From the NCBI RefSeq assembly GCF_001458395.1, contig NZ_CYSR01000011.1, forward strand, positions 62,001 through 126,000: 64,000 bases of DNA, in the 5' to 3' direction. The DNA is from Leisingera aquaemixtae. Lineage in GTDB: Bacteria; Pseudomonadota; Alphaproteobacteria; Rhodobacterales; Rhodobacteraceae. Shown here in pieces: positions 1 through 64,000 of this stretch (position 1 is the stretch's first letter; every line of letters starts with the position of its first letter). The notes beneath the pieces were generated by a model. It made no database searches and was not told the DNA's origin. It saw nothing but the letters and a program-made list of their open reading frames with translations. The position numbers and the translations under genes are program-made.

Positions 1-1
1 C

Positions 2-517
2 CACCGCTGTTTTGGCGAGAACAAGGTGCAAGAGGCCGCAGGCAAATGGCCCGCTTTTGCCGAGCGCTACGATGGTGTCGACCTGCACCTGATCGGCCCG
101 TTGCAAACCAACAAGGCGCGCCAGGCGATGGAGCTGTTTGACAGCATTCACTCGGTGGACCGCCCGAAACTGGCCAAGACCCTGGCCCGGCTGGCGCAGG
201 AGCTGGGCACATGCCCGGACCTGTTCATTCAGGTGAACACCGGCGAAGAGGAGCAGAAGGCAGGCGTGATGCCGGCGGAGGCGGATGCGTTCATCGCCGA
301 ATGCCGCGCGCTGGATCTGCCGGTCAAGGGCCTGATGTGCATCCCGCCGGTGGATGAGGAGCCGAGCCTGCATTTCGCGCTGCTGGCTAAGATCGCCAAA
401 CGCAACGGCCTGCAGGGCCTGTCGATGGGCATGAGCGGCGATTTCGAGTCAGCCATCGCACTTGGCGCCACCCATGTCCGGGTCGGCTCTGCCATCTTTG
501 GTGCGCGGACCTATTGA
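2..517 (+). CDS. yggS: YggS/PROSC family PLP homeostasis protein (5' end outside window)
   Basis: Cytosolic PLP-binding protein that buffers pyridoxal phosphate and influences amino-acid and vitamin B6 balance; it has no known catalytic reaction. The frame is open from base 2 and starts inside the family motif F-G-E-N-x-V-Q-E. LIGPLQTNK, QVNTGEEEQKAG and the C-terminal block SMGMSGDFESAIALG followed by VRVGSAIFG are diagnostic. About 171 codons of a usual 215-235 are present; the PLP lysine strand lies before the window. Converges on the L,D-transpeptidase gene across a double hairpin. Family assignment is firm. Confidence 0.93.
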   Translation, partial: HRCFGENKVQEAAGKWPAFAERYDGVDLHLIGPLQTNKARQAMELFDSIHSVDRPKLAKTLARLAQELGTCPDLFIQVNTGEEEQKAGVMPAEADAFIAECRALDLPVKGLMCIPPVDEEPSLHFALLAKIAKRNGLQGLSMGMSGDFESAIALGATHVRVGSAIFGARTY

Positions 518-522
518 GGCGG

Positions 523-568
523 AAAAGTTTTGGAAAAACTTTTGCCAAGACTTTTTCGGAAAAGTCTT
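523..568. terminator. Two tandem perfect hairpins between convergent genes
   Basis: First stem AAAAGTTTT (523-531) pairs with AAAACTTTT (535-543). Second stem AAGACTTTT (547-555) pairs with AAAAGTCTT (560-568) over a TCGG tetraloop. A/T runs on both sides suit bidirectional termination of yggS and the transpeptidase gene. Confidence 0.75.
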
Positions 569-575
569 GGGTGCG

Positions 576-1085
576 TCAGGCGCGGCCCAAGGGCGGCACG
601 ATGAGCCGGGTGCCCGGCTGGAGGCGGGCGGCCAGCCAGTGAAGGCCGGTCCGGGAAAAGGCGATGCAGCCTTCGGTGGGAAACCCCGGACGCCGCCATT
701 GATGCAGGAAAATGGCTGAGCCTTTGCCGGGCACGGCGTCCGGCCAGTTCCAATCCGTGACCAGGATCAGATCATACAGCGGATCCGCCCGGCGCAGCTT
801 TTCGTGGCTGAAGGCATAAGGCGCCCGGACATGGCGGTTGTAGGCGCTGTGGCCTGCATCATCCGACCACAGATCGCCTGGGCCGATCGGCTCTGCCCAG
901 GGGGCAGGGCGGGCGAGGCGGTCCGGGCGGTACAGCATTCCCGCAATCCGGTGAATGCCAACGGGCGTGGCACCGTCGCCTTCGCGTTTGGCGCGGGACA
1001 GCCCGCCTTTGCCGATGGAGCAGGGCAGGACCCGGCCCAGGAAACGCACGCCGCGCGGAGTGAGGACCAGATCGGCCGGCGTCAT
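576..1085 (-). CDS. L,D-transpeptidase (YkuD) family protein
   Basis: Short 169-residue YkuD-fold protein. Such enzymes make 3-3 peptidoglycan cross-links or attach proteins to meso-diaminopimelate. The block FLHQWRRPGFPTEGCIAF carries the family His and the catalytic Cys of T-x-G-C-I. SIGKGGLSRAKREGDGATP near residue 24 matches the conserved K-x-E-G-D-G-x-T-P stretch. No convincing signal peptide is visible, which is odd for a periplasmic enzyme; several roseobacter short forms look the same. The start ATG overlaps the ribA stop (TAATG), so it is translationally coupled to ribA. Confidence 0.82.
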   Translation of the reverse strand: MTPADLVLTPRGVRFLGRVLPCSIGKGGLSRAKREGDGATPVGIHRIAGMLYRPDRLARPAPWAEPIGPGDLWSDDAGHSAYNRHVRAPYAFSHEKLRRADPLYDLILVTDWNWPDAVPGKGSAIFLHQWRRPGFPTEGCIAFSRTGLHWLAARLQPGTRLIVPPLGRA

Positions 1086-2173
1086 TACAGCATGTGCCCG
1101 GATTTGCGGGCCTTTGTCGCCAGGTAATGCTGGTTGTGGGCATTTTCACCGACTTGCAGCGCCACCCGCTCCGCCACATGCACTCCGGTTTTTTCCATCA
1201 TCGCGATCTTGTTCGGGTTGTTGGTCAGCAACCGCACCTGGGAAAACCCCATCTTCTGCAGGATCGCGGCGCCCAGGCGGAAATCGCGCTCATCATCTTC
1301 AAAGCCGAGCCGGTGGTTGGCCTCCACCGTGTCAAAGCCCTGATCCTGCAAGGAATAGGCCCGCATCTTGTTGGCGAGACCGATGCCGCGGCCCTCCTGG
1401 TTGAGGTACAGAAGAACACCTGCACCTTCTTCGCCCATCTGCGCCAGCGCGCCGCGCAGCTGCGGGCCGCAATCGCATTTGAGCGAGCCCAGAACATCGC
1501 CGGTGAAGCAGGCCGAATGCAGCCGCGCCAGCACCGGTTTGGAGCGGTCGGGGCGGCCGATTTCGACGGCGTAATGCTCCTCGGCGCCATCCTCAGGCCG
1601 GAAGATGTGCAGGCGCCCGGCTTCGGCGGCGTCCATCGGCAGGCGGGCGGCAGCGACCGGATGCAAGGGCGAGCTTTCGCTGAGCAGCGGTGCCGCGGCA
1701 GTCCGGGACAGGGTGGTCAGCCCGTGGGTGGCGGCAAATTCAGCCGCCCCGCTGAGCGGCACCAGGGCCGCGGCCGGCAGCAGGCGCGCGGATTTCACCA
1801 GCGCAATCGCCAGCCGGTGCAGGTCCGCACTGCCGCCGCGCTGGCTCGACAGCGGGCCTTTCATCGGTGTGTTGAGGTCGTCTGCCGGGTCCGCCAGCGC
1901 CTGGATCCAATGCAGCCCTTCGGATGCGGGAACGGCCACGCGGGCGATATCCTCGTCGTAAACCCGGGCTTTCAGCGTATCCGCCCGGCGCGCGGTCAGG
2001 GCCAGCGACAGGTCCCCCAGCGCCCGCATGTCTGCCAGGCGTGCCTCTGTCAGGGACTCGACAGCAATCGCCAGGGCCGCTTCCTCGCCGTTTGCCAGCA
2101 CCACCGGCAGCCCCATGCGCAGATCGACCCGGGCGCGGGCCAGCAGTTCGATCATCGTGGGCATCAGGCTCAT
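1085..2173 (-). CDS. ribA: GTP cyclohydrolase II
   Basis: First step of riboflavin synthesis: GTP to 2,5-diamino-6-ribosylamino-pyrimidinone phosphate, formate and pyrophosphate. The C-terminal about 200 residues are canonical: zinc cysteines in C-F-T-G-D-V-L-G-S-L-K-C-D-C, then NQEGRGIGLANKMRAY and RLLTNNPNKIAMMEKTGV. The N-terminal about 150 residues are not the RibB (DHBP synthase) domain of bifunctional RibBA; they are an unassigned extension typical of alphaproteobacterial 360-residue forms. Divergent from the response regulator with a 173-bp shared upstream region. Overlaps the downstream L,D-transpeptidase start by one base. Confidence 0.93.
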   Translation of the reverse strand: MSLMPTMIELLARARVDLRMGLPVVLANGEEAALAIAVESLTEARLADMRALGDLSLALTARRADTLKARVYDEDIARVAVPASEGLHWIQALADPADDLNTPMKGPLSSQRGGSADLHRLAIALVKSARLLPAAALVPLSGAAEFAATHGLTTLSRTAAAPLLSESSPLHPVAAARLPMDAAEAGRLHIFRPEDGAEEHYAVEIGRPDRSKPVLARLHSACFTGDVLGSLKCDCGPQLRGALAQMGEEGAGVLLYLNQEGRGIGLANKMRAYSLQDQGFDTVEANHRLGFEDDERDFRLGAAILQKMGFSQVRLLTNNPNKIAMMEKTGVHVAERVALQVGENAHNQHYLATKARKSGHML

Positions 2174-2346
2174 GCGGGGTATCCGGTGTTATTCTGTAAC
2201 AAAGGCTCGCCGTCTTTACGCCCAAATGCAACGGATGTGAAACAATTTCCATGTCATGGACACGTCGGCGTGAGAGTTTTGCAGCAAATCTTGCCGCGGG
2301 CGCAAGGGATGCGCATTTGTGGTTTCAAGAACAGGAGGGTGAGCCG

Positions 2347-3033
2347 ATGGCGCAACTGAAGAAAATTCTGCTGGTTGATGATGACGAAGACCTGCGCGAA
2401 GCCTTGAGCGAGCAGCTGGTGATGACCGAGGACTTCGATGTCTTTGAGGCTGAGAACGGCCAAAGCGCGATGGAGCGCGCCAAGGAGGCCCTTTATGACC
2501 TTATAATTCTGGATGTCGGCCTGCCGGACACCGACGGGCGGGAGCTGTGCCGCCTGATGCGCAAGCAGGGGGTGAAGTCGCCGATTCTGATGCTGACCGG
2601 CCATGACAGCGATGCCGATACCATTCTGGGGCTGGATGCCGGCGCCAACGACTATGTCTCCAAGCCGTTCAAGTTCCCGGTTCTGCTGGCCCGCATCCGC
2701 GCCCAGCTGCGCCAGCACGAGCAGTCGGAGGATGCGGTCTTTGCGCTGGGGCCTTACACGTTCAAGCCTGCGATGAAACTGCTGATCACCGAGGATGACC
2801 GCAAGATCCGGCTGACGGAGAAAGAGACCAATATCCTCAAGTTCCTCTACCGCTCCAGCGACGGGGTGGTGCCGCGCGACGTGCTGCTGCATGAGGTCTG
2901 GGGCTACAATGCGGGTGTCACCACCCACACGCTGGAAACGCATATCTACCGGCTGCGGCAGAAAATCGAGCCCGACCCGTCGAATGCGCGCCTGCTGGTG
3001 ACGGAATCAGGCGGATACCGGCTGGTTGCCTGA
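2347..3033 (+). CDS. OmpR/PhoB-family response regulator (orphan)
   Basis: Cytosolic two-component transcription factor, 228 residues. Receiver domain residues 5-120 has the acidic pocket D11-D12-D13, phospho-acceptor D56 (LIILDVGLPD), T84 and K106. The winged-helix DNA-binding domain spans about 130-228 (TEKETNILKFL, then HIYRLRQKIEP). The ATG at 2347 is chosen because AGGAGGG lies just upstream and the receiver fold starts there; the frame is open further upstream to 2251 but that stretch is not conserved-looking. No histidine kinase gene is adjacent. A strong terminator follows, so it is probably monocistronic. Confidence 0.9.
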   Translation: MAQLKKILLVDDDEDLREALSEQLVMTEDFDVFEAENGQSAMERAKEALYDLIILDVGLPDTDGRELCRLMRKQGVKSPILMLTGHDSDADTILGLDAGANDYVSKPFKFPVLLARIRAQLRQHEQSEDAVFALGPYTFKPAMKLLITEDDRKIRLTEKETNILKFLYRSSDGVVPRDVLLHEVWGYNAGVTTHTLETHIYRLRQKIEPDPSNARLLVTESGGYRLVA

Positions 3034-3136
3034 CACACGCGTTGAGCCAGATCAAAGAAGACACTAGAGTTCATCTTTAGACTGTATTCGATCCCGCGCA
3101 TATCCGGGTTACGATATGCACCTCCCTGTTGGACTT

Positions 3137-3164
3137 GGCCGGGCCTCTTGCCCGGCCTTTTTTT
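3137..3164 (+). terminator. Rho-independent terminator of the response regulator
   Basis: GGCCGGGC (3137-3144) pairs perfectly with GCCCGGCC (3150-3157) over loop CTCTT and is followed by seven T. It also excludes translation starts for xth upstream of this point. Confidence 0.92.
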
Positions 3165-3267
3165 GGGCGCCGGGCCGCACGGGGCCTTCGCGCAATTCCT
3201 CTCTGGCCCTTCCTGGCCGGGGCGGGCAGTATCGCCCCCGAACCCGGATTTCATGATGAGGCGCGCG

Positions 3268-4056
3268 ATGCCATTTACCCTTGCCACCTGGAACATCAAC
3301 TCGGTCCGCCTGCGCGAGCCGATTGTGCAAAAGCTCTTGCAGGAGGAAGGGCCGGATGTGCTGTGCCTGCAGGAGTGCAAAAGCCCGGTGGAGAAGATCC
3401 CGGTGGAGGGGTTTGCGGCGCTCGGCTACCGCCACATGGTTGCGCGCGGGCAAAAGGGATATAACGGCGTTGCAATTCTGTCGCGGCTGCCGATCGAGGA
3501 TGCCGGGGAGCAGGACTTTGCCGCCCTTGGCCATGCCAGGCATGTGGCCGGGCGGCTGGAGAACGGGGTGGTGATCCACAACTTCTATGTGCCGGCGGGC
3601 GGCGATGTGCCGGACCGGGACGTGAATGAAAAGTTCGGCCAGAAGCTGGATTACCTGACAGCCATGCGCGGCTGGTTCCATGCGGACAAGCCGGAGAAAT
3701 CCATCCTTGTCGGCGACCTGAACATCGCGCCGCGCGAAGATGACGTCTGGGACCACAAGAAGCTGCTGAAGGTGGTGAGCCATACGCCCGTGGAGGTCGC
3801 GCATCTGGCCGAAACCCAGGAGGCGGGCGGCTGGATCGACATCACCCGACGCGATATCCCTGAGGGCAAGCTCTACAGCTGGTGGTCCTACCGCGCGCGC
3901 GATTGGGATGCGTCGGACAAGGGGCGGCGGCTGGATCATGTCTGGGCGACACCGGATATTGCCGGGGCGGGCCATTCCAGCCGCATTCTGCGCGATGCCC
4001 GCGGCTGGGAAAAACCCAGCGACCACGCGCCGGTGTTTGCAACCTTCGATCTCTGA
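3268..4056 (+). CDS. xthA: Exodeoxyribonuclease III / AP endonuclease
   Basis: Base-excision repair nuclease of the exonuclease III (EEP) family; cleaves abasic sites and has 3'-5' exonuclease activity, Mg-dependent, cytosolic. Motifs in order: TLATWNINSVRLR (metal/phosphate site), LQECK (catalytic Glu), YVPAGGD, GDLNIAP (Asp and Asn), RLDHVW, and C-terminal SDHAPVFATF (catalytic Asp-His). 262 residues is normal length. The ATG at 3268 gives the standard N-terminus; upstream ATGs at 3253 and 3256 would add five or four residues. Single gene after a terminator and before a repeat-rich spacer. Confidence 0.95.
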   Translation: MPFTLATWNINSVRLREPIVQKLLQEEGPDVLCLQECKSPVEKIPVEGFAALGYRHMVARGQKGYNGVAILSRLPIEDAGEQDFAALGHARHVAGRLENGVVIHNFYVPAGGDVPDRDVNEKFGQKLDYLTAMRGWFHADKPEKSILVGDLNIAPREDDVWDHKKLLKVVSHTPVEVAHLAETQEAGGWIDITRRDIPEGKLYSWWSYRARDWDASDKGRRLDHVWATPDIAGAGHSSRILRDARGWEKPSDHAPVFATFDL

Positions 4057-4061
4057 CCGCG

Positions 4062-4115
4062 GGCGGGAGAGGGCGGGGGGCTCCCGCCTGATCCGGGTCC
4101 TCCGCTGGAGGACCC
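4062..4115. terminator. Two GC-rich hairpins after xthA
   Basis: GGCGGGAG (4062-4069) pairs with CTCCCGCC (4081-4088). GGGTCCTCC (4095-4103) pairs with GGAGGACCC (4107-4115) over a GCT loop. No clear U-tract; likely transcript-end structures or part of the adjoining repeat block. Confidence 0.5.
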
Positions 4116-4120
4116 TTCTC

Positions 4121-4190
4121 CGTTGGGCCTGGCACTGCGCTGGCGCGCAGTGCGGGCACGCCGCGCGGCAGCGCGGCGCGCGGCCCAACG
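4121..4190. repeat. Palindromic cloverleaf-like intergenic repeat (copy 1)
   Basis: Outer stem CGTTGGGC (4121-4128) / GCCCAACG (4183-4190) encloses two perfect hairpins: GCACTGCGC/GCGCAGTGC (4132-4140/4145-4153, loop TGGC) and CGCCGCGC/GCGCGGCG (4159-4166/4171-4178, loop GGCA). Related units lie at 6301, 14270 and 14337. It lies in the 424-bp xthA-thioredoxin spacer; the rest of that spacer (4191-4480) holds no gene I can see. Confidence 0.7.
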
Positions 4191-4480
4191 CCGCCAGGGG
4201 GCTGGCGCAGCCAGGGCCTGTCAGCGGGGGCGGGAGCGCACCGGGCCAGCCCAGCCGGACCCTGGACCACGCGGTCAGGGTCATCAGCGGCAGCACCGCC
4301 ATGCGGCTGTTAACGCTCCAGGGAAGTGCGCGGCGGTTGCGGGCGGCATCATCCGGGCGCATCAGCCGCCGCGATGCGGCAAAGAGGTCAGACCGGGGCC
4401 GCCATGCGGTCAACTCCTCTCTTGGTTTCCGGCGCACAGGATTCCATATAGGGGGTAAGTTCCAAGCGGAGAACAAACTG

Positions 4481-5407
4481 ATGAGCGACATTTTTGGCAG
4501 CGCCGCACCGGCGGGCGATCTGATCAAGGACGTGACCGAAGCCACCTTTATGCAGGACGTTGTCGATGCGTCGATGCAGGCTCCGGTGATCGTGGATTTC
4601 TGGGCCCCCTGGTGCGGCCCCTGCAAGACCCTGGGTCCGATGCTGGAGGCGGCCGTCACCAAGGCCAAGGGCGCTGTTACCATGGCCAAGATCAACGTCG
4701 ATGAGAACCAGCGCCTGGCGCAGGCGCTGGCGCAGCAGGGGCTGCCGCTGCAATCCATCCCGACCGTTGTCGCCTTTGTGCAGGGCCGCCCGGTCGACAT
4801 GTTCCAGGGCGCCTTGCCGGCGTCGGAAATCGACGCCTTCCTGAAGAAAGTGATCGAGGCTGCGGGCGGCACCGCCGACGGCGGGCTTGGCGAAGCGCTG
4901 GAGGCCGCGGAACAGATGCTGGCCGAAGGCGCAGTTGCGGATGCGGCCCAGACCTTTGCCGCCATCCTGGGCGAGGACGACAAGAGCGCCGCCGCCTACG
5001 GCGGGCTGGCGCGGGCCCATATTGCCCTGGGCGAACTGGATCAGGCCGAAGCGGTGCTGAACGGTGCCCCTGCGGACATCGCCTCCGCGGCGGAAATCGA
5101 AGCGGCTTTTGCGCAGATCGAGCTTGCCCGCCAGGCGGAGAATGCCGGTCCGGTGGCGGAGCTGCGGGCGGCTGTGGAGGCAAACCCCGGCGATCACCAG
5201 GCCCGCTTCGATCTGGCGCAGGCCCTGCATGCTACCGGCGACGCCGAGGCAGCCGTTGCTGAACTGCTGGAGCTGTTCCGCCGCGACCGGGACTGGAATG
5301 ACGGGGCCGCCAAGACGCAGCTCTTCACCATCTTCGACGCGCTCAAGCCGAACGACCCGGTGGTTCTGAACGGGCGGCGCAAGCTGAGCTCGATGATATT
5401 TGCCTAA
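4481..5407 (+). CDS. Thioredoxin-TPR co-chaperone (CnoX/YbbN-like)
   Basis: Thioredoxin domain at residues 15-130 with an intact CxxC site W44-C45-G46-P47-C48-K49, and cis-Pro in QSIPTVVAF. The C-terminal half (about 140-308) is Ala/Glu-rich helical TPR-like sequence. CnoX/YbbN proteins hold unfolding or oxidised clients and hand them to GroEL or DnaK in the cytosol; family members with a live CxxC also reduce disulfides. The ATG at 4481 has GGAGA eight bases upstream and fits the domain start. It is followed closely by the LON-domain gene, giving a plausible protein-quality-control operon. Confidence 0.9.
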   Translation: MSDIFGSAAPAGDLIKDVTEATFMQDVVDASMQAPVIVDFWAPWCGPCKTLGPMLEAAVTKAKGAVTMAKINVDENQRLAQALAQQGLPLQSIPTVVAFVQGRPVDMFQGALPASEIDAFLKKVIEAAGGTADGGLGEALEAAEQMLAEGAVADAAQTFAAILGEDDKSAAAYGGLARAHIALGELDQAEAVLNGAPADIASAAEIEAAFAQIELARQAENAGPVAELRAAVEANPGDHQARFDLAQALHATGDAEAAVAELLELFRRDRDWNDGAAKTQLFTIFDALKPNDPVVLNGRRKLSSMIFA

Positions 5408-5434
5408 GATCGGGGCAGCACTACACTCTGTCCT

Positions 5435-6079
5435 ATGATCCAGCCTGCCGATCTGCCGGACACCATTGCCGTGTTTCCCTTGCCCGGGGCGCTTTTGCTG
5501 CCCCGCTCACGCCTGCCGCTGCACATCTTTGAGCCGCGGTATCTGCAGATGCTTGAAGACTCGCTGAAAACGCGGCAGCGGCTGATCGGCATGGTGCAGC
5601 CTTGCCCGGGGCCGAACGGGCAGGGCGAAGACCTGCATGCGATCGGCTGCGCCGGGCGGGTCACCCAGTTCTCCGAGACTGAAGACGGGCGGTACCTGGT
5701 CACGCTGTCTGGTGTGTCCCGGTTCCGCGTCACCCGCGAGTCCAGCGGCTTTGCGCCGTACCGGCGCTGCGATGTCAGCTGGGCAGGGTTTGAACGCGAC
5801 CTGGGCCGGACCGAGGCGGATGCGGCGCTCGACCGCCCCTCGTTCCTGAACCTGCTGGAACGGTTCTTTACCGCCCGCAGCCTGTCGACCGACTGGGAGG
5901 CGCTGAAAGAGGCTGAGGATGAGCTGCTGATCAATTCGCTGGCGATGCTGCTGGAGTTCGACCCCGAGGACAAACAGGCCTTGCTCGAGGCGCCCTGCCT
6001 TGCGACAAGGCGGGAAACGCTTGTCACTTTGATCGAATTCGCCCTGCGCGGCGGCTCTCAGGAGGAAACCCTGCAATGA
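5435..6079 (+). CDS. LON peptidase substrate-binding-domain protein
   Basis: 214-residue stand-alone N-terminal LON domain (LAN/PUA-like fold) without AAA+ or protease parts. Signature [19 protein letters not shown] followed by [11 protein letters not shown] at the N-terminus and [10 protein letters not shown] in the core. Function of stand-alone members is unsettled; a substrate-adaptor role is inferred from the family. 27 bp after the thioredoxin gene and overlapping the next start by ATGA, so the three genes are probably one operon. Confidence 0.88.
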
Positions 6080-6264
6080 CCGAACCACAGGCGCCTGCCT
6101 TTGACCGGCGGATGCTGGAAGCGCTGGTCTGTCCGTTGACCCAGACGGTGCTGGACTATGATGCCCAGGCACAGGAGCTGATCTCGCGCGCGGCCAATCT
6201 CGCCTTCCCGATCCGCAACGGCATCCCGGTGATGCTGGTGGATGAGGCGCGCGAGCTGGACTAG
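6076..6264 (+). CDS. Trm112-like small protein
   Basis: 62-residue Trm112/YcaR-family protein. [17 protein letters not shown] followed by [20 protein letters not shown] is the usual core. Family members in eukaryotes and archaea activate methyltransferases; the bacterial role is mostly unknown. Only one of the cysteines seen in zinc-binding members is present (C in VCPL), so metal binding is unlikely. The start overlaps the preceding stop (ATGA), pointing to translational coupling. Confidence 0.85.
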
Positions 6265-6300
6265 GTCCGGTTCCAGAACGGAACGGTCCGGACAGCCGCA

Positions 6301-6332
6301 GCACTGCGCGCCAGCGCGGTGCCGCGCCCAAC
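6301..6332. repeat. Palindromic intergenic repeat (copy 2)
   Basis: GCACTGCGC (6301-6309) and GCGCGGTGC (6314-6322) form a stem with one G-T pair over a GCCA loop, followed by GCCCAAC (6326-6332), the same tail as the copies at 4121 and 14337. Lies between the convergent Trm112-like and UbiH-family genes. Confidence 0.6.
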
Positions 6333-6406
6333 TGTGCAGGGGCATCCCTGGGGATGGTCCGGAGCAGGCGGGAGCACGCCCGCAGGTTGCTTCGGCGCGG
6401 CGCCGC

Positions 6407-7633
6407 CTAGATCGCCTGGCCTTTCAGCAGCCGGGGCAGGTCGCCGGTCAGCCCGGCCGCTTCGCGCACGAAATTGCGGCGCAGTCCCGGGATCGCGCCG
6501 GCCACGCCCATGCCGATGTCCCGGCCCAGCCGCAGCAGCGGGTTGTCGTTGGAAAACAGCCGGTTGAACACATCCGTGGCCGCCACCAGAGAAGCCGTGT
6601 CAAAGCGGCGCCATTGCTGGTAGCGCTCCATCACCAGCGGCGAGCCGATATCTTCACCGCGCCGGGTGGCTTCGGTGATCACTTCGGCCAGCGCTCCGAC
6701 ATCGCGCAGGCCGGCGTTCAGGCCTTGGCCGGCAATCGGATGCATCCCGTGCGCGGCGTCACCAACCAGGGCCATGCGGTTGCCAATGAAGCTGTTGGCG
6801 ATGGTCAGGTTCAGCGGGTAGGTGAAGCGTTTGCCAGCCAGGGAAATCTCCCCCAGGAAATCGCCGAACCGGGGGCGCAATGCCTGGATATATTCCGCGT
6901 CATTCAGCGCGTGAATGGCCTTGGCGGTCTCCGTCCGCTCGCTCCACACGATGGAGGACCGGTTGCCCGGCAGCGGCAGGATCGCCAGCGGCCCGGGGGG
7001 CATGAAGAACTGATGCGCGATGCCGTGGTGCGGCTTTTCATGGTCGATGGCGCAGACCAGCGCTGTCTGGCCATAGTCCCAGCCGGTGCGCTTGATGCCC
7101 GCCCGCCGGGCGGTGCCGCTGCGGCGCCCGTCGGAGCCGACCAGAACCTGGCCGCGCAGCTCTCCGCCGTCGTCCAGAGTCACTGTCACGCCGGTCTGGT
7201 CCGGAGCCTGTGCGGTCACGGTTCTGCCGGACACGAGCGTGATCTGCGGCTGGTCTTCCATCGCCTGCAGGAAGGCGCGGCGCAGGAAGCGGTCCTCGAC
7301 CATGTAGCCCATCGGGCCTTCTTCCAGCTCGGCATGGTCGAAATGGATGAAGAACGGTGACGGGCCGTGGCCTGCGTGGCCGTCCGTTACCTTGATTTCC
7401 AGCATCGGTTGCGCGTTGCCGCCGACATGCTGCCAGACGCCGGTCTGCTGCAGCAGCCGCTGCGAGGCGAGCGCCAGCGCATAGCCGCGGCCGTCGAACC
7501 CGTCATCGGCCAGTTTGTCCGGGGTCAGCGAGTCGACCACGGTAACGCTGTGGCCGGTCTGTGCCAGGGCCAGGGCCAGCGCCGGGCCATTCAGCCCGCC
7601 GCCCACGATCAGGATATCGGACGCATTTTTCAT
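6407..7633 (-). CDS. UbiH/VisC/COQ6-family FAD monooxygenase
   Basis: Flavin aromatic hydroxylase of the ubiquinone-biosynthesis family, 408 residues; hydroxylates the polyprenylated ring using NAD(P)H and O2, membrane-associated. Motifs: ILIVGGGLNGPALALALAQ (FAD Rossmann), a DG-type stretch in VLVGSDGRRSGTARR, and GDAAHGMHPIAGQGLN (FAD ribityl site typical of UbiH/UbiF/COQ6). Which ring position it hydroxylates cannot be read from sequence. I chose the ATG at 7633; an in-frame start at 7669 would add 12 residues and sits worse relative to the Rossmann strand. Divergent from the amidase. Confidence 0.9.
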   Translation of the reverse strand: MKNASDILIVGGGLNGPALALALAQTGHSVTVVDSLTPDKLADDGFDGRGYALALASQRLLQQTGVWQHVGGNAQPMLEIKVTDGHAGHGPSPFFIHFDHAELEEGPMGYMVEDRFLRRAFLQAMEDQPQITLVSGRTVTAQAPDQTGVTVTLDDGGELRGQVLVGSDGRRSGTARRAGIKRTGWDYGQTALVCAIDHEKPHHGIAHQFFMPPGPLAILPLPGNRSSIVWSERTETAKAIHALNDAEYIQALRPRFGDFLGEISLAGKRFTYPLNLTIANSFIGNRMALVGDAAHGMHPIAGQGLNAGLRDVGALAEVITEATRRGEDIGSPLVMERYQQWRRFDTASLVAATDVFNRLFSNDNPLLRLGRDIGMGVAGAIPGLRRNFVREAAGLTGDLPRLLKGQAI

Positions 7634-7744
7634 GCCCCGCAATATGCGCCTGCTGGCGGGATTGTCCATGCAGGAAGCGCGGGATTGTGCCTGCGTCCTG
7701 CTGCCGCTACCGTCACCCGCAACTGCTTATGGGGAGACGGGCCT

Positions 7745-9076
7745 ATGCAAGACTGGCTGACGATGACGGCCGCCGATCTGGGACGCGGGATTGAGGCGGG
7801 TGAAATCGGCCCGGTGGCGCTGACCCGCTGCTATCTGGACACCATTGACGCCCACCCCCTGACAGACCGGATCTACACGCAGGTGACCCGTGACCGGGCG
7901 CTGGCGGAGGCGGAAGCGGCTGAGCAGCGCGCCGGTCTGGGCCTGCGCCGGTCGCTTTTGGATGGGGTTCCGGTCAGCTGGAAGGACTTGTTCGACAGCG
8001 CAGGCACGGCGACCGAATCCGGCTCTGACCTGCTGAAAGGCCGGGTGCCGGATCAGGACGCGGCTGTCTTGCGCAACGCGACCCTTATGGGGGCGGTCTG
8101 CCTGGGCAAAACCCATATGAGCGAGCTGGCCTTTTCCGGCCTTGGCTTTAACCCCGTCAAACAAACGCCGCCCTGCGTGAATGACCAGGGCGCAGCGCCG
8201 GGCGGGTCGTCCTCCGGCGCCGCGGCATCGGTGGCCTTTGGACTGGCGGCGGCTGGTATCGGCTCTGACACCGGCGGGTCGGTGCGCATCCCTTCTGCCT
8301 GGAACGATCTGGTGGGGCTCAAGACCACATCGGGCCGGATCAGCCTGGAGGGCGTGGTGCCGTTGTGCCTGAAGTTCGACACCATCGGCCCGCTGGCCCG
8401 CTCGGTGGAGGACGCGGGGTTGCTGCTGGGGGTGCTGGAGGGCACCGCGGGACCCGATCTGCGCAATCCCGCAGCCCTTAAAGGGCGCCGCTTTGCTGAC
8501 CTGCAGAATGTCGTGCAGGATGATCTGGATCCGAAAATTGCGTCGGCCTACCGGGAGACGCTGGAGCGGCTGAAACAGGCCGGGGCGCTGATCGTGCCGC
8601 TGGAAGTGCCGGAGCTGGAGGAGGCGATGGGCCTCAGCCCGGTTCTTTACACCACCGAAGCCTATGGGCTGTGGAAAGACGTGATCGAGGCCGCGCCGCA
8701 TCTGATGTATGCGGAGATCCTGGAACGCTTCCGCACCGGCGCGCAGTTCAGCGGCCCGGATTACGTTGCGGCCTGGGCTAAGCTGGAACAGTGCCGGATG
8801 GCCTGGGATCAGGCGGTTGCCGGCTTTGATGCGGTGCTCAGCCCGGCCTCGCCGAATCTGCCGCCCAACCTGGACAGGCTGCAAAGCGACCATGATTATT
8901 ACGTGCAGTCCAACCTGCTGGCCTTGCGCAACACGCGGGTCGGCAACCTGATGGGCCTTTGCGGGCTGTCGCTGCCCACCGGCACACCCAGCTGCGGGCT
9001 GCAGGTGCTGGGGCAGCCGGACTGCGAGGAGGCCTTGCTGCGCACCGGTGCCGCGATCGAGGCCGCCTTGGCCTGA
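7745..9076 (+). CDS. Amidase-signature family amidase
   Basis: 443-residue amidase with the Ser-cisSer-Lys triad: K80 in SWKDLF, the glycine/serine loop GGSSSG (S155-S157) and nucleophile S179 in SDTGGSVRIP. Substrate unknown; related enzymes hydrolyse indole-acetamide, allophanate, aryl-amides or glutaminyl-tRNA, but there is no gatB/gatC here, so it is unlikely to be GatA. GGGGAGAC lies just before the ATG at 7745. The next gene (aminotransferase) follows after 109 bp on the same strand. Confidence 0.88.
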   Translation: MQDWLTMTAADLGRGIEAGEIGPVALTRCYLDTIDAHPLTDRIYTQVTRDRALAEAEAAEQRAGLGLRRSLLDGVPVSWKDLFDSAGTATESGSDLLKGRVPDQDAAVLRNATLMGAVCLGKTHMSELAFSGLGFNPVKQTPPCVNDQGAAPGGSSSGAAASVAFGLAAAGIGSDTGGSVRIPSAWNDLVGLKTTSGRISLEGVVPLCLKFDTIGPLARSVEDAGLLLGVLEGTAGPDLRNPAALKGRRFADLQNVVQDDLDPKIASAYRETLERLKQAGALIVPLEVPELEEAMGLSPVLYTTEAYGLWKDVIEAAPHLMYAEILERFRTGAQFSGPDYVAAWAKLEQCRMAWDQAVAGFDAVLSPASPNLPPNLDRLQSDHDYYVQSNLLALRNTRVGNLMGLCGLSLPTGTPSCGLQVLGQPDCEEALLRTGAAIEAALA

Positions 9077-9185
9077 AAGCCACATTCGGCCCATCGGCCG
9101 CATCATCGGGTGGACGCACCCGCCCGCCATCTGTAACCTGAGGCGCAAACGGGGCGCCAATGATCCCGTGACCGAGGCACAAGAC

Positions 9186-10364
9186 ATGGATTTTCCTGAG
9201 CGGTTTTCGAACCTGCCAGCCTATGCGTTTCCGCGCCTAAGGGCGCTTCTGGACCATCACACTCCCGGCGGGGATGTGGTGCATATGACCATTGGCGAGC
9301 CGAAACATGCGTTCCCGGCCTGGGTCACCGATGTCATCGCCGAGAATGCTGCCGGATTTAATCAGTATCCGAACAATGACGGCACGCCGGAACTGCGCGG
9401 TGCGGTTTCGGACTGGATCAGCCGCCGCTATGGCGTGAGCGCGGATCCGGAAACGCAGATCATGGCACTGAACGGCACCCGCGAGGGGCTGTATAACGCC
9501 GCGATGGCGCTGTGCCCGGAGCAGAAGAACGGCCAGACGCCCGTCGTGCTGATCCCGAACCCCTTTTACCAGGTCTACATGGTGGCGACGATCTCCGTCG
9601 GTGCAGAGCCTGTGTTTGTCCCCGCAACCGCAGCCACCGGCCATCTGCCGGATTACGAAAACCTGCCCGAAGATGTGCTGAACCGCACCGCCGTGGCCTA
9701 TATCTGCTCGCCCGCCAACCCGCAGGGCGCCGTGGCTTCGCGCGATTACTGGACCCGGCTGATCCAGCTGGCCGAGAAATACGATTTCCGCATCTTCGCG
9801 GATGAATGCTATTCCGAGATCTACCGTGATGAGGCTCCGGTGGGGGCGCTGACCGTCGCACAGGAACTGGGCGCTGATCCGGAACGGGTGGTGCTGTTCA
9901 ACTCGCTGTCCAAGCGGTCGAACCTGCCGGGCCTGCGCTCCGGTCTCATTGCCAGCGGGCCGGAGACCATCAAGCGGGTGAAGCAGCTTCGGGCCTATTC
10001 CGGTGCCCCGCTGCCGGGTCCCTTGCAGGCCGCCGCCGCCAGGGTCTGGGCAGATGAGGCGCATGTGGCGGAGAACCGCGCGCTTTATCAGGAAAAATAC
10101 AAGATTGCCGATGAGGTCTTTGACGGCCTCAACGGCTATATGGCGCCCGAAGCGGGCTTCTTTCTGTGGCTTCCGGTGGACAACGGCGAACAGGCCGCAC
10201 TGAAGCTGTGGACGGAAACCGGCGTGCGGGTGCTGCCCGGCGCCTATCTGGCGCAGGGCGAACCTGGGCAGAACCCGGGCGAGAGCTACATCAGGGTGGC
10301 GCTTGTCGCCCCCGCCGAGGACACCCGCAAGGCGCTGAGCACGCTGCGCGGCTGCCTTTACTGA
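9186..10364 (+). CDS. dapC: Class I/II PLP aminotransferase, DapC-like
   Basis: 392-residue fold-type I aminotransferase; the Schiff-base lysine is K243 in FNSLSKRSNLPGLRSG. This exact S-K-R-S-N-x-P-G-x-R-S-G context is typical of N-succinyl-diaminopimelate aminotransferases (lysine and peptidoglycan precursor pathway), so DapC is favoured; a broader aspartate/aromatic aminotransferase is possible. Other family blocks: NGTREGLYNAAMALC, PNPFYQVY, YICSPANPQGAV, and DECYSEIY. The start at 9186 has GAGG eight bases upstream; a GTG at 9168 is the alternative. Confidence 0.85.
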   Translation: MDFPERFSNLPAYAFPRLRALLDHHTPGGDVVHMTIGEPKHAFPAWVTDVIAENAAGFNQYPNNDGTPELRGAVSDWISRRYGVSADPETQIMALNGTREGLYNAAMALCPEQKNGQTPVVLIPNPFYQVYMVATISVGAEPVFVPATAATGHLPDYENLPEDVLNRTAVAYICSPANPQGAVASRDYWTRLIQLAEKYDFRIFADECYSEIYRDEAPVGALTVAQELGADPERVVLFNSLSKRSNLPGLRSGLIASGPETIKRVKQLRAYSGAPLPGPLQAAAARVWADEAHVAENRALYQEKYKIADEVFDGLNGYMAPEAGFFLWLPVDNGEQAALKLWTETGVRVLPGAYLAQGEPGQNPGESYIRVALVAPAEDTRKALSTLRGCLY

Positions 10365-10478
10365 ATTCTGCTGCGCGGCGCCTGCCGGGGCCGCACAGCC
10401 AAGACCAAAAAACGGACAGGCGCGTGACCCTGCGGTGAACAGCGGGGCACAGGCACAAGAAACGGAACTGAGGTAGGC

Positions 10479-13400
10479 ATGGCATTTCAAACTCGCAGCC
10501 GCGATCCGCTGCTCGACAGCAACATGCAGGCGGCCATTGAAAAGCGCGGCAAGGAACTGATCGGGATTGCCCTGATCCTGGCGGGGCTGATGATTGCAGC
10601 CATGCTCGGCTCCTACACGCCGGAGGATCCGAACTGGACCGTGTCGACCGACGCGCCGGTGCAGAACTGGCTGGGCCGGCCGGGGGCCTCTGTCTCTTTC
10701 ATTCTGATCACCCTGTTCGGCAAGGCCAGCTGGGCGCTGCCGCTGTTCCTGTCGGCCTGGGGCCTGCGCTTTGTGCTGCACCGCGGCGAGGACCGGGTGG
10801 TTTGGCCGCTGCTGTTGTCGGTGCCGTGGCTGCTGGTGGTGGCGCTGCATATGGAAACCCTCAATGCCAGCTCCGCCTGGCAGCAGAATTACGATTTCGG
10901 CCTGGGCGGCATGGTCGGCTATACCTTCCTGGGCGCGCTCCTGGCGCTGCTGCCGGTCAGCCTGCATTTCATGGTCAAGATCATGTCGCTGCTGAGCGCG
11001 GCAGGCATGCTGGCGCTGGGCTGCGCCGTGCTGGGCTTCACCTGGCCCGAGGTGAAGAAGGGCCTGCACAAAGTCACGGTCGGGCTGATCCTGGGCTATG
11101 GCGCGATTGCCGCGCTGCTGGGCCGCGGGGCCTCCAGCGGGCTGCAGGCCGCGATGACCTACCGTAAGGAGCGGGGCGGGCGCGCGCATTCGGCTGCGGA
11201 TGATGCTGCCGCCTATGACAGCACGGACCAAGACGCCGAGATGTTCGAGGACTTCCCCGAAGACCCCTATGGCGACTACATGGCCGAGACCGCCCCGGCA
11301 GTGCCGGAAGCCCCGGCCAAGGGCGGGCTGCTGTCCCGCGTTCCGTCGCTGATCCGCCGCGCCGCGCCTGCGCCGGAGGCCGGAAACGCCTACGCGTCAA
11401 CGCTGCAGGAGGCCGAAGGCGCAGAAGATCTGGCGGACGGAGAGGCCGGCGAGGACCGGATTTCCCAGAAGATCGCCAACGCCGTCCGCATCCGCCGCGC
11501 CGCCGATGTGCCGCCGGAATACGACCCGAATCTGCCCCTGACCAAGGGCCGCGGCCAGCGCCCTGCGCCGCTGATCTTCAACCCGGCTGCCGCTCAAGGC
11601 GGTCTGCCGCCGGAGCCGCCGCTGACCGCTGCGATGGTCCCGGTGCCGCCGCTGGCGGAAGAGCCGGTTCTGGCCTGGCAGGCGCCGGAAGACGAACCCG
11701 CGATCCCCGAAGCACCGGTTGCGGATCTGCACGAAGATACCGATGACGCGGACTTTGCCGCTGAGGCCGGGATGCTGACCCCGGACCACGTGCCGTCCGA
11801 GGCGCTGCCGGATCATGCCGCGCCTGCTGTGCCGCCCGCGCCCGCCCCGGAAACACCAAAGACGGCAGGACCGCGCCTGACGGTCGATCTGCCGGTGGCA
11901 GAGCCGCGCAAGGCTGTCGTGGAACAGCCGGTGCGCAAGACCGTGCAGCCCTCGGCGCGTGCCAAGGCTGAGGCTCAGCCCAATCTGGCCTTTGACGACA
12001 GCGGCAGCGATTTCGAACTGCCGCCGCTGAGCCTGCTGACCAACCCGGTCGGCATCGAGCGCCACCATCTCAGCGATGAGGCGCTGGAAGAAAACGCCCG
12101 GATGCTGGAAACGGTGCTGGACGACTATGGCGTCAAGGGGGAAATTGTCTCGGTCCGCCCCGGCCCGGTGGTGACAATGTACGAGCTGGAGCCGGCCCCG
12201 GGCCTCAAGGCCTCCCGCGTGATCGGCCTGGCGGATGACATCGCGCGCTCGATGTCGGCGCTGTCGGCACGGGTGTCGACGGTGCCGGGCCGCACCGTGA
12301 TCGGCATCGAGCTGCCGAATGAGAAGCGCGAAAAAGTGGTGCTGCGCGAAATCCTGTCGTCCCGCGACTTCGGCGATGGCAACCATGCGCTGCCGCTGGC
12401 GCTGGGCAAGGATATCGGCGGCGACGCCATGGTCGCAAACCTCGCCAAGATGCCTCACCTGCTGATCGCGGGCACCACCGGCTCCGGTAAGTCGGTGGCG
12501 ATCAACACCATGATCCTGTCGCTGCTTTACAAGCTGACCCCGGATGAATGCCGCCTGATCATGATCGACCCCAAGATGCTGGAACTGTCGGTCTATGACG
12601 GCATCCCGCATCTGCTCTCGCCCGTTGTGACCGACCCGAAAAAGGCGGTTGTGGCCCTGAAATGGGTGGTCGGCGAGATGGAGGACCGCTACCGTAAGAT
12701 GTCCAAGATGGGCGTGCGCAACATCGCGGGCTACAATGGCCGGGTGAAGGATGCGCTCGCCAAGGGCGAAATGTTCTCGCGCACGGTGCAGACCGGATTT
12801 GATGACGACACTGGCGAGCCGGTGTTCGAGACTGAACAGTTCGAGCCCAAGGCGCTGCCCTATATCGTCGTGATCGTCGACGAAATGGCCGACCTGATGA
12901 TGGTGGCGGGCAAGGAAATCGAGGCCTGCATTCAGCGTCTGGCGCAGATGGCGCGGGCCTCCGGCATCCACCTGATCATGGCCACCCAGCGTCCCTCGGT
13001 CGATGTGATCACCGGCACCATCAAGGCAAACTTCCCGACCCGGATCTCTTTCCAAGTGACCTCCAAGGTCGACAGCCGGACGATCCTGGGCGAAATGGGC
13101 GCCGAGCAGCTGCTGGGCATGGGCGACATGCTGTACATGGCGGGCGGCGCCAAGATCACCCGCTGCCACGGCCCGTTCTGTTCGGACGAAGAGGTCGAGG
13201 AGGTGGTGAACCACCTCAAGCAGTTCGGCCCGCCGGACTACGTCGGAAGCGTGCTGGATGGCCCGGATGACGACAAGGCCGACAATATCGACGCGGTGCT
13301 GGGGCTGAATACCGGCGGCAACACCGACACCGAGGACGCGCTCTATGACACGGCAGTTGCTATCGTGATCAAGGACCGCAAGTGCTCGACCTCTTACATC

Positions 13401-13523
13401 CAGCGCAAGCTGGCGATCGGCTACAACAAGGCGGCGCGGCTGGTGGAGCAGATGGAGGAAGAGGGCGTCGTCTCCGCTGCGAACCATGTCGGTAAGCGGG
13501 AAATTCTGGTTCCCGAACAGTAA
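10479..13523 (+). CDS. ftsK: DNA translocase FtsK
   Basis: Septal dsDNA pump that clears and unlinks chromosome ends at division. 1014 residues: an N-terminal integral-membrane domain with about four to five TM segments (about 25-215), a long acidic and Pro/Ala-rich linker (about 230-510), the RecA-like motor with Walker A GTTGSGKS (665-672) and Walker [16 protein letters not shown], and a C-terminal gamma winged helix (about 945-1014, [16 protein letters not shown]) that reads KOPS orientation sequences. Followed 79 bp later by lolA, a common roseobacter arrangement. TGAGGTAGG precedes the start. Confidence 0.97.
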
Positions 13524-13540
13524 GCTGACAAAAATCTGCC

Positions 13541-13568
13541 GATGCCGGATTCGCGAGGGTTCGGCATC
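13541..13568 (+). terminator. Weak hairpin between ftsK and lolA
   Basis: GATGCCG (13541-13547) pairs with CGGCATC (13562-13568). No T-run follows, so it may only attenuate read-through into lolA. Confidence 0.4.
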
Positions 13569-13602
13569 TTCACATCTGCAATGCCGCACCTATGTTGGAC
13601 TC

Positions 13603-14187
13603 ATGAAACGGATTGCACTTGCCATTGCGCTGACCCTCGCCGCGCCGGCGTCCTGGGCGGCAGAGAAATTGAGCCTGAACGAGATTTCCCGTTATCTGAA
13701 CGGGATCTCCACGGCGTCATCCCCCTTCACCCAAATCAACGAGGACGGCAGCCTGTCGACCGGCAAGCTGTACATGCACCGGCCGGGACGGATGCGGTTT
13801 GAGTATGACGGCAAAGGCGGCGGCACGGTGGTGGCCGGCGGCGGGGCGGTGGTGATCCACGACCCCAAGTCGAACCAGCCGCCGGAGACCTATCCGCTGA
13901 AGCGGACGCCGCTGTCGATCATCCTCGACCGCCGGGTGGATCTGGGCCGCGCCAATATGGTGGTGGGGCACAGCTTTGACGGCACTTCGACCATCGTGCG
14001 GGCGCAGGATCCGGAGCATCCGGATTACGGCAGTATCGAGATGATGTTCACCGGTGATCCGGTGGAGCTGCGCAAATGGGTGATCCATGACAGCGCAGGC
14101 GGCAAGACAACCGTGATCCTGGGCGCGATGAAAACCGGCCAGAAGCTGTCCTCCAGCCTGTTCACCACCAGCGGCAGGTCCCGCTAA
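13603..14187 (+). CDS. lolA: Outer-membrane lipoprotein carrier LolA
   Basis: Periplasmic chaperone carrying lipoproteins from LolCDE to the outer membrane. 194 residues with a Sec signal MKRIALAIALTLAAPASWA cleaved before AEK. Family features: LNGISTASSPFTQINEDGS near the mature N-terminus, LYMHRPGRMRFEYD, and PLSIILDRRVDLGRA. The ATG at 13603 is the only start that puts the hydrophobic signal at the N-terminus. The island downstream encodes several lipoproteins that would be Lol clients. Confidence 0.9.
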   Translation: MKRIALAIALTLAAPASWAAEKLSLNEISRYLNGISTASSPFTQINEDGSLSTGKLYMHRPGRMRFEYDGKGGGTVVAGGGAVVIHDPKSNQPPETYPLKRTPLSIILDRRVDLGRANMVVGHSFDGTSTIVRAQDPEHPDYGSIEMMFTGDPVELRKWVIHDSAGGKTTVILGAMKTGQKLSSSLFTTSGRSR

Positions 14188-14269
14188 GGCACGATCCCCT
14201 GCGCAACAGCGGCTCCCGCGCCCGCGTCGGCTCCGGCTTTGCCGGCACCGCCTGGCGGCCTTGGGCCCG

Positions 14270-14369
14270 GCGCCGGGCTGGCGCCCGGCGCGCAACCGCG
14301 TTCTTCCTGCTGTAACAGGGCAATCGGCACGGGACCGCACCGCGCTTCAGCGCGGTGCCCGGCCCAACG
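14270..14369. repeat. Two palindromic intergenic repeats (copies 3 and 4)
   Basis: GCGCCGGGC (14270-14278) pairs with GCCCGGCGC (14283-14291), loop TGGC. GCACCGCGC (14337-14345) pairs with GCGCGGTGC (14350-14358), loop TTCA, followed by GGCCCAACGG (14361-14370). The second has the tail shared with copies at 4183 and 6326. They fill the spacer between convergent lolA and the transglycosylase. Confidence 0.6.
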
Positions 14370-14429
14370 GCTGAGAGGCTTTCGCCAGAAAGCCTCCGAA
14401 GCGGGCGGGAGTGCCCCGCCTGCTGCGCC

Positions 14430-15017
14430 TCAGCGGAATTTGCGGCAGGTGGCGAGCTGCGCCTGGTAGGTCTGGGCGCGGGACTCCACCTGTCCGGCGA
14501 CGCGCATCAGCCAGGACTTGGAGCGGTAGCTGCCGCGGGCATAGCCGTAGTGGCCTTCGTGATAGGCCAGGTACTGGTTGCGCGCGTCATAAAGCGGGAT
14601 GCCGTTTTTCTCGTAGCTCTTGCGCATGTACCAGCCCATGAAATCGGTGGCGTCGCTGATGCGGTCGCGCTTGGCCCGGCGGCGTCCGGTGTCGCGGCGG
14701 TAATCGTCCCAGGTGCCGTCCAGGGCCTGGCTGTAGCCATAGGCGCTGGATTGCCGCCCGACCGGGATCACGCCCAGCAGGAACTGGTGCGGCGTGCGGG
14801 CATCGCCGCGGAAGCGGCTTTCGTGATAGATGGTCGCCATCTGCACATGCACCGGCACGCCCCAGCGGCGCTGGGTGGCGCGGAATGCTTTCAGGTACTC
14901 TGGCCGTTGCTGGATGATGCTGCACGCGTTATCCAGGTTGCGCGGCGGCGCTTTGTGCCCGCCTCCGCATGACGCTACCGCCATCAGGAGAACAAGGGCG
15001 CTCAGGAATCTGCTCAT
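14430..15017 (-). CDS. Lipoprotein lytic transglycosylase-like protein
   Basis: 195-residue predicted outer-membrane lipoprotein: signal MSRFLSALVLLMAVASC with lipobox V-A-S-C. The SLT/lysozyme-like fold is suggested by MATIYHESRFRGDA (catalytic Glu in Y-H-E-S-R-F), AYGYSQALDGTWDDYR, and YLAYHEGHYGYARGSY. It would cleave glycan strands to anhydro-muropeptides during wall growth. Short compared with Slt70 or MltC, typical of a roseobacter lipoprotein SLT group. Convergent with lolA. Confidence 0.85.
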   Translation of the reverse strand: MSRFLSALVLLMAVASCGGGHKAPPRNLDNACSIIQQRPEYLKAFRATQRRWGVPVHVQMATIYHESRFRGDARTPHQFLLGVIPVGRQSSAYGYSQALDGTWDDYRRDTGRRRAKRDRISDATDFMGWYMRKSYEKNGIPLYDARNQYLAYHEGHYGYARGSYRSKSWLMRVAGQVESRAQTYQAQLATCRKFR

Positions 15018-15084
15018 TGCCTCAGCCCATTTTTGTATTGGCTATGTTTTCTGTAAGTCTAGCGGATTGCGGCGGGTGTGAAAA

Positions 15085-15972
15085 TCAAATTTCCAGCACC
15101 TGGCTCAGCAACAGCGGCAGCAGCAGCGCCGACATCAGGGTCGAGACCACCACAAGCCCCGCCACGGCGCTGGAATCTGCCTCGAATTTCTCCGCCAGCA
15201 GATAGGCGGTGACGGCGACGGGGGTGGCCAGCTGCAGGATCAGCACGCCAGAGGCCGTCGGGTCCAGCCCGAACGCCACCGCAAGGCCCCAGCCCGCGGC
15301 GGCGCTGACCAGGAACTTCACCAGTGACAGCGCAACCGCCTTGCCGGTCTCCCCGGGTGTCAGCCGGGCCACGGCGGTGCCCAGCGTAATCAGCATCAGC
15401 GGCACCGCCATCTGTCCGGTCAGCTCCAGCGCGTTGGTCAGAAAGCGCGGAGTGTGCCAGTCCTGCCACAGAAACAGCGCCCCCAGCAGCGTCGCCCAGA
15501 CCATCGGCTCCCGGATGGCCTTGCTGCCCGCGCTGTGCCCGGCCACCAGGTAGATGCCATAGGTGAAGGATAGGATGGCAGACACCGCAAGCATGACGAC
15601 GGCATAGCCAAGCCCGGCCTCGCCAAAAGCAAACATCGCCAGCGGAATACCCAGGTTGCCGGTGTTGCCGAAGATGAACGGCGCCAGATAGGTCCGCCGC
15701 TCCAGCCCGCTGAAACGGCAAAGGATTTCACCCGCCGCCGCCATCACCGCATGGCCCGCCAGCGCGGCCAGCACAAACGTCCCCAGCGCGCCCTTATCCA
15801 GGCTGGTGTTCATCAGAGCGGTGAAGATCAGGCAGGGCACCGCCAGCGTCATCGCCAGCCGGGTGACAAACTGGGTCCGGAACTCAAACCCGAGCTTTAC
15901 CCAGACGAACCCGGCAGAGGCGAGGAGGAACACCGGAGCGGTGATTTCGAGTACTGTCAAAGCCAGGTTCAC
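15085..15972 (-). CDS. AEC (auxin efflux carrier) family transporter
   Basis: 295-residue inner-membrane protein with about ten hydrophobic segments in two repeats of five, the AEC/BASS-like fold. Conserved pieces are LAMTLAVPCLIFTAL in the first half and GNTGNLGIPLAMFAFGEAG, the helix-break motif used for substrate. Bacterial AEC members export or import malate, malonate or other organic anions; the substrate here is unknown. GTG start. Divergent from hspQ with an 80-bp gap that contains the hspQ promoter. Confidence 0.87.
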   Translation of the reverse strand: MNLALTVLEITAPVFLLASAGFVWVKLGFEFRTQFVTRLAMTLAVPCLIFTALMNTSLDKGALGTFVLAALAGHAVMAAAGEILCRFSGLERRTYLAPFIFGNTGNLGIPLAMFAFGEAGLGYAVVMLAVSAILSFTYGIYLVAGHSAGSKAIREPMVWATLLGALFLWQDWHTPRFLTNALELTGQMAVPLMLITLGTAVARLTPGETGKAVALSLVKFLVSAAAGWGLAVAFGLDPTASGVLILQLATPVAVTAYLLAEKFEADSSAVAGLVVVSTLMSALLLPLLLSQVLEI

Positions 15973-16003
15973 AATCTGTTTCCCCGAAAATTTGCGTCAA
16001 GAG

Positions 16004-16033
16004 TTGGACAATCGCTGCGCGCGCGCGCTATTT
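16004..16033 (+). promoter_or_regulatory. Possible RpoH-type promoter of hspQ
   Basis: TTGGAC (16004-16009), an 18-base spacer, then CTATTT (16028-16033). Alphaproteobacterial heat-shock sigma promoters read CTTG at -35 and CTATNT at -10, so the -10 fits exactly and the -35 nearly. The spacer contains a (CG)n run. Confidence 0.4.
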
Positions 16034-16052
16034 ACAAAGAACGGGGGCTAAC

Positions 16053-16385
16053 ATGACCATGTTGAGAACACGAGCGAAATACAACCTTGGGCAGGTCGTC
16101 CGCCACCGGAAGCACCCCTTCCGCGGGGTGGTTTTCGACGTCGATCCGGAATTCTCCAACACCGAAGAATGGTACGAAGCAATTCCCGAAGACAGCCGTC
16201 CGGTGAAAGATCAGCCCTTTTATCATCTGCTGGCGGAGAATGACCAAAGCTACTACGTGGCCTATGTCTCGGAGCAGAACCTGGTGGCGGATTATTCCGG
16301 CGAGCCGGTCGGCCACCCGGACGTGCCGGAGATGTTCGGCACTTTTGACGGCGGCGCCTATGCGCTGCATTACCAGCTGAACTGA
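16053..16385 (+). CDS. hspQ: Heat shock protein HspQ (YccV-like)
   Basis: 110-residue hemimethylated-DNA-binding-fold protein. YNLGQVVRHRKHPFRGVVFD is the family N-terminal block and YYVAYVSEQNLV the core strand. HspQ promotes degradation of some proteins through ClpXP/Lon and was first described for DnaA turnover in E. coli. The small barrel and length are normal. GGGGGC precedes the start at 16053; an ATG two codons later (16059) is also possible. Confidence 0.9.
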   Translation: MTMLRTRAKYNLGQVVRHRKHPFRGVVFDVDPEFSNTEEWYEAIPEDSRPVKDQPFYHLLAENDQSYYVAYVSEQNLVADYSGEPVGHPDVPEMFGTFDGGAYALHYQLN

Positions 16386-16433
16386 GGGCCGCACCTGCCG
16401 GGCCGTTGCCCGGAGCAGCGGCGGATCTGCCCG

Positions 16434-18008
16434 TCAATACCCCAGCGCACAGCCGTCCTTGCGCGGATCGCTTGCGCCTTCCAGAACGCCTGAGGCATGG
16501 ATCCGGATCGCCTGCGCACCGCCCAGCGGCGTGTCCGGGACCTCTATCCGGTGGCCCAGCTCCGCAAGGGCCTGATGCACCGGCGCCGGATATCCGCGCT
16601 CGACCTTCAGCACGCCGCCGTCGGCAAAGCTGCGCGGCGCGTCGATGGCGGATTGCAGATCCATGCCGAAATCCAGGAGGTTCGAGACAAGCCGGGCGTG
16701 GCCCGCGGGCTGATAGCCGCCGCCCATCACGCCAAAGGGCATGATCACCTCTCCGTCCTGCTGCAGCATGGCGGGGATGATCGTATGCATCGGCCGCTTG
16801 CCGGGGCCAAGCTCGTTCGGGTGGCCTTCCTCCAGAGAAAACCCCGCGCCGCGGTTCTGCAGCAGGATGCCGAATTTTTCCGACGCGATCCCGGACCCGA
16901 AGCCGTGGAAAATCGAATAGATCAGCGACACGGCCATCCGGTCCTTGTCCACCACGGTGATATAGACCGTATCCTTGTGCACAGCTTCGCTCAGCGGCGC
17001 GGCGGCGGGCATGGCGCGTTTGGGATCAATCAGCGCGGCAAGGCTGGCAGCGGTTTCCGGCGCCAGCATGTGCGCCAGCCGCGAGGTGTGGTCCGGATCG
17101 GCCAGAAACCGGTTGCGCGCATCATAGGCGAGCTTGGCGGCCTCAGCCTCGATATGCGCCCGTTCGGCCCCGAACGGGTCCATCCCCGCAAGGTCAAAGT
17201 GCTTGAGGATATTCAGCAGCAAAATCGCAGTGGCGCCCTGGCCGTTGGGCGGATGCTCGGCCAGTTCGCGTGCCTTGTACTGGCCGGTTACCGGCTGTGT
17301 TGCAAAGCTGTTTGCGGCGGCGAAATCCTCCAGCGTGTGAACGCCGCCTGATGCGGCCAGCGCCTGGACCATATCCTCGGCCACTTCGCCGGTGTAAAAC
17401 GCATCGCGCCCGTGCCTGGCGATGCGGCGCAGGACTTCGGCCTGACCGGGCGCGCGGAACACCTCGCCGCTGCGCAGGGGCTGCCCGTCCCGCAGGTAAT
17501 GGCGCCGGGCCGCACCCTGCAATGTGTCCGCGCCGTTCCGCCAATCGAAAGCCGTGCGCGGAGCCACCGGCACGCCCTCTTCGGCATAAGCTATCGCGGG
17601 CTGAAGCAGCGTATCGAGCCCCAGCAGGCCCTCGCGTTCGGCAAGGCGGCAGAAGGCGTCAATTGCGCAAGGGATGGTAACGGACTCGGGGCTGCCCAGC
17701 GGCACTGCGCCCAGGCCCTGCTCCCGCAAGGCGCCGGCGCTGGCGGCCGCCGGCGCGCAGCCGGATCCGTTCAGCGCCTGAACGCCGCTGCCCGGCCGCG
17801 AATACAGCACAAAGCAGTCGCCGCCGATCCCGGTCATCTGCGGCTCGCAAATGCCCAGCAGCACAGCCCCGGCCAGCGCCGCATCCATCGCATTGCCGCC
17901 GCGCTTGAGGATATCCACCGCAACGCCGGCCGCCAGCGGATGAGAGGTTGCACACAGGCCGTTGCCTGCGAAAACGGCTGACCGCCCGGGAAGATGAAAG
18001 TCGCGCAT
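16434..18008 (-). CDS. ggt: Gamma-glutamyltransferase family protein
   Basis: 524-residue Ntn-hydrolase that is made as a proenzyme and self-cleaves. The new N-terminal Thr is expected in KDTVYITVVDKDR, followed by AVSLIYSIFHGFGSG. The N-terminal block ATSHPLAAGVAVDILKRGGN followed by AMDAALAGAVLLGICEPQMTGIGGD is canonical. Acts on glutathione or other gamma-glutamyl compounds; no Sec signal is evident, so it is probably one of the cytosolic GGT-like proteins of unknown substrate. AAGGAG precedes the ATG. Confidence 0.9.
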   Translation of the reverse strand: MRDFHLPGRSAVFAGNGLCATSHPLAAGVAVDILKRGGNAMDAALAGAVLLGICEPQMTGIGGDCFVLYSRPGSGVQALNGSGCAPAAASAGALREQGLGAVPLGSPESVTIPCAIDAFCRLAEREGLLGLDTLLQPAIAYAEEGVPVAPRTAFDWRNGADTLQGAARRHYLRDGQPLRSGEVFRAPGQAEVLRRIARHGRDAFYTGEVAEDMVQALAASGGVHTLEDFAAANSFATQPVTGQYKARELAEHPPNGQGATAILLLNILKHFDLAGMDPFGAERAHIEAEAAKLAYDARNRFLADPDHTSRLAHMLAPETAASLAALIDPKRAMPAAAPLSEAVHKDTVYITVVDKDRMAVSLIYSIFHGFGSGIASEKFGILLQNRGAGFSLEEGHPNELGPGKRPMHTIIPAMLQQDGEVIMPFGVMGGGYQPAGHARLVSNLLDFGMDLQSAIDAPRSFADGGVLKVERGYPAPVHQALAELGHRIEVPDTPLGGAQAIRIHASGVLEGASDPRKDGCALGY

Positions 18009-18320
18009 GCTCCGGCTCCTTGCTGCTGCCGGACAGAGCCTAGGCAGGCGGTGCGGGAAGGCAATAAAATTTCCTGCCCGGTGCAGCGGGACGGGACGTT
18101 ACGGGCCAAAAAGCGGGAGCGCAGCCTGAAAGAAGTGTCCCCGGTGCCGTGCACTGGTGGGGGCTAGGATACGCGGCACCAGGGGAAGCTCGTTTCAGCT
18201 ACAGGTAAGGTTTCGCATATATATTGGGCTGCGGTTGGCCGGGAATGCGGCGCCGGTGTGGCGGAGCGTTAAAAATGCAGCTAACCGGCGGGCTGCCTGC
18301 GGGCGGGGGCAGGATCTGGG
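18009..18320. other. Intergenic region between ggt and the anti-sigma kinase gene
   Basis: No gene seen. On the minus strand GCAGC (18292-18296) and GCTGC (18277-18281) form a short hairpin followed by a T-rich run (18270-18275 read in reverse), a possible terminator for the STAS/kinase operon. The remainder should hold the ggt promoter. Confidence 0.5.
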
Positions 18321-18770
18321 TCAGGAGTTTGCAGAAGGGCTGGTGACCTGGATTTCAAAGCAGAGCGACAGGTTGTTGTTTCCCTCCGACCGCTCATACT
18401 GGACCTGGCTTGCCAGCTCCCGGATCAGGAACCAGCCAAAGCCGCCTTCGGGCAGGCTGTCGGCGGGTCCGCTGACGTCGGCGGGCTTGCCCTCGGGCAG
18501 TTCGCCCTTGGGGAACGGGCTGCCGGCATCCTGAATGCTGATCCACAGGCGTTCCGGGAACAGCTCCCCCCTGATCCGGACGTCGCCGGGGGGGCTGCCT
18601 TCATAGGCATGTTCGACCACGTTGTTCACGGCTTCGGTCAGGGCAATTTGCACCTCGTCCACGCGGGCCCCTGGAACCCCCAGGGACCGCAGTTTGCTGA
18701 CCACGGACTGGATCCCCTGGCGGGCATCCAGATTTGTGGCTGTGAACGAGCAGGCAAAGGTTTTTACCAT
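18321..18770 (-). CDS. RsbW-like anti-sigma factor / serine kinase (HATPase)
   Basis: 149-residue GHKL ATPase of the RsbW/SpoIIAB group. N-box VQIALTEAVNNVVEHAY, G1 box ISIQDAGSPFP (D-x-G), and G2 region GGFGWFLIRELASQVQY. It would phosphorylate a STAS antagonist and sequester a sigma factor or control an output response regulator. The partner STAS gene lies directly upstream in the same orientation (34 bp). The ATG at 18770 is preferred over a TTG at 18773. Confidence 0.88.
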   Translation of the reverse strand: MVKTFACSFTATNLDARQGIQSVVSKLRSLGVPGARVDEVQIALTEAVNNVVEHAYEGSPPGDVRIRGELFPERLWISIQDAGSPFPKGELPEGKPADVSGPADSLPEGGFGWFLIRELASQVQYERSEGNNNLSLCFEIQVTSPSANS

Positions 18771-18804
18771 CAATTTCTCGCTTTGCGCCGCCAGCGCATC
18801 GTCT

Positions 18805-19149
18805 TCAGGAATTTGCGTTAGCAGGCGCGGTTGCTTCGCTCAGCGAACCATAGAGGTCAAAGACCGTGTCCATCCGGGTCAGCCGGAAAACCTTTTCCAC
18901 CATCGGGGTCAGCCCGGCGAGGTCCAGCTTGCGGCTGCCGCCCAGCTGTTTCATCGCAGCGACAATCGCGCCAAGCCCGCTGGAATCGATGAACTGGACT
19001 TCGGACAGGTCCAGAATCACCCGGCTGGGTCCGCTTTCGGTTTCCGTCCGCATGTCCTCTTTGAATTGGATGGCCATGGCGGCGTCAATACGTTCGGCAT
19101 TGACTTTGACGATCTGGACATCGTCCGTCATGGTGGTCGTCAGGCTCAT
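18805..19149 (-). CDS. STAS-domain anti-sigma factor antagonist
   Basis: 114-residue SpoIIAA/RsbV-like protein. VILDLSEVQFIDSSGLGAIV holds the phospho-acceptor serine in D-S-S-G-L-G. Unphosphorylated protein would bind the RsbW-like kinase and free its target, the partner-switching mechanism. First gene of the two-gene operon; GGGGGAAG precedes the ATG. No sigma factor or PP2C phosphatase is in the window, so the controlled target lies elsewhere. Confidence 0.9.
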   Translation of the reverse strand: MSLTTTMTDDVQIVKVNAERIDAAMAIQFKEDMRTETESGPSRVILDLSEVQFIDSSGLGAIVAAMKQLGGSRKLDLAGLTPMVEKVFRLTRMDTVFDLYGSLSEATAPANANS

Positions 19150-19243
19150 TTCTTCCCCCGGGATGTAACGTTATTTGGATGCACTCTAGACCGCAAAGCT
19201 TACTTTTCTGTAGGTATAATTTTGACGATTGGAGGAAAATTGC

Positions 19244-20416
19244 ATGAAAGATGTTGTTATCGCCGGAGCAGCCCGGACGCCGATGGGCGGGTTCCAGGGG
19301 ATGTACGACGGGGTGACGGCTTCGGAGCTTGGCGGCGCGGCCATCCGGGCGGCCCTCGAAGGCGCCGGCGCTGCCACTGTCGACGAGGTGCTGATGGGCT
19401 GTGTGCTGCCTGCGGGCCAGGGCCAGGCGCCTGCGCGCCAGGCCGGGTTTGCGGCGGGCCTGGGCGAAGAGGTGCCGGCCACCACTCTCAACAAGATGTG
19501 CGGCTCGGGCATGAAGGCGGCGATGATCGCCTTTGACCAGATTGCGCTGGGCCACGCGGACACGATGATCGCCGGCGGCATGGAGAGCATGACCAATGCG
19601 CCCTACATCCTGCCGAAAATGCGCGGCGGCGCCCGCATCGGCCACGGCCAGGTGATCGACCACATGTTCCTGGACGGGCTGGAAGATGCCTATGACAAGG
19701 GCCGCCTGATGGGCACCTTTGCCGAGGACTGCGCGGAAAAGTACCAGTTCACCCGCGAAGCCCAGGACGAATATGCGCTGAAATCGCTGTCCAACGCGCT
19801 GGACGCGCAGGCGAGCGGCGCCTTTGACGGCGAAATCGCCGCCGTGACCGTGAAAACCCGCAAGGGCGAAGTGGTGACGGATGCGGATGAGCAGCCGAAA
19901 TCGGCACGCCCGGAAAAGATCCCGACGCTGAAACCGGCGTTCCGCAAGGACGGCACCGTGACCGCCGCCAATGCCTCCTCCATTTCGGACGGTGCCGCGG
20001 CGCTCGTGCTGGCCTCCGCTGAGGCTGCCGAGGCCCAGGGCCTGAAGGTCCGCGCCCGCATCCTGGGCCATGCCAGCCACGCGCAGGCGCCGGGCTGGTT
20101 CACCACCGCACCGGTTCCGGCCGCGCAGAAGCTGCTGAAATCCATCGGCTGGACGGTTGAGGACGTCGATCTTTGGGAGGTGAATGAGGCTTTTGCCGTG
20201 GTGCCGATGGCCTTCATGCACGAAATGGGCCTGCCGCGCGACAAGGTGAATGTGAACGGCGGCGCCTGTGCGCTGGGCCACCCGATCGGCGCCTCCGGTG
20301 CGCGGATCATGGTGACCCTGCTGAACGCATTGGAAAAGCGCGGCCTCAAGCGCGGCGTGGCCGCCATCTGCATCGGCGGCGGCGAAGGCACCGCGATTGC
20401 GATCGAGCGGGTGTGA
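19244..20416 (+). CDS. Acetyl-CoA C-acetyltransferase (thiolase II)
   Basis: 390-residue thiolase. Acyl-accepting Cys86 in NKMCGSGMKA, catalytic His in NVNGGACALGHPIGASGAR, and the second Cys in ICIGGGEGTA. Condenses two acetyl-CoA to acetoacetyl-CoA or the reverse; used for polyhydroxybutyrate or ketone-body metabolism, but no phaB/phaC or atoDA neighbour is present to decide. GGAGGA upstream fixes the start at 19244 rather than the in-frame codon at 19229. A TATAAT-like box (19215-19220) lies just upstream. Confidence 0.93.
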   Translation: MKDVVIAGAARTPMGGFQGMYDGVTASELGGAAIRAALEGAGAATVDEVLMGCVLPAGQGQAPARQAGFAAGLGEEVPATTLNKMCGSGMKAAMIAFDQIALGHADTMIAGGMESMTNAPYILPKMRGGARIGHGQVIDHMFLDGLEDAYDKGRLMGTFAEDCAEKYQFTREAQDEYALKSLSNALDAQASGAFDGEIAAVTVKTRKGEVVTDADEQPKSARPEKIPTLKPAFRKDGTVTAANASSISDGAAALVLASAEAAEAQGLKVRARILGHASHAQAPGWFTTAPVPAAQKLLKSIGWTVEDVDLWEVNEAFAVVPMAFMHEMGLPRDKVNVNGGACALGHPIGASGARIMVTLLNALEKRGLKRGVAAICIGGGEGTAIAIERV

Positions 20417-20464
20417 CCTTCACCTTTGCAAAATACTCTCGGGGGTGAATTGACCGCGAGGTCA

Positions 20465-20487
20465 AGAGGGGGCAGACAGCCCCCTCT
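20465..20487 (+). terminator. Hairpin after thiolase gene
   Basis: AGAGGGGGC (20465-20473) pairs perfectly with GCCCCCTCT (20479-20487) over AGACA. No U-run; it stands directly before the msrC ribosome-binding site. Confidence 0.6.
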
Positions 20488-20511
20488 GCTGCGTTGAAGG
20501 AGAGCAAGCCC

Positions 20512-20967
20512 ATGCGGGCCGATTACGAAACCCTGGCCAAGACCATCGCATCGCTGACCGAAGTCGAAACAGACGAAGTGGCGCTGATGGCCACCGTCGC
20601 CTGCGAGGTGCATCACGCCGACGGCCGGTTCGACTGGACCGGCTTTTACCGCGTTGCGGCACCGCAGCTGCTGAAGATCGGCCCCTATCAGGGCGGTCAT
20701 GGCTGCCTGCAGATACCGTTCTCCCGCGGCGTTTGCGGTGCGGCTGCGCGCAGCGGCGCGGTGCAGCTGGTGCCCGATGTGGACGCCTTTCACGGCCATA
20801 TCGCCTGTGCCTCTTCCACCCGGTCGGAACTGGTGCTGCCGGTCTGGAACGGCGCCGGGGAGCTGATCGGGGTGTTTGACATCGACAGCGACCAGCCCGA
20901 TGCCTTCACCCAGGAAGACGCGGACCAGCTGGCCGCGATCCTGCGGCAGGTGTTCGGCCGCAGCTGA
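20512..20967 (+). CDS. msrC: Free methionine-(R)-sulfoxide reductase (GAF, fRMsr)
   Basis: 151-residue GAF-domain enzyme reducing free Met-R-sulfoxide with thioredoxin. Cys65, Cys75 and Cys99 occur in GCLQIPFSRGVCGAAA and FHGHIACAS; their spacing (10 and 24) equals that of the three catalytic or resolving cysteines of E. coli fRMsr (84, 94, 118). The second half ends SELVLPVWNGAGELIGVFD, typical of the family. GAAGGAGAG sets the start at the ATG 20512. Followed by a terminator. Confidence 0.88.
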   Translation: MRADYETLAKTIASLTEVETDEVALMATVACEVHHADGRFDWTGFYRVAAPQLLKIGPYQGGHGCLQIPFSRGVCGAAARSGAVQLVPDVDAFHGHIACASSTRSELVLPVWNGAGELIGVFDIDSDQPDAFTQEDADQLAAILRQVFGRS

Positions 20968-21035
20968 TTCGGGTGCAGGGGCTTTGCCCCTCGGCCTGGC
21001 GGCCTCACCCCAGAGTATTTCTTGAAAGATGAAAG

Positions 21036-21066
21036 AACCCTGCGCCTTGATGCGCCGGGTTTTTTT
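21036..21066 (+). terminator. Rho-independent terminator of msrC
   Basis: AACCC-T-GCGC (21036-21045) pairs with GCGC-C-GGGTT (21052-21061) with one internal mismatch, followed by T's to 21066. It lies directly before the regulatory region of the XRE-cupin gene. Confidence 0.75.
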
Positions 21067-21081
21067 ATGGGAAAAGCCTTC

Positions 21082-21147
21082 CGTGAAAAAATGCTTGGAA
21101 ATTTCACAGACTCAGGTCATCGTGAAAATTGAACGGAATTTTTCACG
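21082..21147. promoter_or_regulatory. Two GTGAAA/TTTCAC inverted repeats upstream of the XRE-cupin gene
   Basis: GTGAAA (21083-21088) with TTTCAC (21102-21107), then CGTGAAAA (21121-21128) with TTTTCACG (21140-21147), the latter an 8-bp perfect dyad with an 11-bp centre. All lie between a terminator and the GTG start at 21164. They look like operators for autoregulation by the downstream helix-turn-helix protein. Confidence 0.6.
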
Positions 21148-21163
21148 AGCGGGGAGAGAGGCT

Positions 21164-21733
21164 GTGAACGACCAGACCCTGGCAGCAGCGACACTGGGGG
21201 CCGATATCCGGGCCTTGCGCAAGGCGCGCGGGCTGACGCTGACGGATATTGCCGCGGTGCTGAACCGTTCGGTCGGCTGGCTGAGCCAGGTGGAGCGCGA
21301 CATGTCCGAGCCGTCGATCTCCGACCTGCGGCAGATTGCCGAGGCGCTGGGGGTGCCGATGTCGATGCTGTTTGCCCACGCCGGCGCCCCGGCGGATGAG
21401 CACGGCTATATCGTGCGCGCGGGCTCCCGCCGCCCGATGGGCTCGGGCGAGGAGGGGCTGATCGAAGAGCTTCTGTCGCCCGATCTGACCGACGATTTCG
21501 AGATGGTGCATTCCACCTTCCGGCCGCACTCGCAGATGCAGACACCGGCCAACCGGCCCACGCAGGAGGTCGGCTACATGATCTCGGGCAGGCTGGACCT
21601 GCTGATCGGCGGCCGCAGTTTCACCGTCAGTCCTGGCGACAGCTTCCGGATCAGGCACGAGCCTTATCAGTGGTCGAACCCCTATGACGCGCCCGCCGTG
21701 GCGGTCTGGGTGATCGCGCCGCCGGTTTATTAG
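21164..21733 (+). CDS. XRE-cupin transcriptional regulator
   Basis: 189 residues: HTH_3 domain about 10-65 (IRALRKARGLTLTDIAAVLN followed by SVGWLSQVERDMSEPSISDL) and a C-terminal cupin barrel (about 110-185, SGRLDLLIGGRSFTVSPGDS). Such regulators sense a small metabolite in the cupin and control amino-acid, polyamine or osmolyte catabolism. The GTG at 21164 is preferred because GGGGAGAGAGG lies directly before it and upstream codons run through the operator dyads. It heads the GFA/flavoprotein/methyltransferase run, so betaine-type one-carbon metabolism is the likely target. Confidence 0.9.
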   Translation: MNDQTLAAATLGADIRALRKARGLTLTDIAAVLNRSVGWLSQVERDMSEPSISDLRQIAEALGVPMSMLFAHAGAPADEHGYIVRAGSRRPMGSGEEGLIEELLSPDLTDDFEMVHSTFRPHSQMQTPANRPTQEVGYMISGRLDLLIGGRSFTVSPGDSFRIRHEPYQWSNPYDAPAVAVWVIAPPVY

Positions 21734-21742
21734 GAGGGGAGG

Positions 21743-22114
21743 ATGATCAAGGGTTCCTGCCTGTGCGGCGACATCCGGTTTGAAACCGCGGCCCGGCCGC
21801 AGGGTGCCTCGATGTGCCATTGCAGCCAGTGCCGCAAGCAGTCGGGCGGCATCTGGGCCTCTGCGCAGGTGCGCGACGAGGATCTTATCATCACTGGTCC
21901 GGTAAGCTGGTTCGAGGCAACGCCGCAGGCCAAACGCGGCAGCTGCCCGCGCTGCGGCTGCTTCCTGTTCTGGAAAGGCAAGGGCGAAGACACCACCAGT
22001 TTCGCTTTGGGCGCTGTCGAGGGGGCCACCGGCCTCAGCATCGAAAAGCACATCTTTACCGCCTTTAAGGGCGATTACTACGACATCGCGGACGGCGTGC
22101 CGCAAGAGGACTGA
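21743..22114 (+). CDS. GFA (CENP-V/Gfa) family zinc protein
   Basis: 123-residue Mss4-like zinc protein of the glutathione-dependent formaldehyde-activating family. Zn ligands: C-L-C-G near residue 6, C-H-C-S-Q-C about 25-30, and C-P-R-C-G-C about 68-73. It may trap formaldehyde released by the neighbouring demethylating flavoproteins, an inference from position and family name; many GFA proteins lack proven activity. 9 bp after the regulator and 15 bp before the dehydrogenase, so in the same operon. Confidence 0.87.
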   Translation: MIKGSCLCGDIRFETAARPQGASMCHCSQCRKQSGGIWASAQVRDEDLIITGPVSWFEATPQAKRGSCPRCGCFLFWKGKGEDTTSFALGAVEGATGLSIEKHIFTAFKGDYYDIADGVPQED

Positions 22115-22129
22115 CATCAGGGAGCAATC

Positions 22130-24577
22130 ATGTCCGATTTTCCATCCAAGGCCCGTGTGGTCATCATCGGCGGCGGCGTCGTCGGCTGTTCGGCACTCTA
22201 TCACCTGGCCAAGAAGGGCTGGACCGACTGCGTGCTCCTGGAGAAGAACGAGCTGACGGCAGGCTCGACCTGGCACGCGGCGGGCAATGTCCCGACCTTT
22301 TCGACCTCCTGGTCGATCATGAACATGCAGCGCTATTCGACCGAACTGTATTCCCGCCTCGGCGAAGAGGTCGATTACCCGATGAATTACCACCAGACCG
22401 GTTCGATCCGTCTGGCCCATACCAAGGAGCGGATGCAGGAGTTTGAGCGCGCCTGTTCGATGGGCCGCTACCAGGGCATCGGGATGGAAATCTGGACGCC
22501 TGAGCAGGCCAAGGAGCGCTACCCTTTCCTGGAAACCCACGATCTGAAGGGGGTGCTGTGGGATCCGTCAGACGGCGACATCGACCCGGCGCAGGTGACG
22601 CAGGCGCTGGCCAAGGGCGCCCGCGACATGGGCGCGAGGATCATCCGCTTTTGCCCGGCAACCGGTGTCACCCAGAAGGAAGACAAGACCTGGATCGTGC
22701 ATACCGGGAAGGGCGATATCGCCTGTGATTATGTGGTGAACGCCGCCGGTTATTATGCCCAGCGTGTCGGAGAGTGGTTCAAGCCCTATGGCGGCCGCAC
22801 CGTGCCGATGATGGTGATGAGCCACCAGTATCTGCTGACCGAGCAAATCCCCGAGATCGAAGAGCATACCAAGAAGACCGGCAAGAAGCTGCCGCTGATC
22901 CGCGACGTGGATGTGTCCTACTACCTGCGTCAGGAGAAGAACGGCTACAACCTTGGCCCCTACGAGCCGAACTGCAAAGGCCATTGGATGTCTGAGGACG
23001 ACCGGATGCCGGACGATTTTTCGTTCCAGCTGTGGTCGGACGATCTGGACCGGATCGAGGATATCGTAACCGACGCGATGGAGCGGGTGCCGCTGATGGC
23101 GTCCTCCGGCGTCTCCAGCGTGATCAACGGCCCGATCCCCTATGCCCCCGACGGTCTGCCGCTGATCGGCCCGATGCCCGGTGTGGACAACGCGTTTGAG
23201 GCCTGCGTCTTTACCTTTGGCATCGCTCAGGGCGGCGGTGCCGGCAAGGTGCTGGCGGAATGGATCGCCGACGGCCAGACCGAGTGGGACATGTGGGCGG
23301 TCGATCCGCGCCGCTATACCGACTACACCGACCAGGATTACTGCAACAAGAAAGGCATGGAGGTTTACGGCAACGAATACGCCATGCACTTCCCGCACCA
23401 CGAATGGCCGGCCGCGCGCGGCAAGAAGGTCAGCCAGGTGCATGGCCGTATCAAGGAGCTGGGCGGCCAGATGGGCGCCTACAACGGCTGGGAGCGCGCC
23501 AACTGGTTTGCAAAGGATGGTGACGACACCTCCGAGGAGGCCACCCATACCTGGGGCCGCTCCGGCCCGTGGCAGCAGCGGATCAAGGAAGAATGCGAAG
23601 CGGTCCGCGACGGTGTTGGCGTGCTGGACCTGCCGGGTTTCTCCCGCTTCAACCTGGACGGCGAGGGCGCAGCCGAGTTTCTGCGCGGGATGATCACCGG
23701 GGGTCTGCCCAAGGCGGGCCGGATGAACCTGGTCTACTTCTCGGACAACCGCGGCCGCATCCTGACCGAGATGTCCTGCATCCGCCATGGCGAGGACCAC
23801 TTCACCCTGATCACCGCGGGCTCGGCCCAGTGGCATGACTTTGAGATCCTGAAGAAGGCGCTGCCTGAGGGTCTGACCCTGACCGACCGCACCACGGACT
23901 TCGCGACCATGATCGTCACCGGACCGAAATCGCGGGAGCTGCTGGAGGGCATCTCGGATGCCGATCTGTCGCTGGGCTGGCTGACCCATCAGGAAGCCGC
24001 CGTCGCGGGCAAGCCCGCCTTCCTGGCGCGGGTGTCCTTTGCCGGCGAGCTGGGCTGGGAGGTCCATTGCGCCAACGCGCATCAGCCGGAGATTTACGAG
24101 GCCCTGCTGGCGGGCGGCGCCAAGCCGTTTGGCATGTATGCGCTGAACGCCCTGCGCATCGAGAAGGGTTACCGCACCTGGAAGGGCGACCTATCCACCG
24201 ACTACTCGCTGCTCGAAGGCGGGCTGGAGCGGTTCGTCAGGCTGGACAAACCGCAGGACTTCCCGGGCAAGGCCGCGATCCAGGCCGAAAAGCAGCGTGG
24301 GGTGAAGAAATCCTTTGTCACCCTGATTGTCGACGCCGGTGAGGCGGATGCGCCCTACATGTCCTGCATCTGGAAGGATGGGGAAATCGTGGGCGAAACC
24401 ACTTCCGGCGACTGGGGCTACCGTGTGAATGCCTCCATCGCGCTGGGCATGGTGCGCGCCGATCTGGCGGTGCCGGGAACCGGGCTGGAGGTCGAGATCT
24501 ACGGCGCGAAATACCGCGCGGTGGTTCAGAAGGACGAACCGCTGTGGGATCCGGCGAACGCGCGGTTGCGCGCCTGA
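22130..24577 (+). CDS. FAD-dependent demethylating dehydrogenase (dimethylglycine/sarcosine dehydrogenase type), paralogue 1
   Basis: 815 residues: N-terminal DAO Rossmann domain (RVVIIGGGVVGCSALYHLAK), His49 in AGSTWHAAG, the site of covalent FAD in dimethylglycine and sarcosine dehydrogenases, an FAO_M linker around 370-430, and C-terminal GCV_T and GCV_T_C folate-binding domains (about 430-810). Removes an N-methyl group and transfers the one-carbon unit to tetrahydrofolate. Dimethylglycine, sarcosine or another N-methyl amine cannot be separated by eye. A second paralogue at 26726 shares layout and His49. GGGAG precedes the ATG. Confidence 0.88.
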   Translation: MSDFPSKARVVIIGGGVVGCSALYHLAKKGWTDCVLLEKNELTAGSTWHAAGNVPTFSTSWSIMNMQRYSTELYSRLGEEVDYPMNYHQTGSIRLAHTKERMQEFERACSMGRYQGIGMEIWTPEQAKERYPFLETHDLKGVLWDPSDGDIDPAQVTQALAKGARDMGARIIRFCPATGVTQKEDKTWIVHTGKGDIACDYVVNAAGYYAQRVGEWFKPYGGRTVPMMVMSHQYLLTEQIPEIEEHTKKTGKKLPLIRDVDVSYYLRQEKNGYNLGPYEPNCKGHWMSEDDRMPDDFSFQLWSDDLDRIEDIVTDAMERVPLMASSGVSSVINGPIPYAPDGLPLIGPMPGVDNAFEACVFTFGIAQGGGAGKVLAEWIADGQTEWDMWAVDPRRYTDYTDQDYCNKKGMEVYGNEYAMHFPHHEWPAARGKKVSQVHGRIKELGGQMGAYNGWERANWFAKDGDDTSEEATHTWGRSGPWQQRIKEECEAVRDGVGVLDLPGFSRFNLDGEGAAEFLRGMITGGLPKAGRMNLVYFSDNRGRILTEMSCIRHGEDHFTLITAGSAQWHDFEILKKALPEGLTLTDRTTDFATMIVTGPKSRELLEGISDADLSLGWLTHQEAAVAGKPAFLARVSFAGELGWEVHCANAHQPEIYEALLAGGAKPFGMYALNALRIEKGYRTWKGDLSTDYSLLEGGLERFVRLDKPQDFPGKAAIQAEKQRGVKKSFVTLIVDAGEADAPYMSCIWKDGEIVGETTSGDWGYRVNASIALGMVRADLAVPGTGLEVEIYGAKYRAVVQKDEPLWDPANARLRA

Positions 24578-24589
24578 TCAAAGGGGATG

Positions 24590-24615
24590 AGCCCGGGCCG
24601 CGATCTGCCCGGGCT
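24590..24615 (+). terminator. Perfect hairpin after the first dehydrogenase
   Basis: AGCCCGGGC (24590-24598) pairs with GCCCGGGCT (24607-24615), loop of eight. No U-tract, so perhaps an mRNA-stabilising or attenuating stem inside the operon. Confidence 0.5.
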
Positions 24616-24701
24616 GGTGCCGCATTGCAAGACAGCCTGCGCCGCCGGACCGGTTCCTGTAACCTGGCGGCGCTTGGCACCGGTAAAAAGGATGGTTTGG
24701 T

Positions 24702-25598
24702 ATGGCGGAAATCACGCTTCTGGACGGCTCGATCGGGCAGGAGGTTGTCAAACGCTCCGGCGACCGGGCAACGCCGCTCTGGTCTACTGCCGTCATGATG
24801 GACCGGCCCGAAGTGGTTGGCAGCATCCATGCCGATTATTTCGCCGCAGGCGCGACGATTGCCACAACAAACACTTATGCCGTGCTGCGCGACCGTCTGA
24901 AGCGCGCCGGCATCGAGGACCATTTTGTAGAGCTGCTGGAGAAAGCCGCGGCACAGGCGACGGCTGCCCGGGATGCGCATGGCTCCGGGCGCATCGCTGC
25001 TGCGCTGGGGCCGCTGATTGCCTCCTACCGTCCGGACATCTGCCCGCCGCACGATGAAGCGAAACATATCTATGCAGAGCTGGTCTCGCGGCTTGACCCT
25101 TCGGCTGATCTGTTCCTGATCGAAACCGTGTCTTCCGTTGAGCAGGCCAAAGGCGCGCTGCTGGGCTGCGCGGGCACCGACAAGCCGGTTTGGCTGGCCG
25201 TGTCCGTGAAGGACGACGACGGCACCCGGCTGCGTTCCGGAGAGCCGCTGGCAGCGCTTGCGCCGCTGGTTGAGGAGTTCCAGCCCGATGCAGTCCTGAT
25301 CAACTGTTCGCGGCCTGAGGTTGTCGGCAGCGGGCTAGACATCATCAAAGGCTTCGGCAAGCCGTTTGGAGCCTATGCCAACGGCTTCACCCGGATCTCC
25401 GAAGGCTTCCTGAAGGATGCGCCGACCGTCGACGCGCTGGAGCAGCGCCGGGATCTGGGGCCCGAACCTTATGCGGCCTTTGCGATGGGCTGGGTTGGCC
25501 AGGGCGCAACCATCGTCGGCGGCTGCTGCGAAATCGGCCCGGATCACATTGCCGAACTGGCCCGCCAGCTGCGTGCGGCCGGGCATCGGATCGTCTGA
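24702..25598 (+). CDS. Homocysteine S-methyltransferase (betaine-homocysteine type)
   Basis: 298-residue TIM-barrel zinc methyltransferase. Zn cysteines: INCS (about 206) and GGCCEIGP (about 273-274). The N-terminus LLDGSIGQEVVKRSG matches the L-D-G-x-x-G-x-E family start. Likely methyl donor is glycine betaine or a sulfonium such as S-methylmethionine; the flanking dimethylglycine-type dehydrogenases make betaine, with dimethylglycine as product, the best guess. The start at 24702 is an ATG 124 bp after the flavoprotein gene. Confidence 0.87.
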   Translation: MAEITLLDGSIGQEVVKRSGDRATPLWSTAVMMDRPEVVGSIHADYFAAGATIATTNTYAVLRDRLKRAGIEDHFVELLEKAAAQATAARDAHGSGRIAAALGPLIASYRPDICPPHDEAKHIYAELVSRLDPSADLFLIETVSSVEQAKGALLGCAGTDKPVWLAVSVKDDDGTRLRSGEPLAALAPLVEEFQPDAVLINCSRPEVVGSGLDIIKGFGKPFGAYANGFTRISEGFLKDAPTVDALEQRRDLGPEPYAAFAMGWVGQGATIVGGCCEIGPDHIAELARQLRAAGHRIV

Positions 25599-25628
25599 CA
25601 TCGTCTGCCCAGGGGAGGGGGGATTGGC

Positions 25629-26642
25629 ATGGCTGCTCCGGAAAAACCCAAAGCCGCGGATCCGGCCCGGGTCTGGACCATCGACATCATCGTCACCGAA
25701 GGCTTTGTCCTGGTCGAAATGTCGGCGATACTTGAGGTGCTCAGGATCGCCAACCGGGTGCTGGCGCAGCCGCCGTTCAGATGGAGGGTGCGCTCGCTGC
25801 AGGGCGGCCGCGTCGGCTGCCGCGCGGGCCTTAGCCTCGATACCGAACCTTTTGCGGCCAAGCCGGACGCCGATTTCGCCTTCTTCCTTGGCAACTCCGA
25901 CCCGGATCACCCGGGCCTCAGCCTGGGCCGGGTGATCTCCAGCTACACCTGCCGCGGCATCAAAGTCTACCTGCTGGCTGAGGCTGCGGCGCGGTATATC
26001 CGCGACCAGGGCGGGGCGTCCGGGCGGCTCACCACCCATTGGGAAAACTCCGCCCTTCTGCGCGAACGGATGGGGCTGACCGATTCCAGCCACGCGCTGG
26101 CCAGCGAGGACGGGCTGGTGGTGACCTGCGCCGGCATGGGATCGACCGTGGATATCATCCTGGCGCTGGTCGGGCGGCTCACCTCTGCCGCCGCGCAGAT
26201 GACCGTGGGCAACATCATGCTGCATGAACAGGTGCGCGATTTCTCCTCGCTGCAGCCCTTTGCCGGCGCCAGGCCAACCATCACCGGCGACAGCGACCTG
26301 GACCACTGCATCCGCATCATGCAGGACAATATCGAGGAACCGGTGCCGATCAGCGAAATCGTTGATGAGCTGGGCATCTCCACCCGCTCGTTGGAACGCA
26401 AGTTCAAGACGTTCCTCGGCACCAGCCCCAACGGTTTCTACCGGGAAATGCGGCTGTCGAAGGCCAACAATCTCCTGCTCAACACCACCATGAGCGTGCG
26501 GGAAATCGGCCTCGCCTGCGGCTTTCCGAACGGGTTTTCCAGCCTTTACAAAAGCTTTTTCGGCATCACCCCCTTTACCCTGCGCAAGCGCCGCAGGCTG
26601 GGGGAGGACGGGTCTGAAAATATCCTGAAGGCCGGAGAATAG
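25629..26642 (+). CDS. GlxA-family AraC regulator, GbdR-like
   Basis: 337 residues: N-terminal DJ-1/PfpI-like (GATase1-like) domain (about 15-205, IDIIVTEGFVLVEMSAILEV) and a C-terminal AraC double HTH (about 235-330, ISEIVDELGISTRSLERKFK and MRLSKANNLLLNTTMSVREI). This architecture is that of GbdR, the glycine-betaine/dimethylglycine activator of Pseudomonas, and the gene sits between a betaine-type methyltransferase and two N-demethylases, so regulation of this cluster is the natural inference. GGGGAGG precedes the ATG. Confidence 0.87.
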   Translation: MAAPEKPKAADPARVWTIDIIVTEGFVLVEMSAILEVLRIANRVLAQPPFRWRVRSLQGGRVGCRAGLSLDTEPFAAKPDADFAFFLGNSDPDHPGLSLGRVISSYTCRGIKVYLLAEAAARYIRDQGGASGRLTTHWENSALLRERMGLTDSSHALASEDGLVVTCAGMGSTVDIILALVGRLTSAAAQMTVGNIMLHEQVRDFSSLQPFAGARPTITGDSDLDHCIRIMQDNIEEPVPISEIVDELGISTRSLERKFKTFLGTSPNGFYREMRLSKANNLLLNTTMSVREIGLACGFPNGFSSLYKSFFGITPFTLRKRRRLGEDGSENILKAGE

Positions 26643-26725
26643 CCCCGGGAGTCTGACGTTTTTGATGCATTTTGCGCCGCCTATCCGTGATAAATCGGCC
26701 CGGACACTGAATGTGGAGCGATGAC

Positions 26726-29176
26726 ATGAGCGATCTTCCCAACAAGGCCCGCGTGGTCATTATCGGCGGCGGCGTGATCGGCTGCTCGGTGGCCTATCAC
26801 CTGACCAAGCTCGGCTGGAAGGATGTGGTGCTGCTGGAGCGCAAGCAGCTGACCTCCGGCACCACATGGCATGCGGCGGGCCTGATCGGCCAGCTGCGCG
26901 CGTCCTCCAACATGACCAAGCTCGCCCGCTATTCGGCAGAGCTGTACCTGGGGCTTGAGGCAGAAACCGGCGTCGCCACCGGCATGCGCCAGGTCGGTTC
27001 GGTGTCGGCGGCGCTGACCCATGAGCGGCTTGAGGAGCTGTACCGCAACGCCGCCATGGCCCGCGCCTTTGGCGTGCCGGTGGAGGAGCTGTCACCCAAG
27101 GAGGTGAAGGAGCGCTATGAGCACATCAATCTGGACGGCGTGACCGGCGGCGTCTGGCTGCCGACCGACGGGCAGGCGGATCCGGCCAACATCGCATTGG
27201 CCCTGGCCAAGGGCGCCCGCCAGCGCGGCGCGCTGGTCAAGGAACGCATCAAGGTTACCCGCATCGCCAAGCAGGGCCGCCGCGTCACCGGTGTTGACTG
27301 GGTCAGCGACGATGGCGGGGCGCAGGGCCAAATTGAATGCGACATGGTGGTGAACTGCGCCGGAATGTGGGGGCATGAGGTTGGCCGCATGGCAGGCGTC
27401 AACGTGCCGCTGCACGCCTGTGAACATTTCTACATCGTGACCGAAGGCATCGAAGGCCTGACCCAGATGCCGGTACTGCGCGTGCCGGATGAATGCGCCT
27501 ACTACAAGGAGGACGCCGGCAAGATCCTCTTGGGCGCGTTTGAACCGAACGCCAAACCCTGGGCGATGAACGGCATTCCGGACAGCTTTGAATTCGACCA
27601 GTTGCCCGAGGACTTCGACCACTTCGAGCCGATCCTGGAGGCCGCCTGCAACCGGATGCCGATGCTGGCGGAGGCGGGCATTCATACGTTCTTCAACGGC
27701 CCGGAATCCTTCACCCCGGATGACGCCTACCACCTGGGCCTGGCGCCGGAGATGGACAATTTCTGGGTCGCGGCTGGCTTCAACTCGATCGGCATCCAAT
27801 CCGCAGGCGGTGCTGGCATGGCGCTGGCGCAGTGGATGGAGGACGGCCAGAAGCCGTTTGACCTCGGCGATGTGGACATCTCCCGGATGCACCCGTTCCA
27901 GGGCAACAAGCACTACCTGTTCGAGCGCTCGAAAGAGACCCTGGGTCTGCTCTACGCCGACCACTTTCCCTACCGTCAGAAGGCCACCGCTCGCGGCGTG
28001 CGCCGCACCCCGTTCCATCACCACCTGAAGGAACAGGGCGCAGTATTCGGCGAAATCGGCGGCTGGGAGCGCGCCAACTGGTTCGCCAATGAGGGCCAGG
28101 AACGCGAATACAAATACAGCTGGAAGCGCCAGAACTGGTTCGAAAACTCTGCCGCCGAACACCGCGCCGTGCGGGAAAACGCCGGCATGTACGACATGTC
28201 CTCCTTCGGCAAGATCCGCGTCGAAGGTCCGGGTGCCGAAACCTTCCTGAACTACATCTGCGGCGCCAACCTGTCCGTTCCGGCGGGCAAGATCGTCTAC
28301 ACCCAGTTCCTGAACCCCCGCGGCGGCATTGAGGCCGATGTGACCGTCACCCGGTTGTCTGAGACCGCTTATCTGGTGGTGACGCCGGCGGCGACTCGTC
28401 TGGCCGACCAGACCTGGATGATGCGCAACAAGGGTGATTTCAACGTTGTACTCACCGATGTGACCGCTGGCGAAGGTGTGCTGGCGGTGATGGGGCCGAA
28501 CGCGCGCAAGCTGCTGCAGAAGGTTTCGCCGAATGATTTCTCCAACGAGGTGAACCCCTTCGGCACCGCGCAGGAGATCGAGCTGGGCATGGGTCTGGCC
28601 CGCGTCCACCGGGTCACTTATGTGGGCGAACTGGGCTGGGAAATCTATGTTGGCGCCGACATGGCGGGCCACGCGTTCGAAACTCTGTGGGAAGCGGGGC
28701 AGGACATGGGGCTGAAGCTGTGCGGCATGCACATGATGGACAGCTGCCGGATCGAGAAGGGCTTCCGCCACTTCGGCCACGACATCACCTGCGAGGATCA
28801 CGTTATCGATGCGGGGCTGGGATTCGCAGTTGCCACCGGCAAGGACGATTTCATCGGCAAGGCTGCGGTTCTGGAGCGCAAGGAAACCGGCCCCAGGAAC
28901 CGCCTGGTGCAGTTCAAGCTGACCGACGCCGAGCCGCTGCTGTTCCACAACGAGCCGATCATCCGCGACGGCGAATATGTGGGCTACCTCAGCTCCGGCA
29001 ATTACGGCCACACGCTGGGCGCAGCAATCGGCCTGGGCTACGTGCCCTGTGAGGGCGAAACCGCGGCGGATGTGCTGGGCTCCACCTATGAAATCGACGT
29101 CTGCGGCGTGAAGGTGAGGGCCGAAGCCTCGCTCAAGCCGATGTATGATCCGAAATCGGAACGGGTGAAGGCCTAA
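26726..29176 (+). CDS. FAD-dependent demethylating dehydrogenase (dimethylglycine/sarcosine dehydrogenase type), paralogue 2
   Basis: 816 residues with the same layout as the gene at 22130: RVVIIGGGVIGCSVAYHL, His49 in SGTTWHAAG, then FAO_M and GCV_T domains (YDMSSFGKIRVEGPGAE, GELGWEIYVGADM, IEKGFRHFGHDI). Likely to demethylate a neighbouring substrate in the same pathway, for example sarcosine if the first acts on dimethylglycine, or the reverse. GGAG seven bases upstream favours the ATG at 26726 over the one at 26711. A terminator follows. Confidence 0.9.
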   Translation: MSDLPNKARVVIIGGGVIGCSVAYHLTKLGWKDVVLLERKQLTSGTTWHAAGLIGQLRASSNMTKLARYSAELYLGLEAETGVATGMRQVGSVSAALTHERLEELYRNAAMARAFGVPVEELSPKEVKERYEHINLDGVTGGVWLPTDGQADPANIALALAKGARQRGALVKERIKVTRIAKQGRRVTGVDWVSDDGGAQGQIECDMVVNCAGMWGHEVGRMAGVNVPLHACEHFYIVTEGIEGLTQMPVLRVPDECAYYKEDAGKILLGAFEPNAKPWAMNGIPDSFEFDQLPEDFDHFEPILEAACNRMPMLAEAGIHTFFNGPESFTPDDAYHLGLAPEMDNFWVAAGFNSIGIQSAGGAGMALAQWMEDGQKPFDLGDVDISRMHPFQGNKHYLFERSKETLGLLYADHFPYRQKATARGVRRTPFHHHLKEQGAVFGEIGGWERANWFANEGQEREYKYSWKRQNWFENSAAEHRAVRENAGMYDMSSFGKIRVEGPGAETFLNYICGANLSVPAGKIVYTQFLNPRGGIEADVTVTRLSETAYLVVTPAATRLADQTWMMRNKGDFNVVLTDVTAGEGVLAVMGPNARKLLQKVSPNDFSNEVNPFGTAQEIELGMGLARVHRVTYVGELGWEIYVGADMAGHAFETLWEAGQDMGLKLCGMHMMDSCRIEKGFRHFGHDITCEDHVIDAGLGFAVATGKDDFIGKAAVLERKETGPRNRLVQFKLTDAEPLLFHNEPIIRDGEYVGYLSSGNYGHTLGAAIGLGYVPCEGETAADVLGSTYEIDVCGVKVRAEASLKPMYDPKSERVKA

Positions 29177-29208
29177 ACACCTCTCCAGTGTTTTCACCTG
29201 ACCGTGCA

Positions 29209-29234
29209 ACGCCCCGGCCGAACCGCCGGGGCGT
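29209..29234 (+). terminator. Terminator of the demethylation cluster
   Basis: ACGCCCCGG (29209-29217) pairs with CCGGGGCGT (29226-29234), followed by ATTTCC. Lies between the second dehydrogenase and dnaN; the rest of the 257-bp gap should hold the dnaN promoter. Confidence 0.75.
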
Positions 29235-29433
29235 ATTTCCGTCAAGTCCCGCGGCCGCAGCAACGGGTTCTGCTGCAACGTTTCCCCCGGTTTGGCCGCG
29301 AAGCCGCCTGCCGCCTCTTGACCCCGCCCGAAATCCCTTGGAGAAATCCATAAAAAGCCTTGTACGGCAGGGGTAAACCGGTAGGTTGCTTGTCCCGGCC
29401 ACTGACACGGGCATGACGAAGAGGATTTGGGAT

Positions 29434-30555
29434 ATGAAGATCAGCATCGAACGCGGCACGCTTCTCAAGGCTGTGGCTCAGGCGCAGTCTGTGGTCGAGC
29501 GCCGCAACACCATTCCGATCCTGGCGAATGTGCTGATCGAAGCCGAGGGCGACAGCGTCCAGTTCCGCGCCACCGATCTGGATATCGAAGTGGTCGACAA
29601 GGCCCCCGCGCAGGTGGAGCGCGCCGGTGCCACCACCGTGGCCGCCACCACCCTGCACGAGATCGTCCGCAAGCTGCCCGACGGCGCGCTGGTCACTCTG
29701 AGCGCCGACGCTGCGACCGGCCGCCTGACCGTTGAGGCCGGGCGTTCGAACTTCTCGCTGGCGACCCTGCCGCGGGAGGATTTCCCGGTGATGGCGTCGT
29801 CCGAATACCACTCGAACTTTGCCGCCAAGGCTGCGGTGCTGCGCCGCCTGTTCGACAAATCGAAATTCGCCATCTCGACCGAAGAGACCCGCTATTACCT
29901 GAACGGTGTCTACCTGCACGTTGCCAATGGCGCCGAAGGCGGCAAAGCCTTGCGCGCGGTGGCCACCGACGGCCATCGCCTGGCCCGCATCGACGCGGAG
30001 CTGCCGCTGGGCGCCGAGGACATGCCGGGCGTGATCGTGCCGCGCAAGACCGTGGGTGAGCTGCGCAAGCTGCTGGACGAGGATGACATGGACATTGCCG
30101 TGTCTGTCTCGGAAACCAAGGTGCGTTTTGCGACCCCGAACATCACCCTGACCTCCAAGGTGATCGACGGCACCTTCCCCGACTACACCCGCGTGATCCC
30201 GGCCGGCAACACCCGCCGCCTTGAGGTCGATGCGGCCGAGTTTGCCCAGGCGGTCGACCGGGTTGCCACCGTCTCCTCCGAACGCTCCCGCGCGGTGAAG
30301 CTGCAGCTGGAAGAGGACCGTCTGATCCTGTCGGTCAATGCGCCCGACAGCGGTGCCGCCGAGGAAGAACTGGCGGTTGCCTACAATGACGAGCGGCTGG
30401 AAATCGGCTTTAATGCGAAATACCTGCTGGAAATCGCCAACCAGGTGGACCGTGAGAATGCCGTGTTCATGTTCAACTCCTCCGGTGATCCGACCCTGAT
30501 GCGCGAAGGCAACGACGAAAGTGCCGTTTACGTCGTCATGCCGATGCGGGTCTGA
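29434..30555 (+). CDS. dnaN: DNA polymerase III beta sliding clamp
   Basis: 373-residue processivity clamp. Starts MKISIERGTLLKAVAQAQSV and carries RRNTIPILANVLIEAEGD, ATDGHRLARIDAELP and the C-terminal PVYVVMPMRV-like end (SAVYVVMPMRV). Three repeated clamp domains of about 120 residues each. Clusters with recF and, after three unrelated genes, gyrB; dnaA is not present upstream. The ATG at 29434 follows GAGGA and is the conserved start; the open frame back to 29386 is not. Confidence 0.96.
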   Translation: MKISIERGTLLKAVAQAQSVVERRNTIPILANVLIEAEGDSVQFRATDLDIEVVDKAPAQVERAGATTVAATTLHEIVRKLPDGALVTLSADAATGRLTVEAGRSNFSLATLPREDFPVMASSEYHSNFAAKAAVLRRLFDKSKFAISTEETRYYLNGVYLHVANGAEGGKALRAVATDGHRLARIDAELPLGAEDMPGVIVPRKTVGELRKLLDEDDMDIAVSVSETKVRFATPNITLTSKVIDGTFPDYTRVIPAGNTRRLEVDAAEFAQAVDRVATVSSERSRAVKLQLEEDRLILSVNAPDSGAAEEELAVAYNDERLEIGFNAKYLLEIANQVDRENAVFMFNSSGDPTLMREGNDESAVYVVMPMRV

Positions 30556-30652
30556 AGCGCCTGACGGCGCTGCCTCCCCTCTCGGCGGCAAAGCCGCCTG
30601 CCGGGCAGCGGGACGCGAGTATTTTTAGAAAGATGAAAAGGGAGCGCGCCTC

Positions 30653-31750
30653 GTGCTGGCCCTGACTGCCTTGACCCTGTCCCATTTCCGCTCGCATTTG
30701 CGGGCGGAATTGCGTTTGGACGGGCGGCCGGTGGCGATCTGCGGCGACAACGGCGCGGGCAAGACCAACATCCTGGAAGCGGTGTCGCTGTTTTCGCCGG
30801 GCCGCGGGTTGCGCCGGGCCAGCGCGGCGGAGATGGCGCGCCAGCCGGAAGCGCTGGGCTGGAAGCTGAGGGGCGAACTGCGGGCGCCCACGCAGGCCTA
30901 TGAAGTGGAAACCTGGTCCGAGGGCGGCGCTGCCCGGCAGGTGAAGATCGACAACAAGTCCGCCAGCCAGCTGGCGCTGGGGCAGGTGGCGCGGGTGGTC
31001 TGGCTGATCCCGGCAATGGACCGGCTGTGGATCGAGGCGGCAGAGGGGCGGCGGCGGTTTCTGGACCGGATCGCGCTGAGTTTCGAGCCCGGCCATGCCG
31101 AGGCCTCGCTGGCCTATGAGAAAGCGATGCGCGAGCGCAACCGGCTGCTGAAGGAGCAGGTGCGCGATGCCGCCTGGTACCGGGTTCTGGAGGACCGCAT
31201 GGCCGCCGCCGGGCACCGGATTCATGCGGCGCGGGTGCAGGCGGTGGAGCTGCTGCAGCAGGCGCAGGCGGAGGCGGAAACCGCCTTCCCCGCCGCGGAG
31301 CTGGAACTGCTGCAGTCGGAGGGCAGCATGCCGTCCTCCGAGACCGATTTCAAAGAGGCGCTGCAGGAAAGCCGGTTCCGCGATCTGGCGGCGGGCCGCA
31401 CCCTGGTGGGGCCGCACCGGACCGACCTGATCGGCACCTACCGGGCCAAGGGCATCCCGGCTAAGGATTGCTCCACCGGAGAGCAGAAGGCGCTGCTGGT
31501 GTCCTTGATCCTGGCCAACGCCCGGGCGCTGGCGCAGCGCGAGGGGGCGCCGCCGATCCTGCTGCTGGACGAGGTGGCGGCGCATCTGGACGCGGGCCGC
31601 CGGGCCGCGCTTTATGACGAGATCTGCGCGCTTGGCACCCAGGCCTGGATGACCGGCACCGGGCCGGAGCTGTTCGCCGAACTGGACGGCCGCGCGCAGA
31701 TGCTGGAAGTCTCAGACCGCGGCGGCACGTCGGAGGTTTTGCAGAAATGA
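30653..31750 (+). CDS. recF: DNA replication/repair protein RecF
   Basis: 365-residue SMC-like ATPase that loads RecA at gaps with RecOR. Walker A GDNGAGKTN (about 31-39), signature STGEQKALLVSLILANARAL, and Walker B ILLLDEVAAHLDA. GTG start with AAGGGAG upstream. The stop overlaps the lysE start (ATGA). A GAGTATTT...GAAAGATGAAA motif (30617-30640) lies directly before the gene. Confidence 0.95.
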   Translation: MLALTALTLSHFRSHLRAELRLDGRPVAICGDNGAGKTNILEAVSLFSPGRGLRRASAAEMARQPEALGWKLRGELRAPTQAYEVETWSEGGAARQVKIDNKSASQLALGQVARVVWLIPAMDRLWIEAAEGRRRFLDRIALSFEPGHAEASLAYEKAMRERNRLLKEQVRDAAWYRVLEDRMAAAGHRIHAARVQAVELLQQAQAEAETAFPAAELELLQSEGSMPSSETDFKEALQESRFRDLAAGRTLVGPHRTDLIGTYRAKGIPAKDCSTGEQKALLVSLILANARALAQREGAPPILLLDEVAAHLDAGRRAALYDEICALGTQAWMTGTGPELFAELDGRAQMLEVSDRGGTSEVLQK

Positions 31751-32367
31751 CCGTCACGCCTTGGGATCTGACGCTTTATGCCGGCGCGCTGCTGATCCTG
31801 TTTCTGACCCCGGGTCCGGTCTGGCTGGCGCTGGTGGCGCGCTCGGTCTCGGGCGGGTTCCAGGCGGCCTGGCCGCTGGCGCTGGGGGTGGCCTGCGGCG
31901 ATATCCTGTGGCCGCTGATTGCGGTGGCGGGCATGTCCTGGGTGGTGTCGGAATTCACTGGCATCATGACCGCGCTGCGCTGGGTGGCCTGCCTGATGTT
32001 CCTTGGCATGGGGTATCTGCTGATCCGCCATGCCGGCGACGCGGTGGAGGAAAACCGGGCGCTCACCCGGCCCGGTGTCTGGGCCGGGTTCATGGCGGGG
32101 ATTGCCGCGATCCTGGGCAATCCCAAGGCGATCCTGTTCTACATGGGGGTTCTGCCGGGGTTCTTTGACCTGTCGGGCACCTCCTGGCCGGATGTGGCTG
32201 CGATTGTGACCTTGTCCTTCGTGATCCCGCTGGTCGGCAACCTGGCGCTGGCGGGCATGGTGCACCGGGTGCGGCGCGCGGTGACCTCCCCGCGGATCCG
32301 GCGGCGGATCAACCTGGTGTCGGGCGGGCTGCTGATCGCGGTGGGGCTGGTGATTCCGTTCACCTGA
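31747..32367 (+). CDS. LysE/RhtB family exporter
   Basis: 206-residue inner-membrane amino-acid exporter with about six TM segments. LLILFLTPGPVWLALVARSV is the family N-terminal signature, followed by ALGVACGDILWPLIA and GNPKAILFYMGVLPGF. Substrate unknown (threonine, homoserine, lysine or related). Its ATGA overlap with recF implies co-transcription despite the unrelated role. Confidence 0.9.
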   Translation: MTVTPWDLTLYAGALLILFLTPGPVWLALVARSVSGGFQAAWPLALGVACGDILWPLIAVAGMSWVVSEFTGIMTALRWVACLMFLGMGYLLIRHAGDAVEENRALTRPGVWAGFMAGIAAILGNPKAILFYMGVLPGFFDLSGTSWPDVAAIVTLSFVIPLVGNLALAGMVHRVRRAVTSPRIRRRINLVSGGLLIAVGLVIPFT

Positions 32368-32376
32368 GCGCCGCCT

Positions 32377-32970
32377 CTAGCCGGGCGGCTGCAGCCAGGC
32401 CTGCAGATAAGGGTCGAGCGCCTGGGCGGGCGATGCGTCGTTTGCGTGCCCGGCGCAGAACCACACCCCCAGCACATGGTTGAGAAAACCCTGGATGCCT
32501 TCCGCCAGCAGTTCCGGCGGCTGGTCCTGGCGGGCCTTGCCCGCTGCCTGAAGGGTTTGCAGCCAGCCTGTCAGCATGGTGACCTGGCGGATGAAGCTGG
32601 CCGCCACCACTTCGTCCGGTTCCGCGGCGGTGGTGCCTGAATAGCGCAGGAGCAGGTCAAAGATCACCCGGTCCTGCGCCACATAGTCCAGATGCGGCGC
32701 CAGCCGGGCGGTCAGGGCGGCAACGTCTGCGGGGGTGCCTTCATCTTCCATCCGGTCCAGCAGGCGCGTCACCTCTTCCCCGATCAGGACTGCCAGAAGC
32801 CCGTCCTTGTCCTTGAAGTGGGAAAACAGGGTGCCCTTGGCCACGCCGGCCCGAGCGACCACATCCTCCACCCGCAATCCGCTGTAGCCCTGCTCCTGCA
32901 CGATGGCGGCCGCCACGTGCAGCAGTTTCGCCCGGGTTTCCAGCCGCCGTTTCTGCGGTGCGCGTGTCAT
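32377..32970 (-). CDS. TetR/AcrR-family repressor
   Basis: 197 residues. TetR_N helix-turn-helix at about 10-60: RAKLLHVAAAIVQEQGYSGL and VEDVVARAGVAKGTLFSHFK. The C-terminal helical ligand-binding domain follows (about 80-195). Divergent from the NAD(P)H oxidoreductase gene, with three 12-bp palindromes in the shared 108-bp spacer, so it most likely represses both and is released by a quinone, electrophile or similar substrate of the oxidoreductase (inference). Convergent with lysE. Confidence 0.92.
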   Translation of the reverse strand: MTRAPQKRRLETRAKLLHVAAAIVQEQGYSGLRVEDVVARAGVAKGTLFSHFKDKDGLLAVLIGEEVTRLLDRMEDEGTPADVAALTARLAPHLDYVAQDRVIFDLLLRYSGTTAAEPDEVVAASFIRQVTMLTGWLQTLQAAGKARQDQPPELLAEGIQGFLNHVLGVWFCAGHANDASPAQALDPYLQAWLQPPG

Positions 32971-32994
32971 GTCTCAGCCTCACGAGTTCATTAT

Positions 32995-33057
32995 TGACCG
33001 CGGTCATTTTTATAATTGACCGCGGTCATTTTTTGTTCAATAAAGTGACCATGGTCA
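32995..33057. promoter_or_regulatory. Three TetR-type operator palindromes
   Basis: Perfect 12-bp palindromes TGACCGCGGTCA at 32995-33006 and 33017-33028, and TGACCATGGTCA at 33046-33057. The first two are 22 bp apart (two helical turns), the third 29 bp further on. They cover the region between the tetR start (32970) and the oxidoreductase start (33079). Confidence 0.85.
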
Positions 33058-33078
33058 ACTTAACTTGCGGAGCCCGAT

Positions 33079-33672
33079 ATGTCTTCCCGGAAAATCCTGA
33101 TTCTGAACGGCCACCCCGGCCAAACCTCGTTGTCGAAGTCCCTCTGCGCCGCCTATCAGGCCGCGGCTGAGGCAAACGGCCACCACGTGCGCTGCCATGA
33201 CATCTCGCAGATGCAGTTCGATATGGATTACGGGCAGAGCGGGTACAAAAACCCCAAACCCCTGGAGCCGGATCTGGCCGCCTTTCTGGAGGATCTGGAG
33301 TGGGCGGAGCACGTGGTGATGGCCGCGCCGCTGTGGTGGGGGGCGGTGCCGGCCAAGCTGAAGGCGGTGTTTGACCGGGCCTTGCTGCCAGGCCGCGCCT
33401 TTGACACCCGCAACGTCAATTTCATGGGCCTGCCGGCACCGATGCTGACCGGCAAGACCGCCCGGGTGCTGCTGACCTCTGACACGCCTTCCCTGTGGCT
33501 GCGGCTGTTCTACGGCAACGCGGTGAAGAAATTCATCAGCCGCCAGATCCTTGGCTTTGTCGGCATCAAACCGACGCGGTTCACCACGTTTGCGCCGGCC
33601 ACGGACGCGCCGGAGGCCAAGGTCGGAACCTGGCTTAGAACGGCAAGCGGGCTGGGGGCCAAAGCGGCTTGA
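33079..33672 (+). CDS. NAD(P)H-dependent flavin oxidoreductase (NQO1/KefF-like)
   Basis: 197-residue flavodoxin-fold protein: KILILNGHPGQTSLSKSLC (phosphate-binding loop), VVMAAPLWWGAVPAKLKAV (the conserved P-L-W-W region) and LLTSDTPSLWLRL. Members reduce quinones with NAD(P)H or regulate potassium efflux. Under the divergent TetR repressor, so probably an inducible detoxification enzyme. TGCGGAG lies upstream of the ATG. Confidence 0.9.
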   Translation: MSSRKILILNGHPGQTSLSKSLCAAYQAAAEANGHHVRCHDISQMQFDMDYGQSGYKNPKPLEPDLAAFLEDLEWAEHVVMAAPLWWGAVPAKLKAVFDRALLPGRAFDTRNVNFMGLPAPMLTGKTARVLLTSDTPSLWLRLFYGNAVKKFISRQILGFVGIKPTRFTTFAPATDAPEAKVGTWLRTASGLGAKAA

Positions 33673-33757
33673 TTCTGCCAAGAAAAAAGGGGGCTTGCGC
33701 GTGACATTCCCGGTCAGACTTCGTATAAAATCCCGAAGCTAAGACAGGAAGATGTGA

Positions 33758-36175
<2,418 letters not shown>

Positions 36176-36879
36176 AACCTCTGTAGGATCGCCCAAAAGC
36201 GTGGTTTAGACCCATACTTTTGCGCAAGTTGCCCATAGTTTTGGTTCTCGCACACGCTAAGGGGGAAGTGGAAGCTGAAGGCTGCGAAAATCTCCCGCTT
36301 GAGTTGATAGTCTGGTTTCTTGCTCTACTGGCTTTTCGTAATTTCTGTTCCGGCCGCTGTACTCGCCATGAGCGGGGCAAACTGTGGATTGTCGGTGGGT
36401 TAAAGGTTTCAGGCGCAATGCAGGCCCTATAGCGCGCTCAGGACGCCCTATGCGGCTCAGATGGAGTTTCCCTCCCCTCCACGACTGTTTGGCGTCTTCT
36501 CAGAGCGCCTGACGGTGGTTGATTGCCAAGCAAAACTTAGCAAGCCCACCAGGGGATCAGATTAACGCACGAGCGTTCGGGGCTCGTCTACCTAACGGTT
36601 GCTGACGGGACCTTGCTGCCGTTCGCTGCAGTCGCAGCAAGACCGACCTGGGGCGGTCGCACTGCGCAGGAAGCTGCCGCTGCAAACTCGGCCGTCTGAC
36701 GTAGCCGTCCGAGGTTTTGTGCTGCGGTGCAGCCCGCCGTTTCTGCCGTTCGCTGCGGCCGCGAGGTTCTGGAACCGGTGAACTTACACAGTGCGGGACA
36801 AACCTGCCTTTCAGACCATGATCAACAATGTCCGAAAATCAATCAATATTCCTGGGAGAGCCCCCACAGGTTCAGCGTT
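36176..36879. other. Gene-poor left boundary of the island
   Basis: About 700 bp with no convincing gene. It contains TGCCGTTCGCTGC twice (near 36618 and 36746) inside a GC-rich decayed stretch that also resembles 48680-48800. A 13-mer, GCACGAGCGTTCG (36567-36579), recurs at 40321-40333 on the far side of the propeller pseudogene. No tRNA or clear attachment site is visible. Small open frames here have no recognisable domain. Confidence 0.5.
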
Positions 36880-37539
36880 TTATCTGCGACCTGCAATCAC
36901 CTTTGCCAGTTCCACCGCTTGGTCCGCGGGAGTGTTAGCTCGCCCAAATTCCACCTTGTCTGCCGCTAAATCCAAGGCCAGAGCTGAGAGTACTATTTGC
37001 TGGTTCTTAACAATCCCGGCATGCAAAAGCTCCAACGCATCAGCGCGAGAGTGGTAAAACCCTGCCATTCGCAATGAATAGCGATAAAGCGCCCCGAGCG
37101 TCGCCAACAGGAATAACAAAAGCACACCCGGCGGCACCTGCACCGCCAGCGTCTGCCACCAATTTTGCCTCTCTGCTGTCTGCTGTGCTTGCCAGCTATC
37201 CAAACACGCCTTGGTCAATTCCTGTGAGCGCTCCTCATCCTCACCGCGGCACACTGCGAGGAAATCCACAAAGGTCTGGCGCACCTCGTCGCGTTTCAAG
37301 AGTGCCGGCGCGTCCCGCAAAGTGTTCAACTTGTCCTGAGTATCTGCCCCCAAGGCTTCCAAGACATCCCGTCGCGCTTCTATGATAGACAGAGCGCGTC
37401 GACTGTCGGCGACTGGCAACTCGGCTTGAATACTGGTAGGCAGTTCATCATCCAAAAAGGCCCCCAAAATAGTATCCCCTTCAGATCCGTTAGAGATGGT
37501 TCTCGCCCGCAGCGCATCTGCCCATCTATCATCAACTGC

Positions 37540-37983
37540 GACAATCGCACCGCCGCTCCCAAAGAGCAGGATGTTCTGTCCATCAACAACGGCACCAAAG
37601 AGGCTTGCATTCACGCCGGATAGAATGGGCTCAAAGCTTGCACCTCCGTCGGTGGAGCGCGTGATGGTGCCGCGGCTTCCTGCGAGCAGGATGTTCTGCC
37701 CATCCACAATGGCTTCCCAGAGGTTATCATTCACGCCGGACGGAACAGGCTCAAAGCTCGCGCCGCTATCGGTGGAACGCGTGATGACTCCACCTGCTCC
37801 GAAAAGCAGGATGTTTTGCCCATCCACAACGACACCAAAGAGGCGTTCACTCACGCCGGATAGAACGGGCTCAAAGCTTGCGCCACCATCGGTGGAGCGC
37901 GTGATGCCCCCACCCAATCCGAAGAGCAGGATGTTCTGTCCATCCACAACGGTACCCCGGAGGTCTTCATTCACGCCGGACGG
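37540..37983 (-). repeat. 120-bp tandem coding repeats
   Basis: GAGCAGGATGTTCTGYCC-type blocks recur at 37564, 37684, 37804 and 37924, exactly 120 bp apart, and again at 39418 and 39538 across the insertion. Each unit encodes one 40-residue propeller blade. DNA-level similarity this high points to recent unit duplication or gene conversion. Confidence 0.85.
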
Positions 37984-39357
37984 TAATGGGATGTACCGGC
38001 TGCTTCACCCGTCAGGTTAGGCTTTGCCTATTTCTGCAAACAGGAGAAGTAGTCATGAAATCTAAGACCCTAGGAGACACTGACGAGATTACGGTCATCG
38101 GCGTCGATATCGGGAAGGAAACCTTCCATCTCGTTGGTTTTGATCATGCTGGCGAGCGTGTTTTGCGCAAGAAGATTAAACGGTTAGCGCTGAAGGCGAC
38201 CTTTGAAAAGCTTCCGCGATGCGTCGTTGGCATGGAGGCTTGTATGAGCGCTCATTTTGTCAGTCGTATGTTGCGAGAGCTTGGTTTCGAGCCTCGGATC
38301 ATCCCGGCGATTTACGTCAAGCCCTTCAACAAGGGCCAGAAGAACGACTACAACGACGCGGAAGCAATTGCAGAGGCGGCGATGAGGCCGAACTTGCGCA
38401 CAGTTGCCGAAAAGAGCCAAGATCAGTTGGACCTGCAAGCGCTGCACCGCGTGCGCTCCAGGCTTGTGGCGCGCCGCACCGCGACAATCAATCAGATCCG
38501 GGCGTTCTTGATTGAGCAAGGCATCACCGTGCGCGCTGGACGACATGCACTGCAGAGTTCGTTTGAGGCGATCCTTGAAAATCGGCGGGCAGAAATCTCA
38601 CCGCGGATGCGTACCACCCTCCTTGGGCTCTATGGCGACTGGCTCTGGGTCGACGAAAGGATCAAAGCGATCTCATCGGAAATTGAAGAGATCGGTCGGT
38701 CGGAGGAGAACAGCGCCAACATCATGACCATCCCCGGGATCGGTCCCCTGATCTCGACTGCCATAGTCGCGGCAATTGGCCAGGGCGACGTGTTTGACAG
38801 AGGCCGGGATTTTGCAGCTTGGGTCGGTCTGGTCCCGCGCCAATTCAGTACTGGTGGGAGAACAATCCTTGGTCGGATCAGCAAGCGCGGCAATGGCTAT
38901 TTGCGAATGCTGCTCGTTCAGGCCGCCAATGTCATCCTGATGCGCCCTCATCGCTGGGATGCTTTGGGCTTTGAACCTTGGTTAAGAGGCGCTGTCGACC
39001 GCATGCCGCATAACAAGGCCGCTGTTGCCTTGGCTAACAAACTGGCCCGCACCGCATGGAGTGTTTTGCACTATGGCTCAACCTATGAGCCAAACAGGAA
39101 TAAGCCTCTGGGCGCAATTTGAAGCGCCTAAAGGCCCACCGAAGTTCGCGAAGGAGAATAGCTTGGAACGGAGAAACTACGCCCCCAGAGTCTGAGAGCC
39201 CATTGGGTCGTCATAGATCTGGACAGTAATGAGACCAAGGCGCGTGCGTAACCCACAATGGCCACGGCCCGCGAGCCGACAAAAAGGCCGGATACATATG
39301 AGCGACTTCCGCAAGCCACGCCAAAATCTCAGTTGCGAACAGCAGCCGGTACATACA
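37984..39357 (+). mobile_element. IS110-family (IS1111-like) insertion sequence
   Basis: Carries one transposase and 14-bp perfect subterminal inverted repeats ATGTACCGGCTGCT (37991-38004) / AGCAGCCGGTACAT (39341-39354). AATGGG occurs at both junctions (37985-37990 and 39358-39363). The ends at 37984 and 39357 are chosen because their removal rebuilds the host reading frame exactly. Subterminal repeats and a 218-bp non-coding stretch 3' of the transposase match the IS1111 subgroup; in that subgroup the guide (bridge) RNA is encoded at the 3' end, so 39123-39340 is where it would be expected. Confidence 0.85.
38055..39122 (+). CDS. IS110-family transposase (DEDD recombinase)
   Basis: 355 residues. 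N-terminal RuvC-like domain: GVDIGKETFHLVGFD (first Asp), VVGMEACMSAH (Glu), and KNDYNDAEAIAEAA (Asp pair). C-terminal Tnp_20 domain: IMTIPGIGPLISTAIVAAIG and RTILGRISKRGNGYLRMLL with the serine nucleophile in G-R-I-S-K-R-G. The start at 38055 follows CAGGAGAAG. Appears intact. Confidence 0.93.
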   Translation: MKSKTLGDTDEITVIGVDIGKETFHLVGFDHAGERVLRKKIKRLALKATFEKLPRCVVGMEACMSAHFVSRMLRELGFEPRIIPAIYVKPFNKGQKNDYNDAEAIAEAAMRPNLRTVAEKSQDQLDLQALHRVRSRLVARRTATINQIRAFLIEQGITVRAGRHALQSSFEAILENRRAEISPRMRTTLLGLYGDWLWVDERIKAISSEIEEIGRSEENSANIMTIPGIGPLISTAIVAAIGQGDVFDRGRDFAAWVGLVPRQFSTGGRTILGRISKRGNGYLRMLLVQAANVILMRPHRWDALGFEPWLRGAVDRMPHNKAAVALANKLARTAWSVLHYGSTYEPNRNKPLGAI

Positions 39358-40005
39358 AATGGGCTCAAAGCCCGCACCGCCATTGGTGGAACGTGTGATG
39401 ACACCACCCGCTCCGAAGAGCAGGATGTTCTTTCCATCCACGACGGCATCCCAGAGGTTATCATTCACACCGGACGGAACGGGCACAAAGTTCGCACCGC
39501 TATCGGTGGAACGCGTGATGACTCCACCCGCTCCGAAAAGCAGGATGTTCTGCCCATCCACAACGACACCCCGAAGGTCTTCATTCACGCCGGATTGAAG
39601 GGGCGTCCCTGCCAATTCCAACAGTTTCAACAGGCCCGGTCTCTCCTCGGTTCCTTCAATCAATGCGAAACGTTGCTGGTCCAATATTGCATGTTCTGAC
39701 AGATGAGCCGCTTGCTGGCTCTCCAGTGTCTCGCGTGTACCGTCAACGTAGCGTTCCCAGTAGGGCAAACCGAGGTAAAACGCGAGGCCAAGTAGGATAA
39801 CGAATAGCAGACCGCGATAGATCCATTTTGCCCGGATCGTCGCCGCGGTCCCACGGTGCCGGAGCTGGCGGATGACACCAGCATAGTCTCCAACCGCGCC
39901 GTCCCATTCTGCATTCAGCGCCGCCCGTTCGAGGTCCGATCGACGATCTATTCCCGCTTGAAGCCCATGTTCATACGAGTCGCTCAAAAGAACCAGCCCA
40001 CCCAT

Positions 40006-40462
40006 GCTCTTGGCTCCACTATGGGGTGGCTTGGCTGCTCAATCAACTGGGAATTGTAGCTAACATAACTGTCAATTTCAGGTGGCCTTCTAAGAAGATG
40101 TTCGGAGGCAACAAGGCGATGGAAACGTTTATCCCGTTTGGCTCTGGCCGGTTGGTGGCGGAAGAAGGGGAAAAAGCCTTATTGTTTGCTTTATTGCGTC
40201 ATCATAAGGAAGCTGACCTTCGAGCAGTGCGCAGCATCCGGAAAATTGGCTCGATCCCGCCATCCGCTACAGTGAGCACAGACGGGTGCTACGAGCCCAC
40301 TTCGACCAATGCTGCACACAGCACGAGCGTTCGCTTTGCCAAAAATGTACCGGTAAGCTATTCTGAAAAATATTCGCCCGAACGGTTTTCGCTCGGCAAA
40401 CAGATGAGTATTTCAAAGTTTGTCCTGCAATGAACGATGCACGTCTGACGGAACTGACACCG
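40006..40462. other. Intergenic region between propeller pseudogene and lipoprotein cluster
   Basis: Divergent promoter space, AT-rich toward the right. Contains the second GCACGAGCGTTCG (40321-40333) and a run with possible -10 hexamers. Open frames on both strands overlap here but show no recognisable domain, signal or ribosome-binding site, so I call no gene. Confidence 0.45.
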
Positions 40463-40915
40463 ATGCTCAAGAATATGTCGCTAGTTTTTTTAACGCTTAC
40501 TTTGTGTTTCGCAGCTGTCGGCTGCTCATACAACGAGATCGGATTTGTTAAAAACGAAGTGTTTCAAGCAAACGGCGCGACTGTCACAAATTTGGCAGCT
40601 CCCGGTTTGCACATATCTAAGAAACCCGAGGGAATGGGCATATCTATCGGGTACACACGAATCATAAACGTCCACTCTACGATATGCCAAACCAAGCAAG
40701 AGGTGCCCGAACTTACTTTTCGAAGATTTTTGGGCTTCAGCATTATATCCCTAGGCAACGAAATTTCTGGAACCATTGGAATTCGTGAGAGTCTTAGGCC
40801 GAGAAGAGTTGCAGCTGGCGAGGATATTTTGAGAAGAATTCACTTTGAACCGCAAAATTTGCATGCTACGGTTGTCGAGTTAGAAAGGTCAGATTGCTTT
40901 GGGGGGCAGACTTGA
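40463..40915 (+). CDS. Small lipoprotein 1, unknown function
   Basis: 150 residues with a lipoprotein signal MLKNMSLVFLTLTLCFAAVG and lipobox Cys at about 21 (A-V-G-C). The mature part has no domain I recognise; the mid segment MGISIGYTRIINV resembles LVVGYDRDFVTIV and VNAGIQRRVVSFV in the next two proteins, suggesting one fold. First gene of a four-gene run (stop/start overlaps or 3-bp gaps) ending in a peptidoglycan amidase. Low GC relative to the core genes. Confidence 0.7.
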   Translation: MLKNMSLVFLTLTLCFAAVGCSYNEIGFVKNEVFQANGATVTNLAAPGLHISKKPEGMGISIGYTRIINVHSTICQTKQEVPELTFRRFLGFSIISLGNEISGTIGIRESLRPRRVAAGEDILRRIHFEPQNLHATVVELERSDCFGGQT

Positions 40916-41277
40916 CAATTAGATGCATTGGCGTGCTTTGCGCCGCTATCGGCTTGACGGGTTGTTCTCCCGATAATTTGTTCGTCGCGCACGAAACTGT
41001 AGTGGGGGTGAACGCCAAAGTCAGCGCGGATCGACAACAAGGACAGCTTGTCGTTGGCTATGACCGCGATTTCGTTACCATTGTGCCGACAACGGTTGAA
41101 GGAGACAACGGAGGTCGGGAAGCCATGGCTCTTCTAAGCTGTACTGAGCTTGCAGTCCAGGGCATCTATCTGGCCCAGTACACAGATATTACAGCAACTG
41201 GGGCGGCAGCAGCGCGACTGGGCAAGGCTATCGACGAGAAAGGATCAGCTGCTTTCGATTGTGACGGGGATAGCTGA
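40912..41277 (+). CDS. Small lipoprotein 2, unknown function
   Basis: 121 residues from a TTG start that overlaps the previous stop (TTGA) with GGGGGGCAG upstream; an in-frame TTG at 40894 is the alternative. Signal ending L-T-G-C. The mature start NLFVAHETVVGVNAKVSAD followed by QLVVGYDRDFVTIVP is homologous in pattern to lipoprotein 3. Ends overlapping the next ATG. Probably outer-membrane attached through Lol. Confidence 0.7.
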   Translation: MTIRCIGVLCAAIGLTGCSPDNLFVAHETVVGVNAKVSADRQQGQLVVGYDRDFVTIVPTTVEGDNGGREAMALLSCTELAVQGIYLAQYTDITATGAAAARLGKAIDEKGSAAFDCDGDS

Positions 41278-41897
41278 TGACAGTAAATTCAAAGTTTTGC
41301 GTTTTCTTTGTGGGCCTTTGTTTGATGGCGTGTTCCAACGACGCCTTGGTCTATGGAGAGCGCACTGGGTTTAACTTAGCCATTCGTTCAGACACCGCTG
41401 AATCAGCCCCGGTTGAGGTCAATGCGGGTATCCAACGCCGTGTTGTGAGTTTTGTTCCACCAACCAAAAGGGATAGCGAAGGCAACGCTAAAGGCGAAGG
41501 TGTGACAATGATTTCGCGCTTCGATCTGCGTCGCAGTCCAGGCCAATCCGGACCGTTTAGCGATACAGTTCGCATTCGAACATCGTTCCTATCAGGCCGA
41601 GCTGCAACGCGTGAAGATGTTGCTACTCCTGATGTCGTGGCTGAGGTTGTGAAACCACCCAGTTTTGCGCTGTCATCTGACGCCGCTACCAGTTCGGCAC
41701 AACAGCTTCTTATACAGTATGTTGGGTCCAGCCCGAGCTCACCGAGTATACAAACCTATTTGAATTTGGCCGAACAACGTGGATTGGCAGTTCCCGCACT
41801 CCCGTCTCCCAGCATGCGTGCATTAGGGGCAATTACAGAACCTGCGAATGCGGCCGCCAATCGACAGATAGCAGTAGATTTGGGATTAGGAGGTTGA
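41277..41897 (+). CDS. Small lipoprotein 3, unknown function
   Basis: 206 residues, signal MTVNSKFCVFFVGLCLMAC with lipobox L-M-A-C. Mature N-terminal block ALVYGERTGFNLAIRSD followed by PVEVNAGIQRRVVSFVPP aligns with lipoprotein 2. The C-terminal half is Ser/Ala-rich with no recognised domain. ATG overlaps the preceding stop (TGATG). Three bases separate its stop from the amidase start. Confidence 0.72.
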   Translation: MTVNSKFCVFFVGLCLMACSNDALVYGERTGFNLAIRSDTAESAPVEVNAGIQRRVVSFVPPTKRDSEGNAKGEGVTMISRFDLRRSPGQSGPFSDTVRIRTSFLSGRAATREDVATPDVVAEVVKPPSFALSSDAATSSAQQLLIQYVGSSPSSPSIQTYLNLAEQRGLAVPALPSPSMRALGAITEPANAAANRQIAVDLGLGG

Positions 41898-41900
41898 ATT

Positions 41901-43025
41901 ATGCCAGACGAAGTGAAGTGGACATTTCCAGGTGCGACCGCTGCAATTCTGCCTTCCCTAAGGACTCTTTGCGGCAACGACGAAGGAAAGCTCAAAACCA
42001 CTGACAACGGGAATGGGTCATTTGACTGCGTTTGCCTAGTACCGGCGACAAACGCTCCGGCAGGAAGTTCATCCACGACAGCCGCTTCAGGAGCGGATTC
42101 TGCTCCAACATCTAGCAGCGCAATTGTTTCCTCCATGATTGCCGCAACAGCCACACCAACAAATTTTGACTACAATGAGCATCTAATCCCTCTGAAATCA
42201 GGGCACTCTATTTCAAAAGGTTGGACCAGTTGGACGGGCCATGAGCCCAAAGGGGTTACATGGCACTGGACAGCTGGAAAAACCATCGAGAGTTGTCGAG
42301 AACTTCTTGGTGGGCCGGACGCCAAGCGGAAAGGCGAAGCCTCTGCGCACTATTGCGTCGGTAGGTCGTATGACGAAGGCGTTGATATCTACGTCGGGTT
42401 AGAGAACCGGTCCTGGCATGCAGGTGTTGAGCAAAAGCTTCGGTGGGATGGCAAAGGTTCGAATAGCCATACTAAAGGATCACGCAGTACAATTGGGGTG
42501 GAAACGGTCAATGTTGGCTATGCGCGCAGCGGTTTCCCCGCAAAGTCGGACTGGATCGAAGTGGCCGATACTAATTGCAAATGGGTCATGAAAGTCCAAC
42601 CTTGGACCGATGAGCAGATGAACATGATGATCGACGTAGGAAAGAGAATTATCGCGCGATGGCCACAAATAAGAGTCCGAGACCATCACGGACATCATGA
42701 CATCTGCCCTGGATATAAATCCGATGTTGGCGGCTTCGATTTCGCGAGACTTTTGCGCGGAATTTACGATGACGACAGCATTTTCGATGTTTGGACACCT
42801 CTCCAAAGCGTAGAGAGCAGACAACGTGCGTTGATTGAACTCGGTTACGACTTAGGAAAGTGGGCCGACGATGGACATTGGGGTGACTATTCGGCAAAGG
42901 CACTCGAGGATTTTCAAAGAGATTCAAACTCCACTGTGATTGGGTATTGGACAACTTTTACAAATTGGGCTGTCTATGATGCTTTCGAAGTGAAAGGCCT
43001 GAGCCTTAGCAATCTCTCAAATTGA
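41901..43025 (+). CDS. N-acetylmuramoyl-L-alanine amidase (Amidase_2) with PG-binding domain
   Basis: 374 residues, zinc amidase that cuts the lactyl-peptide bond of peptidoglycan. Amidase_2/PGRP fold about 80-290: zinc His in GVTWHWTAG, VGLENRSWHAGVEQ, STIGVETVNVGY, and zinc His/Cys region GHHDICPGYKSDVGG. A PG_binding_1 domain follows (about 300-360, SRQRALIELGYDLGKWADDG). The N-terminal about 80 residues are low-complexity (Ser/Ala/Thr) with no Sec signal, so export is by an unseen route, as in phage- or effector-type amidases. TTAGGAGG precedes the ATG. Confidence 0.88.
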   Translation: MPDEVKWTFPGATAAILPSLRTLCGNDEGKLKTTDNGNGSFDCVCLVPATNAPAGSSSTTAASGADSAPTSSSAIVSSMIAATATPTNFDYNEHLIPLKSGHSISKGWTSWTGHEPKGVTWHWTAGKTIESCRELLGGPDAKRKGEASAHYCVGRSYDEGVDIYVGLENRSWHAGVEQKLRWDGKGSNSHTKGSRSTIGVETVNVGYARSGFPAKSDWIEVADTNCKWVMKVQPWTDEQMNMMIDVGKRIIARWPQIRVRDHHGHHDICPGYKSDVGGFDFARLLRGIYDDDSIFDVWTPLQSVESRQRALIELGYDLGKWADDGHWGDYSAKALEDFQRDSNSTVIGYWTTFTNWAVYDAFEVKGLSLSNLSN

Positions 43026-43439
43026 GTAATGGTTGGGTTTCACTTTCAGTCATCATCGCGGCATTTTTTTAATTCGTGCATCGTGCTACGGCGGAATTCT
43101 GACTGGCGGACTAGTGTGCAGGACGGTCCGTTCAAAAGCGGACCTCGGTGCTCAAATCTCATGCGGCAGGTTTGTCTAAGGTTTGTGGCTGCTCAGCGCC
43201 GGTTCGCTACATGCTGCGAGGGCGAAGGCATAGCAGGCGATCAGGGTCCGTCTAGGATTCAGTGAACTATTGAAATCCATTGCGATTTTCACCCAGCAAC
43301 TTGATGCAGCTGCAATATGTGGTAGTTTATCTCCATAACCGAATTGCGCGTGTATCGCATGGCTCCGGGCCGGCCACGTGGCGCATCTTATGAGAGGTTC
43401 ATAAGCAGGCAAACCAAAAGTCGAGTAGATTGAAACGCT
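43026..43439. other. Intergenic region with a duplicated promoter-leader segment
   Basis: 43301-43382 repeats at 45345-45426 (44 of the last 45 bases identical, 43338-43382 against 45382-45426). It begins TTGATG (43301) and ends in palindrome GCCACGTGGC. A 24-codon frame (43359-43433, starting M-A-P-G-R-P-R-G) follows, and a hairpin CTTATGA/TCATAAG (43387-43405) lies within it. The rest of the region shows no gene. Confidence 0.6.
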
Positions 43440-44492
43440 TTATTGTGTATCGACTTCAAGTTCTATTGGCAGGGAATTAGCCTGCTCTTCTTCGTCGCGG
43501 TAAAAAATAGACATTTCAAGGTCGGTAAGCCTTGCGGCTTCAATGCCTGAGACACGCAGTTCCAATCGGTTGGCGACGCGAGTAACCTCGACACTTGCTG
43601 CGTCGACGTCTGGGTCGTGGTCTTTGGTTGGAACCAGCTGAGCACCAAACTCACGGTCACCTTCTGGGTCGGAAGGGTTGATCATGACCACTCCTGCTAG
43701 GGTGCCGTCCTGAGCAGGCTTCAGGGTCAGCATTTGAGAAGTAATGGACCAGTCCAGGCTGTCGGCTTCATCGGCTGTTTCGGGTTCTTCAGCCGAGGTT
43801 TCAGTTGTGGTCGCATCCTTATCATTTTGATCTCTTTCTTCAGATCCAAGCGGACCTTCGTTCGACCGGGATCCAAAGTAGAAACCGATGATCGTGCTGG
43901 AGATCCCGAGCAGTGCTACGAGAATGCGATCAAAATACTCCATCGCAGCGCTCTCTTCCTGAACAAGGAAGGTAACTTTCGCATGCCTGGTTCCATCCTC
44001 TTTAACTTCGATTTCGTAACCAGTGACGGCACCAGACAGTTCTAGAAGCGCGATTGTCTCTTTAAGTTCCTCGATTGGAACTGTCGCATTGCCGGTTGAG
44101 CTTTGTGTTGATGCTACCTGCGTCGAATAGAAGATGAAGGCCATGAGGATTAGGAAAACTAGGAAGGTCAAAAGGCTGCGGATTGAATTGCGCGGCAAGC
44201 CGAGAGAATGTGCCTTGTCATGCATGTTGAAGACTCGAAACAGAACTGCGGCGGAGAACAGCGAGACCACGAGAAAGGCGAAACCGCCGAAGACTACCAA
44301 CACCCAGCTCAAATTGATCAATGCTGTTAGTACGCTAGGGTCCTTGTTCAAAAGTGTTGCGATACCTGGCATCAGAATCGCGACAAATGGTACCGCTAGA
44401 GCGATCAAGCTGAGCCATGAAAGATTACGGAGTACTACCAGCTTATTCGGAGGGAGTAGTTCGGCGCCAGCACTGTTTTCCTGTTCTGCCAT
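43440..44492 (-). CDS. Four-TM membrane protein, unknown function
   Basis: 350 residues. TM segments about 22-45 (LSWLSLIALAVPFVAILMPG), 58-85, 105-128 (SLLTFLVFLILMAFIFYS) and 185-207 (LVALLGISSTIIGFYFG). An extracytoplasmic loop (about 129-180) with a Thr/Ser-rich start, then an acidic linker (T-E-T-S-A-E-E-P-E-T-A-D-E) and a beta-rich C-terminal domain (about 250-350). I recognise no family. One base after the Amidase_3 stop on the same strand, so a two-gene operon; the pair may form an envelope complex. Confidence 0.75.
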   Translation of the reverse strand: MAEQENSAGAELLPPNKLVVLRNLSWLSLIALAVPFVAILMPGIATLLNKDPSVLTALINLSWVLVVFGGFAFLVVSLFSAAVLFRVFNMHDKAHSLGLPRNSIRSLLTFLVFLILMAFIFYSTQVASTQSSTGNATVPIEELKETIALLELSGAVTGYEIEVKEDGTRHAKVTFLVQEESAAMEYFDRILVALLGISSTIIGFYFGSRSNEGPLGSEERDQNDKDATTTETSAEEPETADEADSLDWSITSQMLTLKPAQDGTLAGVVMINPSDPEGDREFGAQLVPTKDHDPDVDAASVEVTRVANRLELRVSGIEAARLTDLEMSIFYRDEEEQANSLPIELEVDTQ

Positions 44493-44493
44493 G

Positions 44494-45090
44494 CTATCCC
44501 CCTACAATTTCGTCAAAATACAATTTTGAGCGGCGAATGATCTCACGACCGATCAGGAATTTCTTTTCCTTGAGAAGTGCGGCGTCGCTTGGGTTGCTTC
44601 CGAACGCTGGTTCGGTAATTATCGCCGGCGGCCTGCCGGAAACTAGGCTTAACCAGCCTCGTTCTTTGTGCGTTCGGTTACGGACCTTTATTCCTCTCGA
44701 TTGCCCCGAACGACCGAGAAGGCTGCAAAGACCAGAGTGTACTCTCTTCGATAACTCGAGGCTGCGAGCGGAACCCGAACTGAGCGTTTCTGTACCAGAT
44801 GCTGCAGGTGTTGCTGCGTTGTAGTGCAACTCAATTGTCGCTGCACGGGAAGCATCGGTACCAACCCAGTTGTTTACCTGCTTGTAAGCGCCGGAAACAC
44901 CAATCCCGTCGCGAAAGAAAACACGAACTTCAAGCGCGATTTGTCCACCGTGGCTGAATTCAGACTGCGCGAACGCCAGCATGTCTGAAGCAACTGACTT
45001 GTGATAGTCGTATTCCCTTGGAAGATTGAGACCTACAGCGCCACCCGCAGCATCGGTGTGTCCGACGACAATTCCCAGCTTGAAAGTCAT
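44494..45090 (-). CDS. N-acetylmuramoyl-L-alanine amidase (Amidase_3 family)
   Basis: 198-residue zinc amidase domain without signal peptide. Ligands: His in IVVGHTDAAGG, Glu near VFFRDGIGVSG, His in IELHYNAATPAASGTE, and catalytic Glu in IITEPAFGSNPSD. Cleaves peptide side chains from peptidoglycan glycan strands. Signal-less short forms are typical of phage endolysins and of effector-type amidases. It precedes the four-TM protein with a 1-bp gap. Confidence 0.85.
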   Translation of the reverse strand: MTFKLGIVVGHTDAAGGAVGLNLPREYDYHKSVASDMLAFAQSEFSHGGQIALEVRVFFRDGIGVSGAYKQVNNWVGTDASRAATIELHYNAATPAASGTETLSSGSARSLELSKRVHSGLCSLLGRSGQSRGIKVRNRTHKERGWLSLVSGRPPAIITEPAFGSNPSDAALLKEKKFLIGREIIRRSKLYFDEIVGG

Positions 45091-45344
45091 GGCGAAACCC
45101 TTGGAAATTGATTTTTCTTGAGGCTTTCAATTGTAACATGAATTTCGCAACTTTCATATGAAAATGTTCTGGGTCTTCGTCCTTCGGGGGGGAGCTGCTA
45201 GTACTATGCGCCTATAACTTGTTACTAGCATCTAATTTCCAATCAGCTTCAAAGTCGCGAATTTCAAGCATTTCGATTGAGCCCCATCTCAACGGTTGGG
45301 TACCGAAATAGTAATTTCTCTTTGGAATTGTTCTCCGCAATATC
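45091..45344. other. Intergenic region upstream of amidase/small RNA
   Basis: 254 AT-rich bases between the minus-strand amidase start and the right-facing promoter at 45345. It should hold the promoter of the amidase/membrane-protein operon; no gene seen. Confidence 0.4.
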
Positions 45345-45496
45345 TTGATGTCTGCGCAACATATGGTATAGTTTACCCAGTACCGAATTGCGCGTGTATC
45401 GCATGGCTCCGGGTCGGCCACGTGGCCTGTTGGCTCGCATTCGCTGAGCCGTACCTATCGCGCAAACAGAAAGCCCCGGTGAGAGCCGGGGCTTTT
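45345..45496 (+). ncRNA. Putative small RNA with promoter and strong terminator
   Basis: TTGATG (45345-45350), 16-base spacer, TATAGT (45367-45372); a transcript from about 45379 would end at the intrinsic terminator AAAGCCCCGG/CCGGGGCTTT (45470-45479/45486-45495) plus T's, giving about 118 nt. The promoter and first 45 transcribed bases are repeated at 43301-43382. A 14-codon frame (45403-45447) could instead encode a leader peptide. No known RNA family recognised. Confidence 0.45.
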
Positions 45497-45589
45497 GTCG
45501 TTCTGGAGGCGGGTGGCAGCAAAGGCCAGAGAGCCCATAGCGGATGACGTGGATGGCTCCTGCTCCACCGGCGTCGCAATGCGCCATAC

Positions 45590-45982
45590 GGGTCCGTTGC
45601 ATTAACCATCGAGATGTCAGAGACATCGTTGCCCCAAGCTGAGGAGTGAGCGATGTCCCGGCGCAATCCGTTCAAGCGGCACCGGTTTCCGCGCGAGGTC
45701 ATCCTGCTGGCGGTGCGCTGGTACTGCCGCTACCCGCTTTCGCACCGGGACGTACGGGATATGCTTGCCGAGCGGGGTGTTGCTGTTGATGCCTCGACGG
45801 TTCACCGATGGGTGCGAAAGTTTGGTCCCGAAATCCGGAAGCGGGCCCAAGCCCGGCACCGCTCCTGGCGCGGACTGCAATGGCATGTCGATGAGACCTA
45901 CCTTCGTGTGGGCGGGGGCTGGCGTTACCTTTGGAGGGCCGTGGATCAGTTCGGCCAGCTGATCGATTTCCGCCTGACGGCG
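45590..45982 (+). mobile_element. IS6-family remnant
   Basis: GGGTCCGTTGCATT (45590-45603) resembles the IS6/IS26 terminal repeat G-G-C-A-C-T-G-T-T-G-C-A-A-A. It is followed by the N-terminal transposase fragment; the right end of the element is missing, and the fragment stops against the target duplication of the IS256-type element. Confidence 0.7.
45653..45982 (+). pseudogene. IS6-family transposase, 3'-truncated
   Basis: About 110 residues: FPREVILLAVRWYCRYPLSH, an HTH of VAVDASTVHRWVRKFGPEI, and the first catalytic Asp in WHVDETYLRVGGGWRYLWRA. Normal length is about 230, so the second D and the E of the DDE triad are lost. Similarity ends at D-F-R-L-T-A. Not able to transpose alone. Confidence 0.85.
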
Positions 45983-45990
45983 TTGACACC

Positions 45991-47385
45991 GAGCTATGCC
46001 GGGAAATGGGTGACGGGGTTTGAGAAGGCGGCGTATCGTGGCGGGTGTCAAAGCCTGCCAGAACTTCCAGAAGGAACGATACGCCTATGACGAACAATAC
46101 CGACATCATCGCCCTGCGTCAGCCGGAATCTGTTGACGATCCGCTGACTGAGATTGCCCGGGATGGGGCGCGCCGGATGCTGGCCGCTGCACTTCGGGCA
46201 GAGGCTGACGCCTTCGTCGCTCAGCATGCCGAAGAGGTCCTACCGGATGGCCGGCAGCGTGTCGTCCGGCATGGGTATGGGCCGGAGCGAAGCATCCAGA
46301 CCGGGATCGGCGCGCTTGATGTGCGCCGCCCGAAGGTGCGAGACCGCGCGGCCGGACCTGCTGACGAGAAGGTGCGGTTCAGCTCCGCCATTCTGCCGAA
46401 ATGGGCGCGGCGGTCGCGCAGCCTCGATGCCCTGCTGCCAGTCCTCTACCTGCGCGGCATTTCCACCGGCGACTTCCGGGAGGCGCTCTCTGCGATCTTG
46501 GGGGCGGAGGCGCCAAACCTGTCGCCGGGCGTGATTTCGCGCCTGACCGGGGAATGGCAGCAGGAACATGACCGCTGGCAGCGCCGTGATCTTTCGGCGC
46601 GGCGGTATGTCTACATCTGGGCGGACGGCGTCTACCTCCAGGCCCGGATGGAGCCGCAGGCCGAGTGCATGCTGGTCATTCTGGGCGCCACGCCCGAAGG
46701 GAAGAAGGAACTGGTCGGCTTCCAGGTCGGCGTTCGGGAAAGCGCGCAGAGTTGGCGCGAGTTGCTGGTCGACATCAAAGCCCGCGGGCTTGCCGTCCCG
46801 CCGGAGGTCGCCGTGGGAGACGGGGCCATGGGGTTCTGGAAGGCGCTCGACGAGGTCTTCCCCGGCACGCGTCATCAGCGCTGTTGGGTCCACAAGATCG
46901 CCAACGTGCTGAACAAGTTCCCGAAATCGATGCAGCCGACGGTGAAGGCCGACCTGCGCGAGATATGGCAGGCCGAGACCCGCGCTAAGGCCAAGGCCGC
47001 CATGGACATCTTCGCCGAGAAATATGGGATTAAATACGAGAAGGCGGTAACCTGCCTGACAAAAGACCGCGACGCACTGCTGGCGTTCTACGACTTCCCG
47101 GCCGACCATTGGGATCACCTGCGCACGGGCAACCCAATCGAAAGCGTCTTCGCCACCGTCCGGCACAGGACCGTCCGCACCAAGGGGTCGCTGTCGCAAA
47201 CGACAGTGAAGCTGATGGTGTTCAAGCTCGTTCAGACCGCCGCCAAAACATGGCGCCGCCTGAAGGGCGCGAACCGGTTGCCAATGGTCATCGAAGGCGT
47301 CAAATTCACCGACGGTGTCGCCGCCAGCGGCGCCGAAAACCGCGCCGCTTGATCAGGCTGCGTCACCCAAGTTCCAGCATAGCTC
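45991..47385 (+). mobile_element. IS256-family insertion sequence with 8-bp target duplication
   Basis: Imperfect terminal repeats begin GAGCTATGCCGG (45991) and, on the opposite strand at 47385, GAGCTATGCTGG; about 21 of 25 bases match. TTGACACC flanks both ends (45983-45990 and 47386-47393) as an 8-bp target duplication, the size expected for IS256. It inserted at the end of an IS6 fragment. Confidence 0.85.
46087..47352 (+). CDS. IS256-family transposase
   Basis: 421-residue mutator-type DDE transposase. First Asp in YIWADGVYLQARME, second Asp in VGDGAMGFWKALDE followed by RHQRCWVHKIANVLNKFP, and Glu in TGNPIESVFATVRHRT. Full length and uninterrupted. AAGGAACG precedes the ATG at 46087; earlier in-frame codons to 46045 lie in the terminal region. 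Confidence 0.93.
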   Translation: MTNNTDIIALRQPESVDDPLTEIARDGARRMLAAALRAEADAFVAQHAEEVLPDGRQRVVRHGYGPERSIQTGIGALDVRRPKVRDRAAGPADEKVRFSSAILPKWARRSRSLDALLPVLYLRGISTGDFREALSAILGAEAPNLSPGVISRLTGEWQQEHDRWQRRDLSARRYVYIWADGVYLQARMEPQAECMLVILGATPEGKKELVGFQVGVRESAQSWRELLVDIKARGLAVPPEVAVGDGAMGFWKALDEVFPGTRHQRCWVHKIANVLNKFPKSMQPTVKADLREIWQAETRAKAKAAMDIFAEKYGIKYEKAVTCLTKDRDALLAFYDFPADHWDHLRTGNPIESVFATVRHRTVRTKGSLSQTTVKLMVFKLVQTAAKTWRRLKGANRLPMVIEGVKFTDGVAASGAENRAA

Positions 47386-47393
47386 TTGACACC

Positions 47394-47594
47394 ACCGACA
47401 AGTTCCAAGAGATTACTTTCCTTCTCGCCTCTCTTGGCACCCTCCGAGGACACTAGTACCTCTTGAGCTGACAGCGTCGTGCAAACCAGCCGTTGCAAGA
47501 CCACACTCACTTCTTTCTCTGAATAGTTGCCCGGAAGGTGTCCGATGACTTCATCAGACAAGCCTTCATGCTGCAGAATTACCCACTGAGCCAT
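47394..47594 (-). pseudogene. Truncated gene of unknown function
   Basis: A minus-strand frame with GGAGG upstream of the ATG at 47594 encodes about 67 residues (MAQWVILQHEGLSDEVIGHL onward) before running into the target duplication of the IS256-type element. The matching downstream part is not present beyond the element, because the IS6 fragment lies there, so the gene was cut before or by the mobile-element insertions. No domain recognised. Confidence 0.55.
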
Positions 47595-47861
47595 TCCTGC
47601 CTCCGTTGTTAGATACAGCTTACCAACCTGGCACGTTACCGCAACGGGCGCGTCGAGCCCAACGTTAGTGTTTGCGCAGCCAAAACGCGTGCCTGAATTT
47701 CCTATACTTGCAAAGCATCCAGGCTCCCGAGGCGCGGCAATAATCGGAATTGTGCGTGATGCCTCGTACGCCAGGTTTCTTTACTTTGCCCCTGTTTATG
47801 CTAAGATTTTCATGCAGTAACTTCGATACAAACACGTGGGCGTGGTATTATCGATACGATC

Positions 47862-48248
47862 TTGAATAAACTAATCGAGGAAGGACCCCTCTATGGTGTT
47901 GGCTTTCTCCTTCTAATGTTTCTTATCGTTGGGCATTTTCTGATCTGGGACGAATTCTTCTTCGATGACGTATCGTTACGCCGAAAAATCTTCATGCTCG
48001 GCGCAAGCGCAATCCTAGGAGCGGTGGCACTGTTTCCTCTGGGGGGTATCGGCGGCTCAATTCTTGGTTTTTTTTTGGTGCCGCTGGTGGTGATACCCAT
48101 TTTGATAGGCGCGACTCTCGTGATTGGCATTTGGGTAGCTTCAGTTCCTAGTGAGGTTTGGGTACTGATCGGCTTCGGAATTTTGGCAATCATTGCGATT
48201 TTCGTGATTGTAATACTTGCATTACTATTTTGGAAAGTTGGCCTATGA
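47862..48248 (+). CDS. Small four-TM membrane protein, unknown function
   Basis: 128 residues from a TTG start, almost all hydrophobic: TM segments about 11-29, 44-62, 68-90 and 97-125 (FGILAIIAIFVIVILALLFW). The stretch DEFFFDDVSLRRKIFM is the only long polar loop. No family recognised. The start is uncertain and the ribosome-binding site is weak. Low GC, as elsewhere in the island. Confidence 0.5.
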   Translation: MNKLIEEGPLYGVGFLLLMFLIVGHFLIWDEFFFDDVSLRRKIFMLGASAILGAVALFPLGGIGGSILGFFLVPLVVIPILIGATLVIGIWVASVPSEVWVLIGFGILAIIAIFVIVILALLFWKVGL

Positions 48249-49204
48249 AGCTAATCTCAGCTAGATCAGCAAGCGTAAGGTGCGTATTTTCACGTTCCAC
48301 TCCCAAAATTCACTAAACAAACTCCTTCGGCGTCAAGGCGGCAAGTCGCTGTTCAGGCATCGCCGGAAAGCGGACTTTGACCGGGGTGGGTTGTCGTCGC
48401 CAGAGAACACCAGTTTGCACTTGCAGCGAATGGCTAGATTGTCCGCGACCTGTGAATTTGAGTGACAGATCTCGCTGCAGCATGCTTGAACGGCTGGTTT
48501 TCACGCCGCTCAGCGGCGCCCAAAATGATGCAGTCGCGGCGATTTTGCTGCTGCGAGCGCGCGCAGCGAAAAAATCCAAGGTTCAAGTTGGGCTCATGCC
48601 GCATGTTCGCCGCGCCGGGCGTGAATAGCTGATCTCCGATACAGAGGCCGTTCGCCTGGTCGGGCTTGAACTGGCAGTGAGCCGGACTTTGCTGCCGTTG
48701 CCCTTCCTGGTGTTTGCTGACGCAGCATCAGCTCGCGGGTGTGGCGTAATTTTCGCTGTGAAGCAGCATGTGTCGCCAAACTGGCCGTTGAAAGTCAGCC
48801 CGATGGGCCAAATTCAATCCACCCTTTCGCCGCAACGTGGATCGACCAACGAGGAGCGGGAGAAAGTGTGAATTCGCTTTAAGCGTACGTGCGGCTGCAT
48901 AACTTCGCCTTGCAGACATTCACATGGATTGCACACCGAACGCTCAAAAAGAGTTTAAGTCGCTGATTCAGCGAGACAGCCTGTCCAATCCTTAATAGAT
49001 CCTTGAGAAGGTTTTCATGGGTGCTGGCAGATGATCTCCAACCAGTCTTAGCTTGGACAACCAAACTGAACCTTATCTTCCCGCCTCAAGGGCAGTTCTT
49101 CTGAAAATGCCAAACTGTTCTATCTAAGGGTGTGCGTCAACGAAAATTCTTTTAGGTTAAACGCGGAGGCAAGACTCGATCGTGGCGAAGTTGGGGGAGT
49201 GCAA
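48249..49204. other. 956-bp gene-poor region upstream of the caspase operon
   Basis: No supported gene. The middle part (about 48670-48800) shares GGAC-Y-TTGCTGCCGTT with 36608-36624 and looks like decayed intergenic repeat DNA. The last about 150 bp, AT-rich before GGGGGAG at 49192, should contain the promoter for the two caspase genes. Confidence 0.45.
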
Positions 49205-52200
49205 ATGACAGCGACGCTTTACGGCCTTCTTGTAGGGATCGATGAATACAAGTCACCGGTTCCGGCACTGAAAGGATGCGTGAACGATATCGATGCCGTC
49301 GCAGCGCTCCTGCGTGAGTTTGGCGCCGAGGGCGACTTTGCCCTTGAGCTCAAGCTTCTAAAGGACGCCGAGGCGACACGTGAAGCGATCATTGATGGCT
49401 TTCGCAACCATCTCGGGAAGGCAGGCCCTGAAGATATCGTGCTCTTTTGCTACAGTGGCCATGGCTCCCAGGAAAAAGCACCACCCGAGTTTTGGCACCT
49501 GGAACCGGACCGCCTGAATGAGACCCTGGTCTGCTATGACAGCCGCGACGAAGGTCAGTGGGATCTTGCCGACAAGGAGCTCTCGGCGCTAATCGCCGAC
49601 GTTGCCGCCAGCGGGCCGCATGTGTTGTGCATCCTGGATTGCTGTCACTCCGGCAGCGGCACCCGCGCGCCGTTGGAGGAGGGGGCCGCGGTGCGCCGAG
49701 CCCCCACCGACCTGCGTCATCGGCCTGTGGACGCGTTTCTCGATGGTGCATTGGTGAATAACCTGGATCGGAGTGGCGGAACGCCTGGCGCGGGCTGGGG
49801 GGTGGTGCCGGCCGGAAAGCATCTGCTCCTCGCCGCTTGCCGCTCGAACGAGACCGCGAAGGAAGTCTATGAAGCCGGGAGACCGCACGGCGCCTTCACT
49901 GCGGCTCTGCTCGCGGCTCTGCGGCAAACCCGGGGGGCTATCAGCTACAGGGACCTTCTCAAGCGGGCCGAAGCTCAGGTGCGGCTGCGTGTGGCGCAGC
50001 AGGTGCCACAGGCCGAGGCGAGTGACCCGAACGATTTGCAGCGGACGTTCCTCGGCGGCGCAATTCGCCAACAGCGACCGCACTTTACGCTTCGGTACGA
50101 CCCGAAATTGGGGTGGGTGATTGATGGCGGTTCCGTTCATGGAATCCCCCCGCGCACGGGAGATGAAACGACCGTGCTGTTGGTATTCGATCTTCAGGCG
50201 AAGCCCGACACGTGGCGCGAACCGGAAGCGGCGCTGGCGACCGCCGACGTAGACGAGGTCCGGCCGTCGCTCAGCCGAGTCAGACTGCAAACCCGCAACG
50301 TGCCGCTTGACCAGAACTCGACCTACCGCGCTGTTGTGGTCGCAACGCCATTGCCCGCGCTCGGTGTCCAATTGATTGGCGAGCCCGGCGCCCTGGACCG
50401 GGTGCGAAAAGCCCTCGCGACATCCGGCCCGGATGGTAGGCAATCAACTTTTGTTCGCGAGGTTGGGCCTGAGAACGAGGCGGAGTTTCGCCTGAAGGCG
50501 CGAGACGGAACATTCCTCATCAGTCGGGCACAAGCCGAACGGCCACTCGTTGCTGAGATTGCAGGTGTGGGTAAGGAGGGCGCGCGGGCAGCGGTCCAGC
50601 GGCTGGAGCACGTCGCCCGGTGGAAGGCGCTGGCTGGGCTGGAGAACCCGGGGAGCCGACTTGGTGTCGATCCGGTCGAGATCGCGATCCTGCAACCTGC
50701 CTATGAGTCGGGCAAGGAGGTTTGGCGAGACACCGACCCGCGGCAGGCCATTCGCCTGGAGTACCGCTTCAGCAGCGGAAATTGGGAGCAACCAAAAGTT
50801 CGGATAGAGCTCAGGAATGGCAGTCAGCACGAAGTCTACTGCGCTCTCCTTTGGCTTGGCGAAGATTTCTCGGTGAGTTCCGCCCTGATCCCAGGCGGCA
50901 CTCTGCACCTGCCTGCGCGGGGATCCGCTGCGGTGAATGGCGGTGAACCTGTCTGGGGCTTTGTGCCAGAAGACAAATGGCGCGAGGGCCGAACAGAGGT
51001 GCGCGATGTGCTGAAGCTGATCGTCAGCACGGAACCGTTCGATGCGACGCTGTTCGAGCAGGAGGAGATAGAGCGTTACGCGCTGACCCGAGACGCCAAA
51101 GCTGCGGCTCTGCCGCGAAGCGCTCTCGAAAGGCTGGCTGCGCGATTGCATTTTCGAGGCCTGTCCCCAACGAAAGGCGGCGAAAGCGCGCCTGACTGGG
51201 GAACCGCCGAGTTGACGCTCACAGTCGTACGGCCCCTTGAGGCGGCTGAGGTGCCACGGGCAGATCAGCAACAGGACCTCGGTGCGGGCGTAACATTATT
51301 GGGTCACCCCAAGCTTTCTGCCAAGGCGCGACTGGTTTCCACAACGGAGGCGGGCCGTGGTCTTGGTGAACTGGGGCTTCCGGCGATCCTTCGCGATGCG
51401 CCGGACGTGTCAGAGGCGTTTTTGTTTGAGGCCCCGCGGGGCACAGACCCAGGCCTGGGCGCCCTTCAACTAATCGATGTCGAAAACCCTGAGACAGTAA
51501 GCGCCGACTCACCGCTGCTTTTGCGTGTGCAGTCGCAGCTACGTCCTGGCGAGCACGTCCTTCCGTTCGCTTGGGACGGTGAGTTCTTTCTGCCACTTGG
51601 TGCGGCTCGGCAGATCGACGGCGGCATGGAGATCGAATTGCGGCAGTTGCCGGAACCTAGTCAGACCGGTGCTGACGTTGAGCGCGGCATCGTCAGTTCG
51701 GTCAGGATTCTGTTCCAAAAGATCCTGAGTTCGAAACTCGGAACAGAGTTCGACTACCCGCGCTTGGCAGCGGTCAGCTTCGATGCGGAAGGGAAACCGA
51801 GCTACGACGCGACAGGGGATCTCGTTCGAGAGAGAGTCGCGAGTTCGGAACGGATCCTGCTATACGTTCATGGTATTCTAGGCGACACGCTTGGGATGAC
51901 CTCCGCATCGCGGACCGAGATAATGGTCTCGAGCGGACCCCCGCAGCGGATAGGGGATTTATACGACCTCGTTCTCGCGTTCGATTACGAGAACATCAAC
52001 ACCGGGATACGAGAGACCGCAAGGGCACTTGGGGACCGGCTTGTATCTGTCGGACTCGGGGCGGCCCACGGAAAGACGCTCCACGTGGCAGCACACTCAA
52101 TGGGCGGGCTGGTCGCCAGATGGTTCATTGAGCGCGAAGGCGGCGACAAGGTCGTTCAGCACTTGGTCACGCTCGGTACGCCGCACGCAGGCTCGCCATG

Positions 52201-52714
52201 GCCGACAATCCAGGGTTGGGCCACGACTGCGCTCGCAGTAGGCCTCAATGGTTTTTCGCAAGTTGCATGGCCAGTGCGCCTTCTCGGCGATCTTGTCGGT
52301 GCGGTCGAAGCAGTAGACGTGACTCTCGACGAAATGGCACCAGGATCGGACTTTTTGACAGAACTTGGGCGAAATTCCGATCCGAATGTGCCTTATTCTC
52401 TGTTGGTCGGGAACACGTCAGTCATTCCTGCAGCTGTGGAAACCGGGATACTGAGCAGCTTGTTGGCAAAGCTGTCGCCGCAACGTGTGTTGCATGCGGC
52501 AACTGCGCTCGCATTCCTGAAAGCGCCCAACGACATCGCAGTGAGTGTCGCAAGTGCAAAGGCCGTGCCGGAAGGGCGCGCGCTCGTACCGCAGGTGCAG
52601 GAGGCCGCTTGCGATCACATTAGTTTCTTTAGTTCCAACTCTGGGCAGAGATGCCTGTTGGAGGTTCTGCAGGGAGTGGGGGAAACTGGTCCAAACGACG
52701 ATGCGCAAAGTTGA
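49205..52714 (+). CDS. Caspase-domain protein fused to a C-terminal alpha/beta-hydrolase
   Basis: 1169 residues. Peptidase C14 caspase fold about 1-310: LLVGIDEYKSPVPALKGCVN, His86 in FCYSGHGSQ and Cys147 in LDCCHSGSG, so both catalytic residues are present. The middle about 310-870 is beta-rich with no clear domain. The C-terminal hydrolase about 870-1140 has oxyanion motif LLYVHGILGD (His889), nucleophile Ser965 in AAHSMGGLVARW, LVTLGTPHAGS, and a candidate catalytic His1138 in CDHISFF, the pattern of lipases and palmitoyl-esterases. No TM or signal peptide. The ATG at 49205 follows GGGGGAG. The next gene starts 14 bp before its stop. Inferred effector of a death or immunity operon; substrate unknown. 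Confidence 0.87.
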   Translation: MTATLYGLLVGIDEYKSPVPALKGCVNDIDAVAALLREFGAEGDFALELKLLKDAEATREAIIDGFRNHLGKAGPEDIVLFCYSGHGSQEKAPPEFWHLEPDRLNETLVCYDSRDEGQWDLADKELSALIADVAASGPHVLCILDCCHSGSGTRAPLEEGAAVRRAPTDLRHRPVDAFLDGALVNNLDRSGGTPGAGWGVVPAGKHLLLAACRSNETAKEVYEAGRPHGAFTAALLAALRQTRGAISYRDLLKRAEAQVRLRVAQQVPQAEASDPNDLQRTFLGGAIRQQRPHFTLRYDPKLGWVIDGGSVHGIPPRTGDETTVLLVFDLQAKPDTWREPEAALATADVDEVRPSLSRVRLQTRNVPLDQNSTYRAVVVATPLPALGVQLIGEPGALDRVRKALATSGPDGRQSTFVREVGPENEAEFRLKARDGTFLISRAQAERPLVAEIAGVGKEGARAAVQRLEHVARWKALAGLENPGSRLGVDPVEIAILQPAYESGKEVWRDTDPRQAIRLEYRFSSGNWEQPKVRIELRNGSQHEVYCALLWLGEDFSVSSALIPGGTLHLPARGSAAVNGGEPVWGFVPEDKWREGRTEVRDVLKLIVSTEPFDATLFEQEEIERYALTRDAKAAALPRSALERLAARLHFRGLSPTKGGESAPDWGTAELTLTVVRPLEAAEVPRADQQQDLGAGVTLLGHPKLSAKARLVSTTEAGRGLGELGLPAILRDAPDVSEAFLFEAPRGTDPGLGALQLIDVENPETVSADSPLLLRVQSQLRPGEHVLPFAWDGEFFLPLGAARQIDGGMEIELRQLPEPSQTGADVERGIVSSVRILFQKILSSKLGTEFDYPRLAAVSFDAEGKPSYDATGDLVRERVASSERILLYVHGILGDTLGMTSASRTEIMVSSGPPQRIGDLYDLVLAFDYENINTGIRETARALGDRLVSVGLGAAHGKTLHVAAHSMGGLVARWFIEREGGDKVVQHLVTLGTPHAGSPWPTIQGWATTALAVGLNGFSQVAWPVRLLGDLVGAVEAVDVTLDEMAPGSDFLTELGRNSDPNVPYSLLVGNTSVIPAAVETGILSSLLAKLSPQRVLHAATALAFLKAPNDIAVSVASAKAVPEGRALVPQVQEAACDHISFFSSNSGQRCLLEVLQGVGETGPNDDAQS

Positions 52715-55700
52715 GGTTTTCCCATTGGACGAGTTTGCACATAGCCACGCCGTTTTGATTGGCATCGACCGATACGAATATGTTCGGCCGCTTGTAACGC
52801 CCGTGTCAGATGCGACGGCCCTTGCGGGTATCTTGGCGCAACAGCACGGTTTTGAAGCGCGGGTCGTTCCGGAGGATGCCGCAACACTTGTCGGTTTGCG
52901 GGATGTTTTGTCAGAGCTTTCAAAACGAGTGGGGCCAAACGACCGCGTCCTTTTCTACTTTGCCGGTCACGGGATCGCACTCCAAAGCGATGACGGGCCA
53001 AAGGGGTACATTCTTCCGCAGGACGCCAGCCCTACCGACGAATCAACATTTCTTGGGATGGTCGAGCTTCAGGAGGCGTTGGAGGCGCTGCCCTGCAGAC
53101 ACATGCTTGTCGTTCTCGACTGCTGCTTCGCCGGGGCGATGCGCTGGGCGAGCTACCGCGATCTGGCTATAGCGTCTGCGTCACTGCATGAGAGGCGGTA
53201 CCGCTGGTATATCGAAGGCGATGCATGGCAGGCAATTGCGTCGGCAGCCCACAACGAAAAGGCTCTCGATGTGGTCGCGGGTAACGCGATCGGCGAGCGG
53301 GCGGAGGAAGTCGGTCGTCATTCTCCTTTTGCGCAGGCGCTGATCGATGGGCTGCAAGGCGCTGCCGACTACACCAATGATGGTGTCATCACTACAACTG
53401 AATTGCACGTTTTTCTGGAAGACCGCCTTCGTCAACAGAAGAGCGCCAACGATCGCCCACAGACCCCGCATTCGTGGTTGCTGAAGAAGCACGGCAGAGG
53501 TCAGTTCGTGTTCTTGGCCCCGGGTCGGGAGCTCGACTTGCAGCCGGCGCCAGAGCTCAATTCCGACACGAACCCATGGCGCGGCCTGGAGCCCTACGAG
53601 GCGAAGCACCGGGACCTGTTCTTTGGCAGGGATCAGGCCGTTCAAGCACTGGCGAGCCTCGTGTTGGGGAAAGACGAAAGCGGGAGTGATCGAGAGGGGT
53701 CTCTTCGGCCATTCGTAGTGGTTACCGGTCCGTCGGGGATCGGCAAATCAAGCCTAGTGCGGGCTGGCCTGCTTCCGAAAATTCCCGAGGAGACCAAGAC
53801 CGCCATAATGCGGCCCGGGAAGGACCCGTTCGAGAGCTTGTTACTCGCGCTGCGCGGCAATAAAATGGAGGCGGGCGTCCGCGACGCTGACGCTGAACGA
53901 TGCCCTGCGTTACAGCGCTGGTGGGCCAGCGGCGAATTGGCTCGCCGACATCAAGTATTCCGAGATCCCGAGGTGGGGGACACGCACGGCTATGGGCAGC
54001 GTATGGGCCATTGGTTGGCCCGCTATGACGGAGGAGGTCGCCTTCTTCTTGTCATTGACCAAGCCGAAGAGCTGTTCACGATGAGCGATCGTTCCAAGGC
54101 CGATGCATTTATTGGCATGCTCGCCTCCGCGCTGGACAAGGCGGACGACCGGCTGCAAGTCATTGTAACGTTGCGCTCAGAGTTCGAACCGCAATTCGTG
54201 GATTCGACTTTGCGGTCTCGCTGGCAGGACGCGCGATACATCGTCCCGCAGATGACTCAAGACGAGCTGCGTCGTGTGATCGAGCTGCCGGCGTCGGCCA
54301 AGGTGATGCGCTTCGAGACAGACACGCTCATCGACCAGCTCATCAATGAAGTGGTCAACATGCCCGGCGGGCTGCCGCTGCTCTCATTCGCACTCAGCGA
54401 GATTTACAAAAAGTACCTGGAGCGCGATGACGAAGATCGGACCCTGACATGGGCAGACTACAAGGCGCTCAAGGGCGGCGTAGTTGGATCGCTTCGCGTT
54501 CGCGCGGACCTGATCGTGGAAAGCTTCGATCCGGTTGTGCGACTAACAATGCAGCGGGTGGCAGAGCGACTCATAGCGGTGGAATCGAGCGAGTTCGCGC
54601 GTCGGCGCGTGCCGCGGCTCGAGCTTGAGATGGCGGACCCTGCCGAGAATATTCGCGTCCAAACAGTCATAAGGCAGCTCTTGGCAGCTCGGCTCATCGT
54701 TACGGATGAAATCGGTGGCGAGGCGTATGTGGAGTTCGCGCACGATGCGTTAATCACGAGTTGGCCGCAGCTGCTGGTCTGGGTGAGAAACGACCTCGAA
54801 AACATCATTGTGCTGCGTCGGCTCACTGCGAGCGCCAAGCAATGGGCCGAGCCCGACGAGGCGGGACGCGGCACACTTTGGGTCGATGCGGCGCGTCAGG
54901 AGCAGATTGAGGCGCTTGAGAAGGCTTCAACGCCGGGATTGAACAAGAAAGAACGAAGATTCGCTGAAGCAAGCCAACGTCGAGCCCAGAGAAACCGGCG
55001 TTTCAGGACAGCAGTGGGAGCGTCGCTGGTCGCACTGACAATCATCGCGGTGATCGGGGGCGTCGCAGCTTTAATCGCGCGAGAGGAGGCCGTCGCTCAA
55101 CGCGACGTTGCGTGGAGCAACGAATCGCGTTTTCTGACTGGCGCTGCAGAAGCGCGGACAGCCATTGGCCAAGCCTCAAAGGCGCTTGGCTTTTCGCTGG
55201 CCGCACTGCCGAACGCAGAGGTTCCCGACAGACCGGTTCTGCAAGTCGCGGTCAATTCCCTGTATCGCGCCTGGACCGAACAGCGGGAGATTGCAATTTT
55301 CCGTGGTCACAGCCTGCCGATCGATGGGGCAATGCCTCTGCCTGGCGGCAGGCTATTGACCTGGAGCCGGGACCGCACCGCCATCTTGTGGGATGAGAGC
55401 GGCGCGATCCGGCATGTGCTTGACGGCTCGCCACATGGAATCGGCGATGCGGTGGAGCTTCCAAGCGGACATATCGTCACTTGGGCTGGGGGCTGGGCTG
55501 GTGACGAGGATCGGACCGGGCGGCTTTGGTCTGACTCAGGCGAATTTATTGCCGTCCTTGACCGACATACCTATCTCATCAGCGATGTTGCCTCGGTTAA
55601 TGACTCCGAATTCATAACCGTTAGCAGCGATGGTTCCGTACAATACTGGTCGGTTGATGGAACTCAGGGCGCGAGGCTTCAGAGCGACAGCCAAGGACGA

Positions 55701-57683
55701 ATCAAAGCGGTGCAATTGCTTGATGGGCGTTGGTTCACTTGGGGCAATGATCAGCCCGGTGTCTTCCATCCGGCAGGGTATGATCTCACACACGTCTTAG
55801 AACAGTACTACCCGACAGGGCAAAATGGCTTCGTCGCAATTTCTAAGCGCCGGTTCATAGCGTGGCGGAGCGCACCGGTGACCGTGCGTGCAAACGACGA
55901 CGGATCGACGATCAATATAGAGGCGGCCCAGGTTTGGTCTTCTGACGGCACTTTTGTGGCCGAGCTTCCGGGCCATCGCGGCCGGATCGGAGGTGCCTTA
56001 GAGTTGAGTTCAGGCTTGATCGCAACATGGGAATCTGGATCCGTAGGGCCCCAGAATGTCCTGCTATGGCAGTCCGACGGTACCAAAATCGCGGACTTGC
56101 CGCATGAGGGCGGCCTCGTAGCCGTTTTGGAGTGGCCGGGAAACGGGCTTGTCACAGTTTCTGGCCAAGCTCGCCTTTGGTCGCCACTCGGGCAAGTGTT
56201 GCGGGACTTTGATGGTCACAGCGCCACTGTCGAGGGCGCGTTGGTACTTAGCGATGGGCGGCTTGTCACCTGGAGCGAGCGGGAAATCCTTGTGTGGCGA
56301 GCTTTCGACTGGGTCGCACCGCTGCGCATTGTCGCAGGTGACGATGACATCCACGGAGTCCAGGCGTTTGGCAGCAGCACGCTGTTGACATGGAGCGGCG
56401 ATAGGACGGCCCGTCTCATTGGTGTCGATGGTTTGCCAGGAGCAAGCCTGGCTGGCCATTGCATCCCTGACCAGTATCTGGGCAACGAGCTCACCTGCGG
56501 CGTGATCCAAGTGCAGGTGCTCGACGATGCACGGATTCTCAGCGGGAGCCTTGATGGCACGGTAAAACTTTGGGACGCCACCGTTCTGGAGGAGCGGCTC
56601 ACTGTCCGGCATGGTGGGCTTCTCAACGGAGTTGCTGTCTTGGAAAACGGTCGAATTGCGACATACGGCAAGGATGGCGCGGTTGTCGTGTGGACATATC
56701 GAGGCGAATTAATTAAGAGGTTCCGCAGCGCCTTTGGCCAAGTCCTGTCGGTATCCGAGCTTTCAGGTGGTCAGTTGCTGGCTCGGCATTCTGGCGGCGT
56801 GGTAGTGATTTGGCCTTGGGATGGCGGCGCACCCACAATCATTGACAATGCGCGAAATGCGCGCGTGCTATCTGACGATCGTCTGGTTACTTGGGACCAC
56901 GATGCTTGGCTGACTGTCCATCGTTGGGACGGGTCAGGTTACACTTCTGCCTCGATGGCACCCCATGCCGATCGTATTCAGTCTGTCGATGATCTGCGCG
57001 ATGATGGCCTATTACTTTCCTACTCTGATCGCGTCGTGAGAATCTGGGGCGAAGCTTTTGAGCACAACAAGACTCTGCAATGGGGCCAACACCGGCAAAC
57101 TTATGTCCTGCCATCGCAGCCGGATCGCATGGTCGTTTGGGATGGCGCGGGCGTGGCCGAGTTGCGCTCGGTGACTGGCAAGCTCATTATCTCTTTCGAC
57201 GCTTGTTCCGATAACACCACTCGCTTTGTGCAAGAGATCAGCGACGGGCGGATCGTCTTTGCAAACGCGGCTGGGACAGTATTCGTATGTGATCCGATGA
57301 CGGGTGCCGCGCTCAAGATCAAGGGGCAGATCTCCCGGCTGTCGGGTGCGCGGCTTCTCAGCGACGGCCGACTGTTGACGTGGGGCGAAAGACCGTTTGT
57401 CGAAATGTGGGAGTCGGATAAGAACGGGCACCTTGTGACCGTGTTGAACGGTCACACAGTGCCGGTGGGAGGTGTGGGCCATGTAACCGGTGCGCTTGAA
57501 GTCGGCGACCAAATAGTGACCTGGTCCGACGCAGACCCGGTGATCCGGATTTGGCCCCGCGGCCTGGAGGGATTGATCGACGCCGCCGGAGCGGTCGTGA
57601 CTCGCTTGAGACCAATCCAAGAGGATGAATGCCGGGCTTTTGCGCTGTCAACCCCTTCCGGATGTGGTTCGGTCGATCCATAA
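52701..57683 (+). CDS. Caspase-STAND NTPase-TM-WD-repeat protein
   Basis: 1660 residues. Caspase domain about 10-250 (AVLIGIDRYEYVRPLVTPVS, His90 in FYFAGHG, Cys142 in LDCCFAG). STAND/nSTAND1 NTPase about 290-720: NPWRGLEPYEAKHRDLFFGR, Walker A GPSGIGKSS (Lys349), and Walker B LLLVIDQAEELF (Asp453). A basic helix then a TM at about 770-793 (SLVALTIIAVIGGVAALIA). About 18 WD-like repeats from about 855 to the end, many reading G-R-L-L-T-W-S-x-D then W. This is the layout of inflammasome-like sensors: ligand-binding propeller, switch ATPase and protease. The ATG at 52701 overlaps the upstream gene by 14 bp. Ligand and protease targets unknown. Confidence 0.9.
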   Translation: MRKVEVFPLDEFAHSHAVLIGIDRYEYVRPLVTPVSDATALAGILAQQHGFEARVVPEDAATLVGLRDVLSELSKRVGPNDRVLFYFAGHGIALQSDDGPKGYILPQDASPTDESTFLGMVELQEALEALPCRHMLVVLDCCFAGAMRWASYRDLAIASASLHERRYRWYIEGDAWQAIASAAHNEKALDVVAGNAIGERAEEVGRHSPFAQALIDGLQGAADYTNDGVITTTELHVFLEDRLRQQKSANDRPQTPHSWLLKKHGRGQFVFLAPGRELDLQPAPELNSDTNPWRGLEPYEAKHRDLFFGRDQAVQALASLVLGKDESGSDREGSLRPFVVVTGPSGIGKSSLVRAGLLPKIPEETKTAIMRPGKDPFESLLLALRGNKMEAGVRDADAERCPALQRWWASGELARRHQVFRDPEVGDTHGYGQRMGHWLARYDGGGRLLLVIDQAEELFTMSDRSKADAFIGMLASALDKADDRLQVIVTLRSEFEPQFVDSTLRSRWQDARYIVPQMTQDELRRVIELPASAKVMRFETDTLIDQLINEVVNMPGGLPLLSFALSEIYKKYLERDDEDRTLTWADYKALKGGVVGSLRVRADLIVESFDPVVRLTMQRVAERLIAVESSEFARRRVPRLELEMADPAENIRVQTVIRQLLAARLIVTDEIGGEAYVEFAHDALITSWPQLLVWVRNDLENIIVLRRLTASAKQWAEPDEAGRGTLWVDAARQEQIEALEKASTPGLNKKERRFAEASQRRAQRNRRFRTAVGASLVALTIIAVIGGVAALIAREEAVAQRDVAWSNESRFLTGAAEARTAIGQASKALGFSLAALPNAEVPDRPVLQVAVNSLYRAWTEQREIAIFRGHSLPIDGAMPLPGGRLLTWSRDRTAILWDESGAIRHVLDGSPHGIGDAVELPSGHIVTWAGGWAGDEDRTGRLWSDSGEFIAVLDRHTYLISDVASVNDSEFITVSSDGSVQYWSVDGTQGARLQSDSQGRIKAVQLLDGRWFTWGNDQPGVFHPAGYDLTHVLEQYYPTGQNGFVAISKRRFIAWRSAPVTVRANDDGSTINIEAAQVWSSDGTFVAELPGHRGRIGGALELSSGLIATWESGSVGPQNVLLWQSDGTKIADLPHEGGLVAVLEWPGNGLVTVSGQARLWSPLGQVLRDFDGHSATVEGALVLSDGRLVTWSEREILVWRAFDWVAPLRIVAGDDDIHGVQAFGSSTLLTWSGDRTARLIGVDGLPGASLAGHCIPDQYLGNELTCGVIQVQVLDDARILSGSLDGTVKLWDATVLEERLTVRHGGLLNGVAVLENGRIATYGKDGAVVVWTYRGELIKRFRSAFGQVLSVSELSGGQLLARHSGGVVVIWPWDGGAPTIIDNARNARVLSDDRLVTWDHDAWLTVHRWDGSGYTSASMAPHADRIQSVDDLRDDGLLLSYSDRVVRIWGEAFEHNKTLQWGQHRQTYVLPSQPDRMVVWDGAGVAELRSVTGKLIISFDACSDNTTRFVQEISDGRIVFANAAGTVFVCDPMTGAALKIKGQISRLSGARLLSDGRLLTWGERPFVEMWESDKNGHLVTVLNGHTVPVGGVGHVTGALEVGDQIVTWSDADPVIRIWPRGLEGLIDAAGAVVTRLRPIQEDECRAFALSTPSGCGSVDP

Positions 57684-58150
57684 GTGGATTTGCCCTTCGA
57701 AAGTAGCCGCGCTGCCAGTAATGATGAAAACAGATCGAAGGGCTGTTTTGAAGGGTCGACAATTTTGGGCCGGATTTCTAGGAGCGACGGCCTCTGATTT
57801 TCGCATTGCGCCATTCGAGCACCGTGCAGCATCGGTTGATTTGGGCTCACACCCCGGTTTCGCCGCCTGAGGCGCAAACTAAGGCTCCTGATTTGCCAAC
57901 GACCGCGCATTGAGCGACGTGACAAAAGATCAAAGACTTGGCCCGATCCCCGGATGACCGGTCTCGATCAGCCTATTGCAACGGCATCGCCGCGCGAGCC
58001 TTAGGCGGTTCTGGAGCCCAAGGACGAAGCCGCTCCGCGGCATTGGCGCGGGTGGCTGGTGTTCAGCGATGATCTGACAGTGGTGCATTTGGGGAACGGC
58101 ATTTCTGCCTGACGATTGAGGCCTTCTCAATCGAAAGACAGGAGGGTCCC
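57684..58150. other. Spacer between WD-repeat gene and recombinase remnant
   Basis: 467 bp with no gene. The last about 200 bp (ending in ACAGGAGGGTCCC before the ATG at 58151) looks like the native leader of the recombinase. No attachment-site-like direct repeat was found by eye. Confidence 0.45.
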
Positions 58151-58702
58151 ATGACAGGGGAGAGATCGACCCCGCTTCGAGAGCGGATGATCGAGGACAT
58201 GCGCATCCGCGGGATGGGCGACAAGGCGCAGAAAGCGCATATCCGGGCGGTCAAGGATTTCGCCATTTTCCTCGGGCACCCGCCGGATACCGCCTCACCG
58301 GAGGAACTCCGCGCCTATCAATTGCACATGACGGATACAGTGGTAACGCCGGCGACTTTCAACGCCCGGATCGTGGCGCTCAGATTCTTCTTCGGCATGA
58401 CCTGCGGGCGCGAGGAGATGAAGCGCTACATGCAGTTCCGCACCCAGCCCAGGAGGTTGCCTGTAGTCTTTAGCGTTGAAGAGGTATCGGACATCCTGAT
58501 GGCGGCGCCGGGGCCCGGGCTCAAATACCGGGCCGCGCTCAGCATTTCCTACGGCGCGGGGCTGCGGGCCGCCGAGGTCTGCAACCTCAAGATCGGCGAT
58601 ATCGACAGCGACCGGATGCTGATCCATGTCGAACAGGGCAAAGGGCGGAAGGACCGGAAGGTGATGCTGTCACCCGGGCTTCTGAGCTTGCTGCGCGACT
58701 AC
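58151..58702 (+). pseudogene. Tyrosine recombinase, truncated
   Basis: Starts TPLRERMIEDMRIRGMGDKA with the SAM-like core-binding domain (residues about 10-95) and enters the catalytic domain: the first catalytic Arg in SYGAGLRAAEVCNLKIGD and Lys in QGKGRKDRKVMLSP. Similarity ends near L-L-R-D-Y (about 58702), so the H-x-x-R, H/W and Tyr nucleophile are missing. The same frame runs on to 58924 through unrelated sequence. The element-type integrase resembles those found beside IS91-like elements in Rhodobacteraceae (from memory). Confidence 0.82.
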
Positions 58703-58787
58703 GGCATCGCAAGTGTCGAACCGATTGCGCTAGAGCCACCATTCAGATTACCTGTCTCTCGACTGCACAGAGTTTTGGACGGTTTCT

Positions 58788-59762
58788 TTGGAAGTTTCAG
58801 AAGAACATTTCGATGCGGAACGCATCGCGTTTCTTGCCCTCAGTGCCATCAAGGGGGTTGGTTTCGAGACACTGCGGCGAATCTCCTCATCGGAGAAGTC
58901 TTTTCAAAGTGTGATCGAACTTGAGGACGCTGACGAAGTGCGCAGCCTATTGGGGCGATCTGAACTACAAGGAAACGATGACGGAGGTCAGGCTTGGCGC
59001 GAAACCCGCAACCGAGCACTGGATAGTGCGAAACGCAGGTGTCAGGAGTTGGCTCTGGCTAACGTCTCGATTATTTTTCAGGGCGAAAAAAATTTCCCTT
59101 CACAACTGAACGACCTTAGCAACACCCCTCATTGGCTATTTGTTCAGGGGCAAGTCGATGTCCTGTCGCGGCGTTCCATCACAGTAGTTGGATCACGGAA
59201 AGCGTCACAGGATGGTGTGTGGCTTACTCGATATGTCGGGCATTGCCTGTCAGAGTTCGGCGCTCCAACTGTGAGTGGCTTGGCCGATGGTATTGATCAA
59301 GAAATTCATTCTGCCAGCATCCAGGCTGGCGTTCCTACAATTGCGTTTCTAGGAACGGGCATTTTCACTGAGTATCCGAAAGGTTCAGATAGGCTGAGGC
59401 GCACAATTCTGGACAATGGTGGTGCAATCGCGACTGAGTACCTGATCAAGGAAGGATACAGCGCTGCAAACTTTGTGCGTCGAAATAGACTTCAAGCCGC
59501 ATTGGGTAGCCTTCTCATTCCGACAGAATGGGCCGTCAAAAGCGGCACTGCGCACACGGTGCGATACGCGCATGAACTCTCGCGCCCTATTGCATTTCTA
59601 AGAACTCCAGCGCAACCAGACCTCAGCTGGGTGCCTCGCGAATACGTGCCACAGAATGGCTTTTTCACCATCCCCACTGAGCAGGACGGATTTGTTGATT
59701 TTGTGTTTCGTCATTTGAACTCTGAACCAAGATCAAAGACCACTCAGCTCACGCTGTTGTAA
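58788..59762 (+). CDS. DprA/Smf-like SLOG-domain protein
   Basis: 324 residues. The N-terminal HhH-like stretch FLALSAIKGVGFETLRRISS is followed by a Rossmann SLOG core about 120-290: ITVVGSRKASQDG, VSGLADGIDQEIHSAS, IAFLGTGIFTEYP and FVRRNRLQAALGS, all DprA landmarks. The C-terminal winged helix of true DprA is absent. Start TTG at 58788 is weakly supported; an in-frame stop at 58731 bounds it. It lies 9 bp before a HAD-PRTase gene. Either a RecA-loading DNA-processing protein or, more likely in this setting, a SLOG nucleotide-signal sensor. Confidence 0.82.
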   Translation: MEVSEEHFDAERIAFLALSAIKGVGFETLRRISSSEKSFQSVIELEDADEVRSLLGRSELQGNDDGGQAWRETRNRALDSAKRRCQELALANVSIIFQGEKNFPSQLNDLSNTPHWLFVQGQVDVLSRRSITVVGSRKASQDGVWLTRYVGHCLSEFGAPTVSGLADGIDQEIHSASIQAGVPTIAFLGTGIFTEYPKGSDRLRRTILDNGGAIATEYLIKEGYSAANFVRRNRLQAALGSLLIPTEWAVKSGTAHTVRYAHELSRPIAFLRTPAQPDLSWVPREYVPQNGFFTIPTEQDGFVDFVFRHLNSEPRSKTTQLTLL

Positions 59763-59771
59763 GGAGCAGTT

Positions 59772-61025
59772 ATGCACACTCTACGTGGCGCAATTTTTTC
59801 TCTCAGGAACGTATTGGTCAAGGAAGGCCAGTTGGATCAAGCTAAGGCTTTGGAAACAATCAGGCTGATAAAATACTTGATCTCTGTTGGTGTGCAGCCC
59901 GTATTGGTCAGCAATTCAACGTGGACGATGGTGGGCAGTAACGAGCCATTCAATGATTACTTTTCCCGGCTGGTAGGCCAACAACTGCCCTATTATCAAG
60001 GTGGAACAGACATGGCGTACAAACAGTATGCCGCCGCTATGCAGCACGTGTTAGAAGACCAAGGTTGGCAGCCTCAGGAAGTCGTCTACATCGGAAATAC
60101 TCAGGATGACATTCAAGCGGCATCGAATGGTGGGCTACTATTCTTGAACGCAAAATGGCATGAGGCGAATAGCCCGTTTGGCTTTGAATTCAACTCACCA
60201 AAAGACATTGCGAAATTTGTCGACTGCTGTTGTTTAACACCGAAAGACTGGTTCTGGAGCATTGAGCAAGGAAACTTACGGGTCTACACCATCGCTCCGC
60301 TAGGTGAGTTTTCCAAAGCTTATCCGCACGCTGCAACCTACTCGACAGACGCAAAGAACGCCGTGAAATTTGGCGTGGGAGACTTAAGGTTTTGGGGCCT
60401 TCTGATGGCTGCGAGAATGCACCTATCCGGCATTGGAGCAGAGGCATCATATGTAGCCCCGTACCCTGGCCACAAAACGACTTCTGAAAAGGCTGAACTT
60501 TTGCAAGCCGTAAGAATTGCCTCAGGCTCATTGCGAGCCCGGTACTTGGAAGACTACATTGTCAGACACCAAGATGCACCCAAGTCGCAGGCCCTTAGGA
60601 ATAGCGGCCAGCAACCGTCAGCTCATAATCAACTGGCAACGATCCACCTCAGAACGGACCCGCTCAAAACTGGCGAGGTCGGTGGGCGCTACAAGAATCG
60701 CCCCAACGTCAAAGGTAAGACCTTGCTGATGGTGGACGATATTTGTACGCAGGGTCATTCACTTGAAACGGCCAGAGCGTTTGCCGAGGCGGCGGGTGCC
60801 AATGTCATCTGCTTATGCTGGCTCAAGACACCGGGCCCAAACGACTACCATGAAATCGTTAGCCTCACTCCAAGCATCAAACGGCCCTATTCAAAGTACG
60901 TGCCAGAAAGCCAAGCAACGGCTATTCATTCAAATTCCGGCAACGTTATCAATCACAACGCAGCAACGGAGATTGCCGACGCCTTCACACGCTTCAATGG
61001 GTGGGACTGGCCTCAAGGCGTGTGA
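59772..61025 (+). CDS. Degenerate HAD domain fused to phosphoribosyltransferase
   Basis: 417 residues. N-terminal HAD-like part about 1-150: motif I is A-I-F-S-L-R-N-V-L, where active HADs have D-x-D, so the nucleophile and acid are replaced; motif II PVLVSNST and motif IV VVYIGNTQDDIQAASNGG are recognisable. C-terminal PRTase about 190-400 with PRPP loop LLMVDDICTQGHSLETAR. It probably binds or transfers a phosphoribosyl group on a nucleotide-like ligand. AAGGAGCAG precedes the ATG. Paired with the SLOG protein; converges with the next gene by 13 bp. Confidence 0.78.
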   Translation: MHTLRGAIFSLRNVLVKEGQLDQAKALETIRLIKYLISVGVQPVLVSNSTWTMVGSNEPFNDYFSRLVGQQLPYYQGGTDMAYKQYAAAMQHVLEDQGWQPQEVVYIGNTQDDIQAASNGGLLFLNAKWHEANSPFGFEFNSPKDIAKFVDCCCLTPKDWFWSIEQGNLRVYTIAPLGEFSKAYPHAATYSTDAKNAVKFGVGDLRFWGLLMAARMHLSGIGAEASYVAPYPGHKTTSEKAELLQAVRIASGSLRARYLEDYIVRHQDAPKSQALRNSGQQPSAHNQLATIHLRTDPLKTGEVGGRYKNRPNVKGKTLLMVDDICTQGHSLETARAFAEAAGANVICLCWLKTPGPNDYHEIVSLTPSIKRPYSKYVPESQATAIHSNSGNVINHNAATEIADAFTRFNGWDWPQGV

Positions 61026-61987
61026 AGATAGGAACGTAATAGTCTGCCTTGATTGTAGACTCTTCCGGCCAAAACATGAGTAGCGAACGACCGCTCTCCG
61101 TCCTGCCTGCAGGGGCGGTCAACCGCGTTGATTTCCCCTTTGATGAGGAAACCCAGATAACGGAGGATCTCGTCATCGCCCTGGATCGCATTTCTTTCTG
61201 CGCTACGGCCGCGGCGCTCAGAGCCCGCAAGGGGGTGCAGGACATAGACAGAGAACTCTTCCTGAGTTTCAGGGGCGAGCACATATTTCAGGGAATTCGT
61301 GCTGTCGAACGCTTGAGGTGCAAGTCGAAATCTCTCGTCTACACGGTGCAAGAGGGACAGCAGATCACCCTCAATCTGTTTGTCAACGTAGATAGAGACT
61401 GAGTGGAGTTGGGCGGGATCGGAAGCCTGGGCGATCCTCTTATTGAAACGAACGCCCAGCATCGGACCGTAGGTCTGGAACGCGATGATGCCAACGACGA
61501 CGGCCTGCAGACGGGGTACGCCCGCTTCACAGAGAGCCGAAAGAACTTTGCCACTCATAGCATCTGGCGCCGGCAGCCCTGCCGCTCTCAGCGCGCGGAT
61601 CATTGAGATGCGGTCCCTGCGGATGCGCTTGAGGTCGCGCAACTCATCCACTCGCTGACGCACAGCGCTGGTGTCGGGGCCAAGATAGAGGTCCTTACGT
61701 GAACCAGTTCCAACAGAAGAGGTCTTAAAATACCAGTAATCACGACCCTTCAGGGACCGCTTGTAAGGCGTGCCGCCAGCTTCGAGCAACTCTGCGTACG
61801 AGCCGCCCCAACTTCGGTCGACCGCTTCAGCATAGAGCGTCTGAAGTGACACGGGCAGCCATTCGACCAAGGTTTTGCTCCCTGAAGCAACAAGAGGTTC
61901 CAGACAAAAATCAGAAAGTGTCTGTAACACAGATTTCGAGGAGATTCGAATGTAAGCACCAAAGGGAGTGCAACCTTCTTGCGGCAC
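61013..61987 (-). CDS. Nucleotidyltransferase-fold protein (GSU2403-like), C-terminus altered
   Basis: 324 residues from a GTG start; the true start may be further in, near LPVSLQTLYAEAVDRSWGG. Diagnostic stretches (recalled from GSU2403-family proteins): LLEAGGTPYKRSLKGRDYWY, KDLYLGPDT, SGKVLSALCEAGVPRLQAVV, and FQTYGPMLGVRF. After that the family normally shows D-x-D-I-A-Q; here R-I-A-Q-A-S-D-P-A-Q-L-H-S-V keeps one Asp only. The C-terminus (after K-G-E-I-N-A-V-D) is shorter than the family and probably truncated. Adjacent to nucleotide-signal-type genes. Confidence 0.62.
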   Translation of the reverse strand: MPQEGCTPFGAYIRISSKSVLQTLSDFCLEPLVASGSKTLVEWLPVSLQTLYAEAVDRSWGGSYAELLEAGGTPYKRSLKGRDYWYFKTSSVGTGSRKDLYLGPDTSAVRQRVDELRDLKRIRRDRISMIRALRAAGLPAPDAMSGKVLSALCEAGVPRLQAVVVGIIAFQTYGPMLGVRFNKRIAQASDPAQLHSVSIYVDKQIEGDLLSLLHRVDERFRLAPQAFDSTNSLKYVLAPETQEEFSVYVLHPLAGSERRGRSAERNAIQGDDEILRYLGFLIKGEINAVDRPCRQDGERSFATHVLAGRVYNQGRLLRSYLHTP

Positions 61988-62044
61988 CGACGAACCCTCA
62001 TTACCCCGGTTGAAGTGCTACGGCGTTTGAACCGGGGAAGTGAT

Positions 62045-62299
62045 ATGAGTGACGAAACGGTGCTGCAGTCTTGGCAAAAACTGCATGATTGCATCCTGGC
62101 AGCGCTGATTGCGCACGGATCTGATCGCGACGTCAAAGATTTTGAGAGTTGGTTTGCTCAGGAAACGAAGACGGCTCCTGCGCCTGCAATTCTTCACGCC
62201 TCCGTTGGCCTGGACGGGCTTAAAGTTGGCTATCGAGGCGCTGACGATGTCGTCGATAGGTTGATTCGTGCAATGATGAATGTCAGTCGTGATGACTGA
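62045..62299 (+). CDS. Small hypothetical protein
   Basis: 84 residues, GGGGAAG upstream of the ATG. MSDETVLQSWQKLHDCILAA then SWFAQETKTAPAPAILHASV; mixed helix and strand, slightly acidic. No domain recognised. Divergent from the nucleotidyltransferase-like gene. Confidence 0.6.
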   Translation: MSDETVLQSWQKLHDCILAALIAHGSDRDVKDFESWFAQETKTAPAPAILHASVGLDGLKVGYRGADDVVDRLIRAMMNVSRDD

Positions 62300-63126
62300 C
62301 TGACTGTGTGCAGGGGGCCGATCTGACGGATCTGATCTGGTTAATCGTGCAAGACTGGCCTTAGAAGCTCTTTCCCTTGCTTCATTGATGTATGGGAACT
62401 CACCAGTAATCCCAGCCGCAGCAGATAGAACCGGTGAAACTTTGGGGTTGTCCAGTGCAGAATCTGATGCACTATATGTAGAGCTAGGAAGTGCTCGAGT
62501 TGATTCTTGGCGACCCTTGCAACTTCATTGCGAGGTAGACGCAGCGAACGCGCAAACCTATGGGCAAAATGTGCAAAACTATGCGCTAGTGCCACGCAGA
62601 ACTTTGGGCGCATATCTATGATTTTTGTCAATGAAACCAATGAGCGCGGCGCAACACTATGCGCGATCCTACAACCTCCCTTGCAGCCCTTGCAGCCCTT
62701 GCAGCCCTTGCCCCACCGTCTGCGGCTGTGGGGCAAGGGCCGGCAAAGCGTGCGGGTGAGGACTGCCCGCCTCGGACCCGGCGGCGGCTTTGCGCCGCCG
62801 TTACGGGTCTGCCCGTTTCTGTGATCGCGGCCGCCCGCAGGCTTCAGGCCGTTTGATCGGCCGCTGCGTTGCTACTTTTCGAAATTCTTAACAACCAGCA
62901 GCGGAAGAGGTTGCGCTCGATCAACCAAATCTTACTTCTGATTATTTGAATGTTTTGAATTTCCAAATCAACCACTTAGAAAATGACTCAGATCAAGGTG
63001 CCGGGCGCTGGTCCTCCGCATTCTCCGGTCCAGCGAAGCGCGACCGACCTGGAAAAACAGCATCTGAGATGACCGTTTCCTGGCTGGCCTGCTCCGCTGA
63101 GAAAGTGAGAGCCAAGGAGGACACAT
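62300..63126. other. Right boundary of the island and nap promoter region
   Basis: No confident gene. Contains three perfect 9-bp copies of CCCTTGCAG (62678-62704) followed directly by a 13-bp perfect hairpin, GCCCTTGCCCCAC / GTGGGGCAAGGGC (62704-62716 / 62728-62740). The GC-rich core composition resumes from about 62700. The final 150 bp before napE holds a Crp/Fnr-like half-palindrome (62983-62996). Confidence 0.5.
62983..62996 (+). promoter_or_regulatory. Crp/Fnr-type box upstream of nap operon
   Basis: ATGACTCAGATCAA matches TTGA-N6-TCAA at all positions but the first. About 130 bp before the napE start. Oxygen- or NO-responsive FNR/DNR regulators control nap in related bacteria, so a functional site is plausible. 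Confidence 0.4.
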
Positions 63127-63276
63127 ATGTCCGAACAGCCAACCAAAGCCGAAGAGCGGAACACTTTCCTGTTTCTCGCCGTTATTCTGGCGCCAGTTCT
63201 GGCGGTAGGGATTGTCGGCGGTTACGGCCTGATTATCTGGATCTCCCAGATCTTCCTGGGCCCGCCCGCAGGTTAA
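63127..63276 (+). CDS. napE: NapE family small membrane protein
   Basis: 49-residue protein: MSEQPTKAEERNTFLFLAVI then a single TM (LAPVLAVGIVGGYGLIIWIS). Small NapE subunits start some alphaproteobacterial nap operons; the exact role is unknown. GGAGGA seven bases before the ATG. Too short for many gene finders, but its context (directly before napF) and N-terminal sequence support it. Confidence 0.85.
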   Translation: MSEQPTKAEERNTFLFLAVILAPVLAVGIVGGYGLIIWISQIFLGPPAG

Positions 63277-63288
63277 GAGGCCAGGCCG

Positions 63289-63804
63289 ATGCCAGCCCAT
63301 GCCAGCACAGCCCCTTCCCGGCGCGCCTTCCTGACCGGACGGGTCGCCAGGCCCAAGCCGGAATTCCGCCCCCCCTGGACCGATGAGGCCCGGGTGCAGG
63401 CGCATTGCACCAGCTGCAATGCCTGCGTGGAGGCGTGCCCGGAAGAGGTTATCGAATGCGACAGCCGGGGCCGCCCGCGGATCAATTTCCGCGGCGGCGA
63501 GTGCACCTTTTGCGCGGCCTGCGCTGAGGCCTGCCCGGAGCCCGTGTTCGACCTTGCGCAGCCCGCCCCCTGGCCGGTGACCGTGGACATCGGCGGCAGC
63601 TGCCTGCTGGCCGCGGGAATCACCTGCCAGCTGTGCACCGACATCTGCGACGCGCGCGCCCTGCGGATGGATCTGTCGGTCCGCCCGGCGGGTGCCATCC
63701 AGGTTGATGCGGATGCCTGCACCGGCTGCGGCGCCTGCCTTGCCACCTGTCCCAACAACGCCATCGCGATCCGCGACCCCCGCCAGCAAAGGAGCCACGG
63801 GTGA
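63289..63804 (+). CDS. napF: Ferredoxin-type protein NapF
   Basis: 171 residues, cytosolic Fe-S protein thought to assist cluster insertion into NapA. Cys clusters: C-T-S-C-N-A-C-V-E-A-C, C-T-F-C-A-A-C-A-E-A-C, a C-Q-L-C-T-D-I-C motif, and C-T-G-C-G-A-C-L-A-T-C near the end. An N-terminal R-R-A-F-L-T-G stretch is typical and not a Tat signal in this family. The stop overlaps the napD start. Confidence 0.93.
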   Translation: MPAHASTAPSRRAFLTGRVARPKPEFRPPWTDEARVQAHCTSCNACVEACPEEVIECDSRGRPRINFRGGECTFCAACAEACPEPVFDLAQPAPWPVTVDIGGSCLLAAGITCQLCTDICDARALRMDLSVRPAGAIQVDADACTGCGACLATCPNNAIAIRDPRQQRSHG

Positions 63805-64000
63805 CAAAAGAGGTTCATATTTCCAGCCTGCTGGTGCGCAGCAACCCGGCCCGCATGGCCGCCGTGCTGGATACCATCAAAGCCATGCCGAACGCCGAGA
63901 TTTCGCAAACAGACCCCTCGGGCAAAATTGTCGTCTTGTTCGAAGCGGACAGTGACCGTGCCATTGGCGATGCCCTGGCCGAAATCCAGCTTCTCGACGG
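63801..64000 (+). CDS. napD: NapD chaperone (3' end outside window)
   Basis: GTG start overlapping the napF stop (GTGA), AAAGGAG upstream. First 66 residues: VHISSLLVRSNPARMAAVLD and GKIVVLFEADSD match NapD, the ferredoxin-fold chaperone binding the Tat signal of NapA. The rest of the operon (napA and onward) is expected to the right. Confidence 0.88.
   Translation, partial: MTKEVHISSLLVRSNPARMAAVLDTIKAMPNAEISQTDPSGKIVVLFEADSDRAIGDALAEIQLLD

Follow-up and report, generated by a model that had tools for sequence, protein, structure and literature searches.

In the ternary systems built on a MoxR-vWA module (VMAP), two caspases accompany an alpha/beta-hydrolase, and proteolytic release of effectors against invaders has been predicted (Kaur et al., 2020, PMC7159879). 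In the canu system, a caspase activates a pro-enzyme of the same locus, an MBL-fold nuclease, and gives phage defence (PMC12799240). Proteins that join a metacaspase to NACHT and WD40 domains are widely distributed, and 20 operons with multiple metacaspases have been described (Asplund-Samuelsson et al., 2012, PMC3501461). EACC1/EACC2 are two-gene caspase systems in which EACC1 sits at the membrane, with a variable C-terminal module that may be a STAND or a periplasmic-binding domain (PMC7159879, PMC8195603). These descriptions follow the portions of the papers drawn upon here.

The locus analysed here lies in a window of 64,000 nucleotides (the whole stretch of DNA under analysis) from Leisingera aquaemixtae and consists of two genes, A and B. 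Like the VMAP systems, it holds two caspases and an alpha/beta-hydrolase in one gene set, and metacaspase-NACHT-WD40 proteins share the overall architecture of B, to the extent that the same portions of those papers describe them.

Results

Domain architecture of the two caspase genes

Gene A (49205..52714, plus strand, 1169 aa; delimited by its ORF, Pfam and an alignment with 30 relatives) and gene B (52701..57683, plus strand, 1660 aa; ORF, Pfam) are adjacent on the same strand and overlap by 14 bp, both frames being open throughout, as an earlier note on this DNA had reported. That note had also placed a caspase dyad in each product, and both pairs of residues proved to be positioned exactly and near-invariant in relatives. 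In A, the metacaspase-like caspase domain covers residues 8-274 (49226..50026; Pfam Peptidase_C14, E 1.6e-19), with the catalytic H86 (49460-49462) and C147 (49643-49645) each conserved in 31/31 sequences (window and 30 relatives). A profile built from 17 A sequences matched metacaspase chains of the PDB over profile positions 5-284 and lipases over about 911-1033, and a structure search with an AlphaFold model of A (mean pLDDT 71.5, pTM 0.47) returned metacaspase, MALT1 and lipase structures. The Pfam score above the cut-off, the invariant dyad, and the PDB profile and fold matches thus place A in Peptidase C14 (caspase/metacaspase).

In metacaspases, two acidic residues of the S1 pocket set the specificity for a basic P1 residue. 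D28 and D145 of A, both conserved, align with acidic (Asp) residues of T. brucei metacaspase 2 (MCA2). The p20/p10 linker (residues 148-202, 49646..49810) carries conserved basic residues (R173 in 31/31, R164 in 30/31) and is mostly of low confidence in the AlphaFold model, which may merely mirror the 17-row alignment. Conservation and model confidence make it a candidate activation-cleavage loop, if a weak one, because conserved residues occur in the other low-confidence stretches of A as well.

The middle region of A (residues ~280-870, 50042..51814) is conserved within the family and matched no Pfam family. It is followed by a hydrolase domain (51845..52654) identified from Pfam, PDB lipases and conservation, whose Pfam match is DUF7379/PGAP1-like (residues 885-1007); no open-licence publication on DUF7379 was found. 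The catalytic triad was assigned by motif and conservation to Ser965 (52097-52099), Asp1110 (52532-52534) and His1138 (52616-52618), which are kept in 20/21, 20/20 and 19/19 of the relatives that reach the domain, with Ser965 replaced by Gly in L048. By fold and Ser-Asp-His triad, the C-terminal part of A is a lipase-like alpha/beta-hydrolase with a putative lipid substrate.

The product of gene B begins with a second caspase domain (residues 16-250, 52746..53450; Pfam Peptidase_C14, E 3.2e-16), which is followed by an nSTAND1 ATPase (residues 292-718, 53574..54854; Pfam, E 3.2e-92, 310 bits), a transmembrane helix detected by hydropathy (residues 774-792, 55020..55076) and WD40-type repeats (residues ~865-1640, 55293..57620; Pfam and repeat HMM) that form the predicted sensor. 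Membership in Peptidase C14 follows from the Pfam score above the cut-off and from H90 (52968-52970) and C142 (53124-53126), each conserved in 17/17 sequences of an alignment of the window protein with 17 relatives (n = 18), where D37 and D140 are conserved too. The nucleotide-binding motifs are intact (G346xGKS in 17/17, D453Q/E456E457 in 18/18), which identifies B as a STAND NTPase of the nSTAND1 type. A search of the PDB with a B profile gave no match at 1e-5. The hydrolase of A and the ATPase, membrane helix and WD repeats of B had all been named in the earlier note, and Pfam and hydropathy agree with it. Its estimate of an about 18-blade propeller held for the WD40-type repeats and is a tentative figure for the number of blades: the repeat HMM gave 16 matches between residues 882 and 1636, nine above 25 bits and seven weak, in a partly circular search that was seeded with nine of B's own repeats and left gaps that could hide more, and the single-sequence AlphaFold model of the propeller (pLDDT 40.5) was not used.

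Among relatives, WD40 repeats are present in all ten B C-termini of one set and in 5/6 of another. The B sensor of L099 combines WD40 repeats with a Peripla_BP_6 domain, and that of the fusion protein L096 is Peripla_BP_6 alone; this family is usually found outside the cytoplasm. Most of the caspase domain is missing from the B of L038. In Nostoc sp. ATCC 53789 (L120, 12150-16741), B is annotated as two genes, one of the caspase family and one with WD40 repeats, and the nSTAND match spans both.

A transmembrane helix was predicted in 22/23 B proteins (none in L033). An excess of basic residues marks the cytoplasmic side of such a helix; six of the 15 residues preceding the helix of the window's B are basic, and basic residues are more numerous before than after it in 19/22 proteins, the counts being equal in L032 and L105 and reversed in L099. 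This flank charge favours a topology in which the caspase and STAND domains would lie on the inner side of the membrane and the sensor outside. The receptor B is thus probably membrane-anchored, and its sensor may reach across to the other side of the membrane. The comparison with inflammasomes made in the earlier note fits in the order of parts (sensor, STAND switch, protease, second caspase) and departs from them in this probable anchoring and possible placement of the sensor across the membrane.

Genomic context in the window

The pair lies, as that note had it, in an island rich in insertion sequences. The G+C content is ~0.62-0.68 and drops to 0.50-0.62 after 36 kb, two IS-type transposase genes (45653-46087 and 46045-47349) lie upstream of A, and an integrase-type ORF of 257 aa (58151-58921) lies directly downstream of the pair. 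PADLOC also recognised genes of the ShosTA defence-system type directly downstream (58788-61025), namely a ShosA-like gene of the DprA family (58788..59762, plus strand; PADLOC E 1.6e-81, Pfam DNA_processg_A) and a ShosT-like phosphoribosyltransferase gene (59772..61025, plus strand; PADLOC E 3.4e-65). The ORF at 47862-48245 matched no Pfam family at E 0.01, and a tRNA search of the window returned none. Peptidoglycan-binding or wall-hydrolase genes are present at 41901-43022 and 44497-45090.

Full-length B was found in 0/20 other genomes of the same genus. The A family occurs in 1/398 genomes of the window's phylum, which is the window's own genome; in a search of 292 genomes of the order, 46 matched, and among the matches listed the own genome's was the only full-length one, the rest covering part of the caspase or hydrolase. 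On these counts, a housekeeping role of A in the host group was rejected. Both A and B are accessory in the window's genome.

Against plasmids, A matched seven records at 1e-50. The nearest A (L117, 70% identity) is on a conjugative Rhizobium plasmid, where B is missing and a divergent CHAT gene alone is present. For the island DNA, 0/92 plasmid records reach 80% coverage of the query, and the best 8 of the 92 matches are to an IS256-type transposase. The left part of the window matched 193 plasmid records, mostly of Sinorhizobium, Rhizobium, Pseudosulfitobacter and Paracoccus, with best places 60-90% identical.

Distribution of A and its association with B

In a species-level genome collection, A was found at 31 loci, of which 27 are cyanobacterial, two belong to Caldilineaceae, one to Pseudarthrobacter and one to Methylomonas. 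It was present in 7/244 genomes drawn from the phylum of Nostoc and in 2/201 drawn from that of Caldilineaceae. After removal of duplicates, 47 A loci were retained (31 from the collection, 6 + 2 + 2 from genome draws, five from plasmid records, and the window), six of which end within 1.3 kb, too early to be judged (L027, L028, L029, L041, L044, L116). At 22 of the 41 judged loci, B lies no more than 0.8 kb downstream of A and in the same orientation (window, L021-L024, L026, L031, L032, L033, L035, L037, L038, L039, L043, L050, L051, L094, L099, L100, L103, L105, L120). The two are arranged otherwise at three more, being fused in one (L096, the same locus as L122), two genes apart in L098, and with B 3.2 kb upstream in L042; the remaining 16 have A without B. 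Between A and B, ORFs of at least 80 aa were absent from six of eight loci checked, L021 having two on the opposite strand and L033 one on the same strand. The pair of L094 is degenerate. Chance adjacency of two abundant families was rejected, strong B matches numbering 1 to 3 per genome (7 of 8 A-bearing genomes have any) against adjacency at 22/41 loci.

Individual loci show possible insertions. A transposase-like ORF, identified by eye, interrupts A in Methylomonas fluvii (L050, 12528-13562), where the frame of B stays uninterrupted as far as the contig end. In L098 (4771-6433), A and B are separated by an AAA_21 ATPase gene together with a small gene, possibly an inserted module. In L034, an opposite-strand ORF that by eye is IS200/IS605 TnpB-like (13783-15078) begins 5 bp after A, at the place expected for B.

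The lipase is missing from a short A in five A-B loci (L038, L043, L100, L105, L120) and is a broken remnant in L035, so it cannot be the essential output. The constant core of the module is therefore the caspase pair, with the lipase optional.

The distances of A and B are correlated (Mantel r 0.94 for 21 pairs, L038, L094 and L120 being left out, and 0.84 for the 17 that remain at 80% identity), a correlation obtainable from shared species history alone. In a quick tree of A (39 rows, many of its deep forks unresolved), B partners stand on deep (window, L105, L033) as well as shallow branches, with 7 changes of partner state. The Methylomonas A (L050) is nested within the cyanobacterial sequences beside L032 (identity 78% for A, 69% for B), a position that fits joint transfer of the two genes.

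Approached from B, the 244 genomes drawn evenly from the Nostoc phylum contained A in seven, B in five and both in four (Fisher p 1.2e-6, or 3.4e-5 once the seed genome is left out), in a test biased by a B profile that was built from B genes beside A. In eight A-bearing genomes, A lies within 1.5 kb of 7/12 strong B matches vs 0/17 weaker nSTAND matches, a control that leaves out L084, a fragment of the L067 gene, and one match that had no locus. Queries with B gave 19 loci, including L060, which lies at the edge of a contig. Of the 18 judged, 12 have A upstream, fused or two genes off, three have a different caspase gene directly upstream (L042, L115, L123) and three have neither upstream (L102, L104 and the first B of L026, where A is downstream), proportions biased by the part of these loci that came from genomes chosen for holding A, the 244-genome draw being the better measure. 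The non-A caspase genes before B (L042, 126-1745; L115, 5327-7453; L123, 3698-5830) show a more general pattern of a caspase followed by a caspase-STAND gene.

The fusion in L096 is a single frame of 3057 aa in which A occupies residues 1-1155 and the caspase of B ~1219-1468; its nSTAND part has long inserts and two copies of the C-terminal portion, and a transmembrane helix and Peripla_BP_6 follow. The annotation treats it as a single protein (WP_104910174.1), encoded on pNLP1, a complete conjugative plasmid from a lichen Nostoc. This in-frame joining of genes that are otherwise adjacent, though a single case, is strong evidence for joint function. The co-occurrence across unrelated genomes that the earlier note had proposed to check was borne out, the pair being present in Cyanobacteriota, Chloroflexota and Pseudomonadota. 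The A-B partnership is well supported, and because the pair co-occurs elsewhere and a natural fusion exists, a functional one is very likely.

Other neighbours of A

Among the 16 loci at which A lacks B, ten have a gene for CHAT, a caspase-clan protease, near A. It is directly behind A on the same strand in L030, L036 and L119, the third gene of a conserved cyanobacterial four-gene cluster in L040, L045, L048 and L049, and in another orientation in L046, L047 and L117; L101 resembles the four-gene cluster, with its last gene cut. Neither B nor CHAT was found beside A in L025, L034, L114, L118 and L121; in L118 a different caspase gene lies two genes upstream of A, and L121 is GC-rich and hardly annotated. 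The loci with CHAT suggest that it is an exchangeable caspase-clan partner of A.

Two Komarekiella genomes encode a caspase-DEAD-box helicase fusion near A (L046, 15107-18343, with Pfam run on this copy; L047, 14585-17821). Peptidoglycan-binding or wall-hydrolase genes lie near A or B in L025 (230-1165), L026 (1035-3113), L030 (7704-9947), L099 (634-2241), L115 (7606-8508) and L117 (7712-9112). Their recurrence, counted without a background rate, would fit cell lysis as the outcome.

Proposed mechanism and alternative explanations

Taken together, we consider it somewhat better than an even bet that A and B form a two-protein caspase cascade that kills the cell or arrests its growth, an accessory module of the defence type that is partly plasmid-borne. 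The WD40 sensor of the membrane-anchored B would meet a trigger (in two relatives, through a periplasmic-binding-protein sensor also or alone), upon which the nSTAND1 ATPase would oligomerise and the clustered N-terminal caspases of B would become active as initiator. The B caspase would then cleave A, probably in the basic loop of its caspase domain, and A would act as executioner, cleaving additional proteins and, in the forms that carry the lipase domain, freeing or unblocking a lipase that may attack the inner membrane. Here we infer the trigger, the oligomerisation, the topology, the order of cleavage, the arginine/lysine specificity, the membrane attack and the anti-phage purpose. A fuller version is tentative, and we put it well short of even: B would act as a bacterial death receptor that spans the inner membrane, its sensor facing outward and its STAND and caspase domains inward, and would activate the executioner A, often with a membrane-attacking lipase, and A would be an exchangeable client, elsewhere driven by CHAT or fused to its receptor, the whole being spread on conjugative plasmids.

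The cascade could be the same and its purpose another, namely programmed death or lysis upon stress or plasmid loss in place of phage defence, which we find rather unlikely. The cyanobacterial origin of 27 of the 31 A loci in the collection and the occurrence of A and B on plasmids are consistent with it, and so are the Peripla_BP_6 domains of two relatives, which suggest a small-molecule ligand, and the peptidoglycan-active genes near A in L025, L026, L030 and L117, with homologues in L099 and L115. Cell-death roles of prokaryotic caspase homologues are moreover discussed in the portion of PMC3501461 drawn upon. Nevertheless, the window pair directly adjoins ShosTA-type genes, and the patchy distribution is typical of defence genes.

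A reversed or regulatory order, in which the caspase of A cleaves B for release or shut-off and the caspase of B is the effector, appears improbable. It would account for the non-A caspase genes that also directly precede B (L042, L115, L123), since the upstream caspase may regulate B generally, and for a B dyad conserved as well as that of A, whereas the extra lipase is on A and not on B, and the presence of A with CHAT proteases where B is missing agrees with A being a client whose partners can be exchanged. Least credible, and by a wide measure improbable, is that A is a lipid-handling or protein-processing enzyme whose pairing with B reflects shared plasmid or island mobility and no joint action: the 16/41 judged loci with A and no B and the presence of both families on plasmids would agree with this, but the in-frame fusion, the same-strand A-then-B order in all 22 adjacent loci, the adjacency in three phyla and, among those 16 loci, the ten near a CHAT gene and the one (L118) near another caspase gene argue against it.

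Discussion

The earlier note knew this pairing as no named system, and that much stands: in PADLOC (2023 library), A and B match only the generic 'caspase' model, and a named defence system, Avs included, was accordingly rejected. No description of a STAND-switched caspase/caspase-lipase pair or fusion was found in the open-licence literature. Its ingredients are less new, caspase-NACHT-WD40 proteins and sets of caspases with an alpha/beta-hydrolase being already in print, as the portions of the sources drawn upon attest.

If the proposed two-protein cascade is true, receptor, switch, initiator and executioner of a two-tier bacterial caspase cascade would be encoded in two adjacent genes, and the question whether apoptosis-like caspase cascades predate animals would be testable with two proteins. 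The fusion and the occurrence of A with B or CHAT would make A a starting point in the search for more caspase-clan immune modules. Gasdermin is a known client activated by caspases. The lipase would add a membrane-attacking client to those known, such as the nuclease reported in the portion of the canu paper drawn upon (PMC12799240).

Compared with the described systems, and within what the cited portions of those papers cover, the A-B pair differs in its switch and in its client. The switch of VMAP is MoxR-vWA and its hydrolase a neighbouring gene, whereas A-B is switched by nSTAND1 with a transmembrane helix and WD40 repeats and has its hydrolase in one protein with the second caspase; membership was rejected, no MoxR or vWA domain being found in A, B or ten window neighbours scanned. 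The client of canu is an MBL-fold nuclease, whereas A-B would have as its client a second caspase, in most cases joined to a lipase, and as its initiator a STAND receptor; an MBL domain was absent from the same ten neighbours, and canu was rejected as well. Relative to the metacaspase-NACHT-WD40 proteins, a conserved caspase-lipase partner and a fusion with it are features absent from the account in PMC3501461, as far as its portion drawn upon goes. EACC1/EACC2 and A-B are both two-gene caspase systems, but the 5' gene of A-B is itself a caspase and no EACC1 was found: the caspase_w_EACC1 model scores 47.9 for A and 79.9 for B against a cut-off of 140, and 47862-48245 had no Pfam family, so that this assignment was rejected too. 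Finally, the pair resembles the Apaf-1 apoptosome, as described in the portion of PMC7159879 drawn upon, in combining a WD40 sensor, a STAND ATPase and a caspase cascade, and differs from it in that B has a caspase in cis and a transmembrane helix, and that A is a caspase-lipase.
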